Shown: piece by piece, positions 1 through 64,000 of the stretch
Layout: each line of letters starts with the position of its first letter
Numbering within the stretch: position 1 is the first letter of the stretch
Source: Brachyspira hyodysenteriae ATCC 27164
GTDB taxonomy: Bacteria; Spirochaetota; Brachyspiria; Brachyspirales; Brachyspiraceae
NCBI RefSeq assembly: GCF_001676785.2
Contig: NZ_CP015910.2
Location: 682,001 to 746,000, forward strand
Direction: 5' to 3'
DNA length: 64,000 nucleotides
Notes under the pieces: generated by a model
Seen by the model: the letters and a program-made list of their open reading frames with translations, nothing else
What the model was told of the DNA's origin: nothing
Databases searched by the model: none
Made by a program: the position numbers and the translations under genes

Positions 1-1
1 A

Positions 2-97
2 AACTGTATAGAAATAGCATTGACTCTTCAGATAATGAATCTATATAAAAGTTATTCAAAAAAAGATTCATTCTATATTGGAAAAGAAAGAAATTAA
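2..97 (+). CDS. possible C-terminal tail of a gene cut by the window start
   Basis: One forward frame is open from base 2 to a TAA ending at 97, giving 31 residues that end in FYIGKERN. No family is recognisable. The other forward frames stop earlier, at 48 and at 11. In A/T-rich DNA an open stretch of this length could be chance, so this is only a possible 3' end of a preceding gene. Confidence 0.25.
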   Translation, partial: NCIEIALTLQIMNLYKSYSKKDSFYIGKERN

Positions 98-221
98 TTA
101 GTATACGTTTTTATAACTGATAGTATTCATATTATATCTTTTATTAAATAAAAAATAATTGTATAAAAAAATATATATTATATAATAATTAGTTAATATT
201 TTAGTTTTTATGGAATTATAT

Positions 222-1964
222 ATGAAAAATATAAAATTAAAAAATAATAGTTTTTATTTGATTTCTTTATTATTAATAACTTTATTGTATTGTATTATAA
301 CTCAATTTTTATTTCCGATGTTTTCAGTAATGAAAATGAATTTCAGCATTATTGATATATTGTATATTTATTTATTTTCAATAATATCGTATATACTATC
401 TGACAAAAATAAATATATTTCTTACTTTTTTATAATAGTTGCTGTATTCTCTTTTTTTGCTATAGAGCCGTTGGGAATTACTATAGAAGCCAAGCCATTA
501 TTTTTTACTGATATGCCGGATTTATATCCTTCTCTTATAGAAGTACTTCCGCTATATATGAAAATCATAACAATATCTGCTACGACTTTGTATTTTGGGC
601 TTTTATTTGCTTATGCTTTGTACTTTATATATAGATTGATAAAAATGTATAAAATAAATATTAAAAAAGCTGTTATAATGACTTTGATAGTAGCTGCAGT
701 AACTTATATATCTTTTTTTAGAAATATAAAAATGGATTCTATATATGTTGATTATATTAGTATAGCTAATAAATATGGTATTATTAATACTATAAGCTAC
801 AGAATATCTTATGATAAGTTTATGAAGGTAAATGCTGATATAGAAAGTGTTAAAGAGGCTATTAATATACTAAAAGAGGCAGAAAGTAAAAGAGATATAT
901 CACATTTAATACTTTCTTATGATACTGATAAAAAAAGAGATGTGTTTTTAATATTTTTAGAATCTTTTTATGATTATGAACATTTTCTGCCTTTATTGGA
1001 TAAAGATCCTTTTCCTAAAGAATATAGAGAATGGGCAAGTAATTCTTCTAAAGTAGGTCCTAATGACGGATATGGAAGTTTATTTGCTAGAACTTCAGGA
1101 CTTACAGGAACTTCGCCTATATTTCCTAAAAAGCAAAAAACACCTATATATACAACTTTACCTTATTTGATGAAAGAAAATGGTTATCATACTATAGCTT
1201 TAGAGGAATCAGATGTAACATATTACCTTGATGCTTTATTTCCTAATATAGGTATAGATGAAGTTATATTTAATTTGGGACTTACAAATATAAAGAATTA
1301 TATAAAGACTAATGATTTTGATGAGCCTGTATTTGTAACGGGATTTACATTTATGGGACATGCTGGAAGTCATGTGGAAAATGATTTGGAGGTTTATGAA
1401 AATAATAAAAGGTTTATGGAAAAAATAGATAAAAGAGATATACCTGTATTAGTTGAAACTATGGAAAATTCAGCATTATCTGCAAAAGATATAATAGATA
1501 CAAAAAATGTTATTTTGGAAAAATATCCTGATGCACTTATAATATTTAAACATGATCACTTGTATCCTTATTTAAAAACAATAATACATAATTCAAATAT
1601 AGATGATTCAATAAAAGAAGATTTCTTTTATTCTTATGATATTTCACCTATATTGATATGGAATGGCACTAATGGATATTATAAATTTGAAGAGAATGGA
1701 TTTCCTCCTGAAAATATACCTATGTTTATTGCTGCAAATACAAAAGCTAATTATACAAATTCTGTAATATCTTTAATGTATAAGGATAATACAGATGGCA
1801 TTATAAGATTTTATAATTCTTTTTATACAAATGATAATGGTAAAATAGTTAGAGTAGAAATAGATAGAAATAGTTTATCATATAAGCTTAATAATGCTCA
1901 AAGAATATTATCTGAAGATTTATTCAGAGGAAAGAAATATTTTTATAAATGTATAGATAATTAA
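222..1964 (+). CDS. LTA synthase/phosphoglycerol transferase-like membrane protein (sulfatase superfamily)
   Basis: About 580 residues. The N-terminal third has roughly five hydrophobic segments (about residues 12-35, 45-60, 67-90, 113-137 and 150-166), followed by an extracytoplasmic alkaline-phosphatase/sulfatase-like domain. The LIFLESF block carries the metal-binding Glu near residue 247. The ARTSGLTG block near 290 is where the family keeps its nucleophilic Thr, and IIFKHDHLY near 450 resembles the GDH metal block. Such enzymes move phosphoglycerol or phosphoethanolamine headgroups onto envelope polymers or lipids; the substrate here is unknown. An ATG at 210 is in frame, but 222 has GGAA six bases upstream and is preferred. 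The gene ends at a strong convergent terminator and looks monocistronic. Confidence 0.72.
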   Translation: MKNIKLKNNSFYLISLLLITLLYCIITQFLFPMFSVMKMNFSIIDILYIYLFSIISYILSDKNKYISYFFIIVAVFSFFAIEPLGITIEAKPLFFTDMPDLYPSLIEVLPLYMKIITISATTLYFGLLFAYALYFIYRLIKMYKINIKKAVIMTLIVAAVTYISFFRNIKMDSIYVDYISIANKYGIINTISYRISYDKFMKVNADIESVKEAINILKEAESKRDISHLILSYDTDKKRDVFLIFLESFYDYEHFLPLLDKDPFPKEYREWASNSSKVGPNDGYGSLFARTSGLTGTSPIFPKKQKTPIYTTLPYLMKENGYHTIALEESDVTYYLDALFPNIGIDEVIFNLGLTNIKNYIKTNDFDEPVFVTGFTFMGHAGSHVENDLEVYENNKRFMEKIDKRDIPVLVETMENSALSAKDIIDTKNVILEKYPDALIIFKHDHLYPYLKTIIHNSNIDDSIKEDFFYSYDISPILIWNGTNGYYKFEENGFPPENIPMFIAANTKANYTNSVISLMYKDNTDGIIRFYNSFYTNDNGKIVRVEIDRNSLSYKLNNAQRILSEDLFRGKKYFYKCIDN

Positions 1965-1973
1965 ATTTATTAT

Positions 1974-2011
1974 AAAATAAGGGCTGACAAATAATTGCCA
2001 TCCCTTATTTT
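1974..2011. terminator. bidirectional terminator between convergent genes
   Basis: Perfect 10-bp arms, AAAATAAGGG at 1974-1983 and CCCTTATTTT at 2002-2011, with an 18-base loop and an A-tract/T-tract on each side. It can serve both the rightward gene ending at 1964 and the leftward gene ending at 2028. Confidence 0.85.
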
Positions 2012-2027
2012 TTATTTTACTTTGTTA

Positions 2028-2465
2028 TTAGTCTAATTTATCTCCTACGATTTTACCATTGTTATCAACATAAACTTCTCTATTATTTCCTAATTTTAAT
2101 TTATAGCTTAAATACTCTTTACTTATTTCTAGTACAGGAACTTGAGGATATTTACCTTCTACAGTTTTCATTATTGCAGCAGGAATAAAATTTGTAGGTA
2201 ATGGTTTGTTGTTTCCAGATACATCAGTCCAATCTCCTGCTTTATCAAAATCAATTTCTACACCGCTTGCTAATTCCACTTTGTATGATTGTCTGTCTTG
2301 TTCAGCATATACTATTTGATCATTTGCAAAATTAGCTTTTACAAAATCCTGTGCTTTTTTTGGAAGCTGATTAGCCTGTATTGCCATGTCAGCAGCAAAA
2401 ATACTAGCCGCAGATAACATCATTATAGATGCGATTAAAATAACTTGTTTTAAATGTTTTCTCAT
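2028..2465 (-). CDS. secreted PepSY-like protein, copy 1
   Basis: 145 residues with a clear signal peptide (MRKHLKQVILIASIMMLSAA, cleavage near ...IFAAD). The rest is two PepSY-like beta units of the DUF2874 type (putative beta-lactamase-inhibitor-like fold). Each unit has a short helix with P..A..FV or P..I...V, then strands with YKVEL or YKLKL and a D.nG..V turn. It is probably periplasmic or surface-exposed; its ligand is unknown. It is a close tandem paralogue of the gene at 2678-3115. The ribosome site AAGGAG precedes the ATG, and a promoter lies at 2500-2528. Confidence 0.75.
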   Translation of the reverse strand: MRKHLKQVILIASIMMLSAASIFAADMAIQANQLPKKAQDFVKANFANDQIVYAEQDRQSYKVELASGVEIDFDKAGDWTDVSGNNKPLPTNFIPAAIMKTVEGKYPQVPVLEISKEYLSYKLKLGNNREVYVDNNGKIVGDKLD

Positions 2466-2499
2466 AAGATAACTCCTTTTTGTTTTTTGTTATACTTAT

Positions 2500-2528
2500 A
2501 TGATAATAAATAAAATAGTAATTGTCAA
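2500..2528 (-). promoter_or_regulatory. predicted sigma70-type promoter of the PepSY copy 1 gene
   Basis: On the minus strand TTGACA (2523-2528) and TATCAT (2500-2505) are 17 bases apart, upstream of the AAGGAG and ATG of the gene starting at 2465. Confidence 0.65.
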
Positions 2529-2626
2529 GTTATTTTACAATATTTTTCAAAAAAATTTACTTAAATAGTAAAAAAGTAAATAAAAAGTAAATAATTTTTG
2601 CATTTTTTTAGAATTTTTTACAAATA

Positions 2627-2660
2627 AAAAAGCCGGCATATGAAAATATACCGGCTTTTT
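2627..2660. terminator. terminator downstream of the second PepSY-like gene
   Basis: Arms of 14 bases around AAAAGCCGG and CCGGCTTTT with one mismatch and a GAAA loop. A-tracts and T-tracts flank both sides, so it works in either direction. It separates the two paralogous genes into different transcripts. Confidence 0.85.
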
Positions 2661-2677
2661 AATATATTTTATTATTA

Positions 2678-3115
2678 TCAGTCTAATTTATCACCTGTTA
2701 TTTGTCCGTTATTAGATACATAAACTTCTCTATTATTTGCTAATTTTAATTTATAGCTATTATATTCTTTGCTTATATCTAGAACTTCAATCTGAGGATA
2801 TTTAGCTTTTACAGCATTTAATATATTACTAGGTATAAATTGAGTAGGTATAGGTCTGTCATTTCCGGATACATCAGTCCAATTTCCTGTTCTGTCAAAA
2901 TCAATTTCTATACCGCTTGCTAATTCTACTTTGTATGATTGTCTGTCCTGTTCAGCATAAACTATTTGATCGTTTGGAAAGTTAGTTTTAACAAAATTTT
3001 GTGCATTTTGAGGTAATTGATTAGCTTGTATAGGCATATCCTCTGCTGTTAAAATTAAGTTTGAAAGCATCACCAAAGATACTATAGAGATAAATAGTTT
3101 TAAATTTTTTTTCAT
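2678..3115 (-). CDS. secreted PepSY-like protein, copy 2
   Basis: 145 residues, the same length and layout as its neighbour at 2028-2465: a signal peptide (MKKNLKLFISIVSLVMLSNL) then two PepSY-like units. A central block of about 20 residues from NDQIVYAEQD onward is identical between the two, as is the C-terminal GDKLD. The signal peptides and the second helix have diverged. This is a tandem duplication, but each copy has its own ribosome site (AAGGAG here) and its own terminator. Function is unknown beyond the fold family. Confidence 0.75.
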   Translation of the reverse strand: MKKNLKLFISIVSLVMLSNLILTAEDMPIQANQLPQNAQNFVKTNFPNDQIVYAEQDRQSYKVELASGIEIDFDRTGNWTDVSGNDRPIPTQFIPSNILNAVKAKYPQIEVLDISKEYNSYKLKLANNREVYVSNNGQITGDKLD

Positions 3116-3371
3116 ACGTTTCTCCTTTTTATTGGAATACTTTAGTATTAATTAAAACTTATATATTTTTTTTATGTAAAATATTATTATATAAACTATG
3201 TTGTTTTTTTTACAATTTTGTTATTAATATTATATTTTAGTAATTTTATATTACTTTTAATTATAAATTTTTATATAAAAAACTATTTATTAAAAATAAT
3301 TTACAAAAAAAATATTGACTTTTTGTAAAAAAATATTAAATTTTTTTCAGATACAGTAAATAGGAGGAAAT

Positions 3372-3611
3372 ATGGCTCATAACATTATAGATGGATATAG
3401 AAAAATAGAAGGTAATTATCCAACCTATAGAGAATATTTAATACATTTCTACTGCAAAGATTGTTCTAATTTTTGGGCAGTAGACGATAAAGAAATTAAT
3501 ATATCAGAAGATGATGATATTTCTCAAATCGATGATATAATTGAAGATTCAGTATCACATTGCCCAATATGCGGATCTACAAACATAACAAGGAGCAATA
3601 ATAATAATTAA
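3372..3611 (+). CDS. small zinc-ribbon-like protein
   Basis: 79 residues with CxxC at 28/31 and CPxCG at 64/67, a typical pair of knuckles for one zinc ion, separated by an acidic stretch (EDDDISQIDDIIEDS). No signal peptide, so probably cytoplasmic. The start is fixed by a strong TAGGAGG seven bases before the ATG. No named family is recognised. The 3' end runs into a convergent terminator. Confidence 0.68.
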   Translation: MAHNIIDGYRKIEGNYPTYREYLIHFYCKDCSNFWAVDDKEINISEDDDISQIDDIIEDSVSHCPICGSTNITRSNNNN

Positions 3612-3630
3612 TAAATAAAAAATTAATATT

Positions 3631-3663
3631 AGAGAAGATATTTATTATATATCTTCTCTTTTA
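3631..3663. terminator. convergent bidirectional terminator
   Basis: Perfect 11-bp arms AGAGAAGATAT (3631-3641) and ATATCTTCTCT (3649-3659) with a 7-base loop and a T-tract. Its right arm overlaps the last codons of the leftward ankyrin gene ending at 3645. Confidence 0.8.
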
Positions 3664-4130
3664 TTTTCTATAAATTCAGCAATTTCTTTACATCCAAGAT
3701 CTTTGGCTATATTGAGTGCATCTTTATAATCTTCGTTTTTTATTCTTAAATCGGCACCATTTTCTATAAGCATTTGAGTAGCTTTTATATTATTGTTTTT
3801 TACAGCTATTATTAAAGCAGTATCTCCTCTCACGTCGATATCATTTATATTGGCGCCATTTTTTATTAGATAATCAATAGTTTCTATAGCTCCGTCTTCA
3901 GCTGCATACATTAAAGGAGTCTTATTACTAAAATCTTTCGAATTAATATTGACTCCGGAAGCTATTAATCTCTTAATTTTTGAAAGATCCCCATATAAGC
4001 AAGCTATATGTATATTTTCTGAGCTTTCTATTTTGATATTTTTAGTTATTTTTTTCATAATAGGCCATAATATTACTACGGCTACTATTACAACTATGAT
4101 GATGGTGTTGAAATTCATTTTCTTTTCCAA
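3645..4130 (-). CDS. membrane-anchored ankyrin-repeat protein
   Basis: 161 residues. An N-terminal hydrophobic segment (about 7-25) is an uncleaved anchor or signal. From about residue 41 there are three full ankyrin repeats and a partial one, with the TPLMYAAEDG, TALIIAVKNN and LIENGAD hallmarks. It is a protein-interaction module with unknown partner and no enzymatic motif. It lies 68 bases downstream of the dhaM stop on the same strand and could be the distal gene of that transcript. It is one of three ankyrin genes in the window. Confidence 0.75.
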   Translation of the reverse strand: MEKKMNFNTIIIVVIVAVVILWPIMKKITKNIKIESSENIHIACLYGDLSKIKRLIASGVNINSKDFSNKTPLMYAAEDGAIETIDYLIKNGANINDIDVRGDTALIIAVKNNNIKATQMLIENGADLRIKNEDYKDALNIAKDLGCKEIAEFIENKREDI

Positions 4131-4198
4131 ATTTTATATAAATTTATATACCCATGATATGTTTATAAAACAATATAAAATTATTATAGTAAAAGCTA

Positions 4199-5641
4199 TC
4201 ATTTTTTTAAATGAATAATTTTTCCTTCTTTATTTTTTGTATCTATAACTATATCCTTTCCTTTTAGCTGCATAGCAGAATCAAATATCACATAAGGTAT
4301 ATTTAATGATTTCAAAAGTATAGCAGCATGGGATACGGCACTTCCATTAATAGAAATTACACCTTTTATGTTCTGGCCTATTTCTGTTACAATAGAAGCA
4401 TATATATTATCTACCATTAATATTATATTATCTTCATCAGGCATATTTATTTTTATATCTAATAAATATTTTAATACTTGATGTAATATATCTTCTATAT
4501 CATATTTTCTTTCTTTTATATATCCGTCATCTAAAGAATCAAAGCTTTTAAATATATTTCTCATTACTTTATTGTATGAATAAGCAGCAGAATATTTTTT
4601 ATTATCTATCAAATCATATACTTCTTTTAAAACATAATCATCAAATAACATTGATATATAAGTTTCAAATATTAGATATTCATTATTCTGGAGATTTTTT
4701 TCCTCTATGATACTTTTTTGTTCTAAAAGATCTTTTTTTACATTTTCAATTGCTTCATTAAATTTATCTTTTTCAGCTTTAGTATCTTTTATATATTCTT
4801 TTTTTACATTGATACCAAAATACATATAAGTTGCTCTTCCGCTTACACATCCGTCAGAAACTACAACAACATTATCATCTATATTTTTTTGCTGAAGAAT
4901 TTTCTTTTTAGTTTCAAATTTTCCATTTACTAAATATTCAAATCTTTCCAATACTTGATCAGCATCAGGTCCTTTAGCGTATATTTCCATTACATCTCCA
5001 TATTCTATATTCAATAATGTTACTTTAGTGATACTATCAGCAGATACAGGAGGCTTATGTTTAGTTTTATTAGAAATATATACTTCACTTTTAGAATTAG
5101 CTATTAAATTGATGAACATAAAAACAGGTCTTGCATGAAAACCATTTTCTAATAATATCTTATATTCCCCTTTTACATAATCTTTAAACTCTATATCATC
5201 TAATGCTTCATTAGTTATAGTATAATCAACTTTATCCTTAACATAAGATATTTTAGGTGTAAGACTTTCAAGAGATTCATTAATAACTTCATCTATATTT
5301 TTACCTAATGAAGATTGTATAGCGGCATTTATACCTCCTTCTATAAAAGGTGCTGAAGTAATTCTAACATTTAAAGCCTTATCTTCATCAAGCATAGATA
5401 TTGCAAGTTCAGAACTTATTAAAGCACTTCCTAAATCACAAAATATTATAACTCCATCATCTGAATATACTCTTTCTATTGCATTAAAAACATCAACTGC
5501 ATCTGTACCGATTTCTTTATGATCATCTCCAGATCCTCCGGAGAATGATATTTCTACATTAGTATTAGTTACTTCTTTTATATATTCTGCTGTAATTTTA
5601 GCAAGTTTATAACTATGAGAAACAAATATTAAACTAACCAC
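4199..5641 (-). CDS. dhaM: DhaM: multidomain PTS phosphodonor of dihydroxyacetone kinase
   Basis: 480 residues in three phosphotransfer domains, the same order and length as the three-domain DhaM of enteric bacteria. An EIIA domain of the mannose/Dha type comes first (phospho-His9 in VSHS, residues 1-125). An HPr domain follows (NGFHARP, His169, about 158-245). Last is a partial Enzyme I-like domain (SHAAILLKSLNIP, His438, about 255-480). It relays phosphate from general PTS proteins to the ADP bound in DhaL. The Enzyme I part lacks the PEP-binding C-terminal barrel, so a full Enzyme I must exist elsewhere. It follows dhaL by 24 bases. Confidence 0.93.
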   Translation of the reverse strand: MVSLIFVSHSYKLAKITAEYIKEVTNTNVEISFSGGSGDDHKEIGTDAVDVFNAIERVYSDDGVIIFCDLGSALISSELAISMLDEDKALNVRITSAPFIEGGINAAIQSSLGKNIDEVINESLESLTPKISYVKDKVDYTITNEALDDIEFKDYVKGEYKILLENGFHARPVFMFINLIANSKSEVYISNKTKHKPPVSADSITKVTLLNIEYGDVMEIYAKGPDADQVLERFEYLVNGKFETKKKILQQKNIDDNVVVVSDGCVSGRATYMYFGINVKKEYIKDTKAEKDKFNEAIENVKKDLLEQKSIIEEKNLQNNEYLIFETYISMLFDDYVLKEVYDLIDNKKYSAAYSYNKVMRNIFKSFDSLDDGYIKERKYDIEDILHQVLKYLLDIKINMPDEDNIILMVDNIYASIVTEIGQNIKGVISINGSAVSHAAILLKSLNIPYVIFDSAMQLKGKDIVIDTKNKEGKIIHLKK

Positions 5642-5665
5642 ATTAATTCCTTTTAATCTAATTTT

Positions 5666-6277
5666 TTATAAAATATTTATTAATTCTTTTATCATCATAA
5701 ATGAAGAAGTAGCCCCAGGATCCTGATGTCCTACACTTCTTTCTCCCAAATAACTAGCTCTTCCTTTCTTAGCAATCATATCTATAGTAGATTTCATTCC
5801 ATTTTCTGCTGATATTAATACTTTACTTTTAAAATCTTCTATGCTTTCATTATTTTCTTTCATAGCATTTAAAGCTGGAAAGAGAGTATCAAGCATAGTT
5901 TTTTCGCCTTCTTTAGATTTTCCTAATGCAGATATAGCATTTATTCCTTTATTAAATATTTCTGTTATATCTTTTAATGTTAATTCTTCTTTATTTGCAG
6001 AAACTATACTTGCATTTAGAAAGAAAGTACCATATAAAGGTCCTGAAGCCCCGCCTACATTCTTTATGAGAAGTGTTGCTGTTTGTTTAAATATGGCTGA
6101 TATTTGAGAATCATTATTTTTTAAATCATCTCTAACAAAACCAAAACCTCTGCTTATATTTATTCCATGATCAGCATCTCCTATATCTGCATCCAATTTA
6201 GTAAGATAATCTTTATTTTCATCGTACACGAGAGATAGATTAATAAGCCATTCTTTTATTTTTGCATTATTATACAT
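5666..6277 (-). CDS. dhaL: DhaL: ADP-binding subunit of PTS dihydroxyacetone kinase
   Basis: 203 residues. The nucleotide/Mg-binding DADIGDADHG motif lies near residue 30, GGASGPLYGTFF near 75-85, and the C-terminal GHQDPGATS block is present. DhaL keeps ADP as a cofactor that DhaM rephosphorylates, and passes the gamma phosphate to the sugar on DhaK. A longer frame reaching 6346 exists, but 6277 is chosen: AAAGGAGAT sits just upstream and the family begins with this short helix. It is the middle gene of dhaK-dhaL-dhaM. Confidence 0.93.
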   Translation of the reverse strand: MYNNAKIKEWLINLSLVYDENKDYLTKLDADIGDADHGINISRGFGFVRDDLKNNDSQISAIFKQTATLLIKNVGGASGPLYGTFFLNASIVSANKEELTLKDITEIFNKGINAISALGKSKEGEKTMLDTLFPALNAMKENNESIEDFKSKVLISAENGMKSTIDMIAKKGRASYLGERSVGHQDPGATSSFMMIKELINIL

Positions 6278-6300
6278 AAATATCTCCTTTATAAATGATA

Positions 6301-7296
6301 TTATATGCCCCACCTTAGAGCTGCAGTGTATACAGGATAATCCCAAAGTTTTAATATATCATCATTAACTTTCATTAAACTAATAGAAGCACCTGACATA
6401 TCTATAGAAGTAACATAATTACCTATTAAGTTTCTTACTATTTTTATTCCTTTTTTTTCTGTTATTTTAACAACATCATTATATAATATGTAAAGTTCCA
6501 TCAAAGGAGTAGCACCCATACCATTAACCATACAAATAAGCTCATCTCCGTTTTTATAAGGTATATCTGAACATATAGCTTCCATCATCATTTCAGCTAT
6601 TTCAGAAGATGTTTTTATATTTATTCTTTCTCTTCCAGGTTCTCCATGTATTCCTATGCCCATTTCTATTTCATTATCAGATATATCAAATGTAGGTTTT
6701 CCAACTGCAGGTACTGTGCATGAAGTTAGAGCCATACCCATAGAGCGTGCATTTTCCTTACAATAGTTAGCATACTCTAAAACTTTATTTATATCATCGC
6801 CTCTTTCAGCAGAAGCACCGCATATCTTTTCAAAAAATACAGTTGCTCCTACACCTCTTCTTCCTGTAGTATATAAACTGTCTTTTACAGATACATCATC
6901 ATCTATTATAATACTTCTTACGTCTATACCTTCAGCTTTACATAAATCTTCTGCCATTTGAAAATTCATAACATCGCCAGTATAGTTTTTTACTAGAAAT
7001 ATAATACCTTTGTCATTATTTATTGATTTTGCTGCTTCTTCCATTTGATCAGGAGTAGGCGAAGTAAATATCTCACCAGGACAAGCAGCATCAAGCATTC
7101 CATATCCTACGAATCCAGCATGTAAAGGTTCATGTCCTGAACCTCCTCCAGATATTAATGATACTTTACTATTTTTATTAACTCTTGTTACATATATGGG
7201 ATCATAATTTATTTTTAAAATATTAGAATATGCTTTTTGCATACCTTGTAATTCTTCTAATATTATGTTATTTACATCATTAATTATTTTTTTCAT
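6301..7296 (-). CDS. dhaK: DhaK: dihydroxyacetone-binding subunit of PTS dihydroxyacetone kinase
   Basis: About 331 residues. GGGSGHEP (near 50) and GIHGEPG (near 215) are present; the latter holds the His that binds dihydroxyacetone as a hemiaminal. Product is dihydroxyacetone phosphate for lower glycolysis. The ATG at 7296 (MKKIINDV) matches usual DhaK starts; an in-frame ATG four codons earlier (7308) is also possible. There is no fused DhaL-like nucleotide domain, so this is the PTS-type rather than the single-chain ATP-type kinase. No DhaR/DhaS regulator or glycerol dehydrogenase lies beside it. Confidence 0.93.
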   Translation of the reverse strand: MKKIINDVNNIILEELQGMQKAYSNILKINYDPIYVTRVNKNSKVSLISGGGSGHEPLHAGFVGYGMLDAACPGEIFTSPTPDQMEEAAKSINNDKGIIFLVKNYTGDVMNFQMAEDLCKAEGIDVRSIIIDDDVSVKDSLYTTGRRGVGATVFFEKICGASAERGDDINKVLEYANYCKENARSMGMALTSCTVPAVGKPTFDISDNEIEMGIGIHGEPGRERINIKTSSEIAEMMMEAICSDIPYKNGDELICMVNGMGATPLMELYILYNDVVKITEKKGIKIVRNLIGNYVTSIDMSGASISLMKVNDDILKLWDYPVYTAALRWGI

Positions 7297-7342
7297 AGGA
7301 ATATCCATATTTTTATTTTTTTATATATTATGTTACTTATAT

Positions 7343-7370
7343 ATTATAAAACACATACATCTTTTTGCAA
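7343..7370 (-). promoter_or_regulatory. predicted promoter of the dhaKLM operon
   Basis: Minus strand: TTGCAA (7365-7370), a 16-base spacer, TATAAT (7343-7348), about 35 bases before the first possible dhaK ATG. No clear palindrome for a specific regulator is seen. Confidence 0.65.
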
Positions 7371-7553
7371 TAGATAAAATAATTTATTTATAATTAATTT
7401 AAAAATTAATGCTTGGCTATTATTTTTTGTATTATATGAAAAATACAGTATTTTTATATATGATTATTTTTTTATAAATTTCTTAAATTTGCTTGCAATT
7501 ATTGAATAATAATAGTATTATTAGTGGAAGTTAATATATTAAGGGGTTGTATA

Positions 7554-8276
7554 ATGCTCAAGAAAATATTTATCGTAACATTAATGTTTGCATTTTCTTT
7601 ATCATCTGTTTTTGCTCAAGATACTACTACCACAACTACTACTGATACAGGAACTACAGGCAATAAGCCAAGAGAACAATTAGCTCAAAATTTTGTGGAT
7701 GCATTGGCTGCTCAAGATGAAAAACTTTTAATATCTGCTATAGAAAGCGGCAGTCCTCAAGTTAAAGCTATGTGTTTCAAAGCTTTAAGTGAAAAAGGTG
7801 CTAGTTCTGAAAATTTGTTAGCAGCAATTAACAGATATGTAAGCTATGGTTTGAATGCACCTTCTAGTCAGAATTCTGATTCTATGGTTCGTTATCAGGC
7901 TTTACAGGCTGCTAAAGCTGCTAAATCTGAGACTTCTGTAGAATATATATCTCAAATGTTATATTCTGAACAGGAAACTTCTAATATTATAGCTGCTGCT
8001 CAGGCATTAGGTGAAATAGGAAGCGTTAAAGGCGTAGCTGCTTTACTTTTCCAATTAAGATTAGCTAAAACTCAAGCTATAGTTTATGAAGTTGCTGTTG
8101 CTTTAGGTAAAATAGGCGATCAGGCTGCTTTAAGCGATTTAATAGATTTAGCTCAAAATGATCAGTATTTTATCGTTGTTAGACAAGCTGCTGTTGATGC
8201 TATCAAAAACATCAAACCTTCAACAGGCGGTGGAAATAATACTACTACAACTACTACTGACACTGCAGCTCAGTAA
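7554..8276 (+). CDS. secreted HEAT-repeat protein with Thr-rich ends
   Basis: 240 residues. The signal peptide MLKKIFIVTLMFAFSLSSVF is followed by a run of threonines and Asp/Gly, then an alpha-helical HEAT-like region (about 45-220) with units such as AAQALGEIGSVKGVAALLFQ and AVALGKIGDQAALSDLI, then a second Thr-rich tail ending DTAAQ. It is a scaffold-like periplasmic or surface protein with no catalytic motif. The start at 7554 is chosen for AAGGGG nine bases upstream and the signal peptide; a longer in-frame start at 7524 would add ten odd residues. A terminator follows. Confidence 0.75.
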   Translation: MLKKIFIVTLMFAFSLSSVFAQDTTTTTTTDTGTTGNKPREQLAQNFVDALAAQDEKLLISAIESGSPQVKAMCFKALSEKGASSENLLAAINRYVSYGLNAPSSQNSDSMVRYQALQAAKAAKSETSVEYISQMLYSEQETSNIIAAAQALGEIGSVKGVAALLFQLRLAKTQAIVYEVAVALGKIGDQAALSDLIDLAQNDQYFIVVRQAAVDAIKNIKPSTGGGNNTTTTTTDTAAQ

Positions 8277-8312
8277 TATTAGTAAATAAAAACATTAATT
8301 TAATTTTGAATA

Positions 8313-8345
8313 AAAAAAGTCTGTCTAATTTAGGCAGGCTTTTTT
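8313..8345 (+). terminator. terminator after the HEAT-repeat gene
   Basis: AAAAAAGTCTGTC pairs with GCAGGCTTTTTT, allowing G-U pairs, then a T-run. It closes a single-gene transcript. Confidence 0.8.
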
Positions 8346-8460
8346 ATTTATTTAAAATAAATTAAAAAATAATTTATTCCTAGAAATAGTATCTATATTG
8401 TTATTTTTTTTATTACTGAAAAAATATTATTTTGCGATAATATAATAATTAACAAATATA

Positions 8461-8493
8461 TTGATAAATTAGAGTTTTGCTGTATAATACAGC
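8461..8493 (+). promoter_or_regulatory. promoter of the ABC exporter operon with a palindrome over the -10
   Basis: TTGATA (8461-8466), a 16-base spacer, TATAAT (8483-8488). The -10 lies inside the perfect 15-base palindrome GCTGTATAATACAGC (8479-8493), which would suit a dimeric repressor. No regulator gene is adjacent. Confidence 0.65.
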
Positions 8494-8528
8494 ATTCTTT
8501 TATTGTAATAAATATTAAAGGATTTTTA

Positions 8529-9527
8529 ATGATAAAAGTTGATAATATAGTTAAGTATTATGGAGAACATATAGCATTAAAAGGCGTATCCTACACTATA
8601 AATAAAGGTGAAATAGTGGGATTTTTAGGACCGAATGGAGCAGGTAAAAGCACTATGATGCGTATAATTACAGGTTATTTGCCAGCTACAAGCGGATATG
8701 TTTATTTAGATGATTATGAGGTTTATGATAATCCTATAGAGATTAAAAAAAGAATAGGATATATGCCTGAAAATGTTTCATTATATACTGAGATGACAGT
8801 TATAGATTATCTTAGATTCTGTGCAAAACTTAAAGGCATACCAAGAAAACATATAAAAACTGCATTAGAAAATACTATAGAAATAACAGGACTTACAAAA
8901 TATAGAAATAGAATAATAGGACATTTATCAAAAGGTTATAAACAGCGTACAGGAATAGCTCAGGCAATAATACATGATCCTGAAGTTTTAATATTAGATG
9001 AACCTACAAGCGGTTTGGACCCTAATCAATTAATAGAAGTAAGATCATTGATAAAAAGTTTAGGCGGAACTAGAACTGTTATACTTTCTACGCATATATT
9101 AAGCGAGGTTGAAGATACTTGTGAAAGGGCTTTGATTATAGACAGCGGAGAATTAATTGCTGAAGATACTATTGAAGGCTTAAAAATGGCTATGGATAGA
9201 GAAATATTAGGCGGTAATATAGAACTTAAAGTGGCTGGAAGATATAATGATGCTCTTTTATGCGTTAGGGAAGTTAATGGTGTTATACAGGCAGAAGCTA
9301 ATTCTTATGGTGATATTCTTATAGAGTGTGAAAGAGGAAATGATTCAAGGGCGGCAATAGTTAAGCATTTAGTTAATAATAATTTTGATGTTTTAGAGAT
9401 AAGAGCTAAAGAAAGATCATTGGAAGAAGTATTCATTTACTTTACTGATAAAAAGAAAAATGAAGATTTTGATAAATCTAAATATATCAGAGATGCTGGT
9501 GTTTTGAATACTGAAGAAAATAAATAA
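8529..9527 (+). CDS. ABC transporter ATP-binding protein, GldA-like
   Basis: 332 residues. Walker A GPNGAGKST (34-42), signature LSKGYKQR near 139, Walker B VLILDEPTSGLDP near 157, and H-loop STHILSEVED near 188. A C-terminal extension of about 100 residues ends with the SLEEVFIYFT segment typical of ABC-2 exporters of the GldA/NatA type. It energises the permease encoded 43 bases downstream. Substrate is unknown: GldA homologues outside gliding bacteria are common and do not imply gliding. The ribosome site is AAAGGA. Confidence 0.9.
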   Translation: MIKVDNIVKYYGEHIALKGVSYTINKGEIVGFLGPNGAGKSTMMRIITGYLPATSGYVYLDDYEVYDNPIEIKKRIGYMPENVSLYTEMTVIDYLRFCAKLKGIPRKHIKTALENTIEITGLTKYRNRIIGHLSKGYKQRTGIAQAIIHDPEVLILDEPTSGLDPNQLIEVRSLIKSLGGTRTVILSTHILSEVEDTCERALIIDSGELIAEDTIEGLKMAMDREILGGNIELKVAGRYNDALLCVREVNGVIQAEANSYGDILIECERGNDSRAAIVKHLVNNNFDVLEIRAKERSLEEVFIYFTDKKKNEDFDKSKYIRDAGVLNTEENK

Positions 9528-9570
9528 GAATAACAAAAATAAATAAACAATTAATAAGAGGTTAATATAA

Positions 9571-10278
9571 ATGAGAAATATATATGTTGTATTTTCAAGA
9601 GAAATTCAATCTTTTTATGTATCGCCATTATATTATATATTGGGATTTATATATCTGGCTTTGACAGGATACTTTTTTACTATAGAAATTTATTATAGCA
9701 GATTGGCTGTTATGGAAAACACTATGTATAATATTGGATTTTTTACAATATTATTCCTTTCTATTCTTTGTATGAAGCTCATAGCAGAGGAAAGAGCTTC
9801 AGGAACTTTTGAACTTATAATGACAGCACCAATCACTTCATTACAGTATGTTTTAGGTAAATATTTATCTGTATTGGTTGTATATGCTTCACTTCTAGTT
9901 ATGACTTTTGTTTATCCTATACTTCTTATGGTATTTGGTAAGCCTGATATAGGAGTAATATTTAGCGGATATTTAGGATTATTCCTTTTAGGTACAGCAA
10001 TACTTGGATTAGGACTCATTGCAACAAGCATATCTAAGAGTCAGTTAGTAGCTGCTATTTTGGGTGTATCTATGGGAATATTCGCTTATATAATAAATTG
10101 GCTTAGTGAAATGTTTACAGGGGCAAGCAAGATATTGAATGCTATTTCTATAACTACATACTTTTCTGATTTTACTAAAGGTATGATAGATATACAGAAT
10201 GTTATATTCTTTTTAATTTGGGCTGTTGCATGCATATCAATATCTACTATGTTTGTAGAATCTTATAAATGGCAATAA
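9571..10278 (+). CDS. ABC-2 type permease, GldF-like
   Basis: 235 residues with six hydrophobic segments. The cytoplasmic EERASGTFELIMTAPIT motif after the second segment (near residue 71) is the coupling-helix signature of ABC-2 permeases of the GldF/NosY kind. It forms the membrane channel for the ATPase upstream and has AGAGG before its start. In many bacteria a GldG-like periplasmic protein gene follows; here an ankyrin gene follows instead. Confidence 0.87.
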   Translation: MRNIYVVFSREIQSFYVSPLYYILGFIYLALTGYFFTIEIYYSRLAVMENTMYNIGFFTILFLSILCMKLIAEERASGTFELIMTAPITSLQYVLGKYLSVLVVYASLLVMTFVYPILLMVFGKPDIGVIFSGYLGLFLLGTAILGLGLIATSISKSQLVAAILGVSMGIFAYIINWLSEMFTGASKILNAISITTYFSDFTKGMIDIQNVIFFLIWAVACISISTMFVESYKWQ

Positions 10279-10302
10279 TTTTATTAAAAGGGCTTTATCA
10301 AA

Positions 10303-10878
10303 ATGTCTGATATAGTTGAGTATGTAAAAAATAACGATTTAGATAATGTGAAAAAATGTTTGGAGTCTGATAACACTTTAGCAGATGCCAGAGACGAAGA
10401 GTCTAAATTCACATTGCTTATGATTTGTGCTAAAAAAGGGTATTTTGATATAGCCAAACTTTTAGTAGAGGAAGGGGCAAATTTAAATGCAAGGAGCAGA
10501 ACAGGAATAACTGCTTTAATGTTTGCCTGTGCTGAAAAGCAAGTAAAAATAGCTGAGTATTTAATAGACAGCGGTGCTGATGTTAATCTGAGGGATAGAC
10601 CATTATTTTCTGCATTGCTTTATGCAGTACTTACGAAAGAGCATAATATAATAAAAGCATTAGTTGAAGCTGGTGCCGATGTTAATGTTAAAAATTTTAA
10701 ACTAGTAACTCCTTTAATGTTTGCTGCTGGAATAAACGATATAGAAACAGTGAAATTATTAATAGAGAATGGGGCAGATATAGAGCATAAAAATAAAGAT
10801 GGAGAGAGAGCCTTAGAATTTGCTATTCGTAAAGAGCAGAAAGAAGCAGCAGATTATTTAAAAACCGTTTCTAAATAA
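10303..10878 (+). CDS. cytoplasmic ankyrin-repeat protein
   Basis: 191 residues, almost entirely ankyrin repeats: about five units with TLLMICAKKG, TALMFACAEK, SALLYAVLTK, TPLMFAAGIN and ALEFAIRKEQ, spaced about 33 residues. No signal peptide or membrane segment, unlike the other two ankyrin proteins of the window. It lies 24 bases after the ABC permease and is likely co-transcribed, so it may bind the cytoplasmic side of that exporter (inference). Its last 21 bases overlap the convergent gene at 10858. Confidence 0.82.
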   Translation: MSDIVEYVKNNDLDNVKKCLESDNTLADARDEESKFTLLMICAKKGYFDIAKLLVEEGANLNARSRTGITALMFACAEKQVKIAEYLIDSGADVNLRDRPLFSALLYAVLTKEHNIIKALVEAGADVNVKNFKLVTPLMFAAGINDIETVKLLIENGADIEHKNKDGERALEFAIRKEQKEAADYLKTVSK

Positions 10879-11262
10879 TTTAAAAGATATATTTATATTT
10901 TTATAAAAAATACAAATAATAGAAATAATTATATTTTCTAATACTAAAGAAAAAGTAAATATTATATTTCCGAGATATACTTGATTATCTTTATCTATAA
11001 ATGTATTCAAATCTGTTCCATAAGTATTTATATTATATAAAAGAGTAATGAGAAAATAAGTACTAATTAATGTATTAATAGATACAAATGAAATTATATG
11101 AATTTTATCCATTAGTTTTTTGTCTATATGAAATAATTTAATCAAAAAAACATTTATTATTTTTATAAAATAATATAAAAGAATAAAGAATAATAAAATT
11201 ATTAAACTTATGGCGATTAGTATTGGGCTAAACATTATTATTTCAAATATAGCTGTATTCAT
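10858..11262 (-). CDS. small four-helix membrane protein, unknown function
   Basis: 134 residues with hydrophobic segments near 7-30, 32-48, 57-78 and 98-118, separated by short Lys/Asn-rich loops. No family is recognised. A near-consensus promoter sits so close to the ATG that the mRNA would begin at or beside the start codon. That supports a real gene despite its low-complexity composition. The 3' end overlaps the ankyrin gene by 21 bases. Confidence 0.55.
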   Translation of the reverse strand: MNTAIFEIIMFSPILIAISLIILLFFILLYYFIKIINVFLIKLFHIDKKLMDKIHIISFVSINTLISTYFLITLLYNINTYGTDLNTFIDKDNQVYLGNIIFTFSLVLENIIISIICIFYKNINISFKLFRNGF

Positions 11263-11268
11263 ATTTTT

Positions 11269-11296
11269 ATTATACCATGTATGTGTATTTTGTCAA
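11269..11296 (-). promoter_or_regulatory. near-consensus promoter giving a leaderless transcript
   Basis: Minus strand: TTGACA (11291-11296), a 16-base spacer, TATAAT (11269-11274), then six bases to the ATG at 11262. The expected start of transcription coincides with the A of the ATG and no ribosome site is present. Confidence 0.7.
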
Positions 11297-11365
11297 TTAT
11301 AAAACATTTAACATAATTCTATATAATCCGTTATATATATTTGTAAATTTGTGATGGATTTTATT

Positions 11366-12139
11366 ATGCAAAAGTATTTAATTTTAATATTTATTATATT
11401 GAATAGTATTTTATATTCACAATATATAACAGCTAATAAATATGATATTAATAAAGACGAAGATAAAATTTTAATATATTCAGAGAATGGAAATTATGAA
11501 GGTGTAAAAAAACTATTAGATAATGGTATTGATGCTAATATATTAGACAGCAATAAAATATCTCCTTTAATGCTTGCTTCATTTAATGGACATTATGATA
11601 TAGTTTATTTGCTTATAGAAAATAATGCTGATGTAAATATAGTGAATAATTTTGGATATAGTGCTCTAATGGCTGCTGCTGCTGCTGGACATTATGATAT
11701 TTTTAATATTTTATTAGAAAATGGAGCTAATATAAATCAAGTAAATAATGACGGTAATAATGTATTGATAGAAGCCTGTTTTTCCAAAAGTACAGATATA
11801 GTGAAAAAAATATTAAATCTTAATATTAATGTTAATCATAAAAATAATATGGGTTATACAGCATTGATACAGGCTGTTATAAATGGTTATGAAGATGTAG
11901 TTAGTATTTTATTAGATAATGATGCTGACATAAATATCATAAGTAATGATGGTAAAAATGCTTTGATGTTTGCGATTATCAGAGAAAATATTGATATGAT
12001 TGACATTCTGCTTAAATATAATCCTAATATTGATAATGAAGATAGTAATTCAAATACTGCTTTAGATTATGCTTATGATACTGGTAATGAAAAAATTATT
12101 AATATGATTAAGGAATATTACGAGAATAATAAGATTTAA
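11366..12139 (+). CDS. secreted ankyrin-repeat protein
   Basis: 257 residues from 11366, where MQKYLILIFIILNSILYS forms a signal peptide with GGA seven bases before the ATG. In-frame GTG/ATG at 11351/11354 give a poorer start. After cleavage come about six ankyrin repeats (SPLMLASFNG, SALMAAAAAG, NVLIEACFSK, TALIQAVING, NALMFAIIRE, TALDYAYDTG). Probably periplasmic or surface-exposed, for protein binding. Repeats use Asn heavily, in line with the A/T-rich genome. Confidence 0.8.
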   Translation: MQKYLILIFIILNSILYSQYITANKYDINKDEDKILIYSENGNYEGVKKLLDNGIDANILDSNKISPLMLASFNGHYDIVYLLIENNADVNIVNNFGYSALMAAAAAGHYDIFNILLENGANINQVNNDGNNVLIEACFSKSTDIVKKILNLNINVNHKNNMGYTALIQAVINGYEDVVSILLDNDADINIISNDGKNALMFAIIRENIDMIDILLKYNPNIDNEDSNSNTALDYAYDTGNEKIINMIKEYYENNKI

Positions 12140-12180
12140 AAAAATACGATTAAGTTATCATATTTATTTTTTTTTATGAA

Positions 12181-12224
12181 ATGCAATCCGATAAATAAGC
12201 TACTTAATATCGGGATTTTTGCAT
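12181..12224 (+). other. hairpin spanning the start of the TPR gene
   Basis: ATGCAA/TTGCAT outer arms and TCCGATA/TATCGGGA inner arms form an imperfect hairpin. Its last two bases are the first two bases of the ATG at 12223. With the T-run inside the right arm it could act as a weak terminator for the ankyrin gene or limit translation of the next gene. Confidence 0.45.
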
Positions 12225-13803
12225 GGAAGAAGAGCATAATTTTATAAAAAATGAAGTAAATTATGAACCTGAAATAGAAAAATCCTCTTCAAATGGTGTT
12301 ATGTTAACAATTATATTCCTAATTTTACTTATTGCCGGAATATGTTATTGGATATATAACTCTAATACATATACAAAAAATTATTCATACAAAAATAATA
12401 TACAGACTAATACACAATTAAGCAATAAAAACGATATTTTAAATAGAAATAATATAAAGAAGAATTTGGATTATCTATTAGAAATAAAATATAAAGAATA
12501 TATTGCCCCTCATGTTAATAGTTTTAATTCAATTATAGATAGCAGCGGATTATTAAATATAGATACTAGAACTATATCTATTATATTTGCAGGAACTATA
12601 CTTACTATTATTGCTTCTATGTTTTTATTTAGGGGAAATAATTCTGATGCATTAGAAAGTACAGATTCAGGAATTAATTTTTCCGAAGACAGTAAAAATG
12701 ATAATGAAGATAAAAAAGAAGAAAATATTAATAAATTAGATACTTCAGGAATTATTAATTCTTTAGATGATGATAAAAAAATTATTGATACTAATAATGA
12801 CGGAGATAGGCTTGTTTTAAAAAATAACTATTATAAATATAATAAGAATGGGGATAATGTATATTGGAATGTTATAAAGAAAAATAAGAATGATGAAAAT
12901 TTAAATATAAATGAATTATCTCTTATGGCTTTAAGAGAGGTTGAAAATGGAAATGATGATAATGCCATCAATATATATACAAAAATATTGAGTTTTGATG
13001 ATGATAATATAGCAGTATTAAAAAGCAGGGCATTACTGTTCAATAAAAAATATGAAGAAACTTCAGAAGATAAATACTTTGATGCTGCTTTAAAAGACTA
13101 TAATAAAATTATAGATATTAATAGCTTTAATGAATATAGTAATACAGATACTTTTAAAGACAGGGCTGTTCTATATACCAAAAAATATCATTACACTTCC
13201 AATGAAAATTATTTTAATTTGGCTTTAAATGATTATAATAGAGTTGTTGATGATAATAATAAAGAAGATTTAAGTACATTGCTTATATATTCAGACCTTT
13301 ATAATGAAAAATATAAAAATACTAGAGATAAAAAATATTTTAATATGTCTTTAGATAATTATAATAAGGCTCTTAATATAGATGAAAATAATACTTCTAT
13401 ATATATAAACAGAGGATGGCTGTATTTAACAGACTATAAAATTTGTAATGATATAGAAAGTTTAGATAATGCTGAAAAAGATATAAAGCATGGACTTAAT
13501 TTAGAAAAGGATAATTTTTATCTTTTAAATAACAGCGGTATAACATCTCTTTATAAATATAAATTAGAAAAACAAGTAAAAGATTTGAAAGAATCTGAAT
13601 ATAGTTTTTTGAAGTCTATTAAGAATAATAAATCCAATTCTGTTTTGGCTGAAAGTTATTATTATTTGTCATTGGTTTATGATGAATATTCTAAACTTAC
13701 AACTATTACGGCAGAAAAGATGAAAGAATATACAGATAAAAGCAAGCATTATTTTGAAGAATCAAGAAAATTAGGATATTCTCCTGAAGTAGTATCTAAA
13801 TAA
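12223..13803 (+). CDS. membrane protein with C-terminal TPR repeats
   Basis: 526 residues. Membrane segments at about 27-45 and 118-136 enclose an Asn/Lys-rich loop. An acidic low-complexity linker (about 140-205) leads to a TPR region from about 230 to 515. TPR-like units recur with spacer motifs of the YFDAALKDYNKIIDI and YFNMSLDNYNKALNI kind, which share a DYNK core. A peptide-binding scaffold, perhaps for envelope assembly; partner unknown. No ordinary ribosome site is visible, and the start codon lies in a hairpin. Confidence 0.72.
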   Translation: MEEEHNFIKNEVNYEPEIEKSSSNGVMLTIIFLILLIAGICYWIYNSNTYTKNYSYKNNIQTNTQLSNKNDILNRNNIKKNLDYLLEIKYKEYIAPHVNSFNSIIDSSGLLNIDTRTISIIFAGTILTIIASMFLFRGNNSDALESTDSGINFSEDSKNDNEDKKEENINKLDTSGIINSLDDDKKIIDTNNDGDRLVLKNNYYKYNKNGDNVYWNVIKKNKNDENLNINELSLMALREVENGNDDNAINIYTKILSFDDDNIAVLKSRALLFNKKYEETSEDKYFDAALKDYNKIIDINSFNEYSNTDTFKDRAVLYTKKYHYTSNENYFNLALNDYNRVVDDNNKEDLSTLLIYSDLYNEKYKNTRDKKYFNMSLDNYNKALNIDENNTSIYINRGWLYLTDYKICNDIESLDNAEKDIKHGLNLEKDNFYLLNNSGITSLYKYKLEKQVKDLKESEYSFLKSIKNNKSNSVLAESYYYLSLVYDEYSKLTTITAEKMKEYTDKSKHYFEESRKLGYSPEVVSK

Positions 13804-13835
13804 AATTTTATTATATTAATTTTTTAATTATAAAA

Positions 13836-14780
13836 TTACAATCCGCTGACTCGGCTGCATATACCTTCCACTATAAGATTATAATCTTTTGTATTTTCTA
13901 TATTAAGAAGATGTCCGGCATTTTCTGCTATAAATATATCTTTATCAGGTGCATTTATAGTTTTATAGTATTCTTTTACAATTACAGTAGGTACCTGCCA
14001 ATCATTAGCACCGCATATAAAAAATATAGGTATGCTGAAATTTGTGAATTTACTTGTATCATAGTTTATTAGATAATATATAATATTTTTATTCAGCATT
14101 AATGGATTGGAATTAAACATATCTTTAAATGAATATATAGGACTTTGTTTTATTATCTTATTTAATTTATCATTTCCTTCATAATATCCTGCTAATTTAT
14201 ATTTTACTTGTATTTCTCTGAAATTTTTGAATATTTCAAATACATTATTTTTATTTATAATAAAAGGATAATTTTTTAATTTTTCTATCTTTTTTATATA
14301 TTTTTGATTATTACTTTTTTGCACAATATCATAGCAATAATCGAATCCTGTTTTTTCTCCAATTTTAAAATTTACAACCTGTCCCATACCAATATATGCA
14401 GAAACTAAATTAGGAAATTTTTTTATGAATTCAATACCTAAAACACTTCCCCAAGAATGCCCAAGTAAAATAATATATTTTGAATTGTATCTTAATTTAA
14501 CATAATTAATTGTTTCTTTTAAATCTATAAGCAATTTTTCTATAGTTATATCTATATCTTTGGATTTATTTTTTAACTGAGTTTTTCCTGTTCCTCTCTG
14601 ATCATAGTATACTAAATTGTAATTTTGAGTTTTTGAATGCATTTTATATAAAAAATACGCTTCGCTTTCTCCAGGACCTCCATGCAGAAATAATAAAGTT
14701 GTATTTGATTTTTTAGGATAATGTACAAAATATTGTTCTATACCATTTATATTTATGTATTCTTCAAAAAATATATCCAT
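13836..14780 (-). CDS. alpha/beta hydrolase, prolyl aminopeptidase-like (S33)
   Basis: 314 residues. HGGPG (33-37) forms the oxyanion hole, DQRGTGKT starts at 60, and the nucleophile elbow GHSWGS puts Ser at 109. Asp260 in CGANDWQVP and His290 in AENAGH complete the triad. HGGPG plus DQRG is the signature of family S33 proline iminopeptidases and relatives. The elbow is GHSWGS rather than the usual GGSWGS, so related esterase or lactonase activity is possible. No signal peptide, so cytoplasmic. It stands alone, convergent to the TPR gene. Confidence 0.83.
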   Translation of the reverse strand: MDIFFEEYININGIEQYFVHYPKKSNTTLLFLHGGPGESEAYFLYKMHSKTQNYNLVYYDQRGTGKTQLKNKSKDIDITIEKLLIDLKETINYVKLRYNSKYIILLGHSWGSVLGIEFIKKFPNLVSAYIGMGQVVNFKIGEKTGFDYCYDIVQKSNNQKYIKKIEKLKNYPFIINKNNVFEIFKNFREIQVKYKLAGYYEGNDKLNKIIKQSPIYSFKDMFNSNPLMLNKNIIYYLINYDTSKFTNFSIPIFFICGANDWQVPTVIVKEYYKTINAPDKDIFIAENAGHLLNIENTKDYNLIVEGICSRVSGL

Positions 14781-14945
14781 ATTTATTATCTTTATTATAC
14801 TAAATGTTAATTGATTTTATTATATAAAATAATGGTTATTATTACAATGATAAAAATTACTAATTAATTTACTAATAATACCGTTTGATTAATATTATAA
14901 TATGTGTTATTATGAAAAATACAATTTAAAAAATTAAGGGTTACA

Positions 14946-15725
14946 ATGAAATTATGTAAAATATTGGCAGTATTGTTTATTTTTTCTTGTGCTGCATTTG
15001 GGAAGAGCGGATTAGAGTTGGGTATTTTTGTTCCTTTAGGTTTCAATATAGGAATTCACTATTATGACAAAAAACCTTCAAATTTAAATAATAATCAATC
15101 AGCTCAATACAATGAATATGTTACAAATAATACAAGAACTTCACATATAGGGTTTGAAGCAGGTGCTTTATTTCAGGCAGGCTATAGATTAGAATTAAAT
15201 AAAGAAATTAGTTTTAGTTTTATGGGGGAGCTTGGATACAGCAGAGATACTTTTAATTACAGATTAAAAGATAGTAATATAGATTCTCAGGCACTTAAAT
15301 TGCAGAATTATCGTTATTACAGTTTTGACAGTATTGTTATTGGTGTTCTGCCTAAAATTAATTATAAAAGATTTTCCTTCGGCATTGGGGCAGGAATGAA
15401 AATATTTTTATCTGGTACTATTAATGATTCACATTATAATCAGACATTAGGCTATACAACCGAATCTATAAAAATGATTGATACTAAGAATTATAAAGAT
15501 TATTTTTCTTCAAATATAATACCATATTTAAAATTAACTCTGGATTATTCAATATATACATCTAATAAATTTGATATAGTTTTGAGTGCATATTTTGATT
15601 ATGATTTTGCTTTAAAATATAAAGTAAAAGGAGAAAAATATAAAAACATTGATACTCCTATAGAAAATATATCAAGTGTAGATTTAGGTATACAGATAGG
15701 TGCTAAGATAAGACCTATGAATTAA
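14946..15725 (+). CDS. secreted barrel-like outer-membrane protein candidate, copy 1
   Basis: 259 residues. The signal peptide MKLCKILAVLFIFSCAAF precedes SGLELGIFVPLGFNIGIHYY and alternating hydrophobic/aromatic strands such as FSFMGELGYS, FSFGIGAGMKIFL, IVLSAYFDYDF and VDLGIQIGAKI, as in small eight- to ten-stranded outer-membrane beta-barrels. It is a tandem paralogue of the next gene, with matching start and end strands. No named family is recognised. AAGGG precedes the ATG by five bases. Confidence 0.7.
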   Translation: MKLCKILAVLFIFSCAAFGKSGLELGIFVPLGFNIGIHYYDKKPSNLNNNQSAQYNEYVTNNTRTSHIGFEAGALFQAGYRLELNKEISFSFMGELGYSRDTFNYRLKDSNIDSQALKLQNYRYYSFDSIVIGVLPKINYKRFSFGIGAGMKIFLSGTINDSHYNQTLGYTTESIKMIDTKNYKDYFSSNIIPYLKLTLDYSIYTSNKFDIVLSAYFDYDFALKYKVKGEKYKNIDTPIENISSVDLGIQIGAKIRPMN

Positions 15726-15774
15726 ATTAAGAATGTTGAAAATTAATAAGTTGAAAATTGATAAAGAGAAAATT

Positions 15775-16545
15775 ATGAAAAAATTATTGAATATATTTAT
15801 AATAATGTTTTTAAGCTGTGTTACTGTTTTTGCAAAAAGCGGTATTGAGATAGGTATATTTGTTCCATTAGGATTAAGTATTGGAATAAATCAATATAGT
15901 TTAACTAATAAAAATCCTACACCTCAGCAAGAAAAAGATTTTGAATCGGCTGTAAAGCAGGCAGATAGAAGATCAGGTGCTGGATTTGATGCGGGTGTTT
16001 TGTTTCATATAGGATACAGATTCGATATAAATAGAGATTTTAGCTTCAGTCTTCTTGGAGAATTAGGATATAATCATGATGAATTTTCATTCTATAGAGT
16101 GAGCGGAGATAAAAACTATAAAAATAGTTATGTTTACATGTTTGAAAGTATGTCATTTGGAATATATCCCAAACTTAATTGGAAGAAATTTTCATTCGGA
16201 TTGAATTTTGGAATTAAAGTGCCTTTATACGCCAGAGCTATGTCATCTTATATAAATTATGCTGCTAAGAATATAAGCAGGAATATAGAAAATTATAATG
16301 CATTTCAGATAAAAGATATATTTAATGTACCTATTATACCATATCTTAGATTTTCTGTAGATTATGAAGTTTACAGTGATAAAAAATTCGGATTAGTATT
16401 GGGAGGTTATATAGGCGGAGATTTCGGTATGTCTTTTAAAAATACTATATTAAATAATCAAAGCATCGCTAAAATAACAAAACAGAGTATATCTAGTTTT
16501 GATATAGGTTTCCAAATAGGTGTTAGAATACTTCCTAATAATTAA
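15775..16545 (+). CDS. secreted barrel-like outer-membrane protein candidate, copy 2
   Basis: 256 residues from the ATG at 15775; an earlier in-frame ATG at 15733 would put 14 charged residues before the signal peptide and is rejected. The signal peptide MKKLLNIFIIMFLSCVTVFA is followed by SGIEIGIFVPLGLSIGINQY, closely matching its neighbour. The FSFSLLGELGYN, FSFGLNFGIKVPL and FDIGFQIGVRI strands correspond one to one with copy 1, while loops differ. It lies 49 bases after copy 1, probably in one transcript with it and the metalloprotease-like lipoprotein behind. Confidence 0.7.
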   Translation: MKKLLNIFIIMFLSCVTVFAKSGIEIGIFVPLGLSIGINQYSLTNKNPTPQQEKDFESAVKQADRRSGAGFDAGVLFHIGYRFDINRDFSFSLLGELGYNHDEFSFYRVSGDKNYKNSYVYMFESMSFGIYPKLNWKKFSFGLNFGIKVPLYARAMSSYINYAAKNISRNIENYNAFQIKDIFNVPIIPYLRFSVDYEVYSDKKFGLVLGGYIGGDFGMSFKNTILNNQSIAKITKQSISSFDIGFQIGVRILPNN

Positions 16546-16565
16546 TTATTGATGAGGAGCAGAAT

Positions 16566-17375
16566 ATGAAAAAATTATTTTTATTTGGTTTGTTTTTATT
16601 GTCTTTATTTGCATTAAGCTGCAGCAATAATGTATTAAAGCCAAGTGACTATAGTAAAGAAGAAATAAATAAAAAATATCCATATTGGCAGGTAGGTGTT
16701 GCTAATTTTCAAATAGCTAATAATTTATCATCTTATGCTACAATAACAGTAGAAGAAAAACGTTTTATATTAAGATGTATGGCACTTATTAGAACAGCTT
16801 TAAATTCTGATGAATTTCTTCAAGCAGTAAGAGATAAAGGAGCTTTAACAGCGGCTTCAGACTACTCTTATGGAAATTTTAGTATCAAAGCTGGTGCTGC
16901 TTATGATCCAGATAAATTAACAGAAGTAGTTCGTACAGTAAAACATAATTTTACTTATGAAAAACTTTCAACAGGCGGAGCAGGTTTGGGTACTGTAGGT
17001 GTTTCAAGATATGTAAGATATTGCGGAGGTCAGCCTGCAGATCAAATACCAACAGCAGATTGGGTAGGATTTGAAAATGATAATTGGATAAAATGGTCTG
17101 GGTCTGGTAATAGTTTATATGGATATTCAAGTTTTGCAAGCTTAATGTTCCATGAACATATGCATAATATTGGATTTACTCATAACGATGTTAATAAAGA
17201 TAGTAATGTACCTTACGGACTTCAAGATGTTGTACAAAAATTAATTTATAGAATATTAAATGAAGATTTGAAAGATAAATATGCTAAACAGTTAGATGAG
17301 CTTACCGCTTATTATTTTACTGAGTATAAAGATTTATTATTAGAAGATAGCGTTTTTGATCCTAGTAAACAATAA
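16566..17375 (+). CDS. lipoprotein with a metzincin zinc-protease motif
   Basis: 269 residues. A lipoprotein signal ends in the lipobox ALSC with Cys19. Near the C-terminus FHEHMHNIGFTH (His196, Glu197, His200, His206) matches HExxHxxGxxH, the zinc site of metzincin metallopeptidases. A Met-turn downstream is not obvious, so the fold assignment rests on this motif. The protein would be anchored to a membrane on the periplasmic or outer face. It follows two barrel-like genes by 20 bases with GAGGAG before the ATG and is closed by a terminator. Substrate is unknown. Confidence 0.75.
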   Translation: MKKLFLFGLFLLSLFALSCSNNVLKPSDYSKEEINKKYPYWQVGVANFQIANNLSSYATITVEEKRFILRCMALIRTALNSDEFLQAVRDKGALTAASDYSYGNFSIKAGAAYDPDKLTEVVRTVKHNFTYEKLSTGGAGLGTVGVSRYVRYCGGQPADQIPTADWVGFENDNWIKWSGSGNSLYGYSSFASLMFHEHMHNIGFTHNDVNKDSNVPYGLQDVVQKLIYRILNEDLKDKYAKQLDELTAYYFTEYKDLLLEDSVFDPSKQ

Positions 17376-17403
17376 TAAAGTTAATAAATTATAATAAAAA
17401 AAT

Positions 17404-17444
17404 AAAAGGCTTTGATGATAATATTAATCATTAAAGCCTTTTTT
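17404..17444. terminator. bidirectional terminator
   Basis: 16-bp arms around AAAAGGCTTT and AAAGCCTTTT with one G-T pair, a short loop and a T-run. It serves the rightward lipoprotein gene and the leftward methyltransferase gene. Confidence 0.88.
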
Positions 17445-17458
17445 ATGTATTATATAAA

Positions 17459-18214
17459 TTATTTCATTGATAGAGTAGCCCAAAAAGTAGGTATATTATA
17501 TTCATGAAGTATACCGTATCCGTTTGTATCTTCATATATGTCAATTAGTTTGAATCCGGCTTTTAATTGTCCTCTTATCTGTTCTTCTATTGTATGTGAA
17601 AATTGAATGCCGTCATTGTTTTTTATAGCATTCTCTAATAGTTTATTATCTTTCAAAGGATTAAAAGGAAGTTTGTATTTTATTTCTTTTTCATTTTCTG
17701 AATTTTCATCAAATATAAAATTTATTCCATTATCCAATCCGGACATAAGTATTCCGCCTTTTTTTAAAACTCTAAAGCATTCTTTCCATACATGCATAAC
17801 ATCTTCTATATAGCAATTAGATACAGGATGAAAAATTATATCGAAACTTTCATCGTCAAATGGAAATGTTTTAGACATATCAGATTTTACCAAATTTATA
17901 TTATAATTTTCTCTTTTAGATACTAATAAATCGCTGTCTATTTGTTTTTGAGAATAATCCATTAAAGTGCATATTGATCCATTAGCAGCAAAAATAGGCA
18001 TCTGCTGTCCTCCTCCTGAAGCAAGTCCTAAAACTTTTTTATCTTTCAAATCAGGATACCATTCTTTAGGAACAGGTTTTGTTGGGGTGAGTAGCATATT
18101 CCATTTACCATTCTTAGCTTCTAAAAAAGTTTCATGCTTTATAGGTTTTCCCCATTCCCAACCTTCATCTATCCATTTATCTATGGTTTTGGAATTGATA
18201 TCAGTATATTCCAT
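17459..18214 (-). CDS. class I SAM-dependent methyltransferase
   Basis: 251 residues. The Rossmann motif I is VLGLASGGGQQ near residue 55. An acidic motif II (LMDYS), then DMSKTFPFDDESFDIIFHP and the motif near FRVLKKGGILMSG, are typical of Methyltransf_11-type enzymes. Substrate is unknown. It is the last gene of a leftward run pfkA, glycosyltransferase-like, methyltransferase, with 18 bases from the gene before. No membrane segment. Confidence 0.82.
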   Translation of the reverse strand: MEYTDINSKTIDKWIDEGWEWGKPIKHETFLEAKNGKWNMLLTPTKPVPKEWYPDLKDKKVLGLASGGGQQMPIFAANGSICTLMDYSQKQIDSDLLVSKRENYNINLVKSDMSKTFPFDDESFDIIFHPVSNCYIEDVMHVWKECFRVLKKGGILMSGLDNGINFIFDENSENEKEIKYKLPFNPLKDNKLLENAIKNNDGIQFSHTIEEQIRGQLKAGFKLIDIYEDTNGYGILHEYNIPTFWATLSMK

Positions 18215-18232
18215 TTATTATCCGTATTTTTA

Positions 18233-18991
18233 TTAACTATTTGAAGGGATAGTTTGTTTATCTTTTTTAGTTGTAAGTTTTTCAAATAAAACTAATATCC
18301 AGAATCTTAGATAATCAATATATAAAAATATTCTAAATATATTCTTTTTAGTGTAGAATGATTCATATTTATTTTTATTTAATATTTCCATACTAGGAGC
18401 TTTTATTTTTCCGGCAAAACTATCTAATGGTCTTTTGAAAGGAATGAAAAATTTCATGTCTAAATTTTGTTTATTATTATTGAACCAATACAAAGATTTT
18501 TTGAATTCCATATACATTAAAAATACATCCGGTTCTATCTTTTTGAATCCTATAAATGCTTTATCTAATTCTTCTTTATCTTTGGTATTTTGATAATTAC
18601 CAAGCATATAAATACCAGGATATATCTTTTTAATTTTTTCAGATATTGTAAAGAAATACTTTTCTTCATCTCCAAATAAAAACATAGACATCTTTTTCTG
18701 CTCTATATAATCGAGTACTTTTGAAAATAAAATAAATTCATTAATATAATTTATTTCTTCTTTATGAATAAATTTATAAGCTTTGGCTATAGATGGATGT
18801 GCTGCAATTACTAAAGATGCATTTTTTATTATTTCTTTTAATTTTTTATTGTATCTTATTTTCAGTAATTGATGCACATCCAAAGATATTATGAGTATGT
18901 TTTTTCCATATTTGAGGTAGTCAAGTATTTCTTCAAGACTAACTTGGAAACTATCTATTCTTATTCCTAAAATGGATTTATTTTGTATCAT
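18233..18991 (-). CDS. WecG/TagA/CpsF-like glycosyltransferase, divergent
   Basis: 252 residues. The layout follows the WecG/TagA/CpsF family: N-terminal ILGIRIDSF..SLEEILDYL, a HQLLKIRYNKKLKEIIKNASLVIA block, FLFGDEEKYFFTISEKIKKIYPGI, and PDVFLMYMEFKKSLYW where family members have the GxPKQE block. That last block and the usual early Asp-Gly are not conserved. It may be an inactive or altered family member, perhaps acting on a lipid-linked envelope sugar. It lies 28 bases after pfkA. Confidence 0.6.
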   Translation of the reverse strand: MIQNKSILGIRIDSFQVSLEEILDYLKYGKNILIISLDVHQLLKIRYNKKLKEIIKNASLVIAAHPSIAKAYKFIHKEEINYINEFILFSKVLDYIEQKKMSMFLFGDEEKYFFTISEKIKKIYPGIYMLGNYQNTKDKEELDKAFIGFKKIEPDVFLMYMEFKKSLYWFNNNKQNLDMKFFIPFKRPLDSFAGKIKAPSMEILNKNKYESFYTKKNIFRIFLYIDYLRFWILVLFEKLTTKKDKQTIPSNS

Positions 18992-19019
18992 AATAAATTA
19001 TAGCCTTTATTTTTTATTA

Positions 19020-20000
19020 TTATATAGCAAGTGTTCTGCATAATGCCAAGTCTATAGGATCTACTTTAGGCACTTTTTTTACAGCATCAGTTAAAGGAGT
19101 ATAAGTATATTCGCCTTTCCATATTCCTACAGCAACATTTTTCTTTCCTTCCAATAAAGCTTTAACAGCGATATAACCAAATCTTGCAGCCATCAAACGT
19201 TCTCTTGAAGTAGGAGAACCTCCTCTTTGCATGTGTCCTAATATAGTAACACGAGTATCAAAACCTGTTTTACCTTCTATTTGTTTAGCAACTTCCATAG
19301 CTCCACCGGATTCATCTCCTTCGGCTACTACTATTATAGAAGATTTTTTACCTCTTTTTTTAGCAATTTGTAATTCTTCTACTATTTTATCCATATCAGT
19401 AGTAGTTTCAGGTATTAATATATCCTCAGCACCTGAAGCTATACCTACTTCTAAAGCAATATAACCAGCATGTCTTCCCATAACTTCTACAACAAAACAT
19501 CTTCCATGGCTTGTAGCTGTATCTCTTAATTTATCTATAGCATCCATTGCCACATTAACAGCAGTATCATAACCTATAGTATAATCTGTACCAAATATAT
19601 CATTATCTATTGTTCCTGGTATTGCTACTATAGGATATTCAGGGTGATGATTATAGAAATCTAATGCTCCTTTATAAGTTCCGTCTCCGCCTATAACAAT
19701 TAAAGCATCAATACCATGATATTTCATATTGTCTGCAGCTTTTTTCATACCTTCTTCTGTTTGGAATTCAGGAGATCTTGCTGAGAATAGTATAGTACCG
19801 CCATGATTAATGATGCCTCCTACGCTTCCTGCATTCATCTGATATACATCATTATACATAAGACCTTGGTATCCTTCTTTTATGCCCATTACTTCTAAAC
19901 CATTGGCTATTGCAGTTCTAACAACGCTTCTTATAGCAGGGTTCATTCCAGAAGCATCTCCTCCGCTTGTTAATACCCCAATTCTTTTTATATCAGCCAT
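19020..20000 (-). CDS. pfkA: ATP-dependent 6-phosphofructokinase
   Basis: 326 residues, the usual bacterial PfkA length. GGDASGMN (13-20), GGDGTY (104-109) and PGTIDNDIFGTDYTIGYDTA (128 on) are present. Gly after GGD and Gly in PGTIDND are the ATP-type residues; pyrophosphate-dependent enzymes carry Asp and Lys there. MGRHAGYIAL and MQRGGSPTSRERL complete the substrate site. It phosphorylates fructose 6-phosphate in glycolysis. AAAGGAG lies before the ATG, and it heads the leftward three-gene run. Confidence 0.95.
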   Translation of the reverse strand: MADIKRIGVLTSGGDASGMNPAIRSVVRTAIANGLEVMGIKEGYQGLMYNDVYQMNAGSVGGIINHGGTILFSARSPEFQTEEGMKKAADNMKYHGIDALIVIGGDGTYKGALDFYNHHPEYPIVAIPGTIDNDIFGTDYTIGYDTAVNVAMDAIDKLRDTATSHGRCFVVEVMGRHAGYIALEVGIASGAEDILIPETTTDMDKIVEELQIAKKRGKKSSIIVVAEGDESGGAMEVAKQIEGKTGFDTRVTILGHMQRGGSPTSRERLMAARFGYIAVKALLEGKKNVAVGIWKGEYTYTPLTDAVKKVPKVDPIDLALCRTLAI

Positions 20001-20142
20001 ATTAAAATAACTCCTTTATATTTTGATAATATTATAAAATTATATTATTGGTTTTTTTTTATTATTAATATATAATGTCTATATTATATAATAATAATAA
20101 AAGAATTGATATACATAAATATAAAAAAAATATAGCAGAAGT

Positions 20143-21507
20143 ATGGTAGAAAATAAAGAATATACTGAAATTATTAATATAATAGAGAATCAAAGATGGG
20201 ATAAACTCAAATATTTACTTGCTAGTATGCATGCTGCTGAAATAGTAGATATTATAAGAATATTAGATAGTGATAAAAATAGAAGTATAGTATTCAGGCT
20301 TTTATCAAGAGAAATGTCAGCTTATGTGTTCTCTGAATTAGAGCCGGAAGAACAGGAAAAAATTATAATCTCTATAAATGAGAATGAATTAAAAGAGCTT
20401 ATTCATGAGATGAGCCCTGACGACAGAACATCGCTTTTTGAAGAACTTCCCTCTGACATTACAAAAAAGATTTTTTCTTTGATGGGAGAAAAAGATCTAA
20501 ATATTACAAGGCAGTTATTAGGATATCCTGAAGATAGTATAGGTCGTATAATGACTCCTGAATATATAGATGTTCTTCCTGATTATACTGTTAAGCAAAC
20601 TTTAGAATATATTAGAAAATATGGTAAAGATTCTGAAACTTTTGAAGTTATATATGTAGTTCAAAAAGATGATACTTTAATTGGTTATATTTTGTTAAAA
20701 GATTTATTATTTGCAAGTCAAGATGATAAAATAGAAGATCTTATGCATACAGATATTATATATTTGTCAGTATATTCAGATCAGGAAGAAGCGGTTAGGG
20801 TAGGAAGGAAATACGATTTACTATATATACCTGTAGTTGATTCTAAAAATGCACTTATAGGTATTGTTACAATAGACGATATATTCGATATAGCTGAAGA
20901 AGAGGATACAGAGGATTTCCATAAATTGGGTGCTATTAGTATTGATGATGATTTCGACAGCAATATAAAACAGGCTAATCCTATAGTACTTTATAAGAGA
21001 AGGATATTTTGGCTTTTTGTTTTGGTATTTGTTAATATTGTATCAGGATATGTTATAGGAATGTTTGAAGAGACTATAAGTAAATATGTTTCTTTGATAT
21101 TTTTCTTACCATTGCTTATAGACAGTGCAGGAAATGCAGGGGCTCAGTCATCTACTCTCATAATAAGAAGTTTATCTGTGGGCGATGTTAAAAAAAGCGA
21201 TTGGCTTTTTATGCTTGGGAAAGAAATACTTGTTTCTACCACGCTTGGACTTACTATGAGCCTTGCTGTATCTTTGATTGCTGTTTTTAGGGGAGGATTA
21301 ATTATAGCATTAGTTGTATCTCTTTCTATGATATTGGTTGTTGTTATAGGTAGTTTGATAGGTTTATGTCTGCCGTTTTTATTTGTTAAGTTTAAAAAAG
21401 ACCCTACAACAAGCAGTGTGCCTCTTGTTACTTCTATATGTGATATCAGCGGTACTGCTATATATTTACTGCTTGCAACTACAATACTTTCTAACTTTTC
21501 TAAATAG
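20143..21507 (+). CDS. mgtE: MgtE magnesium transporter
   Basis: 454 residues in the standard three parts. A superhelical MgtE N domain comes first (about 20-130, with MSPDDRTSLFEELP). Two CBS domains follow (about 138-255), starting at the IGRIMTPEYIDV junction. The C-terminal pore domain has five membrane segments (about 287-452) including LLIDSAGNAGAQSSTLIIRSL, the conserved Mg-binding entrance. It is a Mg2+ channel gated by Mg2+ binding at the N and CBS domains. Single gene; no good ribosome site is visible. Confidence 0.94.
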   Translation: MVENKEYTEIINIIENQRWDKLKYLLASMHAAEIVDIIRILDSDKNRSIVFRLLSREMSAYVFSELEPEEQEKIIISINENELKELIHEMSPDDRTSLFEELPSDITKKIFSLMGEKDLNITRQLLGYPEDSIGRIMTPEYIDVLPDYTVKQTLEYIRKYGKDSETFEVIYVVQKDDTLIGYILLKDLLFASQDDKIEDLMHTDIIYLSVYSDQEEAVRVGRKYDLLYIPVVDSKNALIGIVTIDDIFDIAEEEDTEDFHKLGAISIDDDFDSNIKQANPIVLYKRRIFWLFVLVFVNIVSGYVIGMFEETISKYVSLIFFLPLLIDSAGNAGAQSSTLIIRSLSVGDVKKSDWLFMLGKEILVSTTLGLTMSLAVSLIAVFRGGLIIALVVSLSMILVVVIGSLIGLCLPFLFVKFKKDPTTSSVPLVTSICDISGTAIYLLLATTILSNFSK

Positions 21508-21546
21508 TTTTTATAATTAAAATAGTACAATGTTTTAATAATTAAT

Positions 21547-21600
21547 AAAAAAGCATATAGTTATTAATATTTTTTCATTATCAATTAATAAACTATATGC
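21547..21600 (-). terminator. terminator after the NSS symporter gene
   Basis: Arms around GCATATAGTT and AACTATATGC extend to about 16 bp with one bulge. On the minus strand a run of six T follows. Confidence 0.7.
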
Positions 21601-21616
21601 ATATTAATCTAAAAAA

Positions 21617-23011
21617 TCATTTCAAGAAAAATCTGTTAATATATTCATATAAAAATATTGCTAATACTATAAAAGGAAGTATATAACTAATATAGAATCT
21701 TAATTGACGAGGGAATTTGATGCCTTCTCCTGTATTAGCTTCTTTTAAAAAGTTATCGAATCCCCATCCAAAATCTCTTGTGCAGAAGAATAGAGTTACC
21801 AAAGCACCTAAAGGAAGTATATTATTTGATACTATAAAATCTAGTAAATCCATTATAACAGTACCTTCCCCGAGAGGATTTATATTAGATAGTATATTAA
21901 ATCCTAAAGTTGTTGGCAGACTAAGTATGAATAACATTACAAATAATATAATAGAAGTTTTTTGTCTTGTAATTTTGAATTTATCCATAATAAATGAATA
22001 TATATTTTCTAATACACCTATTATAGTAGTAAGGGCTGCCATTGCTAGGAATAGGAAGAATAATGCTCCCCATAATCTTCCAAGAGGCATAGAATTAAAT
22101 ATATTAGGTAAAGTAACAAAAGCAAGTCCAGCACCTTCACCAGGATTTACACCAAAAGCAAAACATGCTGGGAAAACTACTAGTCCTGCAAATAAAGCCA
22201 CCATAGTATCCAATGCTATAATTATTAATGCTTCTCCTGTAAGAGATTGTTTTTTATCTATATAGCTTCCGAATATAGCCATTCCGCCCTGACCTACACT
22301 TAAAGAGAAAAATGCCTGTCCAATAGCAGCATAAAATATTCCTATGAATCCTGTAAGTCCGTTTCCAAATAATTTATTTAAATCTGGCACCAAATAGAAT
22401 TTTAATCCTTCTATAGCTCCTTTTAAAGTTAATGCTCTGATTATAAGAAGCATTAAAAGTGCAAACAATGATATCATCATAAATTTACTTGCTCTTTCTA
22501 CGCCTTTCTCAAGTCCGAAAGAACATATTATTATACCTATCAATAAACTTATTCCCATCCATAATGTTAATGTAGAAGCACTTCCCAAAACTCCGTTAAA
22601 GAAATTACCAACTTCATTTGCATTAAGTCCTTCAAATCTTCCTGAAAGCATAAAGTAAAAGTATGATAAACACCATCCGCATATAGTTGTATAAAACAGC
22701 ATAAGAAGAACATTACCAAGTATTTGAACATATCCTATTTTATGCCAATTATGTCCTCTCTTTTCGAGTTTTTGAAAAGATGTTGCTATATCATGTCCGC
22801 CTGCTCTTCCAACAGCGAATTCCATTACCATAGGAGCTACACCTAATATGATTATTGATATGATATATAATATTACAAAAGCACCTCCGCCGTATTGTCC
22901 TGTTATATATGGAAATCTCCAAACATTACCCATACCGACCGCACAGCCGGCAGATACCAGTATAAATCCGAATCTGCTTCCTAGTTTTTCTCTTTTTTTC
23001 ACGGTATACAC
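21617..23011 (-). CDS. sodium-dependent symporter of the NSS/SNF family
   Basis: 464 residues with about eleven membrane segments. The first carries AGCAVGMGNVWRFPY (21-35), the unwound sodium/substrate site of neurotransmitter:sodium symporters. The GGAFVILYI and Gln/Ser-rich FYAAIGQAFFSLSVGQGGM segments fit too. Bacterial members import amino acids with sodium; the specific substrate cannot be told. The short-loop form matches bacterial Tyt1/MhsT-like proteins. A structured repeat element lies directly upstream. Confidence 0.9.
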   Translation of the reverse strand: MYTVKKREKLGSRFGFILVSAGCAVGMGNVWRFPYITGQYGGGAFVILYIISIIILGVAPMVMEFAVGRAGGHDIATSFQKLEKRGHNWHKIGYVQILGNVLLMLFYTTICGWCLSYFYFMLSGRFEGLNANEVGNFFNGVLGSASTLTLWMGISLLIGIIICSFGLEKGVERASKFMMISLFALLMLLIIRALTLKGAIEGLKFYLVPDLNKLFGNGLTGFIGIFYAAIGQAFFSLSVGQGGMAIFGSYIDKKQSLTGEALIIIALDTMVALFAGLVVFPACFAFGVNPGEGAGLAFVTLPNIFNSMPLGRLWGALFFLFLAMAALTTIIGVLENIYSFIMDKFKITRQKTSIILFVMLFILSLPTTLGFNILSNINPLGEGTVIMDLLDFIVSNNILPLGALVTLFFCTRDFGWGFDNFLKEANTGEGIKFPRQLRFYISYILPFIVLAIFLYEYINRFFLK

Positions 23012-23097
23012 TCCAAATGATTATGACAATTTTTATTTAGATTATACTATATATTATAAATTATTAAAACTTATAATCATAAAATTTTATTCACATA

Positions 23098-23409
23098 CCC
23101 CGCCCTTTATTTTTTAAGTATAATTTACAATTTATAATTTAAATTATATTTGCTGCTATATTAGAAATTTCAGCGCCCGCCCAAATTGGAATTAGGTTTA
23201 AAAAAAATTATTTAACGCACGGTGAGCTTAGCTACAAATATAATTTAAATTGCATTGTTAATTTGTCTATATTTTTTATTTCGTTTAGCGTGCGTTGAGT
23301 AGATATTAATTTTAATAAAAACTAGGGTGGGGCACTATATTTTCTTTATAGGCTATAAGGAATAGAAAGTAAAAATTTTATATTAAATCGATAAAGAAAA
23401 AGGGTGGGG
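23098..23409 (+). repeat. nested inverted-repeat element, copy 1
   Basis: About 312 bases built of three nested complementary arm pairs. Outer: CCCCGCCCTTT (23098) with AAAGGGTGGGG (23399). Middle: CCCGCCC (about 23175) with GGGTGGG (23325). Inner: AACGCACG (23214) with CGTGCGTT (23289), followed by GAGTAGATAT. In outer and middle pairs the single mismatch is G opposite T, so a rightward RNA could pair fully. Copy 2 at 32400-32703 has the same order, with inner arms also 75 bases apart. It fills most of the 426-base gap 23012-23437 and contains no gene I can see. Confidence 0.8.
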
Positions 23410-23437
23410 AGTTAGAGTAAAGTTAATTTTTATTAAT

Positions 23438-24034
23438 TTATTTTGATGAGTATATCTCTTTTATTTTAATTTCATCATAAAAAGAAATTCTGTATGAATA
23501 ATGCTTCATAACATTTTCTAAAGTATCCAAATCAGGCTTTATATATAATGATACACTTGCAAGCTCCGAAGACCACCAAATTATATACTCTTCAAAAGGT
23601 TTTTTATAAAATGAATAATGCTTTACATCTGTTTTTGTTATTTGACCATATTGAAAAGTAAGCTCTTCTTTTATATTGTTAATGTCGGCCATAGTTACAG
23701 GATTGTAGAATGAAGGATTATTATATATATCACCTATATGATTGCATATCTCTATTCTATAAAGTTCATTATTGTAGAAATATAAATAATATGCTAATTT
23801 TTGAGTATCATTTTTATATATATTAAGAACAGTATTATTTTTTAATTCAAATGATTCAAAAAAATCAGCATATACATTTAGATTATAATTAGTAATTTTA
23901 TTATCAGCTTCTTCAATGCTCATTCCAAATTTCAAATCTTTATAACCATTTAGGTCAAAAAGCTCAGGCAATTGAGCAAATACTATATTTATGTTGATTA
24001 ATAAAATTACTATTATATATTTTATATATTTCAT
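23438..24034 (-). CDS. secreted protein of unknown function
   Basis: 198 residues. The signal peptide MKYIKYIIVILLININIVFA is followed by a segment with LKFGMSIEEADNKI, a motif seen in many small periplasmic proteins of unknown function in which a short helix follows a 'fGms' turn. Several amphipathic strands follow. No catalytic motif. The start overlaps the stop of the LOG-family gene by four bases (ATGA), so translation is probably coupled. Confidence 0.6.
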   Translation of the reverse strand: MKYIKYIIVILLININIVFAQLPELFDLNGYKDLKFGMSIEEADNKITNYNLNVYADFFESFELKNNTVLNIYKNDTQKLAYYLYFYNNELYRIEICNHIGDIYNNPSFYNPVTMADINNIKEELTFQYGQITKTDVKHYSFYKKPFEEYIIWWSSELASVSLYIKPDLDTLENVMKHYSYRISFYDEIKIKEIYSSK

Positions 24035-24696
24035 TTTTGTTTATTGCTATGAAAAGAATTAATTATATCTAAAGCAGCCTGAGGAGTTTCTGCATATTTT
24101 ATTAAATTTAAATCTTCAGGATCTATATAATTTTCTTTAATCATATCTTTTTTTATCCATTCTATTAAGTCAGTGTAATAACTAGAATTCATAACTATAA
24201 GAGGCATTCTGTCAAGAACTTTTGTCTGTATTAAAGTGAGAGTTTCAAACATTTCATCCATAGTACCGAATCCGCCTGGGAATATTATTACAGCTTTTGC
24301 GTATTTTAAGAACATCACTTTTCTAGCAAAGAAATATCTGAATTTTAATTCTTCTTTAACATAAGGATTAGTTTTCTGCTCAAAAGGCAGTTCTATACAT
24401 AAACCTATAGAACCTGCATTAGCATCGAAAGCACCTCTGTTTCCTGCTTCCATTATACCAGGACCGCCTCCTGTAATTATATCATATTTATTTTCTCCTA
24501 ATAATTTAGCTGTTTCATAAGCTAATTTATAGTGAGGATGATCTTGGGATGTTCTTGCACTTCCAAATATAGAAACAGCATTTTTGTAGTAGGACATGGT
24601 TTCAAATCCTTCTACAAATTCTCCCATTATTCTGAATATACGCCAAGATTCATTAGGCATATCAGAATTCTGTAATTCATAAACTTCTCTTCTCAT
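24031..24696 (-). CDS. LOG family protein (cytokinin riboside 5'-monophosphate phosphoribohydrolase-like)
   Basis: 221 residues. SIFGSARTS (42-50), GGGPGIMEA (76-84) and PGGFGTMDE (140-148) are the nucleotide-binding and catalytic blocks of LOG/TIGR00730 proteins, once called lysine decarboxylases. The family hydrolyses nucleoside 5'-monophosphates to base and ribose 5-phosphate. The bacterial role is probably nucleotide turnover. GGAAAA precedes the ATG. Part of a leftward run with two YbjQ genes before it and a secreted protein after it. Confidence 0.88.
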   Translation of the reverse strand: MRREVYELQNSDMPNESWRIFRIMGEFVEGFETMSYYKNAVSIFGSARTSQDHPHYKLAYETAKLLGENKYDIITGGGPGIMEAGNRGAFDANAGSIGLCIELPFEQKTNPYVKEELKFRYFFARKVMFLKYAKAVIIFPGGFGTMDEMFETLTLIQTKVLDRMPLIVMNSSYYTDLIEWIKKDMIKENYIDPEDLNLIKYAETPQAALDIINSFHSNKQK

Positions 24697-24715
24697 TAAT
24701 AAATTTTCCTTATAT

Positions 24716-25042
24716 TTATTTTATTATTACAGCAGTACCATAAGCAATAACTTCTGTAGTACCTTCCATTACAGATGAAGATGAATAATGTATTCCTATT
24801 ATAGCATTAGCACCTAGTTTTTTAGCTTCTTCTATCATTCTTTTAGTTGCTATTTCTCTAGCTTCATTAATCATCTCTGTATATCCCTCAACTTCACCGC
24901 CTACTATATTTTTAAGACCTGCAAGCAAATCTTTTCCTATATGTTTTGCCTGAGCTATATTTCCTTTAACCAAACCCAATAATTCATAATTATATCCATT
25001 AGGTAAATAATCAGCTGTAAATAATTTTATATCGTTATCCAT
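24716..25042 (-). CDS. YbjQ/UPF0145 family protein, copy 2
   Basis: 108 residues of a single YbjQ domain, a small pentamer-forming fold. ARE.ATKRM.EEAKKLGANAIIGI and the C-terminal strand EVIAYGTAVII are characteristic. Some call it a heavy-metal-binding domain, but no metal ligands are apparent here and its function is unknown. It is a tandem paralogue of the next gene upstream; the two stop and start 17 bases apart. Confidence 0.85.
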   Translation of the reverse strand: MDNDIKLFTADYLPNGYNYELLGLVKGNIAQAKHIGKDLLAGLKNIVGGEVEGYTEMINEAREIATKRMIEEAKKLGANAIIGIHYSSSSVMEGTTEVIAYGTAVIIK

Positions 25043-25058
25043 TTTTACTCCTCATAAA

Positions 25059-25385
25059 TTATTTCAATACAATAGCAGTACCATAAGCAACAACTTCTAC
25101 AGTTCCAGGAAGTACAGAAGATGAAGAAAAATTAATTCCTATTATAGCATTAGCATTTAATTTTTTAGCTTCTTCCAACATTCTTTTTGTAGCTATTTCT
25201 CTAGCTTCATTAAGCATTTCAGTGTAACTTTCAACTTCACCACCTACTATATTTTTAAGACCTGCAAGTAAATCTTTTCCAACATGCTTAGCTAAAGATA
25301 CATTTCCTTTAACTAATCCTAACATTTCATAATTATAATTGCTTGGTAAGTAATTAACAGTAAACATTTTAATATCAGCACTCAT
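25059..25385 (-). CDS. YbjQ/UPF0145 family protein, copy 1
   Basis: 108 residues, the same length as its neighbour and differing mainly at conservative positions (FTVNYLPSNYNYEMLGLVKG here, FTADYLPNGYNYELLGLVKG there). Both keep GKDLLAGLKNIVGGEVE. A recent tandem duplication. AGGAG precedes the ATG. It is the first gene of the leftward group ending with the secreted protein at 23438. Confidence 0.85.
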   Translation of the reverse strand: MSADIKMFTVNYLPSNYNYEMLGLVKGNVSLAKHVGKDLLAGLKNIVGGEVESYTEMLNEAREIATKRMLEEAKKLNANAIIGINFSSSSVLPGTVEVVAYGTAIVLK

Positions 25386-25514
25386 TTGTGAATCTCCTAT
25401 ATGTATTATAGTATATTATAAAATATTATGTTAATTTCTCGGAAAAGTATAAATATACTTAATGATTTTTTATAATAATGATTATGATTAAAAATTTTTA
25501 TAATGAAGACTATA

Positions 25515-25552
25515 AAAAAGGGTTACTGCAGTATAAACTACAATAACCCTTT
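25515..25552 (-). terminator. terminator after the NPELF-repeat secreted gene
   Basis: AAAGGGTTA and TAACCCTTT arms around an internal paired region, with a T-run on the minus strand. Confidence 0.8.
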
Positions 25553-25582
25553 CTATGTTTTATTATTCATTAATTAATATTT

Positions 25583-26104
25583 TTATTTCATTATACCCCA
25601 TTCTTTCCATAATCCAACAGTGTAATTTTCTTCTTTCTGAGAAACATCAGTATTTATGAATTGACTATTAGAAGTAGAATTAAACAAAGATTCTTTACTA
25701 TAGCCTGAATTGAACAAGAATTCAGTTTGAGAAGGTGCATTGATGAATAGTTCTAATTTTTGATCATCTAATAATATATTAATAAATAATTCTGGATTTT
25801 GATTAATAATATTAAATAGCTCAGGGTTATTTTCAAGAACTGTGAACAATTGAGGGTTTTTTTCCATATTATTAAATAATATATTTGCCTCTTTTTCAGA
25901 TTTAAACAATTGACTATTATTTTCTAAAAAAGAAAATAAATATTCATTTTCATTAACTGTATTAAATGTAATAGGATATCCCTTTTCCTTCAACCAGTCT
26001 ATCACTGAGTCAGGTATATTATTTTTAGCAACACCGCTTTGAGCATAACAGAATAATGAGAATAATAAAACAAATAAAAATAAGAAAATTATAAACTTTT
26101 TCAT
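25583..26104 (-). CDS. secreted protein with NPELF-type repeats and LWKEWGIMK tail
   Basis: 173 residues. The signal peptide MKKFIIFLFLFVLLFSLFCY is followed by a short helix and then a run of ten-residue units (NPQLFTVLEN, NPELFNIINQ, NPELFINILL), with looser units on either side. The C-terminus VGLWKEWGIMK is shared almost exactly with the gene at 26557-26835, which also has a very similar signal peptide. The middle of the two proteins is unrelated. No family is recognised. AGGAGG precedes the ATG, and the gene ends at its own terminator. Confidence 0.6.
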   Translation of the reverse strand: MKKFIIFLFLFVLLFSLFCYAQSGVAKNNIPDSVIDWLKEKGYPITFNTVNENEYLFSFLENNSQLFKSEKEANILFNNMEKNPQLFTVLENNPELFNIINQNPELFINILLDDQKLELFINAPSQTEFLFNSGYSKESLFNSTSNSQFINTDVSQKEENYTVGLWKEWGIMK

Positions 26105-26333
26105 TGTGATTCCTCCTATATGATAAAAGTTTTAATTATATTTTATAAATATTAAATAAAAAAATCAATATCAAAATATTTTTATATTTATAATATTTTG
26201 ATAAAAATCCCTTTATTTAAAAAACAAAAATATAATACATTTGTCAAAAAAATAATAAATTATTATATAAATTTTTGTTATTTTTTATGATGATAAACTA
26301 ATAATTCTATACGATTTACTTTATTTTAAAAAA

Positions 26334-26365
26334 ATAGGATTGCAATTTTGATATTGCAATCCTTA
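26334..26365 (-). terminator. terminator following the 12-codon mini-ORF
   Basis: AGGATTGCAAT and ATTGCAATCCT are perfect arms with a short loop. On the minus strand a T7 run follows. Confidence 0.82.
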
Positions 26366-26399
26366 CAACCATTTCTAATTTACAAAAAATTGATGTTAA

Positions 26400-26438
26400 T
26401 TAGAATAGGAATAGGAATAAAAAAAATAATTTTTTCAT
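26400..26438 (-). CDS. 12-residue hydrophobic mini-ORF or gene remnant
   Basis: On the minus strand AGGAGG (26447-26452) sits eight bases before an ATG that encodes MKKLFFLFLFLF and stops. A strong terminator follows at once. The peptide looks like the first half of the signal peptides of the genes at 25583 and 26557. It may be the remnant of a third family member that lost its body, or a true tiny hydrophobic peptide or leader. The rest of the 452-base gap 26105-26556 is A/T-rich with nothing else recognisable. Confidence 0.4.
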   Translation of the reverse strand: MKKLFFLFLFLF

Positions 26439-26556
26439 AGCAGTTACCTCCTAAATGAAAAATATTTTTTGTTATTTACTAATAAAACATAAATGTTTAA
26501 ATAATGTTAAAATTTAAAAAATAATAAAATAAAGTTGATAATATAAATTATATTTG

Positions 26557-26835
26557 CTATTTCATAATCCCCCATTCTTTCCATAATTTAACCATTTCAG
26601 GATCATTTGATGAATATATATTTAGATTAGTATATGATATTCCTTTATATCTATATTTTATGAATATTTTATCTGAATTTTTATCTATAAAAGGAAAGAA
26701 AAATCCTAATAATTTTGTATTATTTTCTGAAGAATAAGTAGTAGTGCTTATAAATTTATTGCTTTCTTTTTGGGGATAAGAAAATAATGAAAATACTGTA
26801 ATGAATAAAAATAAGAAAATTATAATTTTTTTCAT
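26557..26835 (-). CDS. small secreted protein with LWKEWGIMK tail
   Basis: 92 residues. The signal peptide MKKIIIFLFLFITVFSLFSY is followed by a short strand-rich segment, and the C-terminus VKLWKEWGIMK is nearly identical to that of the 173-residue protein at 25583. The NPELF repeats are absent. Unknown function. GGAGAT precedes the ATG. Together with the mini-ORF at 26400 it forms a small local family with shared ends. Confidence 0.55.
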   Translation of the reverse strand: MKKIIIFLFLFITVFSLFSYPQKESNKFISTTTYSSENNTKLLGFFFPFIDKNSDKIFIKYRYKGISYTNLNIYSSNDPEMVKLWKEWGIMK

Positions 26836-26986
26836 AATTGCATCTCCTTATTATATAATTCACCTTTTTAAAATAAACAAAAAATATAAATTATAGTAAA
26901 ACATTAATGTGATATATTATTATTTTTTTTATATATTATATACTATTTATGTTACAAAAAGTAATATATGATAGTTTAAAAGATAA

Positions 26987-27031
26987 TAAAAAACATCCCC
27001 CATATTTTTTATAATTTTATATAGGAGATGT
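26987..27031 (-). terminator. terminator after the propeller lipoprotein gene
   Basis: Minus strand: ACATCTCCTATAT pairs with ATATGGGGGATGT allowing G-U, then TTTTTT. Confidence 0.75.
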
Positions 27032-27050
27032 ATAGAAGAAGTAATTAATT

Positions 27051-27992
27051 TTATAGTTGTACTTTTTTTATTAGGCTAGTAGAAAGTTCTGGAATATAAA
27101 TAACATTATTAACTAAATCTATATCAGCAACTCCGCTTAAAGAACCTTCGATTTTTTCTAATTGCTCTTTAGTATTTAAATCAAATACATATATGCATGC
27201 ATTGTTATTAGCACCATTTTCACCCCAATCAGAAACATATAATTTACCATTAGCTATAGCAATACCATCTAAAGCACCTGCACCTAATCTTGAAGCGGTC
27301 CATTTAGTTAATCCTGTACCGTCTGTTTTTAAAGTATAAATATCGCCTCCATTAGCATCGCCTCCGAATGTACTTCCAGCTATATATAATACTCCATTAT
27401 CTAGTAATATACCATTAGCACCAACTACTTCTGGTACAGATGAAGTTATAGATAATGCTGAATTATTATCAACTTTAACAAAATGAACTGTAGAAGCTCC
27501 TGTATCAGTTAGGGCTACAGTTGTTGGATCTATTACTACTGTATCATTTAAGAATTTAGAACCTTCTATAGGGAGTTTAGTTATTATTTTATTTTCTTTT
27601 ACATTAGCTAAAACTAAATTTCCTGTCATAGAGCTGTCATTTACTTGATCAGGAATAATAATAATATCATCAGTTAAAAAAGAAAAACCTTTAGGACTGT
27701 CTAATTGTCCTTCAAAAAGTTTTTGAGGATTAGAACCATCTTCATTAGCAACAATTATGAATCCGTCTGCTGGAGCATTAGGATCTCCCAAATTAGCTAT
27801 ATATAATTTTCCGTTTTTAAATTTAACACTTTCAGGTGCAGCTAATCCTTCAACATTAATACCTACTGCTTCTTTTTTGGTTGGTTCAGCTGCTGCTGTA
27901 TTATTAGATGCTGGTGCTTTTTCTGCATTATTTGAGCATGATACAGCGAATAAAAAAGCTGATAAAAGTATAGCATTACAAAATTTATTCAT
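27051..27992 (-). CDS. beta-propeller lipoprotein (SMP-30/NHL-like)
   Basis: 313 residues. The lipoprotein signal ends AVSC with Cys19, then an Ala/Pro/Thr-rich linker to about 45. After that come blade-like repeats with the pattern ..G.LYIANLGD, ..GKLYVSDWGENG and ..GVLYIAGSTFGGD, as in SMP-30/gluconolactonase-like propellers. It is anchored on the periplasmic or outer side; binding or enzymatic role unknown. It is transcribed divergently from an Rrf2 regulator, with a dyad between them that could control both. Confidence 0.75.
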   Translation of the reverse strand: MNKFCNAILLSAFLFAVSCSNNAEKAPASNNTAAAEPTKKEAVGINVEGLAAPESVKFKNGKLYIANLGDPNAPADGFIIVANEDGSNPQKLFEGQLDSPKGFSFLTDDIIIIPDQVNDSSMTGNLVLANVKENKIITKLPIEGSKFLNDTVVIDPTTVALTDTGASTVHFVKVDNNSALSITSSVPEVVGANGILLDNGVLYIAGSTFGGDANGGDIYTLKTDGTGLTKWTASRLGAGALDGIAIANGKLYVSDWGENGANNNACIYVFDLNTKEQLEKIEGSLSGVADIDLVNNVIYIPELSTSLIKKVQL

Positions 27993-28071
27993 TTGTAAGT
28001 TCTCCTTATTAGTAAAAATTTTTATTAAGTTTATAGTATTTCAATAATAATATCAATAAAAAATATAAAAC

Positions 28072-28096
28072 AATTGTTACCAAAATGATTACAATT
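28072..28096. promoter_or_regulatory. dyad in the lipoprotein/Rrf2 divergent region
   Basis: AATTGT (28072) and ACAATT (28091) frame an imperfect palindrome of 25 bases, similar in size to Rrf2-family operators. It lies between the divergent starts at 27992 and 28160. Confidence 0.4.
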
Positions 28097-28159
28097 ATTT
28101 TATGTTATTCTATATATATTTATTGACTATTATAATTTTTTGATTATATTTATAATATT

Positions 28160-28600
28160 ATGAAAATTAATACTAAATTATCAGTTGCTGCTCATATAGT
28201 TTTATGTATAGCATTTTTTGAAAATGAAGGCACTACATCTAATTTGCTTGCCAAAAGTGTAAGAACTAATCCTTCTATAATAAGAAAGATTTTATTGAAA
28301 CTTCAGGATGCAGGAATAGTTGAAACTAATAAAAAGGGAAGTAAACTTATAAAAGATGAAAAAGATATAACGCTTCTTTCTATATATGAAGCTGTTTTCA
28401 CAGAAGAGGAGAGGGGGCTTTTTAATTTTCATGAACCTAATCATATATGTCCTGTAGGATGTGCAATGTTTGATGTTCTGGGTGAAGAGTTTAATAATGT
28501 AAGGCTTGATTTTGAAAAGTCTATGTCTAAAATAACAATTAAACAAATAGCTGATGAAGTGAGAAAAAGAAAAAAGCATCTGGATTTTATGAATAAATAG
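28160..28600 (+). CDS. Rrf2 family transcriptional regulator
   Basis: 146 residues. The N-terminal winged helix (TKLSVAAHIVLCIAFFENEG, then IRKILLKLQDAGIVETNKKG) is Rrf2-like. The sensor region HICPVGCAM has Cys97 and Cys101, fewer than the three clustered Cys of IscR/NsrR, so an Fe-S cluster is doubtful. YwnA-like members with a single sensor Cys motif are a closer match. No ribosome site is seen and the -10 is very near the ATG. The likely target is the divergent lipoprotein gene. Confidence 0.82.
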   Translation: MKINTKLSVAAHIVLCIAFFENEGTTSNLLAKSVRTNPSIIRKILLKLQDAGIVETNKKGSKLIKDEKDITLLSIYEAVFTEEERGLFNFHEPNHICPVGCAMFDVLGEEFNNVRLDFEKSMSKITIKQIADEVRKRKKHLDFMNK

Positions 28601-28614
28601 TTTTTTAGATTATA

Positions 28615-29328
28615 TTAATTTTTTATATTTATAATGCTTATTCTGTTTCCGTCTAATTCTATAATATTTTCTTTTGATAATCTGTTTAATTCTCTTGACA
28701 GTGCGCTTCTGTCTGCTGATATAAACTCTGCTAATTTATCTCTATTGAATGGTATAATTATATTTTGAGATTTCTGAATATTTGACATATATTTAAGGTA
28801 TATTATTATTTTGCTTCTTAAACTTTTCTGGCTGAGTATATCATTTTTAAAAGCTAGGAATTTATTTTTATCAGATATTACTCTTAATAAATTATGCAGA
28901 AATATATTTTTGATATTATTATCATTAGCTTTAAATATATTTTCTATATTTATTTTTATTAATTCAGTATTTTCTAATGCAAGAGCCTGAATAGATGATA
29001 TTTTATTTGTAGAAAAAGCAAATGCTTCTGCAAATATATCACCTTGATTTAATATATTTACAATATTTTTTCTTGTATCATCATATTCTTTTGAAATTTC
29101 TACTTTTCCTTTCAATATAATATATATACTTTCTACTATATCTCCGGTATCTATTATTATATTTGATTTTTTAAAAGATTTTTTTTGTATTTTAAAATCA
29201 TCTAAAATATTAATGATTTCATCTTTACTTATATTGTTAAATACTTCTGATTTTATTAAAATATCTATATAGTCATTCATCATATGTTCAATTAAAATAT
29301 TAATATTATTGTTAGTTAATGCTAACAT
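28615..29328 (-). CDS. Crp/Fnr family transcriptional regulator
   Basis: About 237 residues. A cyclic-nucleotide-binding-type beta roll (about 45-135, with IILKGKVEISKEY and LNQGDIFAEAFAF) is followed by a dimer helix and a C-terminal winged helix (FNRDKLAEFISADRSALSRELNRLSKENII). The canonical cAMP-binding Arg block is not evident, and there are no N-terminal Cys for an Fe-S cluster, so the signal is unknown. Start is uncertain: ATG at 29328 or ATG-ATG at 29283/29280, none with a ribosome site. It is divergent to the sialic-acid-type transporter operon. Confidence 0.82.
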   Translation of the reverse strand: MLALTNNNINILIEHMMNDYIDILIKSEVFNNISKDEIINILDDFKIQKKSFKKSNIIIDTGDIVESIYIILKGKVEISKEYDDTRKNIVNILNQGDIFAEAFAFSTNKISSIQALALENTELIKINIENIFKANDNNIKNIFLHNLLRVISDKNKFLAFKNDILSQKSLRSKIIIYLKYMSNIQKSQNIIIPFNRDKLAEFISADRSALSRELNRLSKENIIELDGNRISIINIKN

Positions 29329-29496
29329 TTTTTTATAAAAAATCAATATATTTATTATTTAATTATGATTTTTTATATTATTATAATAATTTTTGCAACT
29401 TTAAGTAATAATAAGTAATAAATAAATGATTTTTAGTACGTTTTTTGTATAATTCTAATTTTTTTATTATAAAATTTAATTTATTTTAATATTTTA

Positions 29497-29525
29497 TTGA
29501 CAACGCAAATTTATTTGACTATACT
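29497..29525 (+). promoter_or_regulatory. promoter of the symporter/NanM-like operon
   Basis: TTGACA (29497-29502), a 17-base spacer, TATACT (29520-29525). The predicted start of transcription lies inside the palindrome that follows. Confidence 0.7.
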
Positions 29526-29528
29526 ATA

Positions 29529-29546
29529 ATTGTTCACGTGAACAAT
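29529..29546 (+). promoter_or_regulatory. perfect 18-bp operator-like palindrome
   Basis: ATTGTTCACGTGAACAAT is fully self-complementary and covers the expected +1 of the symporter operon, a position suited to a repressor dimer. The regulator is unknown; the neighbouring Crp/Fnr protein is a candidate. Confidence 0.7.
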
Positions 29547-29568
29547 ATTATTTATAGGAGAACTAAAT

Positions 29569-31101
29569 ATGGCTTGGCATTGGTTTGACTGGGTAGTCAT
29601 CGGACTATATTTCATCGTAATGTTTTTAATTGGTATGTTCTTTGCTAGAAGAACAAAATCTACAGATGATTATTTCAAAGCTGGCGGAAGGGTGCCTGCT
29701 TTGGTAACAGCTATGAGTATTTACGCTACAGCTTTATCATCTATTTCATTTATAGCTATACCTGCTTCTGTTTATAATAACAGCTGGCTGCTTGGTATGG
29801 CTCCTCTAGGAATTATTTTAATGGTATTATGGGCTGCTTATACTTTTGTACCATTCTTTAGAAGAGTTAATGTTACTACTGCTTATGAATATTTAGGAAG
29901 AAGATTTGATAATTCTTTCAGACTTGTCGGCAGTTTGACATTCATACTTTTCCACGTTGTAAGAATGGCAATAGTTATTTATCTTCCTACATTGGCAATA
30001 CAGCAGGTACTTCCTACTCTTAACCCTGTTTTAATAACAGTTATAGTATCAATATTCTGTGTTGCTTATACATCTATGGGAGGTATAGAAGCAGTATTAT
30101 GGTCTGATGCTATACAAACAGTTGTACTTCTTTTAGGTGCTTTCTTAGTAATTATAGTAGGTTTCTCATCTGCTCCTGAAGGAATAGGTCAAGGATTCAA
30201 ACTTTTAGCTGATGACGGAAAAATCATAAGCCCTGATTTCTTCTCATTAGACTTAGCTAAATCTAGTATTTGGGTTATGATAGTTGGAGGATTTGTTAAC
30301 TCTATTTATTCTTATGTTGGCAGCCAGGATATAGTTCAAAGATATGCTACAAACAAAGATGAAAACGAATCTAAAAAAAGTTTGTTTATGAATGTTCCTT
30401 TACTTTGTACTAGTGTAATAATATTCATAGGTATGGGTTCTGCTTTATATATTTACTTCCATTTCAAAACTACATTACCTGAAAATGTTAATGGTAATGC
30501 TATACTTCCTTATTTCGTTGTAAATGCTTTACCTGTTGGTATATCTGGACTTGTAATAGCTGCTATATTTGCTGCTGCTCAATCTACAGTATCATCTAGT
30601 TTGAACTCTGTTTCTACTTGTATGACTGCTGATATATTAGAATATCTTAAACCTGGAATGGAAGATGCTTCTAAATTAAAATTTGCTAGATTATCAAGCT
30701 GGATAGTAGGTATATTCAGTACTTTACTTGCCATTTACTTCATATTTAATGGTCAAGGTGATATGTTCTTATATTTCCAAGCTATAACAGGTCTTTTAGG
30801 CGGTCCTATAGCTGCTGTATTCTTGGTAGGTATATTCTTTGATAAAGTTGAAAGTAAAGCTGTATGGGTTGGATTTGCTCTTTCTGTTATAGTAGCATTC
30901 TATGTAAGTGATCCTGCTGGTATGCTTACTAAATTTATACCTGGATATGCTAAACCAAAAATCTTTGAGTTTATGATTTCATTCATAATCATAGGTATTG
31001 GTGTAGTTGGTTCTTTATTAGCTTCTTTTGCTTTTGGAAAACCATCTGCAGAAAAAATAAAAGGTTTAACTTATTCTACTACTATTAAAAATCAAAAATA
31101 A
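29569..31101 (+). CDS. sodium:solute symporter (SSS family), probably for sialic acid
   Basis: 510 residues with about thirteen membrane segments. The N-terminal DWVVIGLYFIVMFLIGMFFA, RRTKSTDDYFKAGGR after the first segment, and the ATALSSISFIAIPA and AAAQSTVSSSLNSVSTCMTAD segments fit the SSS/LeuT-fold transporters. SSS members paired with NanM-like mutarotases are known importers of N-acetylneuraminate in other bacteria, and the next gene here is such a protein. The substrate is therefore inferred from context. AGGAG precedes the ATG. Confidence 0.88.
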   Translation: MAWHWFDWVVIGLYFIVMFLIGMFFARRTKSTDDYFKAGGRVPALVTAMSIYATALSSISFIAIPASVYNNSWLLGMAPLGIILMVLWAAYTFVPFFRRVNVTTAYEYLGRRFDNSFRLVGSLTFILFHVVRMAIVIYLPTLAIQQVLPTLNPVLITVIVSIFCVAYTSMGGIEAVLWSDAIQTVVLLLGAFLVIIVGFSSAPEGIGQGFKLLADDGKIISPDFFSLDLAKSSIWVMIVGGFVNSIYSYVGSQDIVQRYATNKDENESKKSLFMNVPLLCTSVIIFIGMGSALYIYFHFKTTLPENVNGNAILPYFVVNALPVGISGLVIAAIFAAAQSTVSSSLNSVSTCMTADILEYLKPGMEDASKLKFARLSSWIVGIFSTLLAIYFIFNGQGDMFLYFQAITGLLGGPIAAVFLVGIFFDKVESKAVWVGFALSVIVAFYVSDPAGMLTKFIPGYAKPKIFEFMISFIIIGIGVVGSLLASFAFGKPSAEKIKGLTYSTTIKNQK

Positions 31102-31133
31102 TATAAAGTAGAATTATTATAAGGAAATAAAAA

Positions 31134-32297
31134 ATGAAAAAAATTGGTTTAATATTATTATTTATATTTACTATATTTGCTTTAAGCTGTTCAACTAATA
31201 CTGCATCTTCATCATCAAATGCTAATGTATTAGATTCAAAAGTTGATAAAAAAATAGTTTGGGAAATGGGCGGACATTTACCTGCTCAAACAGGAATGGA
31301 AAAAAACATTGGTACTGCCGGAGTTTTATATGGTTCTTTAGGCGGTAAATATATAGTTGTTGGCGGCGGTGCTAATTTCCCTGAAGAGTCTGTACTTAAT
31401 GGCGGAGCTAAAAAAACTTATTCTGATATTTACATGCTTGAAGATAAAAACGGCGTATTAGAAGTTGTTGAGCATATTAATTGGGAAAATGAGTTGGGAT
31501 ATGGTGCTTCTGTAACTGTTACAAATGGAATATACTATATAGGCGGTTCTTCTAATCCTGAAGCTGATGATGATATATTATTTATTACATTAAAAGATAA
31601 TAAATTAAATGTTGAAAAAATAGGCGACTTACCTTTCACATTACAAAATGGTGTAGCTGTTTATAAAGATAATAAATTATATGTTATCACTGGTAAACAA
31701 GCAGGTAAAGGAAGCAACAAAGTTTGTGAGTATGATTTGACTACTAAAGAAGCTAAAGAATTAGCTCCTGTACCTGGTGAGGCAAGCAGAACTCAGGCTG
31801 TTGCTCAGTTATTAAACGGAAACATATATGTATTCAGCGGCGGTGATGCTACTGCTTATACTGATGGTTATAAATATGATTTCGCTAATGATACTTGGGA
31901 AAAAGTTGCTGATGTAGCTTTGAATGGTGAAGGAATATCTTTGCTTGGTGCTGTATCTGTTAAACTTAATGAAACAGAAATGCTTGCTATAGGCGGATTT
32001 AACAAAGCTGTTTATGATGATGCTGTTTATAATTTAGGAAATCTTAAAGATGCGGCATTAGCTGATTTCAGAGCAAAATATTTTGGTGCTGATCCTTATG
32101 AATTTAATTGGAACAGTAACATATTAATTTATAATTGTGAATCTAATACTTGGAAAACAATAGGGGAAGTTCCTTTTGATGCTCCTTGCGGAGAAGGTTT
32201 AATATTGATAGGAAACAAAATATATTCTATCAATGGTGAAATCAAACCTGGTATTAGAACTGATAAAATGTATGTTGGTACAATTATGGCTAAATAA
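31134..32297 (+). CDS. kelch-type mutarotase lipoprotein, NanM-like
   Basis: 387 residues. The lipoprotein signal ends FALSC with Cys19. A kelch beta-propeller follows, with repeated glycine doublets: KYIVVGGGANFPE, IYYIGGSSNPE, KLYVITGKQAGKG, NIYVFSGGDA and EMLAIGGFNKAV. The GGGANFP start and the overall order fit the cyclically permuted mutarotases related to N-acetylneuraminate epimerase NanM, which speeds alpha/beta interconversion of released sialic acid before uptake. Lipid anchoring is unusual compared with the soluble periplasmic NanM. It lies 32 bases after the symporter gene in the same operon. Confidence 0.84.
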   Translation: MKKIGLILLFIFTIFALSCSTNTASSSSNANVLDSKVDKKIVWEMGGHLPAQTGMEKNIGTAGVLYGSLGGKYIVVGGGANFPEESVLNGGAKKTYSDIYMLEDKNGVLEVVEHINWENELGYGASVTVTNGIYYIGGSSNPEADDDILFITLKDNKLNVEKIGDLPFTLQNGVAVYKDNKLYVITGKQAGKGSNKVCEYDLTTKEAKELAPVPGEASRTQAVAQLLNGNIYVFSGGDATAYTDGYKYDFANDTWEKVADVALNGEGISLLGAVSVKLNETEMLAIGGFNKAVYDDAVYNLGNLKDAALADFRAKYFGADPYEFNWNSNILIYNCESNTWKTIGEVPFDAPCGEGLILIGNKIYSINGEIKPGIRTDKMYVGTIMAK

Positions 32298-32327
32298 AGA
32301 CACTATCTATTATTAAAAGTTTTCCAT

Positions 32328-32366
32328 AAATAAGGGCTTACTTAATAAAAAGTAAGCTCTTATTTT
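32328..32366 (+). terminator. terminator of the symporter/NanM-like operon
   Basis: AAATAAGGGCTTACTT pairs with AAGTAAGCTCTTATTT (one G-T pair), followed by a T-run. Confidence 0.88.
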
Positions 32367-32399
32367 TTATTATTAATAATCAAAATTTATATTTTAAAT

Positions 32400-32703
32400 C
32401 TCGCCCTTTATGCTTTTTATGTTATATGCATATAAAGTTTTTCTATATTTTTTGCTTAATTCATAAAAGCATGCCCGCCCAATTTTTATTATATTTTTTA
32501 TTTTATTTAACGCACGCTGAACTTCGCTATGAATATAATTAAATTTGAATTATTAATTTATCTTTATTTTTTATTTCTTTTAACGTGCGTTGAGTAGATA
32601 TCAATTCTAATCAAAACTAGGGTGGGGATAAAAATAACAGATGAAGTTTAAAATAAATATTAGATAAAAACGACATAGTTGATAGAAAACCTAAAGGGTG
32701 GGA
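32400..32703 (+). repeat. nested inverted-repeat element, copy 2
   Basis: Same architecture and orientation as copy 1 at 23098. Outer arms are CGCCCTTTA (32402) with AAAGGGTGGGA (32693). Middle arms are CCCGCCC (32474) with GGGTGGGG (32620). Inner arms are AACGCACG (32509) with CGTGCGTT (32584) followed by GAGTAGATAT. Inner arms are 75 bases apart and inner-to-middle right arms 36 bases apart, both exactly as in copy 1, although much of the sequence between has drifted. It fills the gap between two convergent genes; no coding potential is seen. Confidence 0.8.
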
Positions 32704-32741
32704 TTATAAGAATAGCCCAATAATTTAATTATGATTCAAAA

Positions 32742-32960
32742 TTATTCCATATCTTTAATAGTTACAACTAATCCAGCAGCTTCAAGTAATGATATAATAT
32801 ATAATTTATCTTTATCTTCTATATCTATAGCCATATTGCATACGCCAAATACAGGTTCAGGAGCAGGGCGAACAACAACTTCTATACCAGCGTCTAGTAA
32901 AATTTTTTCAGCCTTAATCAAATCTCTTGGAGTTTGTAAATAACAAAAACTTTTTACCAT
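32742..32960 (-). CDS. DUF3343 putative Se/S carrier-like protein
   Basis: 72 residues matching DUF3343: F..TP.DLIKAEKIL..AGIEVVVRPAPEPVFGVCNMAI with the single conserved Cys near residue 41, then DIED.DKLYII..LL. The family is often found beside YedF and cysteine desulfurases in selenium-using bacteria and is thought to carry selenium or sulfur on the Cys. It is the last gene of the yedF-desulfurase-DUF3343 run, two bases after the desulfurase stop. AGGAAAG precedes the ATG. Confidence 0.8.
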   Translation of the reverse strand: MVKSFCYLQTPRDLIKAEKILLDAGIEVVVRPAPEPVFGVCNMAIDIEDKDKLYIISLLEAAGLVVTIKDME

Positions 32961-32962
32961 AA

Positions 32963-34078
32963 TTACTTTCCTAATACATTTATTAAATATTCTAAATCTT
33001 CTTTCGTTGTATAAGGTGAAAAAGAAAATCGTAAAGCACCGTTATCATTTTTATAAAAGTTATGGGCTAAAAATGAACAGTGAAAACCATATCGGCATTC
33101 TATATTATAATCTTCATATAGCTTATGAGCAAGATTAGACATATTTATACTGCTGTCAATATCTGCTATAGAAAATAAAAATCCTTGAGTATCTTTATTT
33201 TTAGACCATATAACTTTATATTTATTCATATCTTCTATTTTTTTTATTGTGTAAATTATATCATCTATATTAATATTCCAATTAGGTCTGTTCTTCAATG
33301 CTGCTAAAAGTCCTATTATTCCAACAGTGTTTGGAGTACCAGATTCATATATTTCAGGTATACTATACGGAGTTTCATAGCCATCACCAAAACCGCCTCC
33401 AAAATATGCCGGATTTAACTTTTCAGGATTTTTAACATAGAAACCTCCTGTACCTGTAGGGCCAAGAAGTCCCTTATGTCCTGTAAAAGCTATAAAATCT
33501 ATATTCCATTCATCTGCTTTTATATCATGTATGCCTACAGATTGGGTAGCATCCACAAGTAATGGTATATCTCCTATAGTTTCTTTTATTTTTTTTATAG
33601 GCTGTATAACTCCGCTTATATTACTTTCCATATTAATAATAACTAATGATATCTTTTCTTTTTTTATTATTTCAGAAAGCGCTTCTATGTTTACTATTCC
33701 TCCATCTAAAGATGGTATTATTTTATACTCTACATTTTTATTTTTACTTAATTTATGTATTGGTCTTACTACGGCATTATGTTCCAAAGCCGATATTAAG
33801 ATTTTGCAGTTATTTAAATCCAGTCCTATAAGTATATCATTTATTGATCTTGTAGCCCCTGGTGTAAATACTATATTTGAGGCATCTTTTACCCCCAAAA
33901 AGTTTTCAGCTAATAAATCTCTGCATTCTTCTATTTTTTGAGTGGTTTCTTTACCTCTTTTAGTATTAACTCTTCCATAAGTTCCGCCTATATTCATTAA
34001 AAAATTATACATTTCTTCTGCAACTTCTTTCGGCTTTGGAAAACTAGTAGTGGAGTTATCAAAATAATAATTTTTCAT
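32963..34078 (-). CDS. cysteine desulfurase (class V aminotransferase)
   Basis: 371 residues. YFDNSTTSFPKP at the N-terminus, SALEHNAVVRP (His near 100, stacking on PLP), LVDATQSVG and FTGHKGLLGP with the PLP-binding Lys202 are present. The catalytic Cys is Cys334 in YGFHCSFLAH, matching group II (SufS/CsdA) layout. It releases sulfur or selenium from cysteine/selenocysteine. Placement between yedF and a DUF3343 gene suggests delivery into selenium metabolism rather than general Fe-S assembly, since no suf genes are adjacent. Confidence 0.88.
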   Translation of the reverse strand: MKNYYFDNSTTSFPKPKEVAEEMYNFLMNIGGTYGRVNTKRGKETTQKIEECRDLLAENFLGVKDASNIVFTPGATRSINDILIGLDLNNCKILISALEHNAVVRPIHKLSKNKNVEYKIIPSLDGGIVNIEALSEIIKKEKISLVIINMESNISGVIQPIKKIKETIGDIPLLVDATQSVGIHDIKADEWNIDFIAFTGHKGLLGPTGTGGFYVKNPEKLNPAYFGGGFGDGYETPYSIPEIYESGTPNTVGIIGLLAALKNRPNWNINIDDIIYTIKKIEDMNKYKVIWSKNKDTQGFLFSIADIDSSINMSNLAHKLYEDYNIECRYGFHCSFLAHNFYKNDNGALRFSFSPYTTKEDLEYLINVLGK

Positions 34079-34095
34079 AATACAGTTTTAATTTT

Positions 34096-34668
34096 TTATG
34101 CTCTTATAACGGCAGAAGCATTAGCCATAGCTTCTATAATACCAAGCATATTAGTTTGTTCTTCAACTTTTATTTCATTTAATTCATAAAATTTAACACA
34201 AGTACCGCAGAAAAATATTTTTATTCCTGCATCTCTTAATTCTTGTAATAAAGTTTTATAAGGCTCTTCAACACCTAAATAAACTCCTCCATTATAGCAA
34301 TATAATGCTTCTGGTTTTGGGTTAGCATCTTTTAATGCTCCTAAAAATGCTTTTAATAATAATTCGCCAAGTTCATCATTTCCCTGTCCCATAACCTTTT
34401 TATCTATAACAGCTATAACAGGACCTGAAGATTTTTCTTTATTAGTATCATTAGAAGATAAATCTTTATTTTTAATAATCTTGAAATTTTTACCTTCGTT
34501 TGTATATGTTATGCCGTTATTTTTTAAAAAGTCTGTAATATTGTGAAATGCCACTTCATCATCTATCAATACTTCTATTTCTTCATTAAGAGCAGCATTT
34601 GTTATTGCAGTTTTTGTTAAAATTAATGGTTTTGGGCAAGGTATGCCTCTAGCATCTACTGTTTTCAT
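34096..34668 (-). CDS. yedF: selenium metabolism protein YedF-like
   Basis: 190 residues. The N-terminal TusA-like domain has VDARGIPCPKPL with the sulfur-carrying Cys11. The C-terminal DsrE-like domain (about 85-190) has FCGTCVKFYEL. This TusA-DsrE fusion is the TIGR03527 YedF type, found in organisms that use selenium. It probably receives sulfur or selenium from the downstream desulfurase. No selD, selA or selB is visible in the window. Confidence 0.87.
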   Translation of the reverse strand: MKTVDARGIPCPKPLILTKTAITNAALNEEIEVLIDDEVAFHNITDFLKNNGITYTNEGKNFKIIKNKDLSSNDTNKEKSSGPVIAVIDKKVMGQGNDELGELLLKAFLGALKDANPKPEALYCYNGGVYLGVEEPYKTLLQELRDAGIKIFFCGTCVKFYELNEIKVEEQTNMLGIIEAMANASAVIRA

Positions 34669-34782
34669 AATTTTACTTCCTTATAAAAAATTTGTAATAA
34701 TAGCATATATGATATATTAAAAAAAATTTATTGTCAATTATATGTAATAAAATAAGATTTAATAAAATATGTTAAATGGTTT

Positions 34783-35277
34783 TTATGCAATAGAGTTATA
34801 TATAAAATGCACCATGTAATTATCTTGTTCAAATGATAAAAATACATTATGAAATAAAGCAAATATATAATTTATTATAATTGATTTTGAAAATATCTGA
34901 GTGTTTTCAGGAGATAAAGTTATAATTATTCCTACTATCAAATAAATTATAGCTGTTGATATAAATAATAATGCTGCTGCTCCAATTATTCTATCCACCC
35001 AAGATAGATATATAATTTTTAGTATATCTTTTATACTTTTTTCAACTTTTGAAAGTATTATTCTAATGATAGAGTAGGTGGCTATTAAAGATATCACTTT
35101 TAATATAAATGAATGATCAAAATATTTGGACATATGATTATATATTAATGGTGCTATTACAAATGTTATTATTATGGCTATAACAGGGATTATAGTTGAT
35201 ATTAATCCCTTATATAATCCATATATTAAAGCAAAAGCTAATATTGTAATTAATAGTATATCAATATTACTAAACAT
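34783..35277 (-). CDS. CvpA family membrane protein
   Basis: 164 residues with four to five hydrophobic segments. The N-terminal MFSNIDILLITILAFALIYGLYKGLISTI pattern is that of CvpA (colicin V production) proteins: an Asp in the first segment, then G.YKG. Family role is unclear and is linked to envelope integrity. Its start overlaps the end of the chemoreceptor-like gene by eight bases, so the two are translationally coupled. Confidence 0.8.
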   Translation of the reverse strand: MFSNIDILLITILAFALIYGLYKGLISTIIPVIAIIITFVIAPLIYNHMSKYFDHSFILKVISLIATYSIIRIILSKVEKSIKDILKIIYLSWVDRIIGAAALLFISTAIIYLIVGIIITLSPENTQIFSKSIIINYIFALFHNVFLSFEQDNYMVHFIYNSIA

Positions 35278-37246
35278 TTGATGATTTCTTTAATAAAGCT
35301 ATTATAGGGGCAAATGTAAAGCTGCTTTTCTTTCTATGCGTATTAATAATATTTGATAATGCTTCTATATCGGTATGAGAGAATGAAGAATAGTTTCCTA
35401 TTTTTTTAGTTATTTCATTAAGATCATCTTTAGATTTTATTACATTATTAAAATTATTAAATATTTTGTATACATCTTGATTCTGATATTCTATTTTAGA
35501 ATTTAAGTTATTTTGAACCTCAAGCATAGCAGATATATTTTCTTTTATTGATAAAACTATTAAATTTTGATTTACCAATATATTTGACATTACTTCATTA
35601 TACTGCTCTAAAGATTTAAAGTGGCTCAATTTTTTAGAATCATTATTTATATTATTTTCCATTTCTTCAATAAATTTATCTATAGTATCAGATATTCTAT
35701 TTATTTCTTTTGCTATTATATTACATCTGTCTTTTATATAAAATGAAGAATTTTCTATCATAACCAATCCTGCAAATATATCAGTAAGCATTTTTTCTAT
35801 TGATTCTGTTCCTTTAGATATTTCAAAGGATAAAGTACCTATTTCTTTTGCTACTACTGAGAAACTTTTACCATAAAATCCTGCTTTAGATGCTTGAATT
35901 CCTGCATTAATGGATAGAAGATTAGTTTTATTAGTTATTGATTTAATATATTCTATTGTATTATATATAGATTCTGTAATGCTGTTTACATCTTTAAATT
36001 GATTTGCAGAATCCATTATGGCGTTTAAAAATTTATTAGAAGTTTCTTTAAAACTTTCTTTTATAAGTCTTAATTCATTTTTCAATGACATTATTTGTTC
36101 ATTAGAGAAATCTGACTCTTTCATATTAGAAATAGTTTGATTTAATACTCTGAAATGTTCCTGCATCTGCGATTTATATTTATCAAAGAATGTAAATATA
36201 GTATTGGTATATTTTAATCCGTCTTTTATTATATTTTTTTTGCTATTTTTAGCTTCTATCAATCTGTCATTTGCTTCCAAAATAGAATCTATTTTAGAGC
36301 TTATTATATTATATGCATCTTTTGCTTCTTTATCTATTTCAAAAACGAACATAGATGTGTCCATTAAATTTTTGTCTATTATATTTAATTGTTCAGATAT
36401 CTTATCTATGTTATTTAATGTTTTTAAATTTAGATGCAATTTATTATTTAATACACTTTCTTTCTTTATTGACTCTAAAGCATTTTTAGCGAAAGATGAG
36501 AATATAGATATGGATCTGAATGATGATGATATTACTATAGCAAATCCTATTCTATCAAAACCAATATTATCCAAAGTTTTTTCTAAATATAAATATCTTA
36601 CTATTAATACTAATGCTATAACTATTGATATAATCATAAGTACATTAGTTTTATAATCATAATTCATTATCATATCTGTTAAAGTAGATATAAACATAAT
36701 TAAAAATACTAATAAAATGATATAATTTTTAAATAGATAAAATAGTCCAACAGCTTTTATATAGTATGAATCTGTATTAGTCTCTGATTCATAATAATTA
36801 ATTGTAACTGTAATGAATCTTCTAGGATACATTATACTAGCTACTATCAAAGCAATAGATAATATAAGTATTATTACAAATACAGTATTATTTAAATTCA
36901 TCAAATTTTTATTTTTTGATATAAAACTTTTTGAGTTTATAGGCATTAATACTATTGCTACAAGCAGTATTATATTATTCGCTAAATACAGCACCATAGA
37001 TAAATTTGGATTAACTTGCTTTGATCCGTAAGTAGATAAAAATATTATAATAAGAGATATAATATTATATATGAATATAAATGATAAAGTAACTGAAATA
37101 GTAATATATGTAACTTTTTTTGTTTTTATAGATAATAACAAATATATCATAATAAAAACTGACATTAAAGAAATACCAATTATAGGTGCTAATAATTGTA
37201 TTACTGTTATATTATATCCATATATTAAATTTGAAAATATATTCAT
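35270..37246 (-). CDS. methyl-accepting chemotaxis-like protein with multi-TM sensor, copy 2
   Basis: 658 residues. The N-terminal 260 residues hold about seven membrane segments with no periplasmic ligand domain. The rest is a long coiled coil with a receptor hairpin-tip-like segment NAGIQASKAGFYGKSFSVVAKEIGTL, related to the NAAIEAARAGE..GFAVVA core of chemoreceptors. It is divergent from consensus, so it may signal to CheA weakly or to another partner. AAAAGGAA precedes the ATG. Tandem paralogue of the next gene upstream, 11 bases apart. Confidence 0.75.
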   Translation of the reverse strand: MNIFSNLIYGYNITVIQLLAPIIGISLMSVFIMIYLLLSIKTKKVTYITISVTLSFIFIYNIISLIIIFLSTYGSKQVNPNLSMVLYLANNIILLVAIVLMPINSKSFISKNKNLMNLNNTVFVIILILSIALIVASIMYPRRFITVTINYYESETNTDSYYIKAVGLFYLFKNYIILLVFLIMFISTLTDMIMNYDYKTNVLMIISIVIALVLIVRYLYLEKTLDNIGFDRIGFAIVISSSFRSISIFSSFAKNALESIKKESVLNNKLHLNLKTLNNIDKISEQLNIIDKNLMDTSMFVFEIDKEAKDAYNIISSKIDSILEANDRLIEAKNSKKNIIKDGLKYTNTIFTFFDKYKSQMQEHFRVLNQTISNMKESDFSNEQIMSLKNELRLIKESFKETSNKFLNAIMDSANQFKDVNSITESIYNTIEYIKSITNKTNLLSINAGIQASKAGFYGKSFSVVAKEIGTLSFEISKGTESIEKMLTDIFAGLVMIENSSFYIKDRCNIIAKEINRISDTIDKFIEEMENNINNDSKKLSHFKSLEQYNEVMSNILVNQNLIVLSIKENISAMLEVQNNLNSKIEYQNQDVYKIFNNFNNVIKSKDDLNEITKKIGNYSSFSHTDIEALSNIINTHRKKSSFTFAPIIALLKKSSNV

Positions 37247-37257
37247 AGCTATTCCTT

Positions 37258-39192
37258 TTACATAACTTTAGAATATTCATCTACTTTAGTTTCTAAATCA
37301 TCTGTATATTCTAAGAATTTTTTCATTTCCTCATTAAGTTTATTAGTTATAGATTCCAAATCATCAGATGTAGCTAAAAGCTTATTCATATCCCTCATAA
37401 GGTTTTTCACCTCAGAATTTTCTATATATGCTTTTTCTGATATATCAATTACATAATCATTAATTTCCTCTATTCTAGTTTTGATATTTAAAAAATCATT
37501 TTCTTCATTAATGATTATATTTGTCATGTTTGATATAGAATTATGCATTTTATCAGTATTTTTTATAATATTCATATTGTAATCATTTTGTTTTTCCATG
37601 TTAATATTAAATTTATTGATTCTTTCATAGTGCATAGAAATTTCTGATGATAATTGAGACATATTATTATTAATATTATTACTTGAATATGTATATTTTT
37701 TAAATATATCTTCTATTTGAAATAATAAATCCTGCATTCTATTAGTGGCCTGAGATGTTTCACTAACCAATTCAGTAACCTCTTTAGATACTACAGAGAA
37801 GTTAGTATACCATTCTCCAGCTTTTGAAGCTTGTATACTAGAATTGATTGCAAGAGTTTTAGTTTTATCAGACATATTTGTCATAAATGATATAATTCTA
37901 TTTATCTGGAAATTTAATTGTCCGAAAGTTTCAGATTTAGCAAATTCCTTAATAAAATTGCTTTTTTCTATTTCCAATTTATTTTGTAAATCTTCAAACA
38001 TAGTTACTATATATCTGCTTTGAGCCTGTAAAGCATAAATTTTTTCTACAGAGTCATGTAATTTTAAGTTGGATTCTTCAAGTGTTTTTTTCTGTAATTC
38101 TACTGAAGCCTGTAAATTAGGATATGTTTCTATTAATTCATTTATTTTTGTTATATTAATTTTTCCGTCATTTATTTGAAAATTTTCTATAGTGATAAAT
38201 TCATTAGTATATTCAATTACTTTATTTATATCATTTTTTAAATTATTAATAGTAGAATATGTATTTTCCACTTTACTAACTAAATTATTAACAGATTCAG
38301 AGAAATTTTCTTTTAATTCAGATAATTTTTCAGCTGTATTTATAGCTGTATTAATTATTATAGAGTCCTGAGCTTTTATACTCTCTAAATCATAATACTG
38401 AGTTGTTTTCTTATATACTGCTGAAATAAATCTGCTTACTGATAAATATATCATTATAATATTAAATATAGCATATACTAAAGTAATTCTACTAAATGTA
38501 GAATTATTAAAGATTAAGAAATTACTTGAATATTTTGTATATATTGATATTCCATTAAAATCATCAAAAAATGCTAATGATATTAATCCAATTAATATCA
38601 ATAAAAGAATATTTTCCTTAAATTTTTTATTTACAGTCATTTCATATATAAATGAACATATAATTACAAAATAGTATATTGTAAATACAAAATCCCTTAA
38701 TATATATACAGTTCCCAATTCTCCTCTGCTTTTTATACTGTATTTCATAGTTTCATTTAATGAACTTATAGGTTGCTCTGTTGATATGAAAAGCTGAGGG
38801 TATAAAAGGGCAATAGCAAATAAAAGTATTAATATAAATATAATAGCTATATATAGTTTATTTAAAATAGAATGGAAATATTCGCTTAAAGTCAGTTTAT
38901 TTCGTATATACATCATCCATGGTATTATAGTTAAAGATAAAGCTAACTGTTCAAATTTATACATATTAAGTGCTAAATTATTATGAGGACTGTGTAAAGA
39001 TGTTATTATATTTGCTGCTTCTAATCCTGAAAATAAAAAAGATAAAAAACCTACAAGTAATATAATAGCCTGTGATTCTTCGTATAGCTGAAAATATATG
39101 TAAGCATATAATATTATACCAACTATTGATATAATAGTTGCTATAACAGGAATTCCTAATTCTAATGTTATAAGAGAAAAATCGTAATTCAT
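37258..39192 (-). CDS. methyl-accepting chemotaxis-like protein with multi-TM sensor, copy 1
   Basis: 644 residues from the ATG at 39192, which has AGAGG just upstream; the longer frame begins with TTG and is rejected. About seven membrane segments (to about 255) resemble a seven-helix sensor. They are followed by a cytoplasmic coiled coil with the hairpin-like NSSIQASKAGEWYTNFSVVSKEVTEL near residue 430. Like copy 2, it lacks a HAMP domain I can recognise and an extracellular ligand domain, so it may sense a membrane or electron-transport signal. First gene of a three-gene leftward operon ending with CvpA. Confidence 0.75.
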   Translation of the reverse strand: MNYDFSLITLELGIPVIATIISIVGIILYAYIYFQLYEESQAIILLVGFLSFLFSGLEAANIITSLHSPHNNLALNMYKFEQLALSLTIIPWMMYIRNKLTLSEYFHSILNKLYIAIIFILILLFAIALLYPQLFISTEQPISSLNETMKYSIKSRGELGTVYILRDFVFTIYYFVIICSFIYEMTVNKKFKENILLLILIGLISLAFFDDFNGISIYTKYSSNFLIFNNSTFSRITLVYAIFNIIMIYLSVSRFISAVYKKTTQYYDLESIKAQDSIIINTAINTAEKLSELKENFSESVNNLVSKVENTYSTINNLKNDINKVIEYTNEFITIENFQINDGKINITKINELIETYPNLQASVELQKKTLEESNLKLHDSVEKIYALQAQSRYIVTMFEDLQNKLEIEKSNFIKEFAKSETFGQLNFQINRIISFMTNMSDKTKTLAINSSIQASKAGEWYTNFSVVSKEVTELVSETSQATNRMQDLLFQIEDIFKKYTYSSNNINNNMSQLSSEISMHYERINKFNINMEKQNDYNMNIIKNTDKMHNSISNMTNIIINEENDFLNIKTRIEEINDYVIDISEKAYIENSEVKNLMRDMNKLLATSDDLESITNKLNEEMKKFLEYTDDLETKVDEYSKVM

Positions 39193-39378
39193 AAATCCTC
39201 TGCAATTAATCAAATATAATACTATTATAAGTTAATTTTAATATATTAAAAGTAGAAAAATAAAATTAACAAAAAATAAAATACCGTTTATATAATCGGA
39301 ATTAGTTTATTAAGTATTTACTTACTTATAAGATTTTTTACTTGTTATTTATTGTCTTACATATAAAACATAATGGTG

Positions 39379-40779
39379 TTATTCTGTAAGTTTTCTAACC
39401 CATCTTTCTTTTTTTAGCATTATAACACCTACTGTAATTTTTGCAAAGTCTGTTAATTTAGCTATGCCAAACATAGCCACAGGTCCTACAGCAGTAAATT
39501 TTGCTAATATCAAAGCTAAAGGGGCAAACATAAGTAATGATACAGGCACATCAACAGCAAAACCAAATACAGTATCTCCTCCAGCTCTTGAAACCGCAAA
39601 CTGAGCATTAATATACGTCCATACAGGCATGTAACATGCTATAAGTATTACTAAATTTCTTGTTATTGCCTGGGCGTCTATAGTAAGTTTTGAAAATATA
39701 AAAGGTATTAATAGAGTAGATGACATTTGTACTAGCCCAACTACTAAACCTGCTATAACAGAACCGTTTAATATCCATCTTGCCTTATTTCTAGCATCTT
39801 CCAATTCACCTCGTCCAAGAGTACCTCCTACAACTACCATAGTAGATACAAATATTCCCTGAAAAACTAAATAGAATATATTAGCTATAGTGAATCCTGA
39901 AGCCATTCCTGCCACAGTTTCAGCTCCGCCTCTGCTATTATATAAAGCTGTCATAAACATTTCGCTTAATCCCCAGCTTATTTCACTCAAAAATATTAAA
40001 CTTGATTTTTTAAGCATTGAATAAAATACATTTAATTTTACTTTAAGTATTTCTCTAGTTCTTACATAAAATTTTTCTTTATGAAGTTTTATATACACTA
40101 TAAATAAAATCATTTCTATTATTCTAGCTATTAATGTGGCAATGGCAGCACCTTTTTCTTCAAGTCTAGGGGCTCCGAAATTTCCATATATAAGTATATA
40201 ATTTCCAAGAGTATTACAGAATGTAGCTATAACAGATATTATAAGAGGAATATGAGGTTTTCCTATCTCTCTGTATGATGTTCCTATAGCACCGGATATT
40301 GATATAGGTATAAAAGTAAATGCTATTATACTCATATATTTTGTACTTGATAATAGTATTTCTTCTTGAGATGCATTTCCTCTAGTCATTAATCTCATAA
40401 ATATTTCAGGATTAACAAGCATTAATATCATATAGGAAATAGAAATTACAAGCGGAAGTATCACTTTAAATCTAAATGCCTGCTGCATGCCTTCTTTATT
40501 ATCAGCCCCATTATTTTGAGCCATATATATCCCGCCTGCACCATAACATGTATTAAGTATTACCAAATATATAAAGTTTAATTGATTAGATACATTTACA
40601 GCAGCCATTTTTATATCTCCTAATTCTGCTACCATAAAGTTATCAATTAAAGATACCATACCCATTATAAGCTGCTGAAGCATTACAGGCACTGCAATTG
40701 ATATGCATAATTTATAAAAATCAAAATTTCCGAAAAGAGTTTTTTTACCGTTGTTAAATTTCATTGAATTGGTATTCAT
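39379..40779 (-). CDS. MATE family multidrug/metabolite exporter
   Basis: 466 residues with twelve membrane segments in two halves. KLCISIAVPVMLQQLIMGMVSLIDNFMVAELGDIKMAAVNVSNQ is the typical MATE start. The middle GAAIATLIARIIEMILFI and the second half SEISWGLSEMFMTALYNSRGGAETVAGM agree with NorM/DinF-type transporters. It uses a sodium or proton gradient to export organic cations or other metabolites; substrate unknown. Stands alone. Confidence 0.9.
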   Translation of the reverse strand: MNTNSMKFNNGKKTLFGNFDFYKLCISIAVPVMLQQLIMGMVSLIDNFMVAELGDIKMAAVNVSNQLNFIYLVILNTCYGAGGIYMAQNNGADNKEGMQQAFRFKVILPLVISISYMILMLVNPEIFMRLMTRGNASQEEILLSSTKYMSIIAFTFIPISISGAIGTSYREIGKPHIPLIISVIATFCNTLGNYILIYGNFGAPRLEEKGAAIATLIARIIEMILFIVYIKLHKEKFYVRTREILKVKLNVFYSMLKKSSLIFLSEISWGLSEMFMTALYNSRGGAETVAGMASGFTIANIFYLVFQGIFVSTMVVVGGTLGRGELEDARNKARWILNGSVIAGLVVGLVQMSSTLLIPFIFSKLTIDAQAITRNLVILIACYMPVWTYINAQFAVSRAGGDTVFGFAVDVPVSLLMFAPLALILAKFTAVGPVAMFGIAKLTDFAKITVGVIMLKKERWVRKLTE

Positions 40780-40948
40780 AGTATAATCTCTTTTAATAAA
40801 AGTTGTTATAAAATAAAATTAAAGTATAAATTCGGTCTAATTAATAAAACGAGATGTAATATATAGCTATTTTTATATTTGTCAATATGATTTATATAAT
40901 TTTTTAATCTTTTTATCAAAATAATTATATGAAATATATTTTACATTA

Positions 40949-41494
40949 TTATTGATTTTTTGCTAATAAATCCTGCATTTCATTATAAAGTCTTATTAAA
41001 TCATTTGCGGCATCTTTTTTTACTTTCAAATTTTTGAATCCATCAGCAGTTTCTACTCTTATATCAGTTAAAACTTTCATTTCTTTTATAGTGTTTTCAG
41101 CATTGATACTGTAGCTTCTATCAACATAGGAAGTATCCATAAAATATATAGAAGTACCATATATTATTTCACTTTCTGTTTTAGGCATAAGAGATGTATA
41201 ATGAAGAATTAAATATGTTCCATCTTCAAATTTCAATACTATTTTATTTGTGTCTGTTATATTAAATGAGCTGTCTGCTATGTACTGCACTTCTAATATT
41301 ATATTATTATAACCGCTTACACTTTTTAATCTGAATTTGATAGTTTCTGACCAATAGCTCATGGAAATATAATCTGTTTGATAGAATCTTTCTCCGTAAA
41401 AAGAATCTTCTATTAAATGCACTTTGGCGGCACATGATGATAATGTTATAATAAGTGTAAATAACAATAATATTTTTTTCAATATTATCTCCAT
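40949..41494 (-). CDS. small lipoprotein, unknown function
   Basis: 181 residues. The signal MEIILKKILLLFTLIITLSS ends at Cys21 (LSSC lipobox). The mature part is beta-rich with no recognisable family. The ATG at 41494 contains GGAG, which also fits as a ribosome site for a TTG four codons later. The real start may therefore be that TTG (MKKILLLF); either gives a complete lipoprotein signal. Confidence 0.65.
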   Translation of the reverse strand: MEIILKKILLLFTLIITLSSCAAKVHLIEDSFYGERFYQTDYISMSYWSETIKFRLKSVSGYNNIILEVQYIADSSFNITDTNKIVLKFEDGTYLILHYTSLMPKTESEIIYGTSIYFMDTSYVDRSYSINAENTIKEMKVLTDIRVETADGFKNLKVKKDAANDLIRLYNEMQDLLAKNQ

Positions 41495-41666
41495 AAGATA
41501 AACATTTTGTTCATATATTATATAACCTATTTATTTTTTGTAAATAAAAGATGAATGTTTATTAATTAGATAATTTATATAATATAGTTGTAAATTATAA
41601 TTGCTATTTTATATGTTTTATTATATACTTTTACATCAATATTTATTATTGGAAGGGGTTAAATTA

Positions 41667-42716
41667 ATGGAGAATCCTATAAAAAATATTACAGAAACTA
41701 TAATAGGCGAATGCCGTAATTTTAAACATACTTTAAAAGAAATATTATACGCTATAGTAATAGTGCTTCTTATAAATACATTTTTAATACAGAATTATCA
41801 AATTCCTACAGGTTCTATGATACCTGTAATTATGCCTGGAGATAGGCTTTTTGCTAATAGATTTGTATATGGAGTAAAACTTCCATTTACAGACGGACTT
41901 TTAGGCTATAGACTTCCAAAGATTAAATCTCCTCAAAGGGGTGATTTAGTTGTATTCAGAGCTCCCCCTTCAGCTTCTTGGCAATGCGAATCTGCTATGC
42001 CTTATTATGAGCCTTCACCTTTAGTGCAGATGCTCAAACTTCCTGTTATGATATTTTCTCTTACTCCTTTTACTTGGGATCCTAGATTTTTACTTGCTGA
42101 TTATATAGGAGAGAAACTTACTGGAGGAACTCATATGGCTCCAGTTCCTTTATTTTTAGGGCTTAAAACTGTGGATTTAGATCCTAGAAAAGAATTTGTA
42201 AAACGTGTTATAGCTACTGCCGGAGAAACTGTTGAAATTAGAAATAAAAAAATAATTATAAATGGTAATGAAATAGAAGATAAATGGGGTTATTTCTTTT
42301 ATGGAAATGATAGGGAGTTTGTTCCTCGTATAGATATATATGGACCTATTTATGTTCCTAAAAAGGGTGATGTTATAATATTTAAAAAGTTAGTTGACAG
42401 AGATGACTATTATAATGATTTTAGTTCTTTTGAAGTGTATATTAATGATAAAGTGGTAAGCGATGATATTAAATTATCGTATTGGATGAATATATATGTT
42501 CCTAATGCTAAAGACAGACCTGATGAATATATATACAATGTTCCTGAGGATTATTTCTTTGTTATGGGAGATAATAGAGATCAAAGCTGCGATAGTAGAA
42601 TGTGGGGATTGGTTCCTTACAGACATATAAAAGGTCAGCCTATGATTGCTTGGATACAATCAAAAAGACCTGATGATGTAGAACAGGGCTTCTTCAAATA
42701 TTTTATAATTAAATAA
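41667..42716 (+). CDS. lepB: signal peptidase I
   Basis: 349 residues from the ATG at 41667, which has GGAAGGGG upstream; a longer frame from 41601 lacks a ribosome site. One membrane segment (24-42) precedes QIPTGSMIPVI with the catalytic Ser50. The general-base Lys179 lies in FVKRVIATAGETVEI, and the later VMGDNRDQSCDSRMWG box is complete. About 80 extra residues lie between the Ser box and the Lys box. It cleaves signal peptides of exported proteins at the outer face of the cytoplasmic membrane. First gene of lepB-unknown-queA. Confidence 0.93.
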   Translation: MENPIKNITETIIGECRNFKHTLKEILYAIVIVLLINTFLIQNYQIPTGSMIPVIMPGDRLFANRFVYGVKLPFTDGLLGYRLPKIKSPQRGDLVVFRAPPSASWQCESAMPYYEPSPLVQMLKLPVMIFSLTPFTWDPRFLLADYIGEKLTGGTHMAPVPLFLGLKTVDLDPRKEFVKRVIATAGETVEIRNKKIIINGNEIEDKWGYFFYGNDREFVPRIDIYGPIYVPKKGDVIIFKKLVDRDDYYNDFSSFEVYINDKVVSDDIKLSYWMNIYVPNAKDRPDEYIYNVPEDYFFVMGDNRDQSCDSRMWGLVPYRHIKGQPMIAWIQSKRPDDVEQGFFKYFIIK

Positions 42717-42732
42717 AAGTAAAGATAAAAAT

Positions 42733-44379
42733 ATGTATGATCAAATTTCTAAAGATACTTTAAAAGACTTATTCAAAATTTGGAAGGCTAAAAATATAGA
42801 GGATTTAGAAATTAAATCTTCAAATGTTTCAATAGTTTCTTTTAAATTTTATGCTTTATCTAAAGAAGCCAAAGACATAGTTCTTTATGTACTTAAAAAT
42901 GAAAGTAAAGAATTAAATTCTATAGATATAGCATATTCACTTAAGTATAGTCAAAAGCAAGTACCGGCTTTTTTTGATTATATAAATGAAATAAAAAAAT
43001 CAGGACTTTTATATTTAAAAATAAAAAGAAGAAGATTAAATTCTCATGATGATACTTTGTATTTTCTGCCTAATGTAAAATCAATAATAGAAAGTATAAT
43101 CTTAAAAGATGATATTAAAATTCCTTATTATGTAGATGCTTCATATACTGCTAATGCTTATAAAAAATATCTTCATAAAATTATTCATATATATGAAAAT
43201 GGAAATATTGTAGAATATAATAAAGCAAAAATAGATGATGATGAATTATTCACTTTGTGCAAATCCAATATTCTTTCTGTTTATTTTCACCAAAATGATC
43301 TTAGAGTTTATGTAGCTGTAAATAATAAAAATGTTATAGAGAATTTAGAGAAAAGTTTGAAAGATAATATTGAAAGTTCTGTCTTTATATACAATCATTT
43401 TAATATATTAAATGATATTGATACTTTTATATATGAATGCGATGTTCAGAGATTATCTACTGATGATATTAATATAAATTTTTTAACTAATAATTTAGAT
43501 TCTTCTACAATATTGAATATATGCTTAAAATTAGATTTAATTAAATTGGATAATAAAAATTCTATATTATTAGAATATGATAATATAAAAAAATATCTTT
43601 CATCTTCTATAGAAGAGAGAATTGAATCTATAACAAAAATTGTTTATAAAAATTATTCTGATTATTATAAGCATATTTTTTCAATTATAGAAAAAGAAAG
43701 CATATCAAAATCTGTACTATTTATGAAATTGAAAGAAAAATATAATCTTTCTATAACAGCTGAAACATATAATAATATTATTTATTCTATGTTTATTCTT
43801 GGTATTGCTGAAGTATCTTTTTATGAGAATGCTATACTTGCAATTAAAAATATAAATACTTATACAGAAGAAAATAATTTCAGAAGATCATTCATTAATG
43901 GAAATTTTGAACTTACATTGATAAATCATTATTTGTTTTCTAATAATTTTATTTATATGTGCAATTTATATTTTGAACTTGATAAGCAGGAAACAGTATA
44001 TACTTATACTATGACTGAAGAAAGCGTATTAAAAGGAAAAACTATTATAAGCGATGAAGAGTCAGAATATTCTTTTAATAAATTTTTGGTAGTATTAAAA
44101 AATATATTATTAGATAATAATGTAGAGATTCCAAAACATATAGAAACTAGTATAAAGCGATGGTATGAAAGAGGAATTATTTCTTATGTATATGATAATG
44201 TTACTCTTGTTATAATAAAAGATGCAAATAAATTAGAAGAAATAATTTATGAGGCTAAAAGAAAAGGCATTATTATAACAAAGATTAATGATGAATACGC
44301 TATAGTAAAATCTAGTTCTTCAACTAAAAAAAGTCTTACCAAATTTTTAAGACAAAGAAAGATAATAGTAACATTCTAA
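42733..44379 (+). CDS. uncharacterised protein, possible winged-helix segments
   Basis: 548 residues, no signal peptide or membrane segment. The first 110 residues (ALSKEAKDIVLYVLKNESKELNSIDIAYSLKYSQKQV, then LLYLKIKRRR) look like a winged helix. A similar segment recurs near 315-350 (ISKSVLFMKLKEKYNL). The basic C-terminus STKKSLTKFLRQRKIIVTF resembles the end of helicase-associated or nucleic-acid-binding modules. No family is named with confidence. It lies 17 bases after lepB and 26 before queA, so it is in one operon with them. Confidence 0.65.
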   Translation: MYDQISKDTLKDLFKIWKAKNIEDLEIKSSNVSIVSFKFYALSKEAKDIVLYVLKNESKELNSIDIAYSLKYSQKQVPAFFDYINEIKKSGLLYLKIKRRRLNSHDDTLYFLPNVKSIIESIILKDDIKIPYYVDASYTANAYKKYLHKIIHIYENGNIVEYNKAKIDDDELFTLCKSNILSVYFHQNDLRVYVAVNNKNVIENLEKSLKDNIESSVFIYNHFNILNDIDTFIYECDVQRLSTDDININFLTNNLDSSTILNICLKLDLIKLDNKNSILLEYDNIKKYLSSSIEERIESITKIVYKNYSDYYKHIFSIIEKESISKSVLFMKLKEKYNLSITAETYNNIIYSMFILGIAEVSFYENAILAIKNINTYTEENNFRRSFINGNFELTLINHYLFSNNFIYMCNLYFELDKQETVYTYTMTEESVLKGKTIISDEESEYSFNKFLVVLKNILLDNNVEIPKHIETSIKRWYERGIISYVYDNVTLVIIKDANKLEEIIYEAKRKGIIITKINDEYAIVKSSSSTKKSLTKFLRQRKIIVTF

Positions 44380-44404
44380 TTTTTTAAAAAAGTGATAAAA
44401 AGTT

Positions 44405-45481
44405 ATGATAGATTATTTAAATAAAGAAACCTATAATTTTTATTTACCTGAAAATTTAATAGCTACAACTCCAAATTATGAGAGAGATCATTGTAAGTTA
44501 ATGATATTAAATAAATCTACAGGAGAAATTGAGCATAAAATTTTTTCTGATATAATTAATTATCTTAATAAAGATGATATTTTGGTATTAAATGACAGTA
44601 AGGTAATACCAGCTAGAATATATGCAAAGAAGAATACCGGCGGTAATGTTGAAATATTGCTTCTTAATAAATTCAATGATGATGACAGTACTTGGGAATG
44701 TTTAATAAAAGGGAAGAATATAAAAGAAAAAGATATATTGTATTTAGATTATAGCAATTTAGAGAATGTTGGAAATATTGAGGCAGTATTGGAGAAAGAT
44801 AATATATCAACTAAATTAATAAAATTTTCTAAACCATTAACAAGTGAAATTTTAGATGCTATAGGTAAAGTTCCGCTTCCTCCGTATATTATTCAAAGCA
44901 GAAAAAAGAAAGGCGAAGAAGAGTACAATGATAAAGACAAAGAATTTTATCAGAATGTATATGCCAAAAATGAGGGAAGTATTGCATCTCCTACATCTGG
45001 ACTTCATTTTACTAAAGAGCTTTTAGAGAAAATAAAGTCTATGGGAATTACTGTCTGCTATGTTACATTGCATGTAGGTTTTTCTACTTTTAATCCTTTA
45101 AAAGAAGATGATTTACGCAATCATGTTATGCATGAAGAAAAATTTATAATACCTAAAGAAAGTTATGATATTATTATAAATGCCAAAAAAGAGGGTAGGA
45201 GAGTTGTATCATGCGGAACTACTGTTGCAAGAGTTTTAGAAAGCGAATACGATAATTATGATTTTAAAAGAATGGAAGGTTCTACTGATATATTTATTTA
45301 TCCGCCTTATAAGTTTAAATGCGTTGATGCTTTGATTACTAATTTTCACACTCCGCATTCTACATTGCTTGCTATGGTTAGTGCTTTTGCTGGTTATGAT
45401 AATATAATGAATTCTTATAAGCTAGCTATAGAAAATAATTATAGATTTTTTTCTTACGGCGACGCTATGTTTATGTATTAA
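44405..45481 (+). CDS. queA: QueA: SAM:tRNA ribosyltransferase-isomerase
   Basis: 358 residues, about the family length. FYLPENLIATTPNYERDHCKLMILN at the start, VLNDSKVIPARIYAKK, GKVPLPPYI, ASPTSGLHFT, LHVGFSTFNPL and the end LAIENNYRFFSYGDAMFMY are all QueA hallmarks. It adds the ribosyl part of SAM to preQ1-modified tRNA to form epoxyqueuosine in Tyr, His, Asn and Asp tRNAs. Last gene of the lepB operon. Confidence 0.95.
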   Translation: MIDYLNKETYNFYLPENLIATTPNYERDHCKLMILNKSTGEIEHKIFSDIINYLNKDDILVLNDSKVIPARIYAKKNTGGNVEILLLNKFNDDDSTWECLIKGKNIKEKDILYLDYSNLENVGNIEAVLEKDNISTKLIKFSKPLTSEILDAIGKVPLPPYIIQSRKKKGEEEYNDKDKEFYQNVYAKNEGSIASPTSGLHFTKELLEKIKSMGITVCYVTLHVGFSTFNPLKEDDLRNHVMHEEKFIIPKESYDIIINAKKEGRRVVSCGTTVARVLESEYDNYDFKRMEGSTDIFIYPPYKFKCVDALITNFHTPHSTLLAMVSAFAGYDNIMNSYKLAIENNYRFFSYGDAMFMY

Positions 45482-45546
45482 TAATATTAATTTTTTATTC
45501 TTTGATAATAATAAAAATAATAATTAAAAAGCAAAAAATATAATTG

Positions 45547-45582
45547 TTTATATATACCTAAACAACTATATTTTGTCAAAAA
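45547..45582 (+). repeat. 36-bp direct repeat, left copy
   Basis: TTTATATATACCTAAACAA followed by a TATATTTTG segment recurs in the same orientation at 48614-48649 with about three differences. The two copies bracket the alkylsulfatase-like gene and its TetR regulator at a distance of 3067 bases. Confidence 0.75.
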
Positions 45583-45607
45583 TAAATTTTTTTAAATTTA
45601 AAATATT

Positions 45608-45720
45608 TGCAGGGCCTTAGCCCACCGCTCTGAGTGCTTACGCAGCACCCCACTTTTTTTGCAACCGAAGGGAGTGCCTGTGGTATTGCCACAGGCGAAG
45701 CCCGCCTTCGGAGAAAGGCT
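45608..45720 (-). repeat. GC-rich structured repeat, copy A
   Basis: An island of high GC in an A/T-rich gap. The core 45657-45711 reads on the minus strand as the same 55 bases found at 48671-48725 on the plus strand, with about five differences. It can fold into an outer stem CCGAAGG/CCTTCGG enclosing GGCG/CGCC and CCTGTGG/CCACAGG hairpins. Beyond it GTGCT/AGCAC and GGGC/GCCC hairpins follow. The rest of the 454-base gap 45482-45935 is A/T-rich, apart from a GTTCTTTT/AAAAGAAC hairpin at 45805-45830 with a GCGGCGGG loop. Confidence 0.75.
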
Positions 45721-45935
45721 ATATTTTAACTTAAATTAATAGTTTATATTATATGTAAAACAAAATTAGTATTATTTAGCACTAATTTTACATTTGCACT
45801 TTTTGGTTCTTTTGCGGCGGGAAAAAGAACAATAAAAAAAATTACAAATTAAAAATTTTCATCATAATATTAATTTTTTATAATAATTACGGCAGGCATT
45901 TTATATACCCGCCGCATTCATTTGAAAAAGAATTA

Positions 45936-47819
45936 TTAAGGTGTAACTATGTTAAACCAATATTGGAAAGTGTCAAAGTAGGATAAAAACTCATTAAATG
46001 CATCTTTGTTGTTAATATTTAAATCATCAGCCTTTTTAGTAAATAATGCTTTCTTAAAATCTGACATATTAATATCTATTGTATAGTCAGTATTTTCATT
46101 ATTATATTTTTTGTATTTTAATACAGAGTTTTCTATTTTTACAAGATATTTATTATCATCTGTGATATTAAAAAGTACTGATATATTTTTATCTTTTACT
46201 TTATCAGGATTTAAAGCAACTGATATATATTCAAACATGTTTTCAGCAGATAATGCATTTATCATATCTAATGATGTAGTTTGAGGAGCTTTCATATTTT
46301 GATCTATTTCATTTCTAAGTTCATAAGCACCAGTAAGCAAATAAGCTCTCCAAACTGCAGATTCACTTTGATATCCAAGCTGTTCCATAGCATCAGCACT
46401 GAGTTTTCTTGCATTTTCATTATTAGGATTAGCAAATATTACATTATTGAGAACTTCAACAACCCATCTGTAATCGCCTTCATCATAAGATTTTTTAGCC
46501 ATTTTTATGATATTATCCTCTCCTCCCATAAACTCAACATATCTTTTTGCTGATTCTTCAGGAGGAAGCTTATATAAATTAGCAGGATTTCCGTCCCACC
46601 AAGCACCAAAATAAAAATCATAAACAGCTTTTACATCATGATTTACAGAACCATAATAACCTCTATTATAAAATTCTTTTGTCAAACTATCTGGTATTTG
46701 TATTTTTTCTGCTATTTCTATTGGCGTGTATCCCATATTAGCATATCTTAAAGTTTGGTCATGAATATATTTATATAAATCTCCATGTTTATTTAGAAAA
46801 TCATCTATATTGCTTTGTTCCCATATAGGCCAGTGATGAGAACCAAATAATACATCAGTTCTGTCTTTTAAAAACTCTTTTGATTTTTCTATAGCCTTAG
46901 TCCATATAAGAGAATCTCTTGTTTTTGCCCCTCTTAATGTTGATAAATTATGAAGTGTATGATTCATTACTTCAGCACTTGATGCTGCTCTGTATTTTGG
47001 TATATAAATCATAAACTCTGCTGGAGCTTCAGTATTTTGAGCCATTAAAAATTGAAATTCTATTCCGTCTATTGTGTATGATTCATAGTCTTTAGATATT
47101 ATTTTATTTGGTCTTATTATTCCTGGAGTTCCAGTTGCTACCAATTTACCAAGTCCTGCATCAACTGTACCTTTTTCATCTTTTGGCAAAAGTCCTCCGT
47201 ACATATAAGAAGAACGTCTGCTCATAGCATTGCCTGCTAAAAGATTTTCTGATACAGCTTCCTCAAAAAATCCTTCAGGCGCTACAATAGGTATATTATT
47301 GTTTTCTATAACTCCTCTTATTCCTCCGAAATGATCAACATGAGAATGTGTAAATATTACTCCTGTTATTGGATCATTTCCTTTATACTTTCTAAATAAT
47401 TCTATTGCTTTAGATGCTGATTCTTTTGTTGTCAGTACATCTATTACAATCCAGCCTGTATCTCCTCTTACAAAAGTTATATTAGCTAAATCAAAACCTC
47501 TTACTTGATATATATCTGGAGTTACTTCAAATAAACCTGATATATTATTTAATTGAGCCTGCCTCCATAGGGAAGGATTAACAGTATCTGGGGCAGGCTG
47601 ATTCGATATGAAGGGAAAAGATATATTATCATCTGAAGTTTCTATGAAGCCTCTTTTAGCATTTTCAAAATCTGTATTATCATCAAATGGCAAATAGTTT
47701 TTTAATTTTTCATTTTCTTTTTTTGTATGTTCTGTTGCTTCTTTTCTTTCGGAATTAAAATTATTAGAAGAACAGGATATTAAAAAAATACAAAGTATTG
47801 AAGTTAATATTTTATTCAT
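45936..47819 (-). CDS. alkyl/aryl-sulfatase-like MBL-fold lipoprotein
   Basis: 627 residues. The lipoprotein signal ends LISC with Cys16. The metallo-beta-lactamase motif THSHVDHFGG (His158, His160, Asp162, His163) and the later AEVMNHTLHNL and FGSHHWP blocks match linear primary alkylsulfatases (SdsA1/BDS1 type). A helical dimer domain and a C-terminal SCP2-like domain (about 515-627) complete that layout. It should hydrolyse sulfate esters such as alkyl sulfates outside the cytoplasm; host bile or mucin-related esters are possible but unproven. It has AGGAGGC before the ATG and a divergent TetR gene. Confidence 0.88.
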   Translation of the reverse strand: MNKILTSILCIFLISCSSNNFNSERKEATEHTKKENEKLKNYLPFDDNTDFENAKRGFIETSDDNISFPFISNQPAPDTVNPSLWRQAQLNNISGLFEVTPDIYQVRGFDLANITFVRGDTGWIVIDVLTTKESASKAIELFRKYKGNDPITGVIFTHSHVDHFGGIRGVIENNNIPIVAPEGFFEEAVSENLLAGNAMSRRSSYMYGGLLPKDEKGTVDAGLGKLVATGTPGIIRPNKIISKDYESYTIDGIEFQFLMAQNTEAPAEFMIYIPKYRAASSAEVMNHTLHNLSTLRGAKTRDSLIWTKAIEKSKEFLKDRTDVLFGSHHWPIWEQSNIDDFLNKHGDLYKYIHDQTLRYANMGYTPIEIAEKIQIPDSLTKEFYNRGYYGSVNHDVKAVYDFYFGAWWDGNPANLYKLPPEESAKRYVEFMGGEDNIIKMAKKSYDEGDYRWVVEVLNNVIFANPNNENARKLSADAMEQLGYQSESAVWRAYLLTGAYELRNEIDQNMKAPQTTSLDMINALSAENMFEYISVALNPDKVKDKNISVLFNITDDNKYLVKIENSVLKYKKYNNENTDYTIDINMSDFKKALFTKKADDLNINNKDAFNEFLSYFDTFQYWFNIVTP

Positions 47820-47840
47820 TAGATGCCTCCTTATCTTTAT

Positions 47841-47878
47841 AGAATTAATTCGACGAATAAATTCAATGAATTAATTCT
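47841..47878. promoter_or_regulatory. operator-like inverted repeat between the sulfatase and TetR genes
   Basis: AGAATTAATTC (47841-47851) and GAATTAATTCT (47868-47878) are perfect 11-base arms 16 bases apart. The right arm overlaps the -10 (TAGAAT) of the sulfatase promoter. A third, weaker site GAATAAATTC lies between the arms. Confidence 0.75.
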
Positions 47879-47901
47879 ATAATATAATTGCAATTTGTCA
47901 A
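47874..47901 (-). promoter_or_regulatory. promoter of the alkylsulfatase-like gene
   Basis: Minus strand: TTGACA (47896-47901), a 16-base spacer, TAGAAT (47874-47879). It interlocks with the opposing TetR promoter. Confidence 0.72.
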
Positions 47902-47916
47902 GTTATTTGTTATAAT
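47888..47916 (+). promoter_or_regulatory. promoter of the TetR gene, leaderless
   Basis: TTGCAA (47888-47893), a 17-base spacer, TATAAT (47911-47916), then six bases to the ATG at 47923. The transcript should start at the start codon. No ribosome site is present. Confidence 0.7.
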
Positions 47917-47922
47917 TCTTTT

Positions 47923-48528
47923 ATGAAAAATATTGAAAAAGTAACAAGAAAAGAACAGGCAGAACAAACAAAGAAAAAAATAGTAGATACCACTATAAAT
48001 TTATTGAAAGAACATTCATTAAATGAGCTTCAAATTAAAGATATTTGTACTAATGCTGATATATCTATAGGGAATTTTTATCATTATTTTACTAATAAGC
48101 AGGAAATAATATTTTATATTTTCAATACTAATGCTGAACTATATAAAGAAAAAATATTATCAAAAGATAAAACTAATTCTTATAAAGATATATTATATGC
48201 TTTTAAAGAATTTTCTAAATTGGTTGCAGAGTTAGGCGGAGATTTAATACTTGAAATATTTAATTATAGCATTATGAATAGAAATAATGCTTTATTATCA
48301 AAAGATGCTTTTTTTTATAATCATATTTTATCTTTGGTTGATTCATTAAAAAAATTAAATTTGGTTATATATGATGATAGTTCAGAGGCTATAACTAAAA
48401 GGCTTATAGTGTTTTTTAGAGGATTTTTTTATGAATGGGCTTTATCGAATAGTAATTTTAATCTTGTGAAAGAAACTGAAAAAGAGATGAAATTATATTT
48501 ATCTTTATTTATAAAAATAGATGATTAA
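47923..48528 (+). CDS. TetR family repressor
   Basis: 201 residues. The N-terminal TetR helix-turn-helix (LNELQIKDICTNADISIGNFYHYFTNKQEI, about 33-62) is well conserved. The C-terminal helical ligand domain is variable and its ligand cannot be told. It is divergent to the alkylsulfatase-like gene with an operator-like repeat between, so it probably represses both genes and is relieved by the ester substrate or product. The expected transcript is leaderless. Confidence 0.88.
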   Translation: MKNIEKVTRKEQAEQTKKKIVDTTINLLKEHSLNELQIKDICTNADISIGNFYHYFTNKQEIIFYIFNTNAELYKEKILSKDKTNSYKDILYAFKEFSKLVAELGGDLILEIFNYSIMNRNNALLSKDAFFYNHILSLVDSLKKLNLVIYDDSSEAITKRLIVFFRGFFYEWALSNSNFNLVKETEKEMKLYLSLFIKIDD

Positions 48529-48613
48529 TTTATTATTATTGCTAATAAAAATGGTTTGCTCTAAGGATCTGACAAGCAAACTTGTAAGAGGCTAACAATT
48601 TTTATAAATTAGC

Positions 48614-48649
48614 TTTATATATACCTAAACAATTATATTTTGGCTAAAA
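48614..48649 (+). repeat. 36-bp direct repeat, right copy
   Basis: Direct-orientation partner of 45547-45582. It lies about 85 bases after the TetR stop. Confidence 0.75.
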
Positions 48650-48656
48650 ATGCAGT

Positions 48657-48757
48657 CTTTTTGGTTCTCGCCGCAGGCGGGCTTCGCCTGTTCCAATACC
48701 ACAGGCACTTCCTTCGGTCGCAAAAGAACTGTGTGGGTGGGGGCTAGTCCCCACAAA
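48657..48757 (+). repeat. GC-rich structured repeat, copy B
   Basis: The 55-base core 48671-48725 matches copy A in inverted orientation. It is followed by a GTGGGG/CCCCAC hairpin (about 48735-48755). The arms CCGCAGG/CCTTCGG carry one mismatch and CCTGTTC/CCACAGG two, so folding is weaker than in copy A. It is preceded by TTTTTGGTTCT, also found at 45800. With the element below it fills the 457-base gap 48529-48985. Confidence 0.75.
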
Positions 48758-48825
48758 TAACCTCAATTTAAAATTGGCTTTTTGACAAAGTTAAAAATTT
48801 TTAGTATACACAGAAATTAAAAATT

Positions 48826-48948
48826 CCCGCCATGGTTTTTTATTAGTTTTATTATGCTTTTACCGCACGCTATGCGCATTTATATTATAATACGATTCGT
48901 TAATTTTAATTTTTTTATATTAATAAAATCTACTTACCGTGCGTTGTG
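48826..48948 (+). repeat. degenerate copy of the nested inverted-repeat element
   Basis: CCCGCC (48826), CCGCACG (48863) and CGTGCGTTG (48938) keep the order and the roughly 75-base inner spacing of the elements at 23098 and 32400. The outer arms, the GGGTGGG right arm and the AGTAGATAT tail are missing. Confidence 0.5.
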
Positions 48949-48985
48949 GAAATTATGTATAGAAAAAGAATTTTATTTATCTGTT

Positions 48986-49693
48986 TTAAATCTCATAAGT
49001 AATTTTTGGAAAATCTCTTTCACTTATTAAACCGTCTCTTATTAAAATGGCTCTTAGTACATCTATATCACTGTAAATATCAATCAAAGAATCAGTATTA
49101 AATTCATTGATCATTTTTTGAAATCCTAAATTTATAATGCATATAGAATTCTTTATATCTCTTTTTATTTTTTGCTTTTTGCTATTTTCCATATATGCTT
49201 CATCTAATTCTATATATCTATTAATAAATTTTTCTATGGTTGGTATGTAATAGTCAATTATAGAGTTATATGTTCTTTTATATGATTTGTTACCGGATGT
49301 TTTTTCTAAAATAAAATTAAGTTTAAATACTACATCATTTATAATCAATACTAGATCGGAATCATCTATTTGTGATATTTTAGTTTGAATATTGTTATCA
49401 AGGCTATTAGTTTGATTTTTATTATTGTTAGATTCTCTTTTATTATCTGTTTTATTATTTATAGGTTCTTTTTGTTCATTTACTTCTTTTTTATTAGCTT
49501 TATTAATTTTCATGTTTTTAATATAACTTTCAAATTTATCTTGCAAAGTATAAAATAAAATTAATAATAAAAATATAAATATAATAATAGAAATAAATTT
49601 AAGAGATATCATCCAAAATACAAAGCTGGAAAATGCTAAAAGTGATATAGATATAATAAAATTATTTGAAAATAAATTTTGATATTTTTTCAT
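48986..49693 (-). CDS. XpaC-like membrane protein (5-bromo-4-chloroindolyl phosphate hydrolysis family)
   Basis: 235 residues from the ATG at 49693 with GGAGAT upstream; a frame extending to 49759 is rejected. Two membrane segments (about 10-25 and 28-50) are followed by an Asn/Lys-rich linker. The C-terminal helical domain has YYIPTIEKFINRYIELDE and IDIYSDIDVLRAILIRDGL, the pattern of XpaC/PF10112 proteins. Despite the family name no enzymatic activity is established; relatives sit in envelope or tellurite-resistance loci. Confidence 0.7.
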   Translation of the reverse strand: MKKYQNLFSNNFIISISLLAFSSFVFWMISLKFISIIIFIFLLLILFYTLQDKFESYIKNMKINKANKKEVNEQKEPINNKTDNKRESNNNKNQTNSLDNNIQTKISQIDDSDLVLIINDVVFKLNFILEKTSGNKSYKRTYNSIIDYYIPTIEKFINRYIELDEAYMENSKKQKIKRDIKNSICIINLGFQKMINEFNTDSLIDIYSDIDVLRAILIRDGLISERDFPKITYEI

Positions 49694-49770
49694 AATATCT
49701 CCATATAAATGTAAAAAATATTTACTTTTATATGATACAATAAAAATGAAAAATATCAATTATTAAATAA

Positions 49771-50721
49771 TTATTTTACTATTTCTTTTATTATTCTATG
49801 GAAATTTTTATATTCTATCTTTTCTATTTCATCATCATTGAAACCGGCTTCTTTTAACTTTATTATAATATCATAAGATTTAGATGCATTTTCTAGTCCT
49901 TTTATATAAGGAGCATCTTCATCTTCAAAATATTCATTATAGTCAAAACCTATCCCTATATGATCTATTCCTATTTTATCAGCTATATATTTTATATGGT
50001 CTATGGCTCTATCTATGTTTTGTTTTTCTTTATTTTCATCAATGAAGCCTTTATAAGAATTAAATCCTATAACTCCATTAACATCTCTTATAGCTTTTAA
50101 CTGTTCATCTGTAAGATTTCTCATACTTTTGCATAAAGTTCTGGAATTGGAATGAGATGCTATAATAGGTGAGGATGTAATATCTATAACATCAAAGAAA
50201 GATTTATCATTTAAGTGAGATACATCAACTATCATGCCTTTATCCTGCATTTTCTTTACAGCTTTTTTTCCTAATTGAGTTAATCCTCTTGAAGAATCTC
50301 CTCTCACTCCTGTAGCTAATTTATTTTCTTCATTCCAAGTAAGACTAGCATGTCTTGCTCCATAATCATAATATTCATCTATCAAATCAATATTATCATC
50401 TATAGATATAAGCCCTTCAAATCCTATGAATATATATAATTTATTTTCTTTTTGTGCCTTTAGAATATCATCATAGTTTTTTGCTATTAATATGATATCA
50501 TTAATATATTCAAGTTCTTTATTTATAGAGTTTTGAATTTCTCTTACTCTTTCCAATGCTCTGTCATAATTTTTCGGTTCAGTCCATATAACAAATATAG
50601 AACCGCCTATTTTACCTTTTATCATATTATTATAATGATATTTTTTTATAATATTATTTTCGCCTTTAAATGTTTTTACAGTAACATCAGTCCATATATC
50701 TGAATGAGCATCAAAAATCAT
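49771..50721 (-). CDS. membrane dipeptidase family (M19)
   Basis: 316 residues. DAHSDIW (metal ligands His/Asp at 5-8), the bridging Glu in FIGFEGL near 113, IVDVSHL near 177, SPIIASHSNSRTLCKSMRNL near 200 and HIGIGFDYNEYF near 255 follow the renal dipeptidase family layout. It is a two-zinc hydrolase for dipeptides, often with D-residues. No signal peptide, so cytoplasmic. GAGG precedes the ATG. Two ECF S-component-like genes lie directly upstream on the same strand, so imported peptide-like compounds may be its substrates. Confidence 0.9.
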   Translation of the reverse strand: MIFDAHSDIWTDVTVKTFKGENNIIKKYHYNNMIKGKIGGSIFVIWTEPKNYDRALERVREIQNSINKELEYINDIILIAKNYDDILKAQKENKLYIFIGFEGLISIDDNIDLIDEYYDYGARHASLTWNEENKLATGVRGDSSRGLTQLGKKAVKKMQDKGMIVDVSHLNDKSFFDVIDITSSPIIASHSNSRTLCKSMRNLTDEQLKAIRDVNGVIGFNSYKGFIDENKEKQNIDRAIDHIKYIADKIGIDHIGIGFDYNEYFEDEDAPYIKGLENASKSYDIIIKLKEAGFNDDEIEKIEYKNFHRIIKEIVK

Positions 50722-50747
50722 GTTTATTTGCCTCTTAATTATATCGA

Positions 50748-51332
50748 TTAATTTTCGTCATCATTGGTATTTAAATCAGTTATACGCTCATTTTTTTGAA
50801 ATAGAATAATTTTTTTTATTGCTATATATACAATAAGGCAGGATAATACTTTATCAAGTATATTTGTTAATAATCTCATCATAAAAGATGCCTGGAAGAA
50901 TCCAAAGCCATTTTCATTTAATAGTTTTATGAAACTATCTATTGTTGTACCTGTAAATCCGTCAGATAAAATTATTGATATAGGAGTTCCTATTAAAGGT
51001 GATATTATTCCGATGATAGTTCCGGATATTATAGCTGTTATAATACCAAATTTAAATTTTTTTGCTGCAATACCAATTATTATTCCTATCAATGCATTTA
51101 CTATTGCAAAATTTAAATGTGAATAGCTTATAAATATTGATATTATGAGATTAGTCAATATACCTACAATAGCACCGTAAATAGGTCCTAGCAGAACAGC
51201 CGATAAAATAGTGCCTACAGAATCCAAAAATAGAAATGGTATTTTTAGCATCAATACTATAAATGTTAAAGCAAAATTTATTACTATTCCTATAAAGGCT
51301 ATTAATATATTGTATTTTAAATCATTATTCAT
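50748..51332 (-). CDS. ECF transporter S component-like protein, copy 2
   Basis: 194 residues with five to six membrane segments. LKIPFLFLDSVGTILSAVLLGPIYGAIVGILTNLI is the block typical of small substrate-binding (S) subunits of energy-coupling-factor vitamin transporters. Substrate unknown. The ATG at 51332 is preferred over a TTG at 51344. It lacks a ribosome site, but TATACT lies 12 bases upstream. It ends 27 bases before the dipeptidase gene. Confidence 0.72.
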   Translation of the reverse strand: MNNDLKYNILIAFIGIVINFALTFIVLMLKIPFLFLDSVGTILSAVLLGPIYGAIVGILTNLIISIFISYSHLNFAIVNALIGIIIGIAAKKFKFGIITAIISGTIIGIISPLIGTPISIILSDGFTGTTIDSFIKLLNENGFGFFQASFMMRLLTNILDKVLSCLIVYIAIKKIILFQKNERITDLNTNDDEN

Positions 51333-51472
51333 AATATAAACCAAAGTATAATTGACTTGTTTTTAATATACAATGATAAACTTTATTTTTCAATAGTTTT
51401 ATTTAATATAATTATTTATTTTTATCAATATGGTATGTATTTATGATATTTTTATTAAAGAGTAAATTAAAG

Positions 51473-52039
51473 TTATTTATAATGATGATTATTTTCTTTG
51501 CTTAAAAATGGTATTGATTTTATAGCCATTGTTACTATTATAGAAGATAATATCTTATCTATCATAGAACTTAATACTGTACTCATAGTTATAGATATAA
51601 TAAGACTTTTTCCGCTATTATAAATAAGCTGAACAAAATTATCTATTGGTTTATTAGTTACTCCTTTGGCGGCAATTATTGCTATAGGAGCTGCTACAAT
51701 GGCAGAAATTATACCTATTATTATTCCTGATATTATTGAAACTTTCATTTTTGAAAAGTCATGTTTTCTTGCTATTACTCCTGCTGTCAATCCTATAAAA
51801 ACATTTACCACTGCAAAATGCAAATTAACATAATCTATAGTCATAGAAATAATAAAATTTGTAGCAATACCTACAACCGCACTATATATAGGTCCTAGCA
51901 GAACAGCAGTTAATATTGTACCGGCAGAATCCATAAATAAAAATGGTATTTTTAATATTATAACTAAATGTCCCATTATAATATTTGCTAAAATACTAAT
52001 TATTATTATAGCAATATCATATGTAATTTTTCTTTTCAT
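51473..52039 (-). CDS. ECF transporter S component-like protein, copy 1
   Basis: 188 residues, five to six membrane segments, paralogous to the next gene. LKIPFLFMDSAGTILTAVLLGPIYSAVVGIATNFI corresponds to the same block there. The ATG at 52039 has GGAA seven bases upstream; the longer frame starts with TTG and is rejected. No EcfA ATPase or EcfT gene is in the window, so these would share a general energising module encoded elsewhere. Confidence 0.72.
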   Translation of the reverse strand: MKRKITYDIAIIIISILANIIMGHLVIILKIPFLFMDSAGTILTAVLLGPIYSAVVGIATNFIISMTIDYVNLHFAVVNVFIGLTAGVIARKHDFSKMKVSIISGIIIGIISAIVAAPIAIIAAKGVTNKPIDNFVQLIYNSGKSLIISITMSTVLSSMIDKILSSIIVTMAIKSIPFLSKENNHHYK

Positions 52040-52122
52040 AAATAATTCCAATATACTCTATTATATTTATTATGATTTTCGTTTTTTAATTTATATATGT
52101 GAGTAAAATATTTATTGATTAT

Positions 52123-52157
52123 AAAAACCCCCTAATAAAATAAATTTATTAGGGGGT
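52123..52157 (-). terminator. terminator of nox
   Basis: ACCCCCTAATAAA and TTTATTAGGGGGT are perfect 13-base arms with a short loop. On the minus strand a T-run follows. Confidence 0.9.
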
Positions 52158-52189
52158 AAATATTCTTAAACTAATTATATTTTCTATAA

Positions 52190-53548
52190 TTATTTAGCAG
52201 TATAAGCAACCATAGTCATCCAAGATAATGGTTTGTTGTAGTGAGGTAGGAAGAAGAAATCTGACAATGCAAATTGATCAACAGTCATACCATTTTGTAT
52301 AGCAAGAGAGAATGCATGAATAGCTTCAGCATGATTGTGTTTAGAAGCTATTTGAGCACCTAATAAACGTCTGCTGCCTTCTTCATAAATGATTTTTACT
52401 AAAACATCTTCATTAGTAGGCATAAATTCTGGTCTTTCAGAATCTTTGAAGAAGTTAGATTTTACTTTTAATCCTTTTTTCTTAGCAGTTTCTTCAGACC
52501 AACCAGTAGAAGCCATATTGTATCCAAATACACAAATAGCATTAGAACCTTGAGTACCGCAATATTCAACATGTTTTCCTAAAGCATTATTAGCAGCAAC
52601 AATACCCATTCTTACAGCATTAGTAGCTAAAGCAATATATTCTTGTTTTTCAGAAGCTCTTGAATATACAGTAGCACAGTCACCTATAGCAAATACATCA
52701 GGATCTTTAGTAGTTTTCATAGTAGTATCTACTACAATAGCACCATTAGGTAAAGTTTCTAAATAATCTTTATAAAGTTCATTATTAGGTCTGAAACCAA
52801 CAGACATAACTACCATATCTACATCATAAGAACCTTTGTCAGTAACAACTTTTTTAACTCTGTCATCACCTTCAAATTTCTTAACAGTTTCACCTAAATG
52901 CATTTCTATGCCAGCTTCTTTGATTCTTTTTTCAGCTTCATCAGTGATTTCTTTATCAAAGTAGTTAGCCATAACTCTAGGCATAGCTTCCATTAAGATA
53001 ACTTCTTTACCATGGTTTTTGAATGCTTCTATAAGTTCAACACCTATGTATCCAGCACCAACTACCATAACTTTTTTAACATCTGGTTTAGCTATTTCAT
53101 CAATAATTTCTTGTCCTTGCTGATAAAGCTTAGAGAAGAAAATACCTTTTTTAAGTCCGTAAGTAGTTCCTTCTTGTTTTAAGCCTTCGATAGGAGGAGT
53201 TACAGGCCAAGAACCAGTAGCAAGAATAAGTTTATCGTAAGTGTCTTCAAACTCTTTTCCTGTTTTTAGTTCTTTTACACATAATTTTTTGTTAGCCCAG
53301 TCTATTTTAGTAACATCATGTCCCATATAAACATCGATGCCTTCACCTCTCAAACTTTCAGGACTAGCATAGAATAATCCTTTAGGATCTTTAACTACGC
53401 CACCAACCCAAAGTGCGATACCGCAGGCTAAGAAAGATATATTATCATTTCTATCGTAAGTAACTACTTGACAATTAGGATCTGTAGCTTTCAAAGTTTT
53501 TGCTGCCCATGTACCAGCATGGTTACAACCTATTACAATAACTTTCAT
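52190..53548 (-). CDS. nox: NADH oxidase (FAD-dependent, water-forming type)
   Basis: 452 residues. VIVIGCNHAGTWAA is the N-terminal FAD-binding loop and SFLACGIALW holds the redox Cys42 that cycles through sulfenic acid. VMVVGAGYIGVELIEAF near 160 is the NADH-binding Rossmann loop, and VFAIGDCATV near 285 is the second FAD contact. A C-terminal dimer domain completes the fold. It reduces oxygen with NADH, protecting an oxygen-tolerant anaerobe and regenerating NAD. This enzyme is well known as Nox of Brachyspira and its gene is a common diagnostic target there. Monocistronic, with a strong promoter, AAGGGG site and terminator. Confidence 0.94.
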   Translation of the reverse strand: MKVIVIGCNHAGTWAAKTLKATDPNCQVVTYDRNDNISFLACGIALWVGGVVKDPKGLFYASPESLRGEGIDVYMGHDVTKIDWANKKLCVKELKTGKEFEDTYDKLILATGSWPVTPPIEGLKQEGTTYGLKKGIFFSKLYQQGQEIIDEIAKPDVKKVMVVGAGYIGVELIEAFKNHGKEVILMEAMPRVMANYFDKEITDEAEKRIKEAGIEMHLGETVKKFEGDDRVKKVVTDKGSYDVDMVVMSVGFRPNNELYKDYLETLPNGAIVVDTTMKTTKDPDVFAIGDCATVYSRASEKQEYIALATNAVRMGIVAANNALGKHVEYCGTQGSNAICVFGYNMASTGWSEETAKKKGLKVKSNFFKDSERPEFMPTNEDVLVKIIYEEGSRRLLGAQIASKHNHAEAIHAFSLAIQNGMTVDQFALSDFFFLPHYNKPLSWMTMVAYTAK

Positions 53549-53596
53549 AATAATTTAACCCCTTATTAAAAATAATCTAATATAAAATTGGTGTTT

Positions 53597-53625
53597 ATTA
53601 TAGTACAAAAAAAATACTTAGTCAA
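53597..53625 (-). promoter_or_regulatory. promoter of nox
   Basis: Minus strand: TTGACT (53620-53625), a 17-base spacer, TATAAT (53597-53602). The remainder of the 363-base gap up to 53911 is A/T-rich with no other recognisable feature. Confidence 0.75.
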
Positions 53626-53911
53626 GTTATATTATATGTAACTTAGTAAATTTTAATAGTTTTAGTATGTTTTTTATATAATGATTTCACTAATTATCAT
53701 GAATTATGATAATTAAAAGCATTAAATGTATATAAATTTTACAAAAAATGTTTATATTATAAAATATTGGCATTTATGTTTATAAAATATAGTTTTAATA
53801 TTCTTTTATTGCTATATGAATAGCAACATTTATAATAAATATAATGTATTGATATTTATGCTTTTTATGCTATATTATAAAAAAGTTGAAATTTATTATG
53901 GATTTAATATT

Positions 53912-55126
53912 ATGACAAATTTTAATGAATATTTTTTAATGGAAGAGAAAGATGTATTACTTTATGTAAAAAATAAATTAAAATATTTTTCTCAGAATGA
54001 TAATATTACTTGTAAAGAAATAGGCGATGGAAATATTAACTATGTATATAGAATAAGTAATGGTAAAGATTCCATAATACTTAAGCAGGCAGGAGTTCAT
54101 ACTAGAAGCAATTCGTCAGGAAGAATACTTGATATTAACAGAAATGCAAGAGAGGCTGAGGTTTTATCTTTTTACGGCAGCATACTTCCAGATTTGGCTC
54201 CTAAAATCATTTCTATAGATAGAGTTATGAATTTATTCGTAATGGAGGATTTGAAATCTTTTCTTGTACTTAGAGATGCTTTGATGAAAGGTCAAATATA
54301 TCATCATTTACAGGAGCAGATAACAGATTTTTTAGTTGAAACTACATTATCAACAGCCGATTTCTTTATGGATCCATTCACTAAAAAAGAAAATGTTGCA
54401 AAGTATACTAATAAAGAACTTTGTAAAATAAGTGAGGAATTAGTATTTAGAGAACCATTTTTTAATGTTCTTAAAGAAAATGTTTTTTCTGAATCATTAA
54501 ATAAATTTGTTGAAGATAATCTATATAATAATAAACAGCTTCAATTAGAGGCGGCTAAATTAAAGTATGAATTTATGAACAATCCTCAGGCTTTAATACA
54601 TGGAGATTTGCATACAGGATCTATATTTGTTGATGAAAATTATATTAAAGTTATGGATTGTGAATTTGCCTTTTACGGACCTATAGGCTATGATTTAGGT
54701 ACTATTATGGCTAATTTCATATTCTCTTATGTTTACCATTTTTATGTTACTAAGGATAGAAATTATACTTCATTCCTTTTCAAGGTAATTGATGATATTT
54801 TAAGGCTTTTTAAAAATAAATTTATTACCAAATTTTTGCATGAAAGTAATGATATATCAGTACAAAATGATTATTTCATAGAATATTATTTACTTGAGGT
54901 ATTAAAAACAGGATTTGGTATATGCGGACTTGAATTGTTAAGAAGAACTACAGGGTGTGCTAGGGTAAAAGAAATAGAGTCTGTTGCTGATGATGATATG
55001 AGAAGTAAAATAGAATATACGCTTTTAAATATAGGTATTGAATGTTTATCTTATAGAGACAGGCTTTCTGAAGAAGAAAAGTTTATGAAATTTATAGACA
55101 ATATAATTGAAAATATTGATTTATAA
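53912..55126 (+). CDS. mtnK: 5-methylthioribose kinase
   Basis: 404 residues from the ATG at 53912 (MTNFNEYF). The frame is open from 53816, but those 32 residues are unlike the family. GDGNINYVYRI (ATP loop), MEDLKSFLVLRDAL, ISEELVFREPFFN, HGDLHTGS with the catalytic Asp near 232, and DCEFAFYGPIGYDLG match MtnK throughout; DPEF is more usual than DCEF. It phosphorylates methylthioribose in salvage of the methionine by-product methylthioadenosine. mtnA follows 140 bases downstream; no further salvage genes are near. Confidence 0.9.
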   Translation: MTNFNEYFLMEEKDVLLYVKNKLKYFSQNDNITCKEIGDGNINYVYRISNGKDSIILKQAGVHTRSNSSGRILDINRNAREAEVLSFYGSILPDLAPKIISIDRVMNLFVMEDLKSFLVLRDALMKGQIYHHLQEQITDFLVETTLSTADFFMDPFTKKENVAKYTNKELCKISEELVFREPFFNVLKENVFSESLNKFVEDNLYNNKQLQLEAAKLKYEFMNNPQALIHGDLHTGSIFVDENYIKVMDCEFAFYGPIGYDLGTIMANFIFSYVYHFYVTKDRNYTSFLFKVIDDILRLFKNKFITKFLHESNDISVQNDYFIEYYLLEVLKTGFGICGLELLRRTTGCARVKEIESVADDDMRSKIEYTLLNIGIECLSYRDRLSEEEKFMKFIDNIIENIDL

Positions 55127-55266
55127 TCATTTAATATATTAATTTTTAAATAATTTAAATTATTATTTGATAAACTATAAAATAAAGTTTTATTATATAT
55201 TTTTTGGTGAGTTTATATATAACAATAATAAGCAATAATAAATAAATTATTATTTTGGAGTTTTTT

Positions 55267-56322
55267 ATGATTAATAGGGTAGACAAAGAATTGGCTTTTA
55301 TGCTTCAATTTGAAAATGTAGCTTGGTATGATGATGGATGCGTAAAGATATTAGATAGAAGAGTATACCCTAATAAAGTTCATTTTGTTGAATGTAAAAC
55401 TCATAAAGAAGTTTCAAAAGCTATATCAGATATGGTAACTCAAAGTGCCGGACCTTATTTAGCAGTCGCTATGGGTATGGCATTGGCTGGATATGAATCA
55501 AAGCATTTAGATGGAAATGACAGAATAGATTATTTAACTCATGCTTGTAATACTTTGGCTAATTCAAGACCTACTACAAGCGGTAGAATGATGCTTATAA
55601 CTAAATCATGCTTGGAAGCTGGTACTGAAGCAATAAAATCCGGTAAAGACCCTATAGAAGCTATGTTTAACAGAGGAATAGATCTGTCTACTAAAAGATA
55701 TTCAAAAATAAAGAAAATAGCAGAAAATTTAGTATCAATGTATCCTGATAAAGGAACTATACTTACTCAATGTTTTGGCGAATCCATAGTTGGGTTTATG
55801 ATACAGGAATTCCAAAAAAAGAATAAAGATATAAAAGTTGTATGTGCTGAAACAAGACCTTATTTTCAAGGAGCAAGACTTACAGCAACAGTTGCCTATG
55901 ATCAAGGAGCTGATGTTACAGTTATTACAGATAATATGGTGGCATATACTATGCAGGAGAAAAAAATAGATGTATTTACTTCTGCTGCTGATTTAATATG
56001 CTTAAATGGGGCAGTAGTTAATAAAATTGGAACTTTCCAAATAGCAATAGTAGCAAAATATTTAGGAATACCTTATTTTGTAACAGGAGCACCAGATAAA
56101 GGATATCATGGACTTGAAGATGTACATTTTGAATTTAGAGATGAAAAACTTGTTACTGAAGCTATGGGAGTGAAAACTTCTAAGGAAGGTGTAAAAGGCT
56201 TTTATCCTGCATTTGATTATACTCCTCCGCATTTAGTTAGTGCAGTTGTAACAGATTTAGGTGTTTATTCACCTTATAATGTATTTAAATATTATGTAGG
56301 AAATGATGAAGGAGAATATTAA
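55267..56322 (+). CDS. mtnA: methylthioribose-1-phosphate isomerase (eIF2B-like)
   Basis: 351 residues from the ATG at 55267, preceded by GGAG; the longer frame begins with TTG. NSRPTTSGRM is the substrate-phosphate region. TQCFGES carries the catalytic Cys (about 169), and AADLICLNGAVVNKIGT carries the catalytic Asp (about 242). The usual GADR there is AADL, a small departure. It converts methylthioribose 1-phosphate to the ribulose form. It is placed after mtnK, so the first two steps of the pathway are present. Its stop overlaps the convergent HD-domain gene by four bases. Confidence 0.88.
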   Translation: MINRVDKELAFMLQFENVAWYDDGCVKILDRRVYPNKVHFVECKTHKEVSKAISDMVTQSAGPYLAVAMGMALAGYESKHLDGNDRIDYLTHACNTLANSRPTTSGRMMLITKSCLEAGTEAIKSGKDPIEAMFNRGIDLSTKRYSKIKKIAENLVSMYPDKGTILTQCFGESIVGFMIQEFQKKNKDIKVVCAETRPYFQGARLTATVAYDQGADVTVITDNMVAYTMQEKKIDVFTSAADLICLNGAVVNKIGTFQIAIVAKYLGIPYFVTGAPDKGYHGLEDVHFEFRDEKLVTEAMGVKTSKEGVKGFYPAFDYTPPHLVSAVVTDLGVYSPYNVFKYYVGNDEGEY

Positions 56323-57773
56323 TAATCTTTTAACGGATTTTGTATATTTTCTTTTTTTATATCTATTAAGAAATCCACGAATAATTCGAATAGTATAGGA
56401 TCTAATTGAGTTTCTTTAACTATATAATTATCATATATTAATTTTATAGCATCTTTTGTGTTCATATCTTTTCTGCTGTAGCTTTTTTGAGGCATTACAG
56501 TTGTATCGAATAAATCTATTATTTCTAATACTTTAGCAGGGAAGAATGCTAAACTTTGAAGTGTTTGAATATCATCTGGGACATCTGATATAAGAGATGA
56601 AGGATTTAAATTTTTATTTTCATTGAATTGTTTATTTACTATTTCTATTACACCATTTCCATAACCATAATATTCATGATGCATTCCTACAATCAATGAT
56701 ATATTATCATTATAATTTCTGAAAAGTTTTAAAAATTGATATCCTTTAATAGCATGTGAAGTTGATCTTCTAGCATATTCTTTTGATTTATTAATATTTA
56801 GATAATCCAATTCTTTTACTTTGACAACATCATGCCAAAATGCTCCTGCGGCAAATGATGCTATATTTTCTAATGATATTTTTTTTAGTCCGTTTTTGAA
56901 TATATCATTAAATTTAATATTCGTTTTTTCTATTCTATATTTTTCAAATACATTTTCATAGAAGTTTTTGAATTTTTTATTGAAATTGATAATAGTTTTT
57001 AAATTTAAATGATTATCTATCTGATCATTATAATAAAGCATGAATTCTATAAATGTTATAAATACTCGGTTTCCATGTCCTATAACATTTCTGCATTCAA
57101 AATTATCGAATCCATAAAATAAACTTATATTAGGATATATTTTCTCTACAAGTTTTGTAATTGATAATATTAAATCATTTGCTACTATTTGTGTATCATA
57201 ATATTCTAAATTGTCAAAATATACCTGATTCATTTTATCTTTTGAGGCATTTACTAAATGGATCAAATTTATTCTTTCTATGAAAGCCAACTGTGTTATT
57301 ATATCTAATATATATTTTATAGCATCAGCATATAATTGTTCATTATAGTATTGATTTAGTATATCAATATAATTTTTTATAGATATAAATCTTTCTTTAG
57401 GCGATTCTTCCAATATGATTTCAAGTATTTTATATTCAAATATTTTAGTATTTTCAGAATCCGGCATGCAGTCTTTGTATACTTTGAGGAATTGATTTAT
57501 ACTATCAATTTGCTTATATTCATTTTTATCATTTTTTTCAATTACTAAATCTATGATAGATTTTGAATTTTTAGTGATATAAAAATTATTGAATATATCA
57601 CTATTTATACAATCTCTATTAAAAAGAATATCTAATTTATAGTTAGGAATTGACAAATATAAATTATCGTTACTGGTACATATAATTTCCGGAGAATTAA
57701 ATTTGATAGTATCTAAATTCTCTTTTATAAAATTTAAATCTATTGCAGTATATTTATCTAAATCAATATCCAT
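56319..57773 (-). CDS. HD-domain protein, HD-GYP-related
   Basis: 484 residues. The first 200 have no recognisable domain. From about 225, GHGNRVF, AFWHDVVK (His314-Asp315), SHAIKGYQFL (His340) and GMHHEYYGYGNG (His365-His366) are spaced as in HD-GYP phosphodiesterases. DLFDTTVMPQKSYSRKD corresponds to their D.fdAl...R.Y block. The GYP triplet itself is not conserved, so cyclic di-GMP hydrolysis is uncertain and another phosphohydrolase role is possible. Monocistronic, convergent to mtnA. Confidence 0.75.
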   Translation of the reverse strand: MDIDLDKYTAIDLNFIKENLDTIKFNSPEIICTSNDNLYLSIPNYKLDILFNRDCINSDIFNNFYITKNSKSIIDLVIEKNDKNEYKQIDSINQFLKVYKDCMPDSENTKIFEYKILEIILEESPKERFISIKNYIDILNQYYNEQLYADAIKYILDIITQLAFIERINLIHLVNASKDKMNQVYFDNLEYYDTQIVANDLILSITKLVEKIYPNISLFYGFDNFECRNVIGHGNRVFITFIEFMLYYNDQIDNHLNLKTIINFNKKFKNFYENVFEKYRIEKTNIKFNDIFKNGLKKISLENIASFAAGAFWHDVVKVKELDYLNINKSKEYARRSTSHAIKGYQFLKLFRNYNDNISLIVGMHHEYYGYGNGVIEIVNKQFNENKNLNPSSLISDVPDDIQTLQSLAFFPAKVLEIIDLFDTTVMPQKSYSRKDMNTKDAIKLIYDNYIVKETQLDPILFELFVDFLIDIKKENIQNPLKDY

Positions 57774-57900
57774 ATTTACCTTTAATATTATACTATGATA
57801 TATAATGATATACTTTTTTTATTTTTTATCAATAATTTTATATTATTAAATTAAATTTTTTGTTTTTTTAATAGAAAATTTAAAAAATCATATAAAGGTA

Positions 57901-57928
57901 TTGACAAATTTTTTTTATATAGTAGAAT
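57901..57928 (+). promoter_or_regulatory. promoter of the tRNA-Gln/prs operon
   Basis: TTGACA (57901-57906), a 16-base spacer, TAGAAT (57923-57928), about 37 bases before the tRNA 5' end. Confidence 0.75.
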
Positions 57929-57965
57929 ATGAAACTCATAGAACTAAAAGTTCATTTGTTAATAC

Positions 57966-58037
57966 TGGGGTGTCGTCAAGCGGTAAGACAATTGGTTTTG
58001 GTCCAATTATTCGAGGGTTCGAATCCTTCCACCCCAA
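57966..58037 (+). tRNA. tRNA-Gln (anticodon TTG)
   Basis: Folds as a complete cloverleaf. Acceptor stem TGGGGTG/CACCCCA; short D stem GTC/GAC; anticodon stem ATTGG/CCAAT with loop TTTTGGT and anticodon TTG; T arm GAGGG-TTCGAAT-CCTTC; discriminator A at 58037. The 3' CCA is not encoded. It ends 23 bases before the prs start codon and probably shares its primary transcript. Confidence 0.96.
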
Positions 58038-58060
58038 CTTTTCTCTTATATGGTACTTAC

Positions 58061-59014
58061 ATGGGAATAACAGACGAAATATTAATATTAAGCGGTACAG
58101 CAAATCCTCAGTTGTCAGAAGATGTTGTTAAGAATCTTGGACTCAAATTGGGTAATATGGAGATACGTAAATTTGCTGATGGCGAGACTTTTGTTCAGAT
58201 AGAAGAAACAGTTAGAAATAAGGATACTTATGTAATACAGCCTACAGGACGTCCTTCTAGCAGTGAGAGTTGGATGGAACTTTACTGTATTATAGATGCT
58301 CTAAAAAGAGCTAGTGCTAAAAGAATTACCGCTGTTATTCCATATTATGGTTATTCTAGACAGGATAGAAAGAATGAACCTAGAGTGCCTATAACTGCTA
58401 AATTAGTTGCTAATCTTTTATCAGAAGCCGGAGCACATAGAGTTTTGGCTTTAGATTTGCATGCAGCACAAATACAAGGTTTTTTTGATATTCCTGTAGA
58501 TCACATGCTTTCAAAAAATGTTTTCTTGGATAAAATAAGAAAAGATCTTGATATGTCTAACTCTATTATAGTTTCTCCAGATATAGGAGGGGTAGGAAGA
58601 GCTAGAGCTGTAGCTAAACAATTGAATCTTGATATAGCTATCATAGATAAAAGAAGAGACAGAGCTAATGAATGTGAAGTAATGAATATTATAGGCGATG
58701 TTAATGGCAAAGATGCTATTATTATAGACGATATAATAGATACAGGCGGTACTCTTATAAAAAGTATGCAGGCTTTGAAAAAGGCTGGTATGAGAAAAAT
58801 ATATGTATTTATAACTCATGCTGTATGTTCTGGCGATGTTTATGAGAGAATTAATGCCAGTGATATAGAAAAGCTTTATATAACAGATAGTTTGAAAGTT
58901 ATGAAAGATAGATTAGGCAGTAAAATAGAAGTGCTTTCAGTTGCTCCTGTTATTGCTGATGCTATAAGACATATACATATGGAGCTTTCTATAAGTGTTC
59001 TATTTGATAAGTAA
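58061..59014 (+). CDS. prs: ribose-phosphate pyrophosphokinase
   Basis: 317 residues from the ATG at 58061; the frame is open back through the tRNA gene but that part is not protein. ILSGTANPQLSEDVVKNLG at the start, FADGETFVQIEETVR, YYGYSRQDRKNEPRVPITAKLVANLL, the catalytic-loop region DKRRDRANECEVMNI and the PRPP loop AIIIDDIIDTGGTLI are all standard. It makes PRPP from ribose 5-phosphate and ATP for nucleotides, His and Trp. No good ribosome site precedes it. prs-rplY-pth is a conserved bacterial order. Confidence 0.95.
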   Translation: MGITDEILILSGTANPQLSEDVVKNLGLKLGNMEIRKFADGETFVQIEETVRNKDTYVIQPTGRPSSSESWMELYCIIDALKRASAKRITAVIPYYGYSRQDRKNEPRVPITAKLVANLLSEAGAHRVLALDLHAAQIQGFFDIPVDHMLSKNVFLDKIRKDLDMSNSIIVSPDIGGVGRARAVAKQLNLDIAIIDKRRDRANECEVMNIIGDVNGKDAIIIDDIIDTGGTLIKSMQALKKAGMRKIYVFITHAVCSGDVYERINASDIEKLYITDSLKVMKDRLGSKIEVLSVAPVIADAIRHIHMELSISVLFDK

Positions 59015-59031
59015 AATTAAAGGAAAGAAAA

Positions 59032-59622
59032 ATGAGTGAGAATTATACTATTAAAGCTTTGCAAAGAGATACTAAATTTAAAAGTGTTGGTCGTAAATTG
59101 AGAAATGAAGGTTACGCTTTGGCTACTCTTTATGGTAGAGAAAATCAATACTCTATTGCTGTAGAATTAAAAGAATTTGTTAAAGTTTTTTCTTTAGCAG
59201 GTCAGCATGATATAATCACTTTAGATATACAAAATGATAAGACAAGAGAAGTGTTGGTTAAAGATTATCAAATAGACGGTATCAAAAGAATTATAAGACA
59301 TATAGATTTTTATGAAATAGATAGAAATAAAAAAATCAAAACTTATGTTCCTATTCACATTGAAGGTACTCCTGAAGGTGTTCGCTTAGGCGGAGGTACT
59401 TTAGAGCAAGTTGAATACGGTTTGAATATCAAAGCTTTCCCAGGTTCTATACCTAGAGAATTGGTTGTTGATGTTAGCGAATTAAAAGTAGGAGATAGTT
59501 TACATATTAGCGATATAAAATTCCCAGAAGGTGTTGACCCTGTTGGTGATGCTTCTAAAGCTATTGTTACTGTTGTTACTACTCAAGATGATGATGCTAA
59601 CAAAGGTGCAGCAGAAGCATAA
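59032..59622 (+). CDS. rplY: 50S ribosomal protein L25/Ctc family
   Basis: 196 residues, the long Ctc/TL5 form. The N-terminal L25 domain (SVGRKLRNEGYALATLYGRE, VKDYQIDGIKRIIRHIDFYEI) binds 5S rRNA. The C-terminal beta domain has EGTPEGVRLGGGTLEQVEYGLNIKAFPGSIP. AAAGGAAAG precedes the ATG. It sits between prs and pth, as in Bacillus and many others. Confidence 0.93.
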   Translation: MSENYTIKALQRDTKFKSVGRKLRNEGYALATLYGRENQYSIAVELKEFVKVFSLAGQHDIITLDIQNDKTREVLVKDYQIDGIKRIIRHIDFYEIDRNKKIKTYVPIHIEGTPEGVRLGGGTLEQVEYGLNIKAFPGSIPRELVVDVSELKVGDSLHISDIKFPEGVDPVGDASKAIVTVVTTQDDDANKGAAEA

Positions 59623-59647
59623 AATATAGTTCTAGGATTACTACTAT

Positions 59648-60238
59648 ATGATGAAATTAGTAATGGGACTAGGCAACCCAGGTGAACAATATAAAAATCA
59701 TAGACATAATGTCGGATATATGATTTTAGATAGAGTTGCTAAAAAACTTAATGTAGAACTTGACATCAAAAAGAAAAAGACAGTTTTTGGAAAAGGTAAG
59801 TCTGGTAAAATGGAGTATTTGCTCCTTAAACCTCAGACTTTCATGAATCTTTCTGGTGAAGCTGCTCTTTATATGGCAAGTTTTATGAAAATCACTGTTG
59901 AAAATATTATCGTTATATATGATGATATGGATATACCTATAGGTGAATTTAGAGTTATACCTTCTAAAAATGATGATTCTGAATCTGAAGTTAATGATAT
60001 AGAAATAGATCATAATGGTATAAAAAGTATAAGAGATTCTTTAAAAAGCTATAACTTTACTAAAATAGGTGTCGGAATAGGGGCATGTCCTGAAGATGAA
60101 GAAAAAGCTGATTTTCTTTTGGCTCCTTTTACTAAAGATGAAAGAAAAAAAATAAGAGATATATCTGATAATGTTGTGGATGCTGCATGCATTGCTTTGT
60201 TTGAATCCCCTCAGGCTGCTAAAAAGAAATATCCATGA
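59648..60238 (+). CDS. peptidyl-tRNA hydrolase paralogue, altered active-site loop
   Basis: 196 residues. GLGNPGEQY, HRHNVGYMILDR (catalytic His20), KPQTFMNLSGEA and DDMDIPIG (Asp near 93) are all Pth. The usual GGxxGGHNGLKS loop is replaced by an acidic stretch (KNDDSESEVNDIEIDHNGIKS, 107-127) that keeps only HNGIKS. Loss of the glycine loop may change or abolish peptidyl-tRNA binding. Its stop overlaps the start of an intact pth gene (ATGA), so this is a diverged tandem copy. ATG-ATG start; weak ribosome site. Confidence 0.85.
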   Translation: MMKLVMGLGNPGEQYKNHRHNVGYMILDRVAKKLNVELDIKKKKTVFGKGKSGKMEYLLLKPQTFMNLSGEAALYMASFMKITVENIIVIYDDMDIPIGEFRVIPSKNDDSESEVNDIEIDHNGIKSIRDSLKSYNFTKIGVGIGACPEDEEKADFLLAPFTKDERKKIRDISDNVVDAACIALFESPQAAKKKYP

Positions 60239-61131
60239 TGACTAAATTAATTATTGGACTTGGAAATCCAGGAGATGAGTATAAAAATAATAGACATAAT
60301 GTAGGTTTTATACTCATAGATAAAATAGCTCAAAATTTTAATATCAATTTTGATAATAATAAAAAGAAATCATTATATGCTAGATCAAAAGAAAAGGATA
60401 TAGAATATATACTCCTAAAACCTCAAACTTTTATGAATCTTTCAGGAGAATCTGCAATTTTTATATCAAAATTCTTTAATATAAAACCTGAAGATATAAT
60501 AGTTATATACGATGATATGGATATACCTTTTGGAACTTTTAAAATTAAAAAAGGAGGAAGTTCCGGAGGGCATAATGGAATAAAAAGTCTTATTTCGCAT
60601 CTTCAAAGCGATGATTTTACAAGAATTAGAATAGGTATAGGCAGACCTAGTGCTGGTAAGAAAGTTAATGACTATGTTCTTTCAAATTTTAGTAAGAAAG
60701 AAAGAGAAGAATTGGATACTATAATTGCAAATGATATAATAGATGCTGTGAAGATAGCTTTATTTGAATCTCCTGTAATAGCACAGAATAAATACAATAA
60801 AAAAATAAATGATAAAAATTCAAATAAAACTAAAGGTAATAAAAATATGATTAAAATAGTTGCAAAAAATACTGTGAGCAGTGAAAATAAATCTAAATTC
60901 ATTGAAATAGCTAATGAACTTATAATTAAAAGCAGAAAAGAAAATGGATGCATTTCATATAATTTATATGAAAGTGTAGACGGTAAATATCTTACTTTTA
61001 TAGAAGAATGGAAAGACGAAAAAGCTATAGAAAACCACAATAATTCAGAACATTTCAAAGCAATAGTTCCTAAATTGGGAGAATTAACTTCTGCTGATAT
61101 GGATGTAACTTTATACAAAGAAGTAAAATAA
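60235..61131 (+). CDS. pth: peptidyl-tRNA hydrolase fused to a YgiN-like monooxygenase domain
   Basis: 298 residues. Residues 1-187 are a complete Pth: GLGNPGDEY, NRHNVGF with His21, KPQTFMNLSGES, DDMDIPFG, GGSSGGHNGIKS (107-118). A Lys/Asn-rich linker leads to a second domain (205-298) with the antibiotic biosynthesis monooxygenase fold: MIKIVAKNTV, SRKENGCISYNLYES, YLTFIEEWKDEKAIENHNNSEHFKAI. The second domain has its own ATG at 60847 with AAAGG ten bases upstream, so it may also be made alone. Pth recycles peptidyl-tRNA; the partner domain suggests a small-molecule oxidation role. No stop separates them. Confidence 0.9.
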   Translation: MMTKLIIGLGNPGDEYKNNRHNVGFILIDKIAQNFNINFDNNKKKSLYARSKEKDIEYILLKPQTFMNLSGESAIFISKFFNIKPEDIIVIYDDMDIPFGTFKIKKGGSSGGHNGIKSLISHLQSDDFTRIRIGIGRPSAGKKVNDYVLSNFSKKEREELDTIIANDIIDAVKIALFESPVIAQNKYNKKINDKNSNKTKGNKNMIKIVAKNTVSSENKSKFIEIANELIIKSRKENGCISYNLYESVDGKYLTFIEEWKDEKAIENHNNSEHFKAIVPKLGELTSADMDVTLYKEVK

Positions 61132-61143
61132 TATTTTAATTTT

Positions 61144-62232
61144 TTATTTTATCTTAAATGCTGCAATAGTAAAATCATCATCAGGCGACATATATGAAAG
61201 GTAATCATAAAAATCTTTTTCTATGTTGCTTATTATATTTTCTGCCTTACTATTTTTATTATTGAATATAACTTTTTTTAATCTATCTATGCCATAAAAA
61301 TCATATTTGTTTTTGGATCTTGATGCTTCTGTTACTCCGTCGGTATAAAATATTAATACATCATCTTTTTTTATATTTACTATTTCTTCTTCATAATATG
61401 CCTGAGGGAAAAGACCTATTATAGTTCCGCCTTTATTGTATTCTTTTATTTGAGAATTTTCTAATATAAGCATAGGAGTATGGGAAGCATTAGAATATTT
61501 TACTACTTTATTTTTTAAATCTATTTCGGCCACTGTCATAGTGAGATAATAGTTTATAGGCAGTATTTTAATTATGTAATTATTAATATCATATATAAAA
61601 GAGCTAGGCGATTTGAATGATGCTGCCAAATTTCTAAAAACAGTTTTAAACATAGCAGTTATAATTGCCGCTTCAACTCCATGTCCGCTAATATCTGAAA
61701 TTATAAAAAGTATTCTGTCATCATCAAGATATATATAATCAAAAAAATCTCCTCCTATTGTTTCAAGAGGTTTATATAATGAGGCAGAATTTATTTTGTT
61801 ATTATTAGGCATTTTTTTAGGCATCATATTTTCCTGCAGTTTTCTAGCCTTTTTCATATCTTTTTTATATTGTTTTTTTATATTGTCTAAAACATCGTAT
61901 CTGCCTAATATATAACTATTTTTTTCTTTTAAGTCTTTTATTGCTATTTGATAATCATTTATTATAGTGCTGTTTATTTTTGAAAATCTATATATTTTTC
62001 CTTCTGATGATTTTTCTTCTACTTGCTTATAATCTTTGATTAAATATATATTGATTAAATTTTTATATAAAGCAAGTCCTGGAATAAAAAACAGCATAAA
62101 TAAAATGAGCATAAGTACAAAAGTAAATTTATTTTCATAATATGAAATGCATGCTATATTTAAAAGTAAAAATAGTATGAGAAATACCATAGAAATAAAT
62201 TTAAAAAATATTAAAACACGTTCATTTTTCAT
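61144..62232 (-). CDS. membrane-bound PP2C-type (SpoIIE) serine phosphatase
   Basis: 362 residues. Two membrane segments (about 9-29 and 33-55) are followed by a coiled linker with QYKKDMKKARKLQENMMPKKMP, the helix typical of RsbU-type enzymes. The phosphatase domain follows: GGDFFDYIYLDDDRILFIISDISGHGVEAAI (metal Asp near 160 and 176) and ILIFYTDGVTEASRSKN. It likely dephosphorylates an anti-anti-sigma-type partner, but no STAS or kinase gene is nearby. Convergent to pth. Confidence 0.88.
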   Translation of the reverse strand: MKNERVLIFFKFISMVFLILFLLLNIACISYYENKFTFVLMLILFMLFFIPGLALYKNLINIYLIKDYKQVEEKSSEGKIYRFSKINSTIINDYQIAIKDLKEKNSYILGRYDVLDNIKKQYKKDMKKARKLQENMMPKKMPNNNKINSASLYKPLETIGGDFFDYIYLDDDRILFIISDISGHGVEAAIITAMFKTVFRNLAASFKSPSSFIYDINNYIIKILPINYYLTMTVAEIDLKNKVVKYSNASHTPMLILENSQIKEYNKGGTIIGLFPQAYYEEEIVNIKKDDVLIFYTDGVTEASRSKNKYDFYGIDRLKKVIFNNKNSKAENIISNIEKDFYDYLSYMSPDDDFTIAAFKIK

Positions 62233-62317
62233 ATTAATTGTTTGTTTTGTACGATATAGATTATAACAAAAACATTATAGTTTGCAAATATTTTTTATAA
62301 AATAATAAGTATAGATA

Positions 62318-62346
62318 TTGCAAAAATTATACATACTTTATACAAT
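62318..62346 (+). promoter_or_regulatory. predicted promoter of the YhcH-family gene
   Basis: TTGCAA (62318-62323), a 17-base spacer, TACAAT (62341-62346). A leader of about 100 bases would follow. Confidence 0.5.
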
Positions 62347-62453
62347 ATAGATATATTAGAAATGATTAAAATGTTTTTTAAATACTTTAATTTTACTTTT
62401 GTTCTCGAGTGCATAACAGCGCTTAATTATATATTAAAAACGGAGGGGTTATT

Positions 62454-62918
62454 ATGATATTAAAACCAATAAAAAGCGAATTTAATCAGGATTTTCATGA
62501 TTCTATTTGGAAGGCAAAAAATTATATAAGAGATCATTATGATGAATTGAAAAAACTTCCTAATGGTAAGCATTTGCTAGACAAAGAAATTTGCGAAGGT
62601 GCTTTTATCAATGTTACAGAATATGATAATAAAGATAATCCGCCTTGGGAATCACATTTAAAATATGTGGATGTTCAAATAATATTTGAAGGAGCTGAAG
62701 ATTTTATAATAGCAAATACTTCTACATTGAAGCCTAAAAGTTATGATGAAGCTTCAGACTATCATGATTGGGAAGGAGAGGGAACTGTTCGTTTAACTTT
62801 ATCACAAGGAGAGATTTTGATACTTCTTCCTTATGATGCTCATAGAGTAGGACTTCCTCCAAAATCAGGAAAAAATCATGTTAAAAAAGCTATAGTTAAA
62901 GTTCCTTATAAAGGTTAA
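62454..62918 (+). CDS. YhcH/YjgK/YiaL family protein (NanQ-like)
   Basis: 154 residues, the full length of the DUF386 cupin. WESHLKYVDVQIIFEGAE holds the conserved His and Asp/Gln, and LLPYDAHRVGLPP with the lysine-rich end KKAIVKVPYKG closes the fold. The E. coli relative NanQ speeds sialic acid anomer interconversion, and others act in galactose-type catabolism, so the substrate here is open. GGAGGGG precedes the ATG. Single gene, closed by a terminator. It could serve the NanM/symporter system at 29569-32297. Confidence 0.85.
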   Translation: MILKPIKSEFNQDFHDSIWKAKNYIRDHYDELKKLPNGKHLLDKEICEGAFINVTEYDNKDNPPWESHLKYVDVQIIFEGAEDFIIANTSTLKPKSYDEASDYHDWEGEGTVRLTLSQGEILILLPYDAHRVGLPPKSGKNHVKKAIVKVPYKG

Positions 62919-62941
62919 TCTTTTAATCAATAATCATAAAT

Positions 62942-62978
62942 AAAGACTGATGCTTATTAATAAGTGTCAGTCTTTTTT
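62942..62978 (+). terminator. terminator of the YhcH-family gene
   Basis: AAAGACTGA and TCAGTCTTT arms, extended by CTTATTAATAAG inside, then a T-run. Confidence 0.88.
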
Positions 62979-62994
62979 ATATCGTAAATTGATA

Positions 62995-63023
62995 TTGACA
63001 ATAATTAAAATATATTGTATGCT
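62995..63023 (+). promoter_or_regulatory. promoter of the flavodoxin-family gene
   Basis: TTGACA (62995-63000), a 17-base spacer, TATGCT (63018-63023). The predicted start near 63030 leaves an unusually long leader of about 140 bases. Confidence 0.7.
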
Positions 63024-63029
63024 ATATAT

Positions 63030-63169
63030 TAACAATAAGGTAGGGCTTATGTTAGTTCCTTAATATAAGATTTCCGATAAACTTCGATAAAACATTTTTT
63101 ATAATAAAATACGAAGACTGGCAGCCTATCCAGTAATTTTAATTTCAATAAAAAGGAGAATTATATTCT
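63030..63169 (+). other. structured 5' leader with three hairpins
   Basis: CTTATGTTA/TAATATAAG (63046-63069), CTTCG/CGAAG (63082-63116) and ACTGG/CCAGT (63117-63134, loop CAGCCTAT) lie between the promoter and the AAGGAG ribosome site. No known riboswitch consensus is recognised. Confidence 0.4.
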
Positions 63170-64000
63170 ATGAAAGTTATGGGAATAGTTGCCGGAAGAC
63201 ATAACGGAAACAGTGAAATTTTAGTTAAGCAGGCTTTAACAGCTGTAAAAGATGCAGGAGGAGAGGCAGTATTAATCAATTTGTTTGACTATAATATAAA
63301 GCCTTGTTCAGGATGCGAGTCATGTACAATAGGTATGGAAAAAGCTTTTAAAGAAGGAAAAGAATATAAAGGATGCATTTACAAAGAAAAAGATGATATG
63401 GATAAAATAGTAAATGTTATGAATCAATGTCAGGGTATAATAGTGGGATGTCCTACTTATGATTTGCTTCCTTCTTCATTATATTTAGCATTTGCTCAGA
63501 GGTTTTTAGCTTATGAATTATCGTTTAGAATAAAAATAGGACAAGTTAAAAAAGATCCGCATACAGTTGCAGGACTTATAGGGGTAGGCGGTTCTAAACA
63601 TGATTGGCAGACTATGAGTTTGGAAGGACTTTCTGCTACTATGTTTACTCAGTCTATTACTGTAGTAGATATGTATTTGGCTGAAAGTGTTGGAAGACCT
63701 GGAAATGTTTTGATACATAAGGATTATTTAGATAGAGCATACAAAATGGGTAAAAATATAGTTGAAGCGATTAATACTCCTGTAGAAGATAGAAAATGGC
63801 TTGGTGATCCTGATTTAGGTTTATGTCCTAGATGTCATTCTTCTTTAATATATCCAGGCGAAGAACATTGGGACGGAGTAAAATTTAATTTTGAATGTGC
63901 TGTATGCGGTGCAGGAGGCGATTTAGTTAAAAATGAAAGCGGAGAATATAAATTCGTACTTGCAGAAAACGGACTTATAAGGGACAGAAATATTAATGAA
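63170..64000 (+). CDS. flavodoxin/NADPH-dependent FMN reductase family protein with C-terminal CxxC pairs (3' end cut off)
   Basis: 277 codons to the window edge, no stop. MKVMGIVAGRHNGNSEILVKQAL is the FMN phosphate loop. PCSGCESC (Cys46, 49, 52) and VGCPTYDLLPSS follow, as in the iron-sulfur flavoprotein/WrbA-like reductases. A second part has CPRC (219/222) and CAVC (243/246), a zinc-ribbon-like pair. The combination suggests a redox flavoprotein carrying a metal site. AAGGAG precedes the ATG. Substrate unknown. Confidence 0.85.
   Translation, partial: MKVMGIVAGRHNGNSEILVKQALTAVKDAGGEAVLINLFDYNIKPCSGCESCTIGMEKAFKEGKEYKGCIYKEKDDMDKIVNVMNQCQGIIVGCPTYDLLPSSLYLAFAQRFLAYELSFRIKIGQVKKDPHTVAGLIGVGGSKHDWQTMSLEGLSATMFTQSITVVDMYLAESVGRPGNVLIHKDYLDRAYKMGKNIVEAINTPVEDRKWLGDPDLGLCPRCHSSLIYPGEEHWDGVKFNFECAVCGAGGDLVKNESGEYKFVLAENGLIRDRNINE

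Follow-up and report, generated by a model that had tools for sequence, protein, structure and literature searches.

The window, a stretch of 64,000 nucleotides of the chromosome of Brachyspira hyodysenteriae ATCC 27164, holds intergenic elements built of three complementary arm pairs placed one inside the other, and the question raised by this locus is what kind of element this is. A preliminary description had suggested selection on an RNA structure or, alternatively, a non-autonomous mobile element. Its anatomical claims were borne out: all three arm pairs of the first copy are present where it had placed them, the second copy repeats their order with one base changed in the outer left arm (CTCGCCCTTT), and in both copies the inner arms are 75 bases apart and the inner and middle right arms 36 bases apart. 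As a nested inverted repeat, the element had been described correctly and incompletely, since what looks like a nested pair is a single register of an array that is periodic; the window contains a third, partial array of this kind (Table 1).

Table 1. Arrays and their boxes in the window (positions counted from its first nucleotide)
Feature	Position	Strand	Remark
Copy 1, full array A B C C' B' A'	23098..23409	.	within window
Copy 1 box A (CCCCGCCCTTT)	23098..23108	+	
Copy 1 box B core (CCCGCCC)	23176..23182	+	
Copy 1 box C (AACGCACG)	23214..23221	+	
Copy 1 box C' (CGTGCGTT)	23289..23296	-	
Copy 1 box B' core (GGGTGGG)	23325..23331	-	
Copy 1 box A' (AAAGGGTGGGG)	23399..23409	-	
Copy 2, full array A B C C' B' A'	32400..32702	.	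within window
Copy 2 box A, 1 substitution (CTCGCCCTTT)	32400..32409	+	
Copy 2 box B core	32474..32480	+	
Copy 2 box C	32509..32516	+	
Copy 2 box C'	32584..32591	-	
Copy 2 box B' core	32620..32626	-	
Copy 2 box A'	32693..32702	-	
Third array, partial; C at 48864, C' at 48938, flanking boxes decayed	~48798..48960	.	genome position 730798-730960

Copy 1 lies between a sodium:neurotransmitter symporter gene (21617-23011, minus strand) and a 198-aa ORF (23438-24034, minus strand), and its site carries orthologous arrays in eight further Brachyspira genomes, at 81–88% identity. Copy 2 is flanked by convergent genes (31134-32297, plus strand; 32742-32960, minus strand) and is located immediately past a terminator-like hairpin that belongs to the first of them; as this separate hairpin is found at the site both with and without the array, the array itself is not an intrinsic terminator. 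Two convergent genes have their 3' ends close to the third array. Elsewhere in the window, two adjacent 108-aa ORFs (24716-25015 and 25059-25358) are tandem duplicates with 80% DNA identity.

The arrays are composed of three boxes, with the consensus sequences CCCRCCCTTT (A), CCCRCCCAAG (B) and CGCACG (C). The half-unit, about 172 bp in length, consists of box A, box B 77–78 bp further on and box C 37 bp beyond B, and neighbouring half-units point in opposite directions, meeting at two kinds of centre, C-C' (74 bp) and A'-A (43 bp, or 41 in one lineage), giving the periodic string A-77-B-37-C-74-C'-36-B'-77-A'-43-A-77-B and onward, with a period of about 345 bp. This grammar is followed in 760 of the 786 box-to-box steps in four genomes. 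Spacings vary by only about 1–2 bp, although the half-units are just 65% identical: the A-B spacing is 76–79 bp in 102 of 107 half-units and the B-C spacing 36–39 bp, again in 102 of 107. In the subfamily of genome G016, the spacings are shifted as a set (A-B 79–80, A'-A 41). Arrays are 100–800 bp long with several boxes each, the commonest being A B C C' B' A' (36), A B C C' (20), C C' B' A' (19) and C C' B' A' A B C C' (15). Their termini are not fixed; starts fall at A (79), C (59) or B' (22), ends at A' (81), C' (58) or B (19), and short arrays such as A-B or C-C' alone exist. Arrays gain or lose whole periods, and at one orthologous site the B'A' of G000, the genome of the window, is longer by exactly one period in G012. 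Two half-unit types, mostly G/G/GT versus A/A/CA, tend to alternate, and for this reason the arms rarely mirror each other perfectly. The CCCNCCC box has G or A at position 4, and in 45 of 47 A'A junctions the two sides carry different bases there (Fisher p 2e-11); C arms of the same class are rare (4 of 55 in G000, versus 15 expected). A local tandem expansion, with five array cores within 1.6 kb, was seen in G007 (2494037-2495625).

That copies 1 and 2 represent a repeated element was confirmed far beyond the window. The pattern CGCACG-N-CGTGCG-N-GGGNGGG has 114 matches in G000 (chromosome of 3.04 Mb) versus 0 for a reversed control, and 52 arrays were detected by profile search in the initial 800 kb of this genome. 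Among 26 Brachyspira genomes searched, the box pattern occurs 26–181 times per genome in 23 and has no matches in G006, G009 and G021; it is found 0–2 times in about 270 other spirochaete genomes, a distribution with which a DNA search of 40 relatives agrees. The array family is restricted to most of one genus, Brachyspira. Matches in IMG/VR, one each on many contigs, were treated as chance. The earlier impression that the element matches nothing known also held for the libraries and papers searched: Rfam gave no match, and no description of the repeat was found in Brachyspira genome papers of the open literature.

Comparison of orthologous arrays separates boxes from spacers. In 15 arrays shared by G000 and G012, 354 of 366 box G/C sites are identical, against 453 of 660 spacer G/C sites (97% versus 69%), and for arrays shared by G000 and G019 the values are 205 of 218 and 197 of 371, gaps excluded; the requirement for an intact box in the query lowers the expected change by about half only, so that the contrast stands. 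Box G/C sites being far better conserved than spacer G/C sites, selection acts on the boxes in place. Most arrays are vertically inherited, since, of the 16 G019 arrays whose orthologous site could be recognised in G000/G012, 14 have an array there. Overall identity is 70–92% in most orthologous pairs, above the 65% seen among unrelated half-units, and this speaks against the arrays having been replaced by copies from other sites.

Strong centring of the arrays on parS and the GC-skew origin, and not on dnaA, is seen in three of the four complete genomes. With distances measured from parS, the parS half of the chromosome holds 46 of 54 array clusters in G000, 29 of 30 in G016 and, counted from a plus-strand list, 42 of 51 in G019 (KS p 5e-9 to 6e-8); in G007 the arrays are spread evenly relative to parS (KS p 0.37). 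The origin was placed independently by pairs of parS-like sites and by gene-strand-corrected third-position skew, and the Brachyspira origin has been reported not to be linked to dnaA (Hafstrom et al. 2011, PMC3163572). The converse reading of a terminus-centred family, with dnaA opposite the arrays, is ruled out by the strand-corrected skew, the parS pairs and the same report, dnaA not being at the origin. The dnaA gene (1174304 in G000, as the DnaA C-terminal domain; 1242 in G016; 2957824 in G019) lies 0.77–0.98 of the way from parS to its antipode in G000, G019 and G016, and about 0.53 of the way in G007, so that depositing contigs from dnaA misplaces the origin. Origin centring of the arrays could partly reflect shared ancestry combined with rearrangements symmetric about the origin, which have been described (PMC3163572). 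A single ParB_N match was found in each genome, array-less species included, and no extra ParB/Noc-type protein. Because G006, G009 and G021 have ParB without arrays, and G021 parS pairs as well, the arrays are not needed for ParB-parS and are dispensable at the genus level. Separate from the arrays, GGGNGGGNGGGNGGG tracts that are possible G-quadruplex motifs occur at L033:7856, L036:6368 and L130:15130 (near parS in G012).

Boxes at fixed distances, the usual clustering around the origin and selection that keeps the boxes intact make the arrays look like protein-binding arrays, not RNA. On this basis, we favour, with a probability of roughly 0.45, the reading that they are host-maintained arrays of protein-binding sites in double-stranded DNA that organise the origin-proximal chromosome. 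One or more putative sequence-specific proteins would bind the boxes in phase, and the resulting complexes might organise or mark this part of the chromosome for anchoring, segregation or division timing, in a mode perhaps like that of Noc or SlmA sites, although the site is different and larger. It is a more tentative suggestion that the arrays constitute a new class of chromosome-organising DNA, phase-constrained, multi-box and origin-centred, which may be read by a putative Brachyspira-specific DNA-binding system that a few species have lost or never acquired. Should the arrays be bound by protein, they would form a new origin-proximal site system comparable with parS, Noc and SlmA, for which the array-less species offer natural controls. 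They are a large, regular and selected non-coding feature in a genus with animal pathogens among its members, numbering from tens to more than 100 per genome in most of the species searched; they mark the true origin where dnaA misleads and coincide with some genome rearrangement ends.

The main rival is selfish spread without host function, in which the arrays are a modular interspersed repeat of the BIME, BOX or MITE kind, propagated by a putative transposase or recombinase and by homologous recombination, and the boxes are recognition sites of the enzyme. This we regard as rather unlikely, and such spread could coexist with a later acquired function. It accords with the high dispersed copy number, the G016 subfamily with its shifted spacing, the exact gain or loss of one period, the avoidance of divergent gene pairs and a 5.8-kb inversion (G000 27852-33674 versus G012 50330-56193) with arrays at or near both ends. 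Sites with and without the element were compared, and that of copy 2 is cleanly empty in five other Brachyspira genomes (G008, G010, G011, G015 and G022); in the alignment of empty and filled sites the AT-rich junction is too ambiguous to resolve a target-site duplication. Against selfish spread stand the variable array ends and the vertical inheritance of old arrays with boxes conserved in place, a pattern not expected if transposition alone were selected. The RAYT-type Y1 transposase (PF01797), present in 5 of 14 control genomes, was found in 0 of the 26 Brachyspira genomes, which also rejects membership of the RAYT/BIME system. Genes between neighbouring arrays, inspected by eye, are ordinary (a peptidase, a transporter, leucyl-tRNA synthetase and similar) and include no obvious transposase, so that a reading of these genes as cargo was dropped. 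Of the proposal of a non-autonomous mobile element, dispersal, clean empty sites and a lineage-specific subfamily survive, and the variable ends, the lack of a RAYT transposase or integron integrase among the genes found and the purifying selection on boxes at resident sites speak against it.

Gene context bears on a further alternative, that the arrays are DNA sites at the ends of transcription units, for gyrase or another topology enzyme as in enterobacterial BIMEs, which would absorb supercoils between convergent genes. The 52 arrays of the 800-kb sample are essentially intergenic, a few of them overlapping called gene ends; 23 are in convergent, 25 in tandem and 4 in divergent contexts, compared with 34, 113 and 56 among the 203 gaps of at least 200 bp. 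In a set of 150 arrays the contexts are convergent in 58, tandem in 66 and divergent in 26, and boxes are close to 3' gene ends (median 69 bp). This arrangement fits topology-enzyme sites; it also weighs against the favoured protein-binding reading, a preference for convergent genes being usual for tolerated insertions too (PMC3049150). Such sites alone account neither for the origin gradient nor for the absence of arrays from three species of the same genus, and we consider this alternative distinctly improbable.

A structured RNA or RNA 3' element, forming a long hairpin through A/A', B/B' and C/C' pairing, deserves very little credence. Copy 1 does fold far better than its shuffles (z -5.2), most full copies have one strand or both that fold well, and the preliminary description was accurate in noting the G-T pair in both GC arm pairs of copy 1 and the better folding of its rightward RNA (the z-score of -5.2 is for the plus strand, against -2.6 for the other). 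Good folding of copy 1 is, however, expected from any inverted repeat. No pairs changed on both sides, covariation was below all 500 of 500 shuffles, and complementarity between the left and right halves of an element does not exceed, and often falls below, that between halves taken from different elements; selection on RNA structure, as proposed at the outset, fails on the absence of compensatory changes. Position 4 of the A'A arms is anti-matched, with 23 G-T and 22 A-C pairs, 0 G-C and 2 A-T. Boxes without an inverted partner are as well conserved (92 of 96 sites, a set that includes a few sites from a G-tract) as paired ones (149 of 156). The polarity of the arrays is independent of the direction of neighbouring genes (p 0.78), and Rfam holds no match. 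Covariation, anti-matched arms, partnerless boxes and polarity together lead us to reject RNA structure as the selected property, and a strand-directional element, whether KOPS-like or a 3' UTR, is rejected since polarity is related neither to replichore nor to gene direction.

Array-flanked gene blocks are reshuffled between species, and the blocks between three G016 arrays are found at other loci in more distant species. Of 28 synteny block ends, 10 have an array no more than 300 bp away, versus 12% for random intergenic gaps, an enrichment that is modest because some of the 28 ends are opposite sides of a single masked array. These observations, the inversion bounded by arrays and the loose likeness of the C box with its flank (TTTAACGCACG / CGTGCGTTGAG) to integron core sites are compatible with recombination sites, attC-like or for inversion, that shuffle gene blocks near the origin, but this is the least credible of the alternatives, given that plain homologous recombination between repeats yields the same pattern, that the core-site GTT has in many cases been lost (CGTGCGG) and that an integron integrase (TIGR02249) is found over the curated cut-off in 0 of the 26 genomes, which disposes of attC membership too.

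The arrays are closest in kind to BIMEs and BOX elements and resemble Noc and SlmA sites in chromosomal distribution (PMC2817692, PMC3049150, PMC4331003); they share some defining features with each system compared and lack others. Like the REP/BIME elements of enterobacteria and Pseudomonas, for which protein-binding sites have been reported, they are present in many extragenic copies, with modules of alternating orientation, two alternating linkers and a variable repeat number. They differ in having a module of about 172 bp with three separate boxes where BIMEs have a single palindrome of 20–40 bp, in residing in genomes without a RAYT/Y1 transposase, in their anti-matched arms, with no palindrome kept by compensatory mutation, and in their origin centring in three of four complete genomes. 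With the boxA-boxB(n)-boxC elements of Streptococcus, they have in common a composite, modular and intergenic nature and over-representation between convergent genes, whereas a BOX element keeps boxA (5') and boxC (3') as fixed outer modules around a variable boxB and is modelled as a folded RNA, and the arrays end at any junction and display no RNA covariation. Noc has about 70 sequence-specific sites over most of the chromosome and none in the terminus region (PMC4331003); the arrays are similarly concentrated away from the terminus in G000, G016 and G019, but not in G007, and are multi-box structures of 100–800 bp in contrast to the single short palindromes of Noc and SlmA. They are origin-proximal like parS, yet their boxes lack the parS sequence and separate parS-like pairs mark the Brachyspira origin. 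As in MITEs and Correia (NEMIS) elements, we find AT-rich intergenic sequence, inverted outer arms and empty sites; unlike those, the arrays have no fixed terminal inverted repeats, their number of periods varies and their internal boxes are under selection.

Two other repeats were encountered in the same genomes. A second, shorter inverted repeat has CGCACG and CGTGCG separated by 38 bp and lacks boxes A and B (L149:8456, L160:13249, L160:13569, L160:19394 and L071:15820), and a different dispersed AT-rich repeat with AAAAAGTTGCAAAAAGTGCAAGTAT occurs in several Brachyspira intergenic regions (L123-L126, and L149 at about 8.2–8.4 kb).
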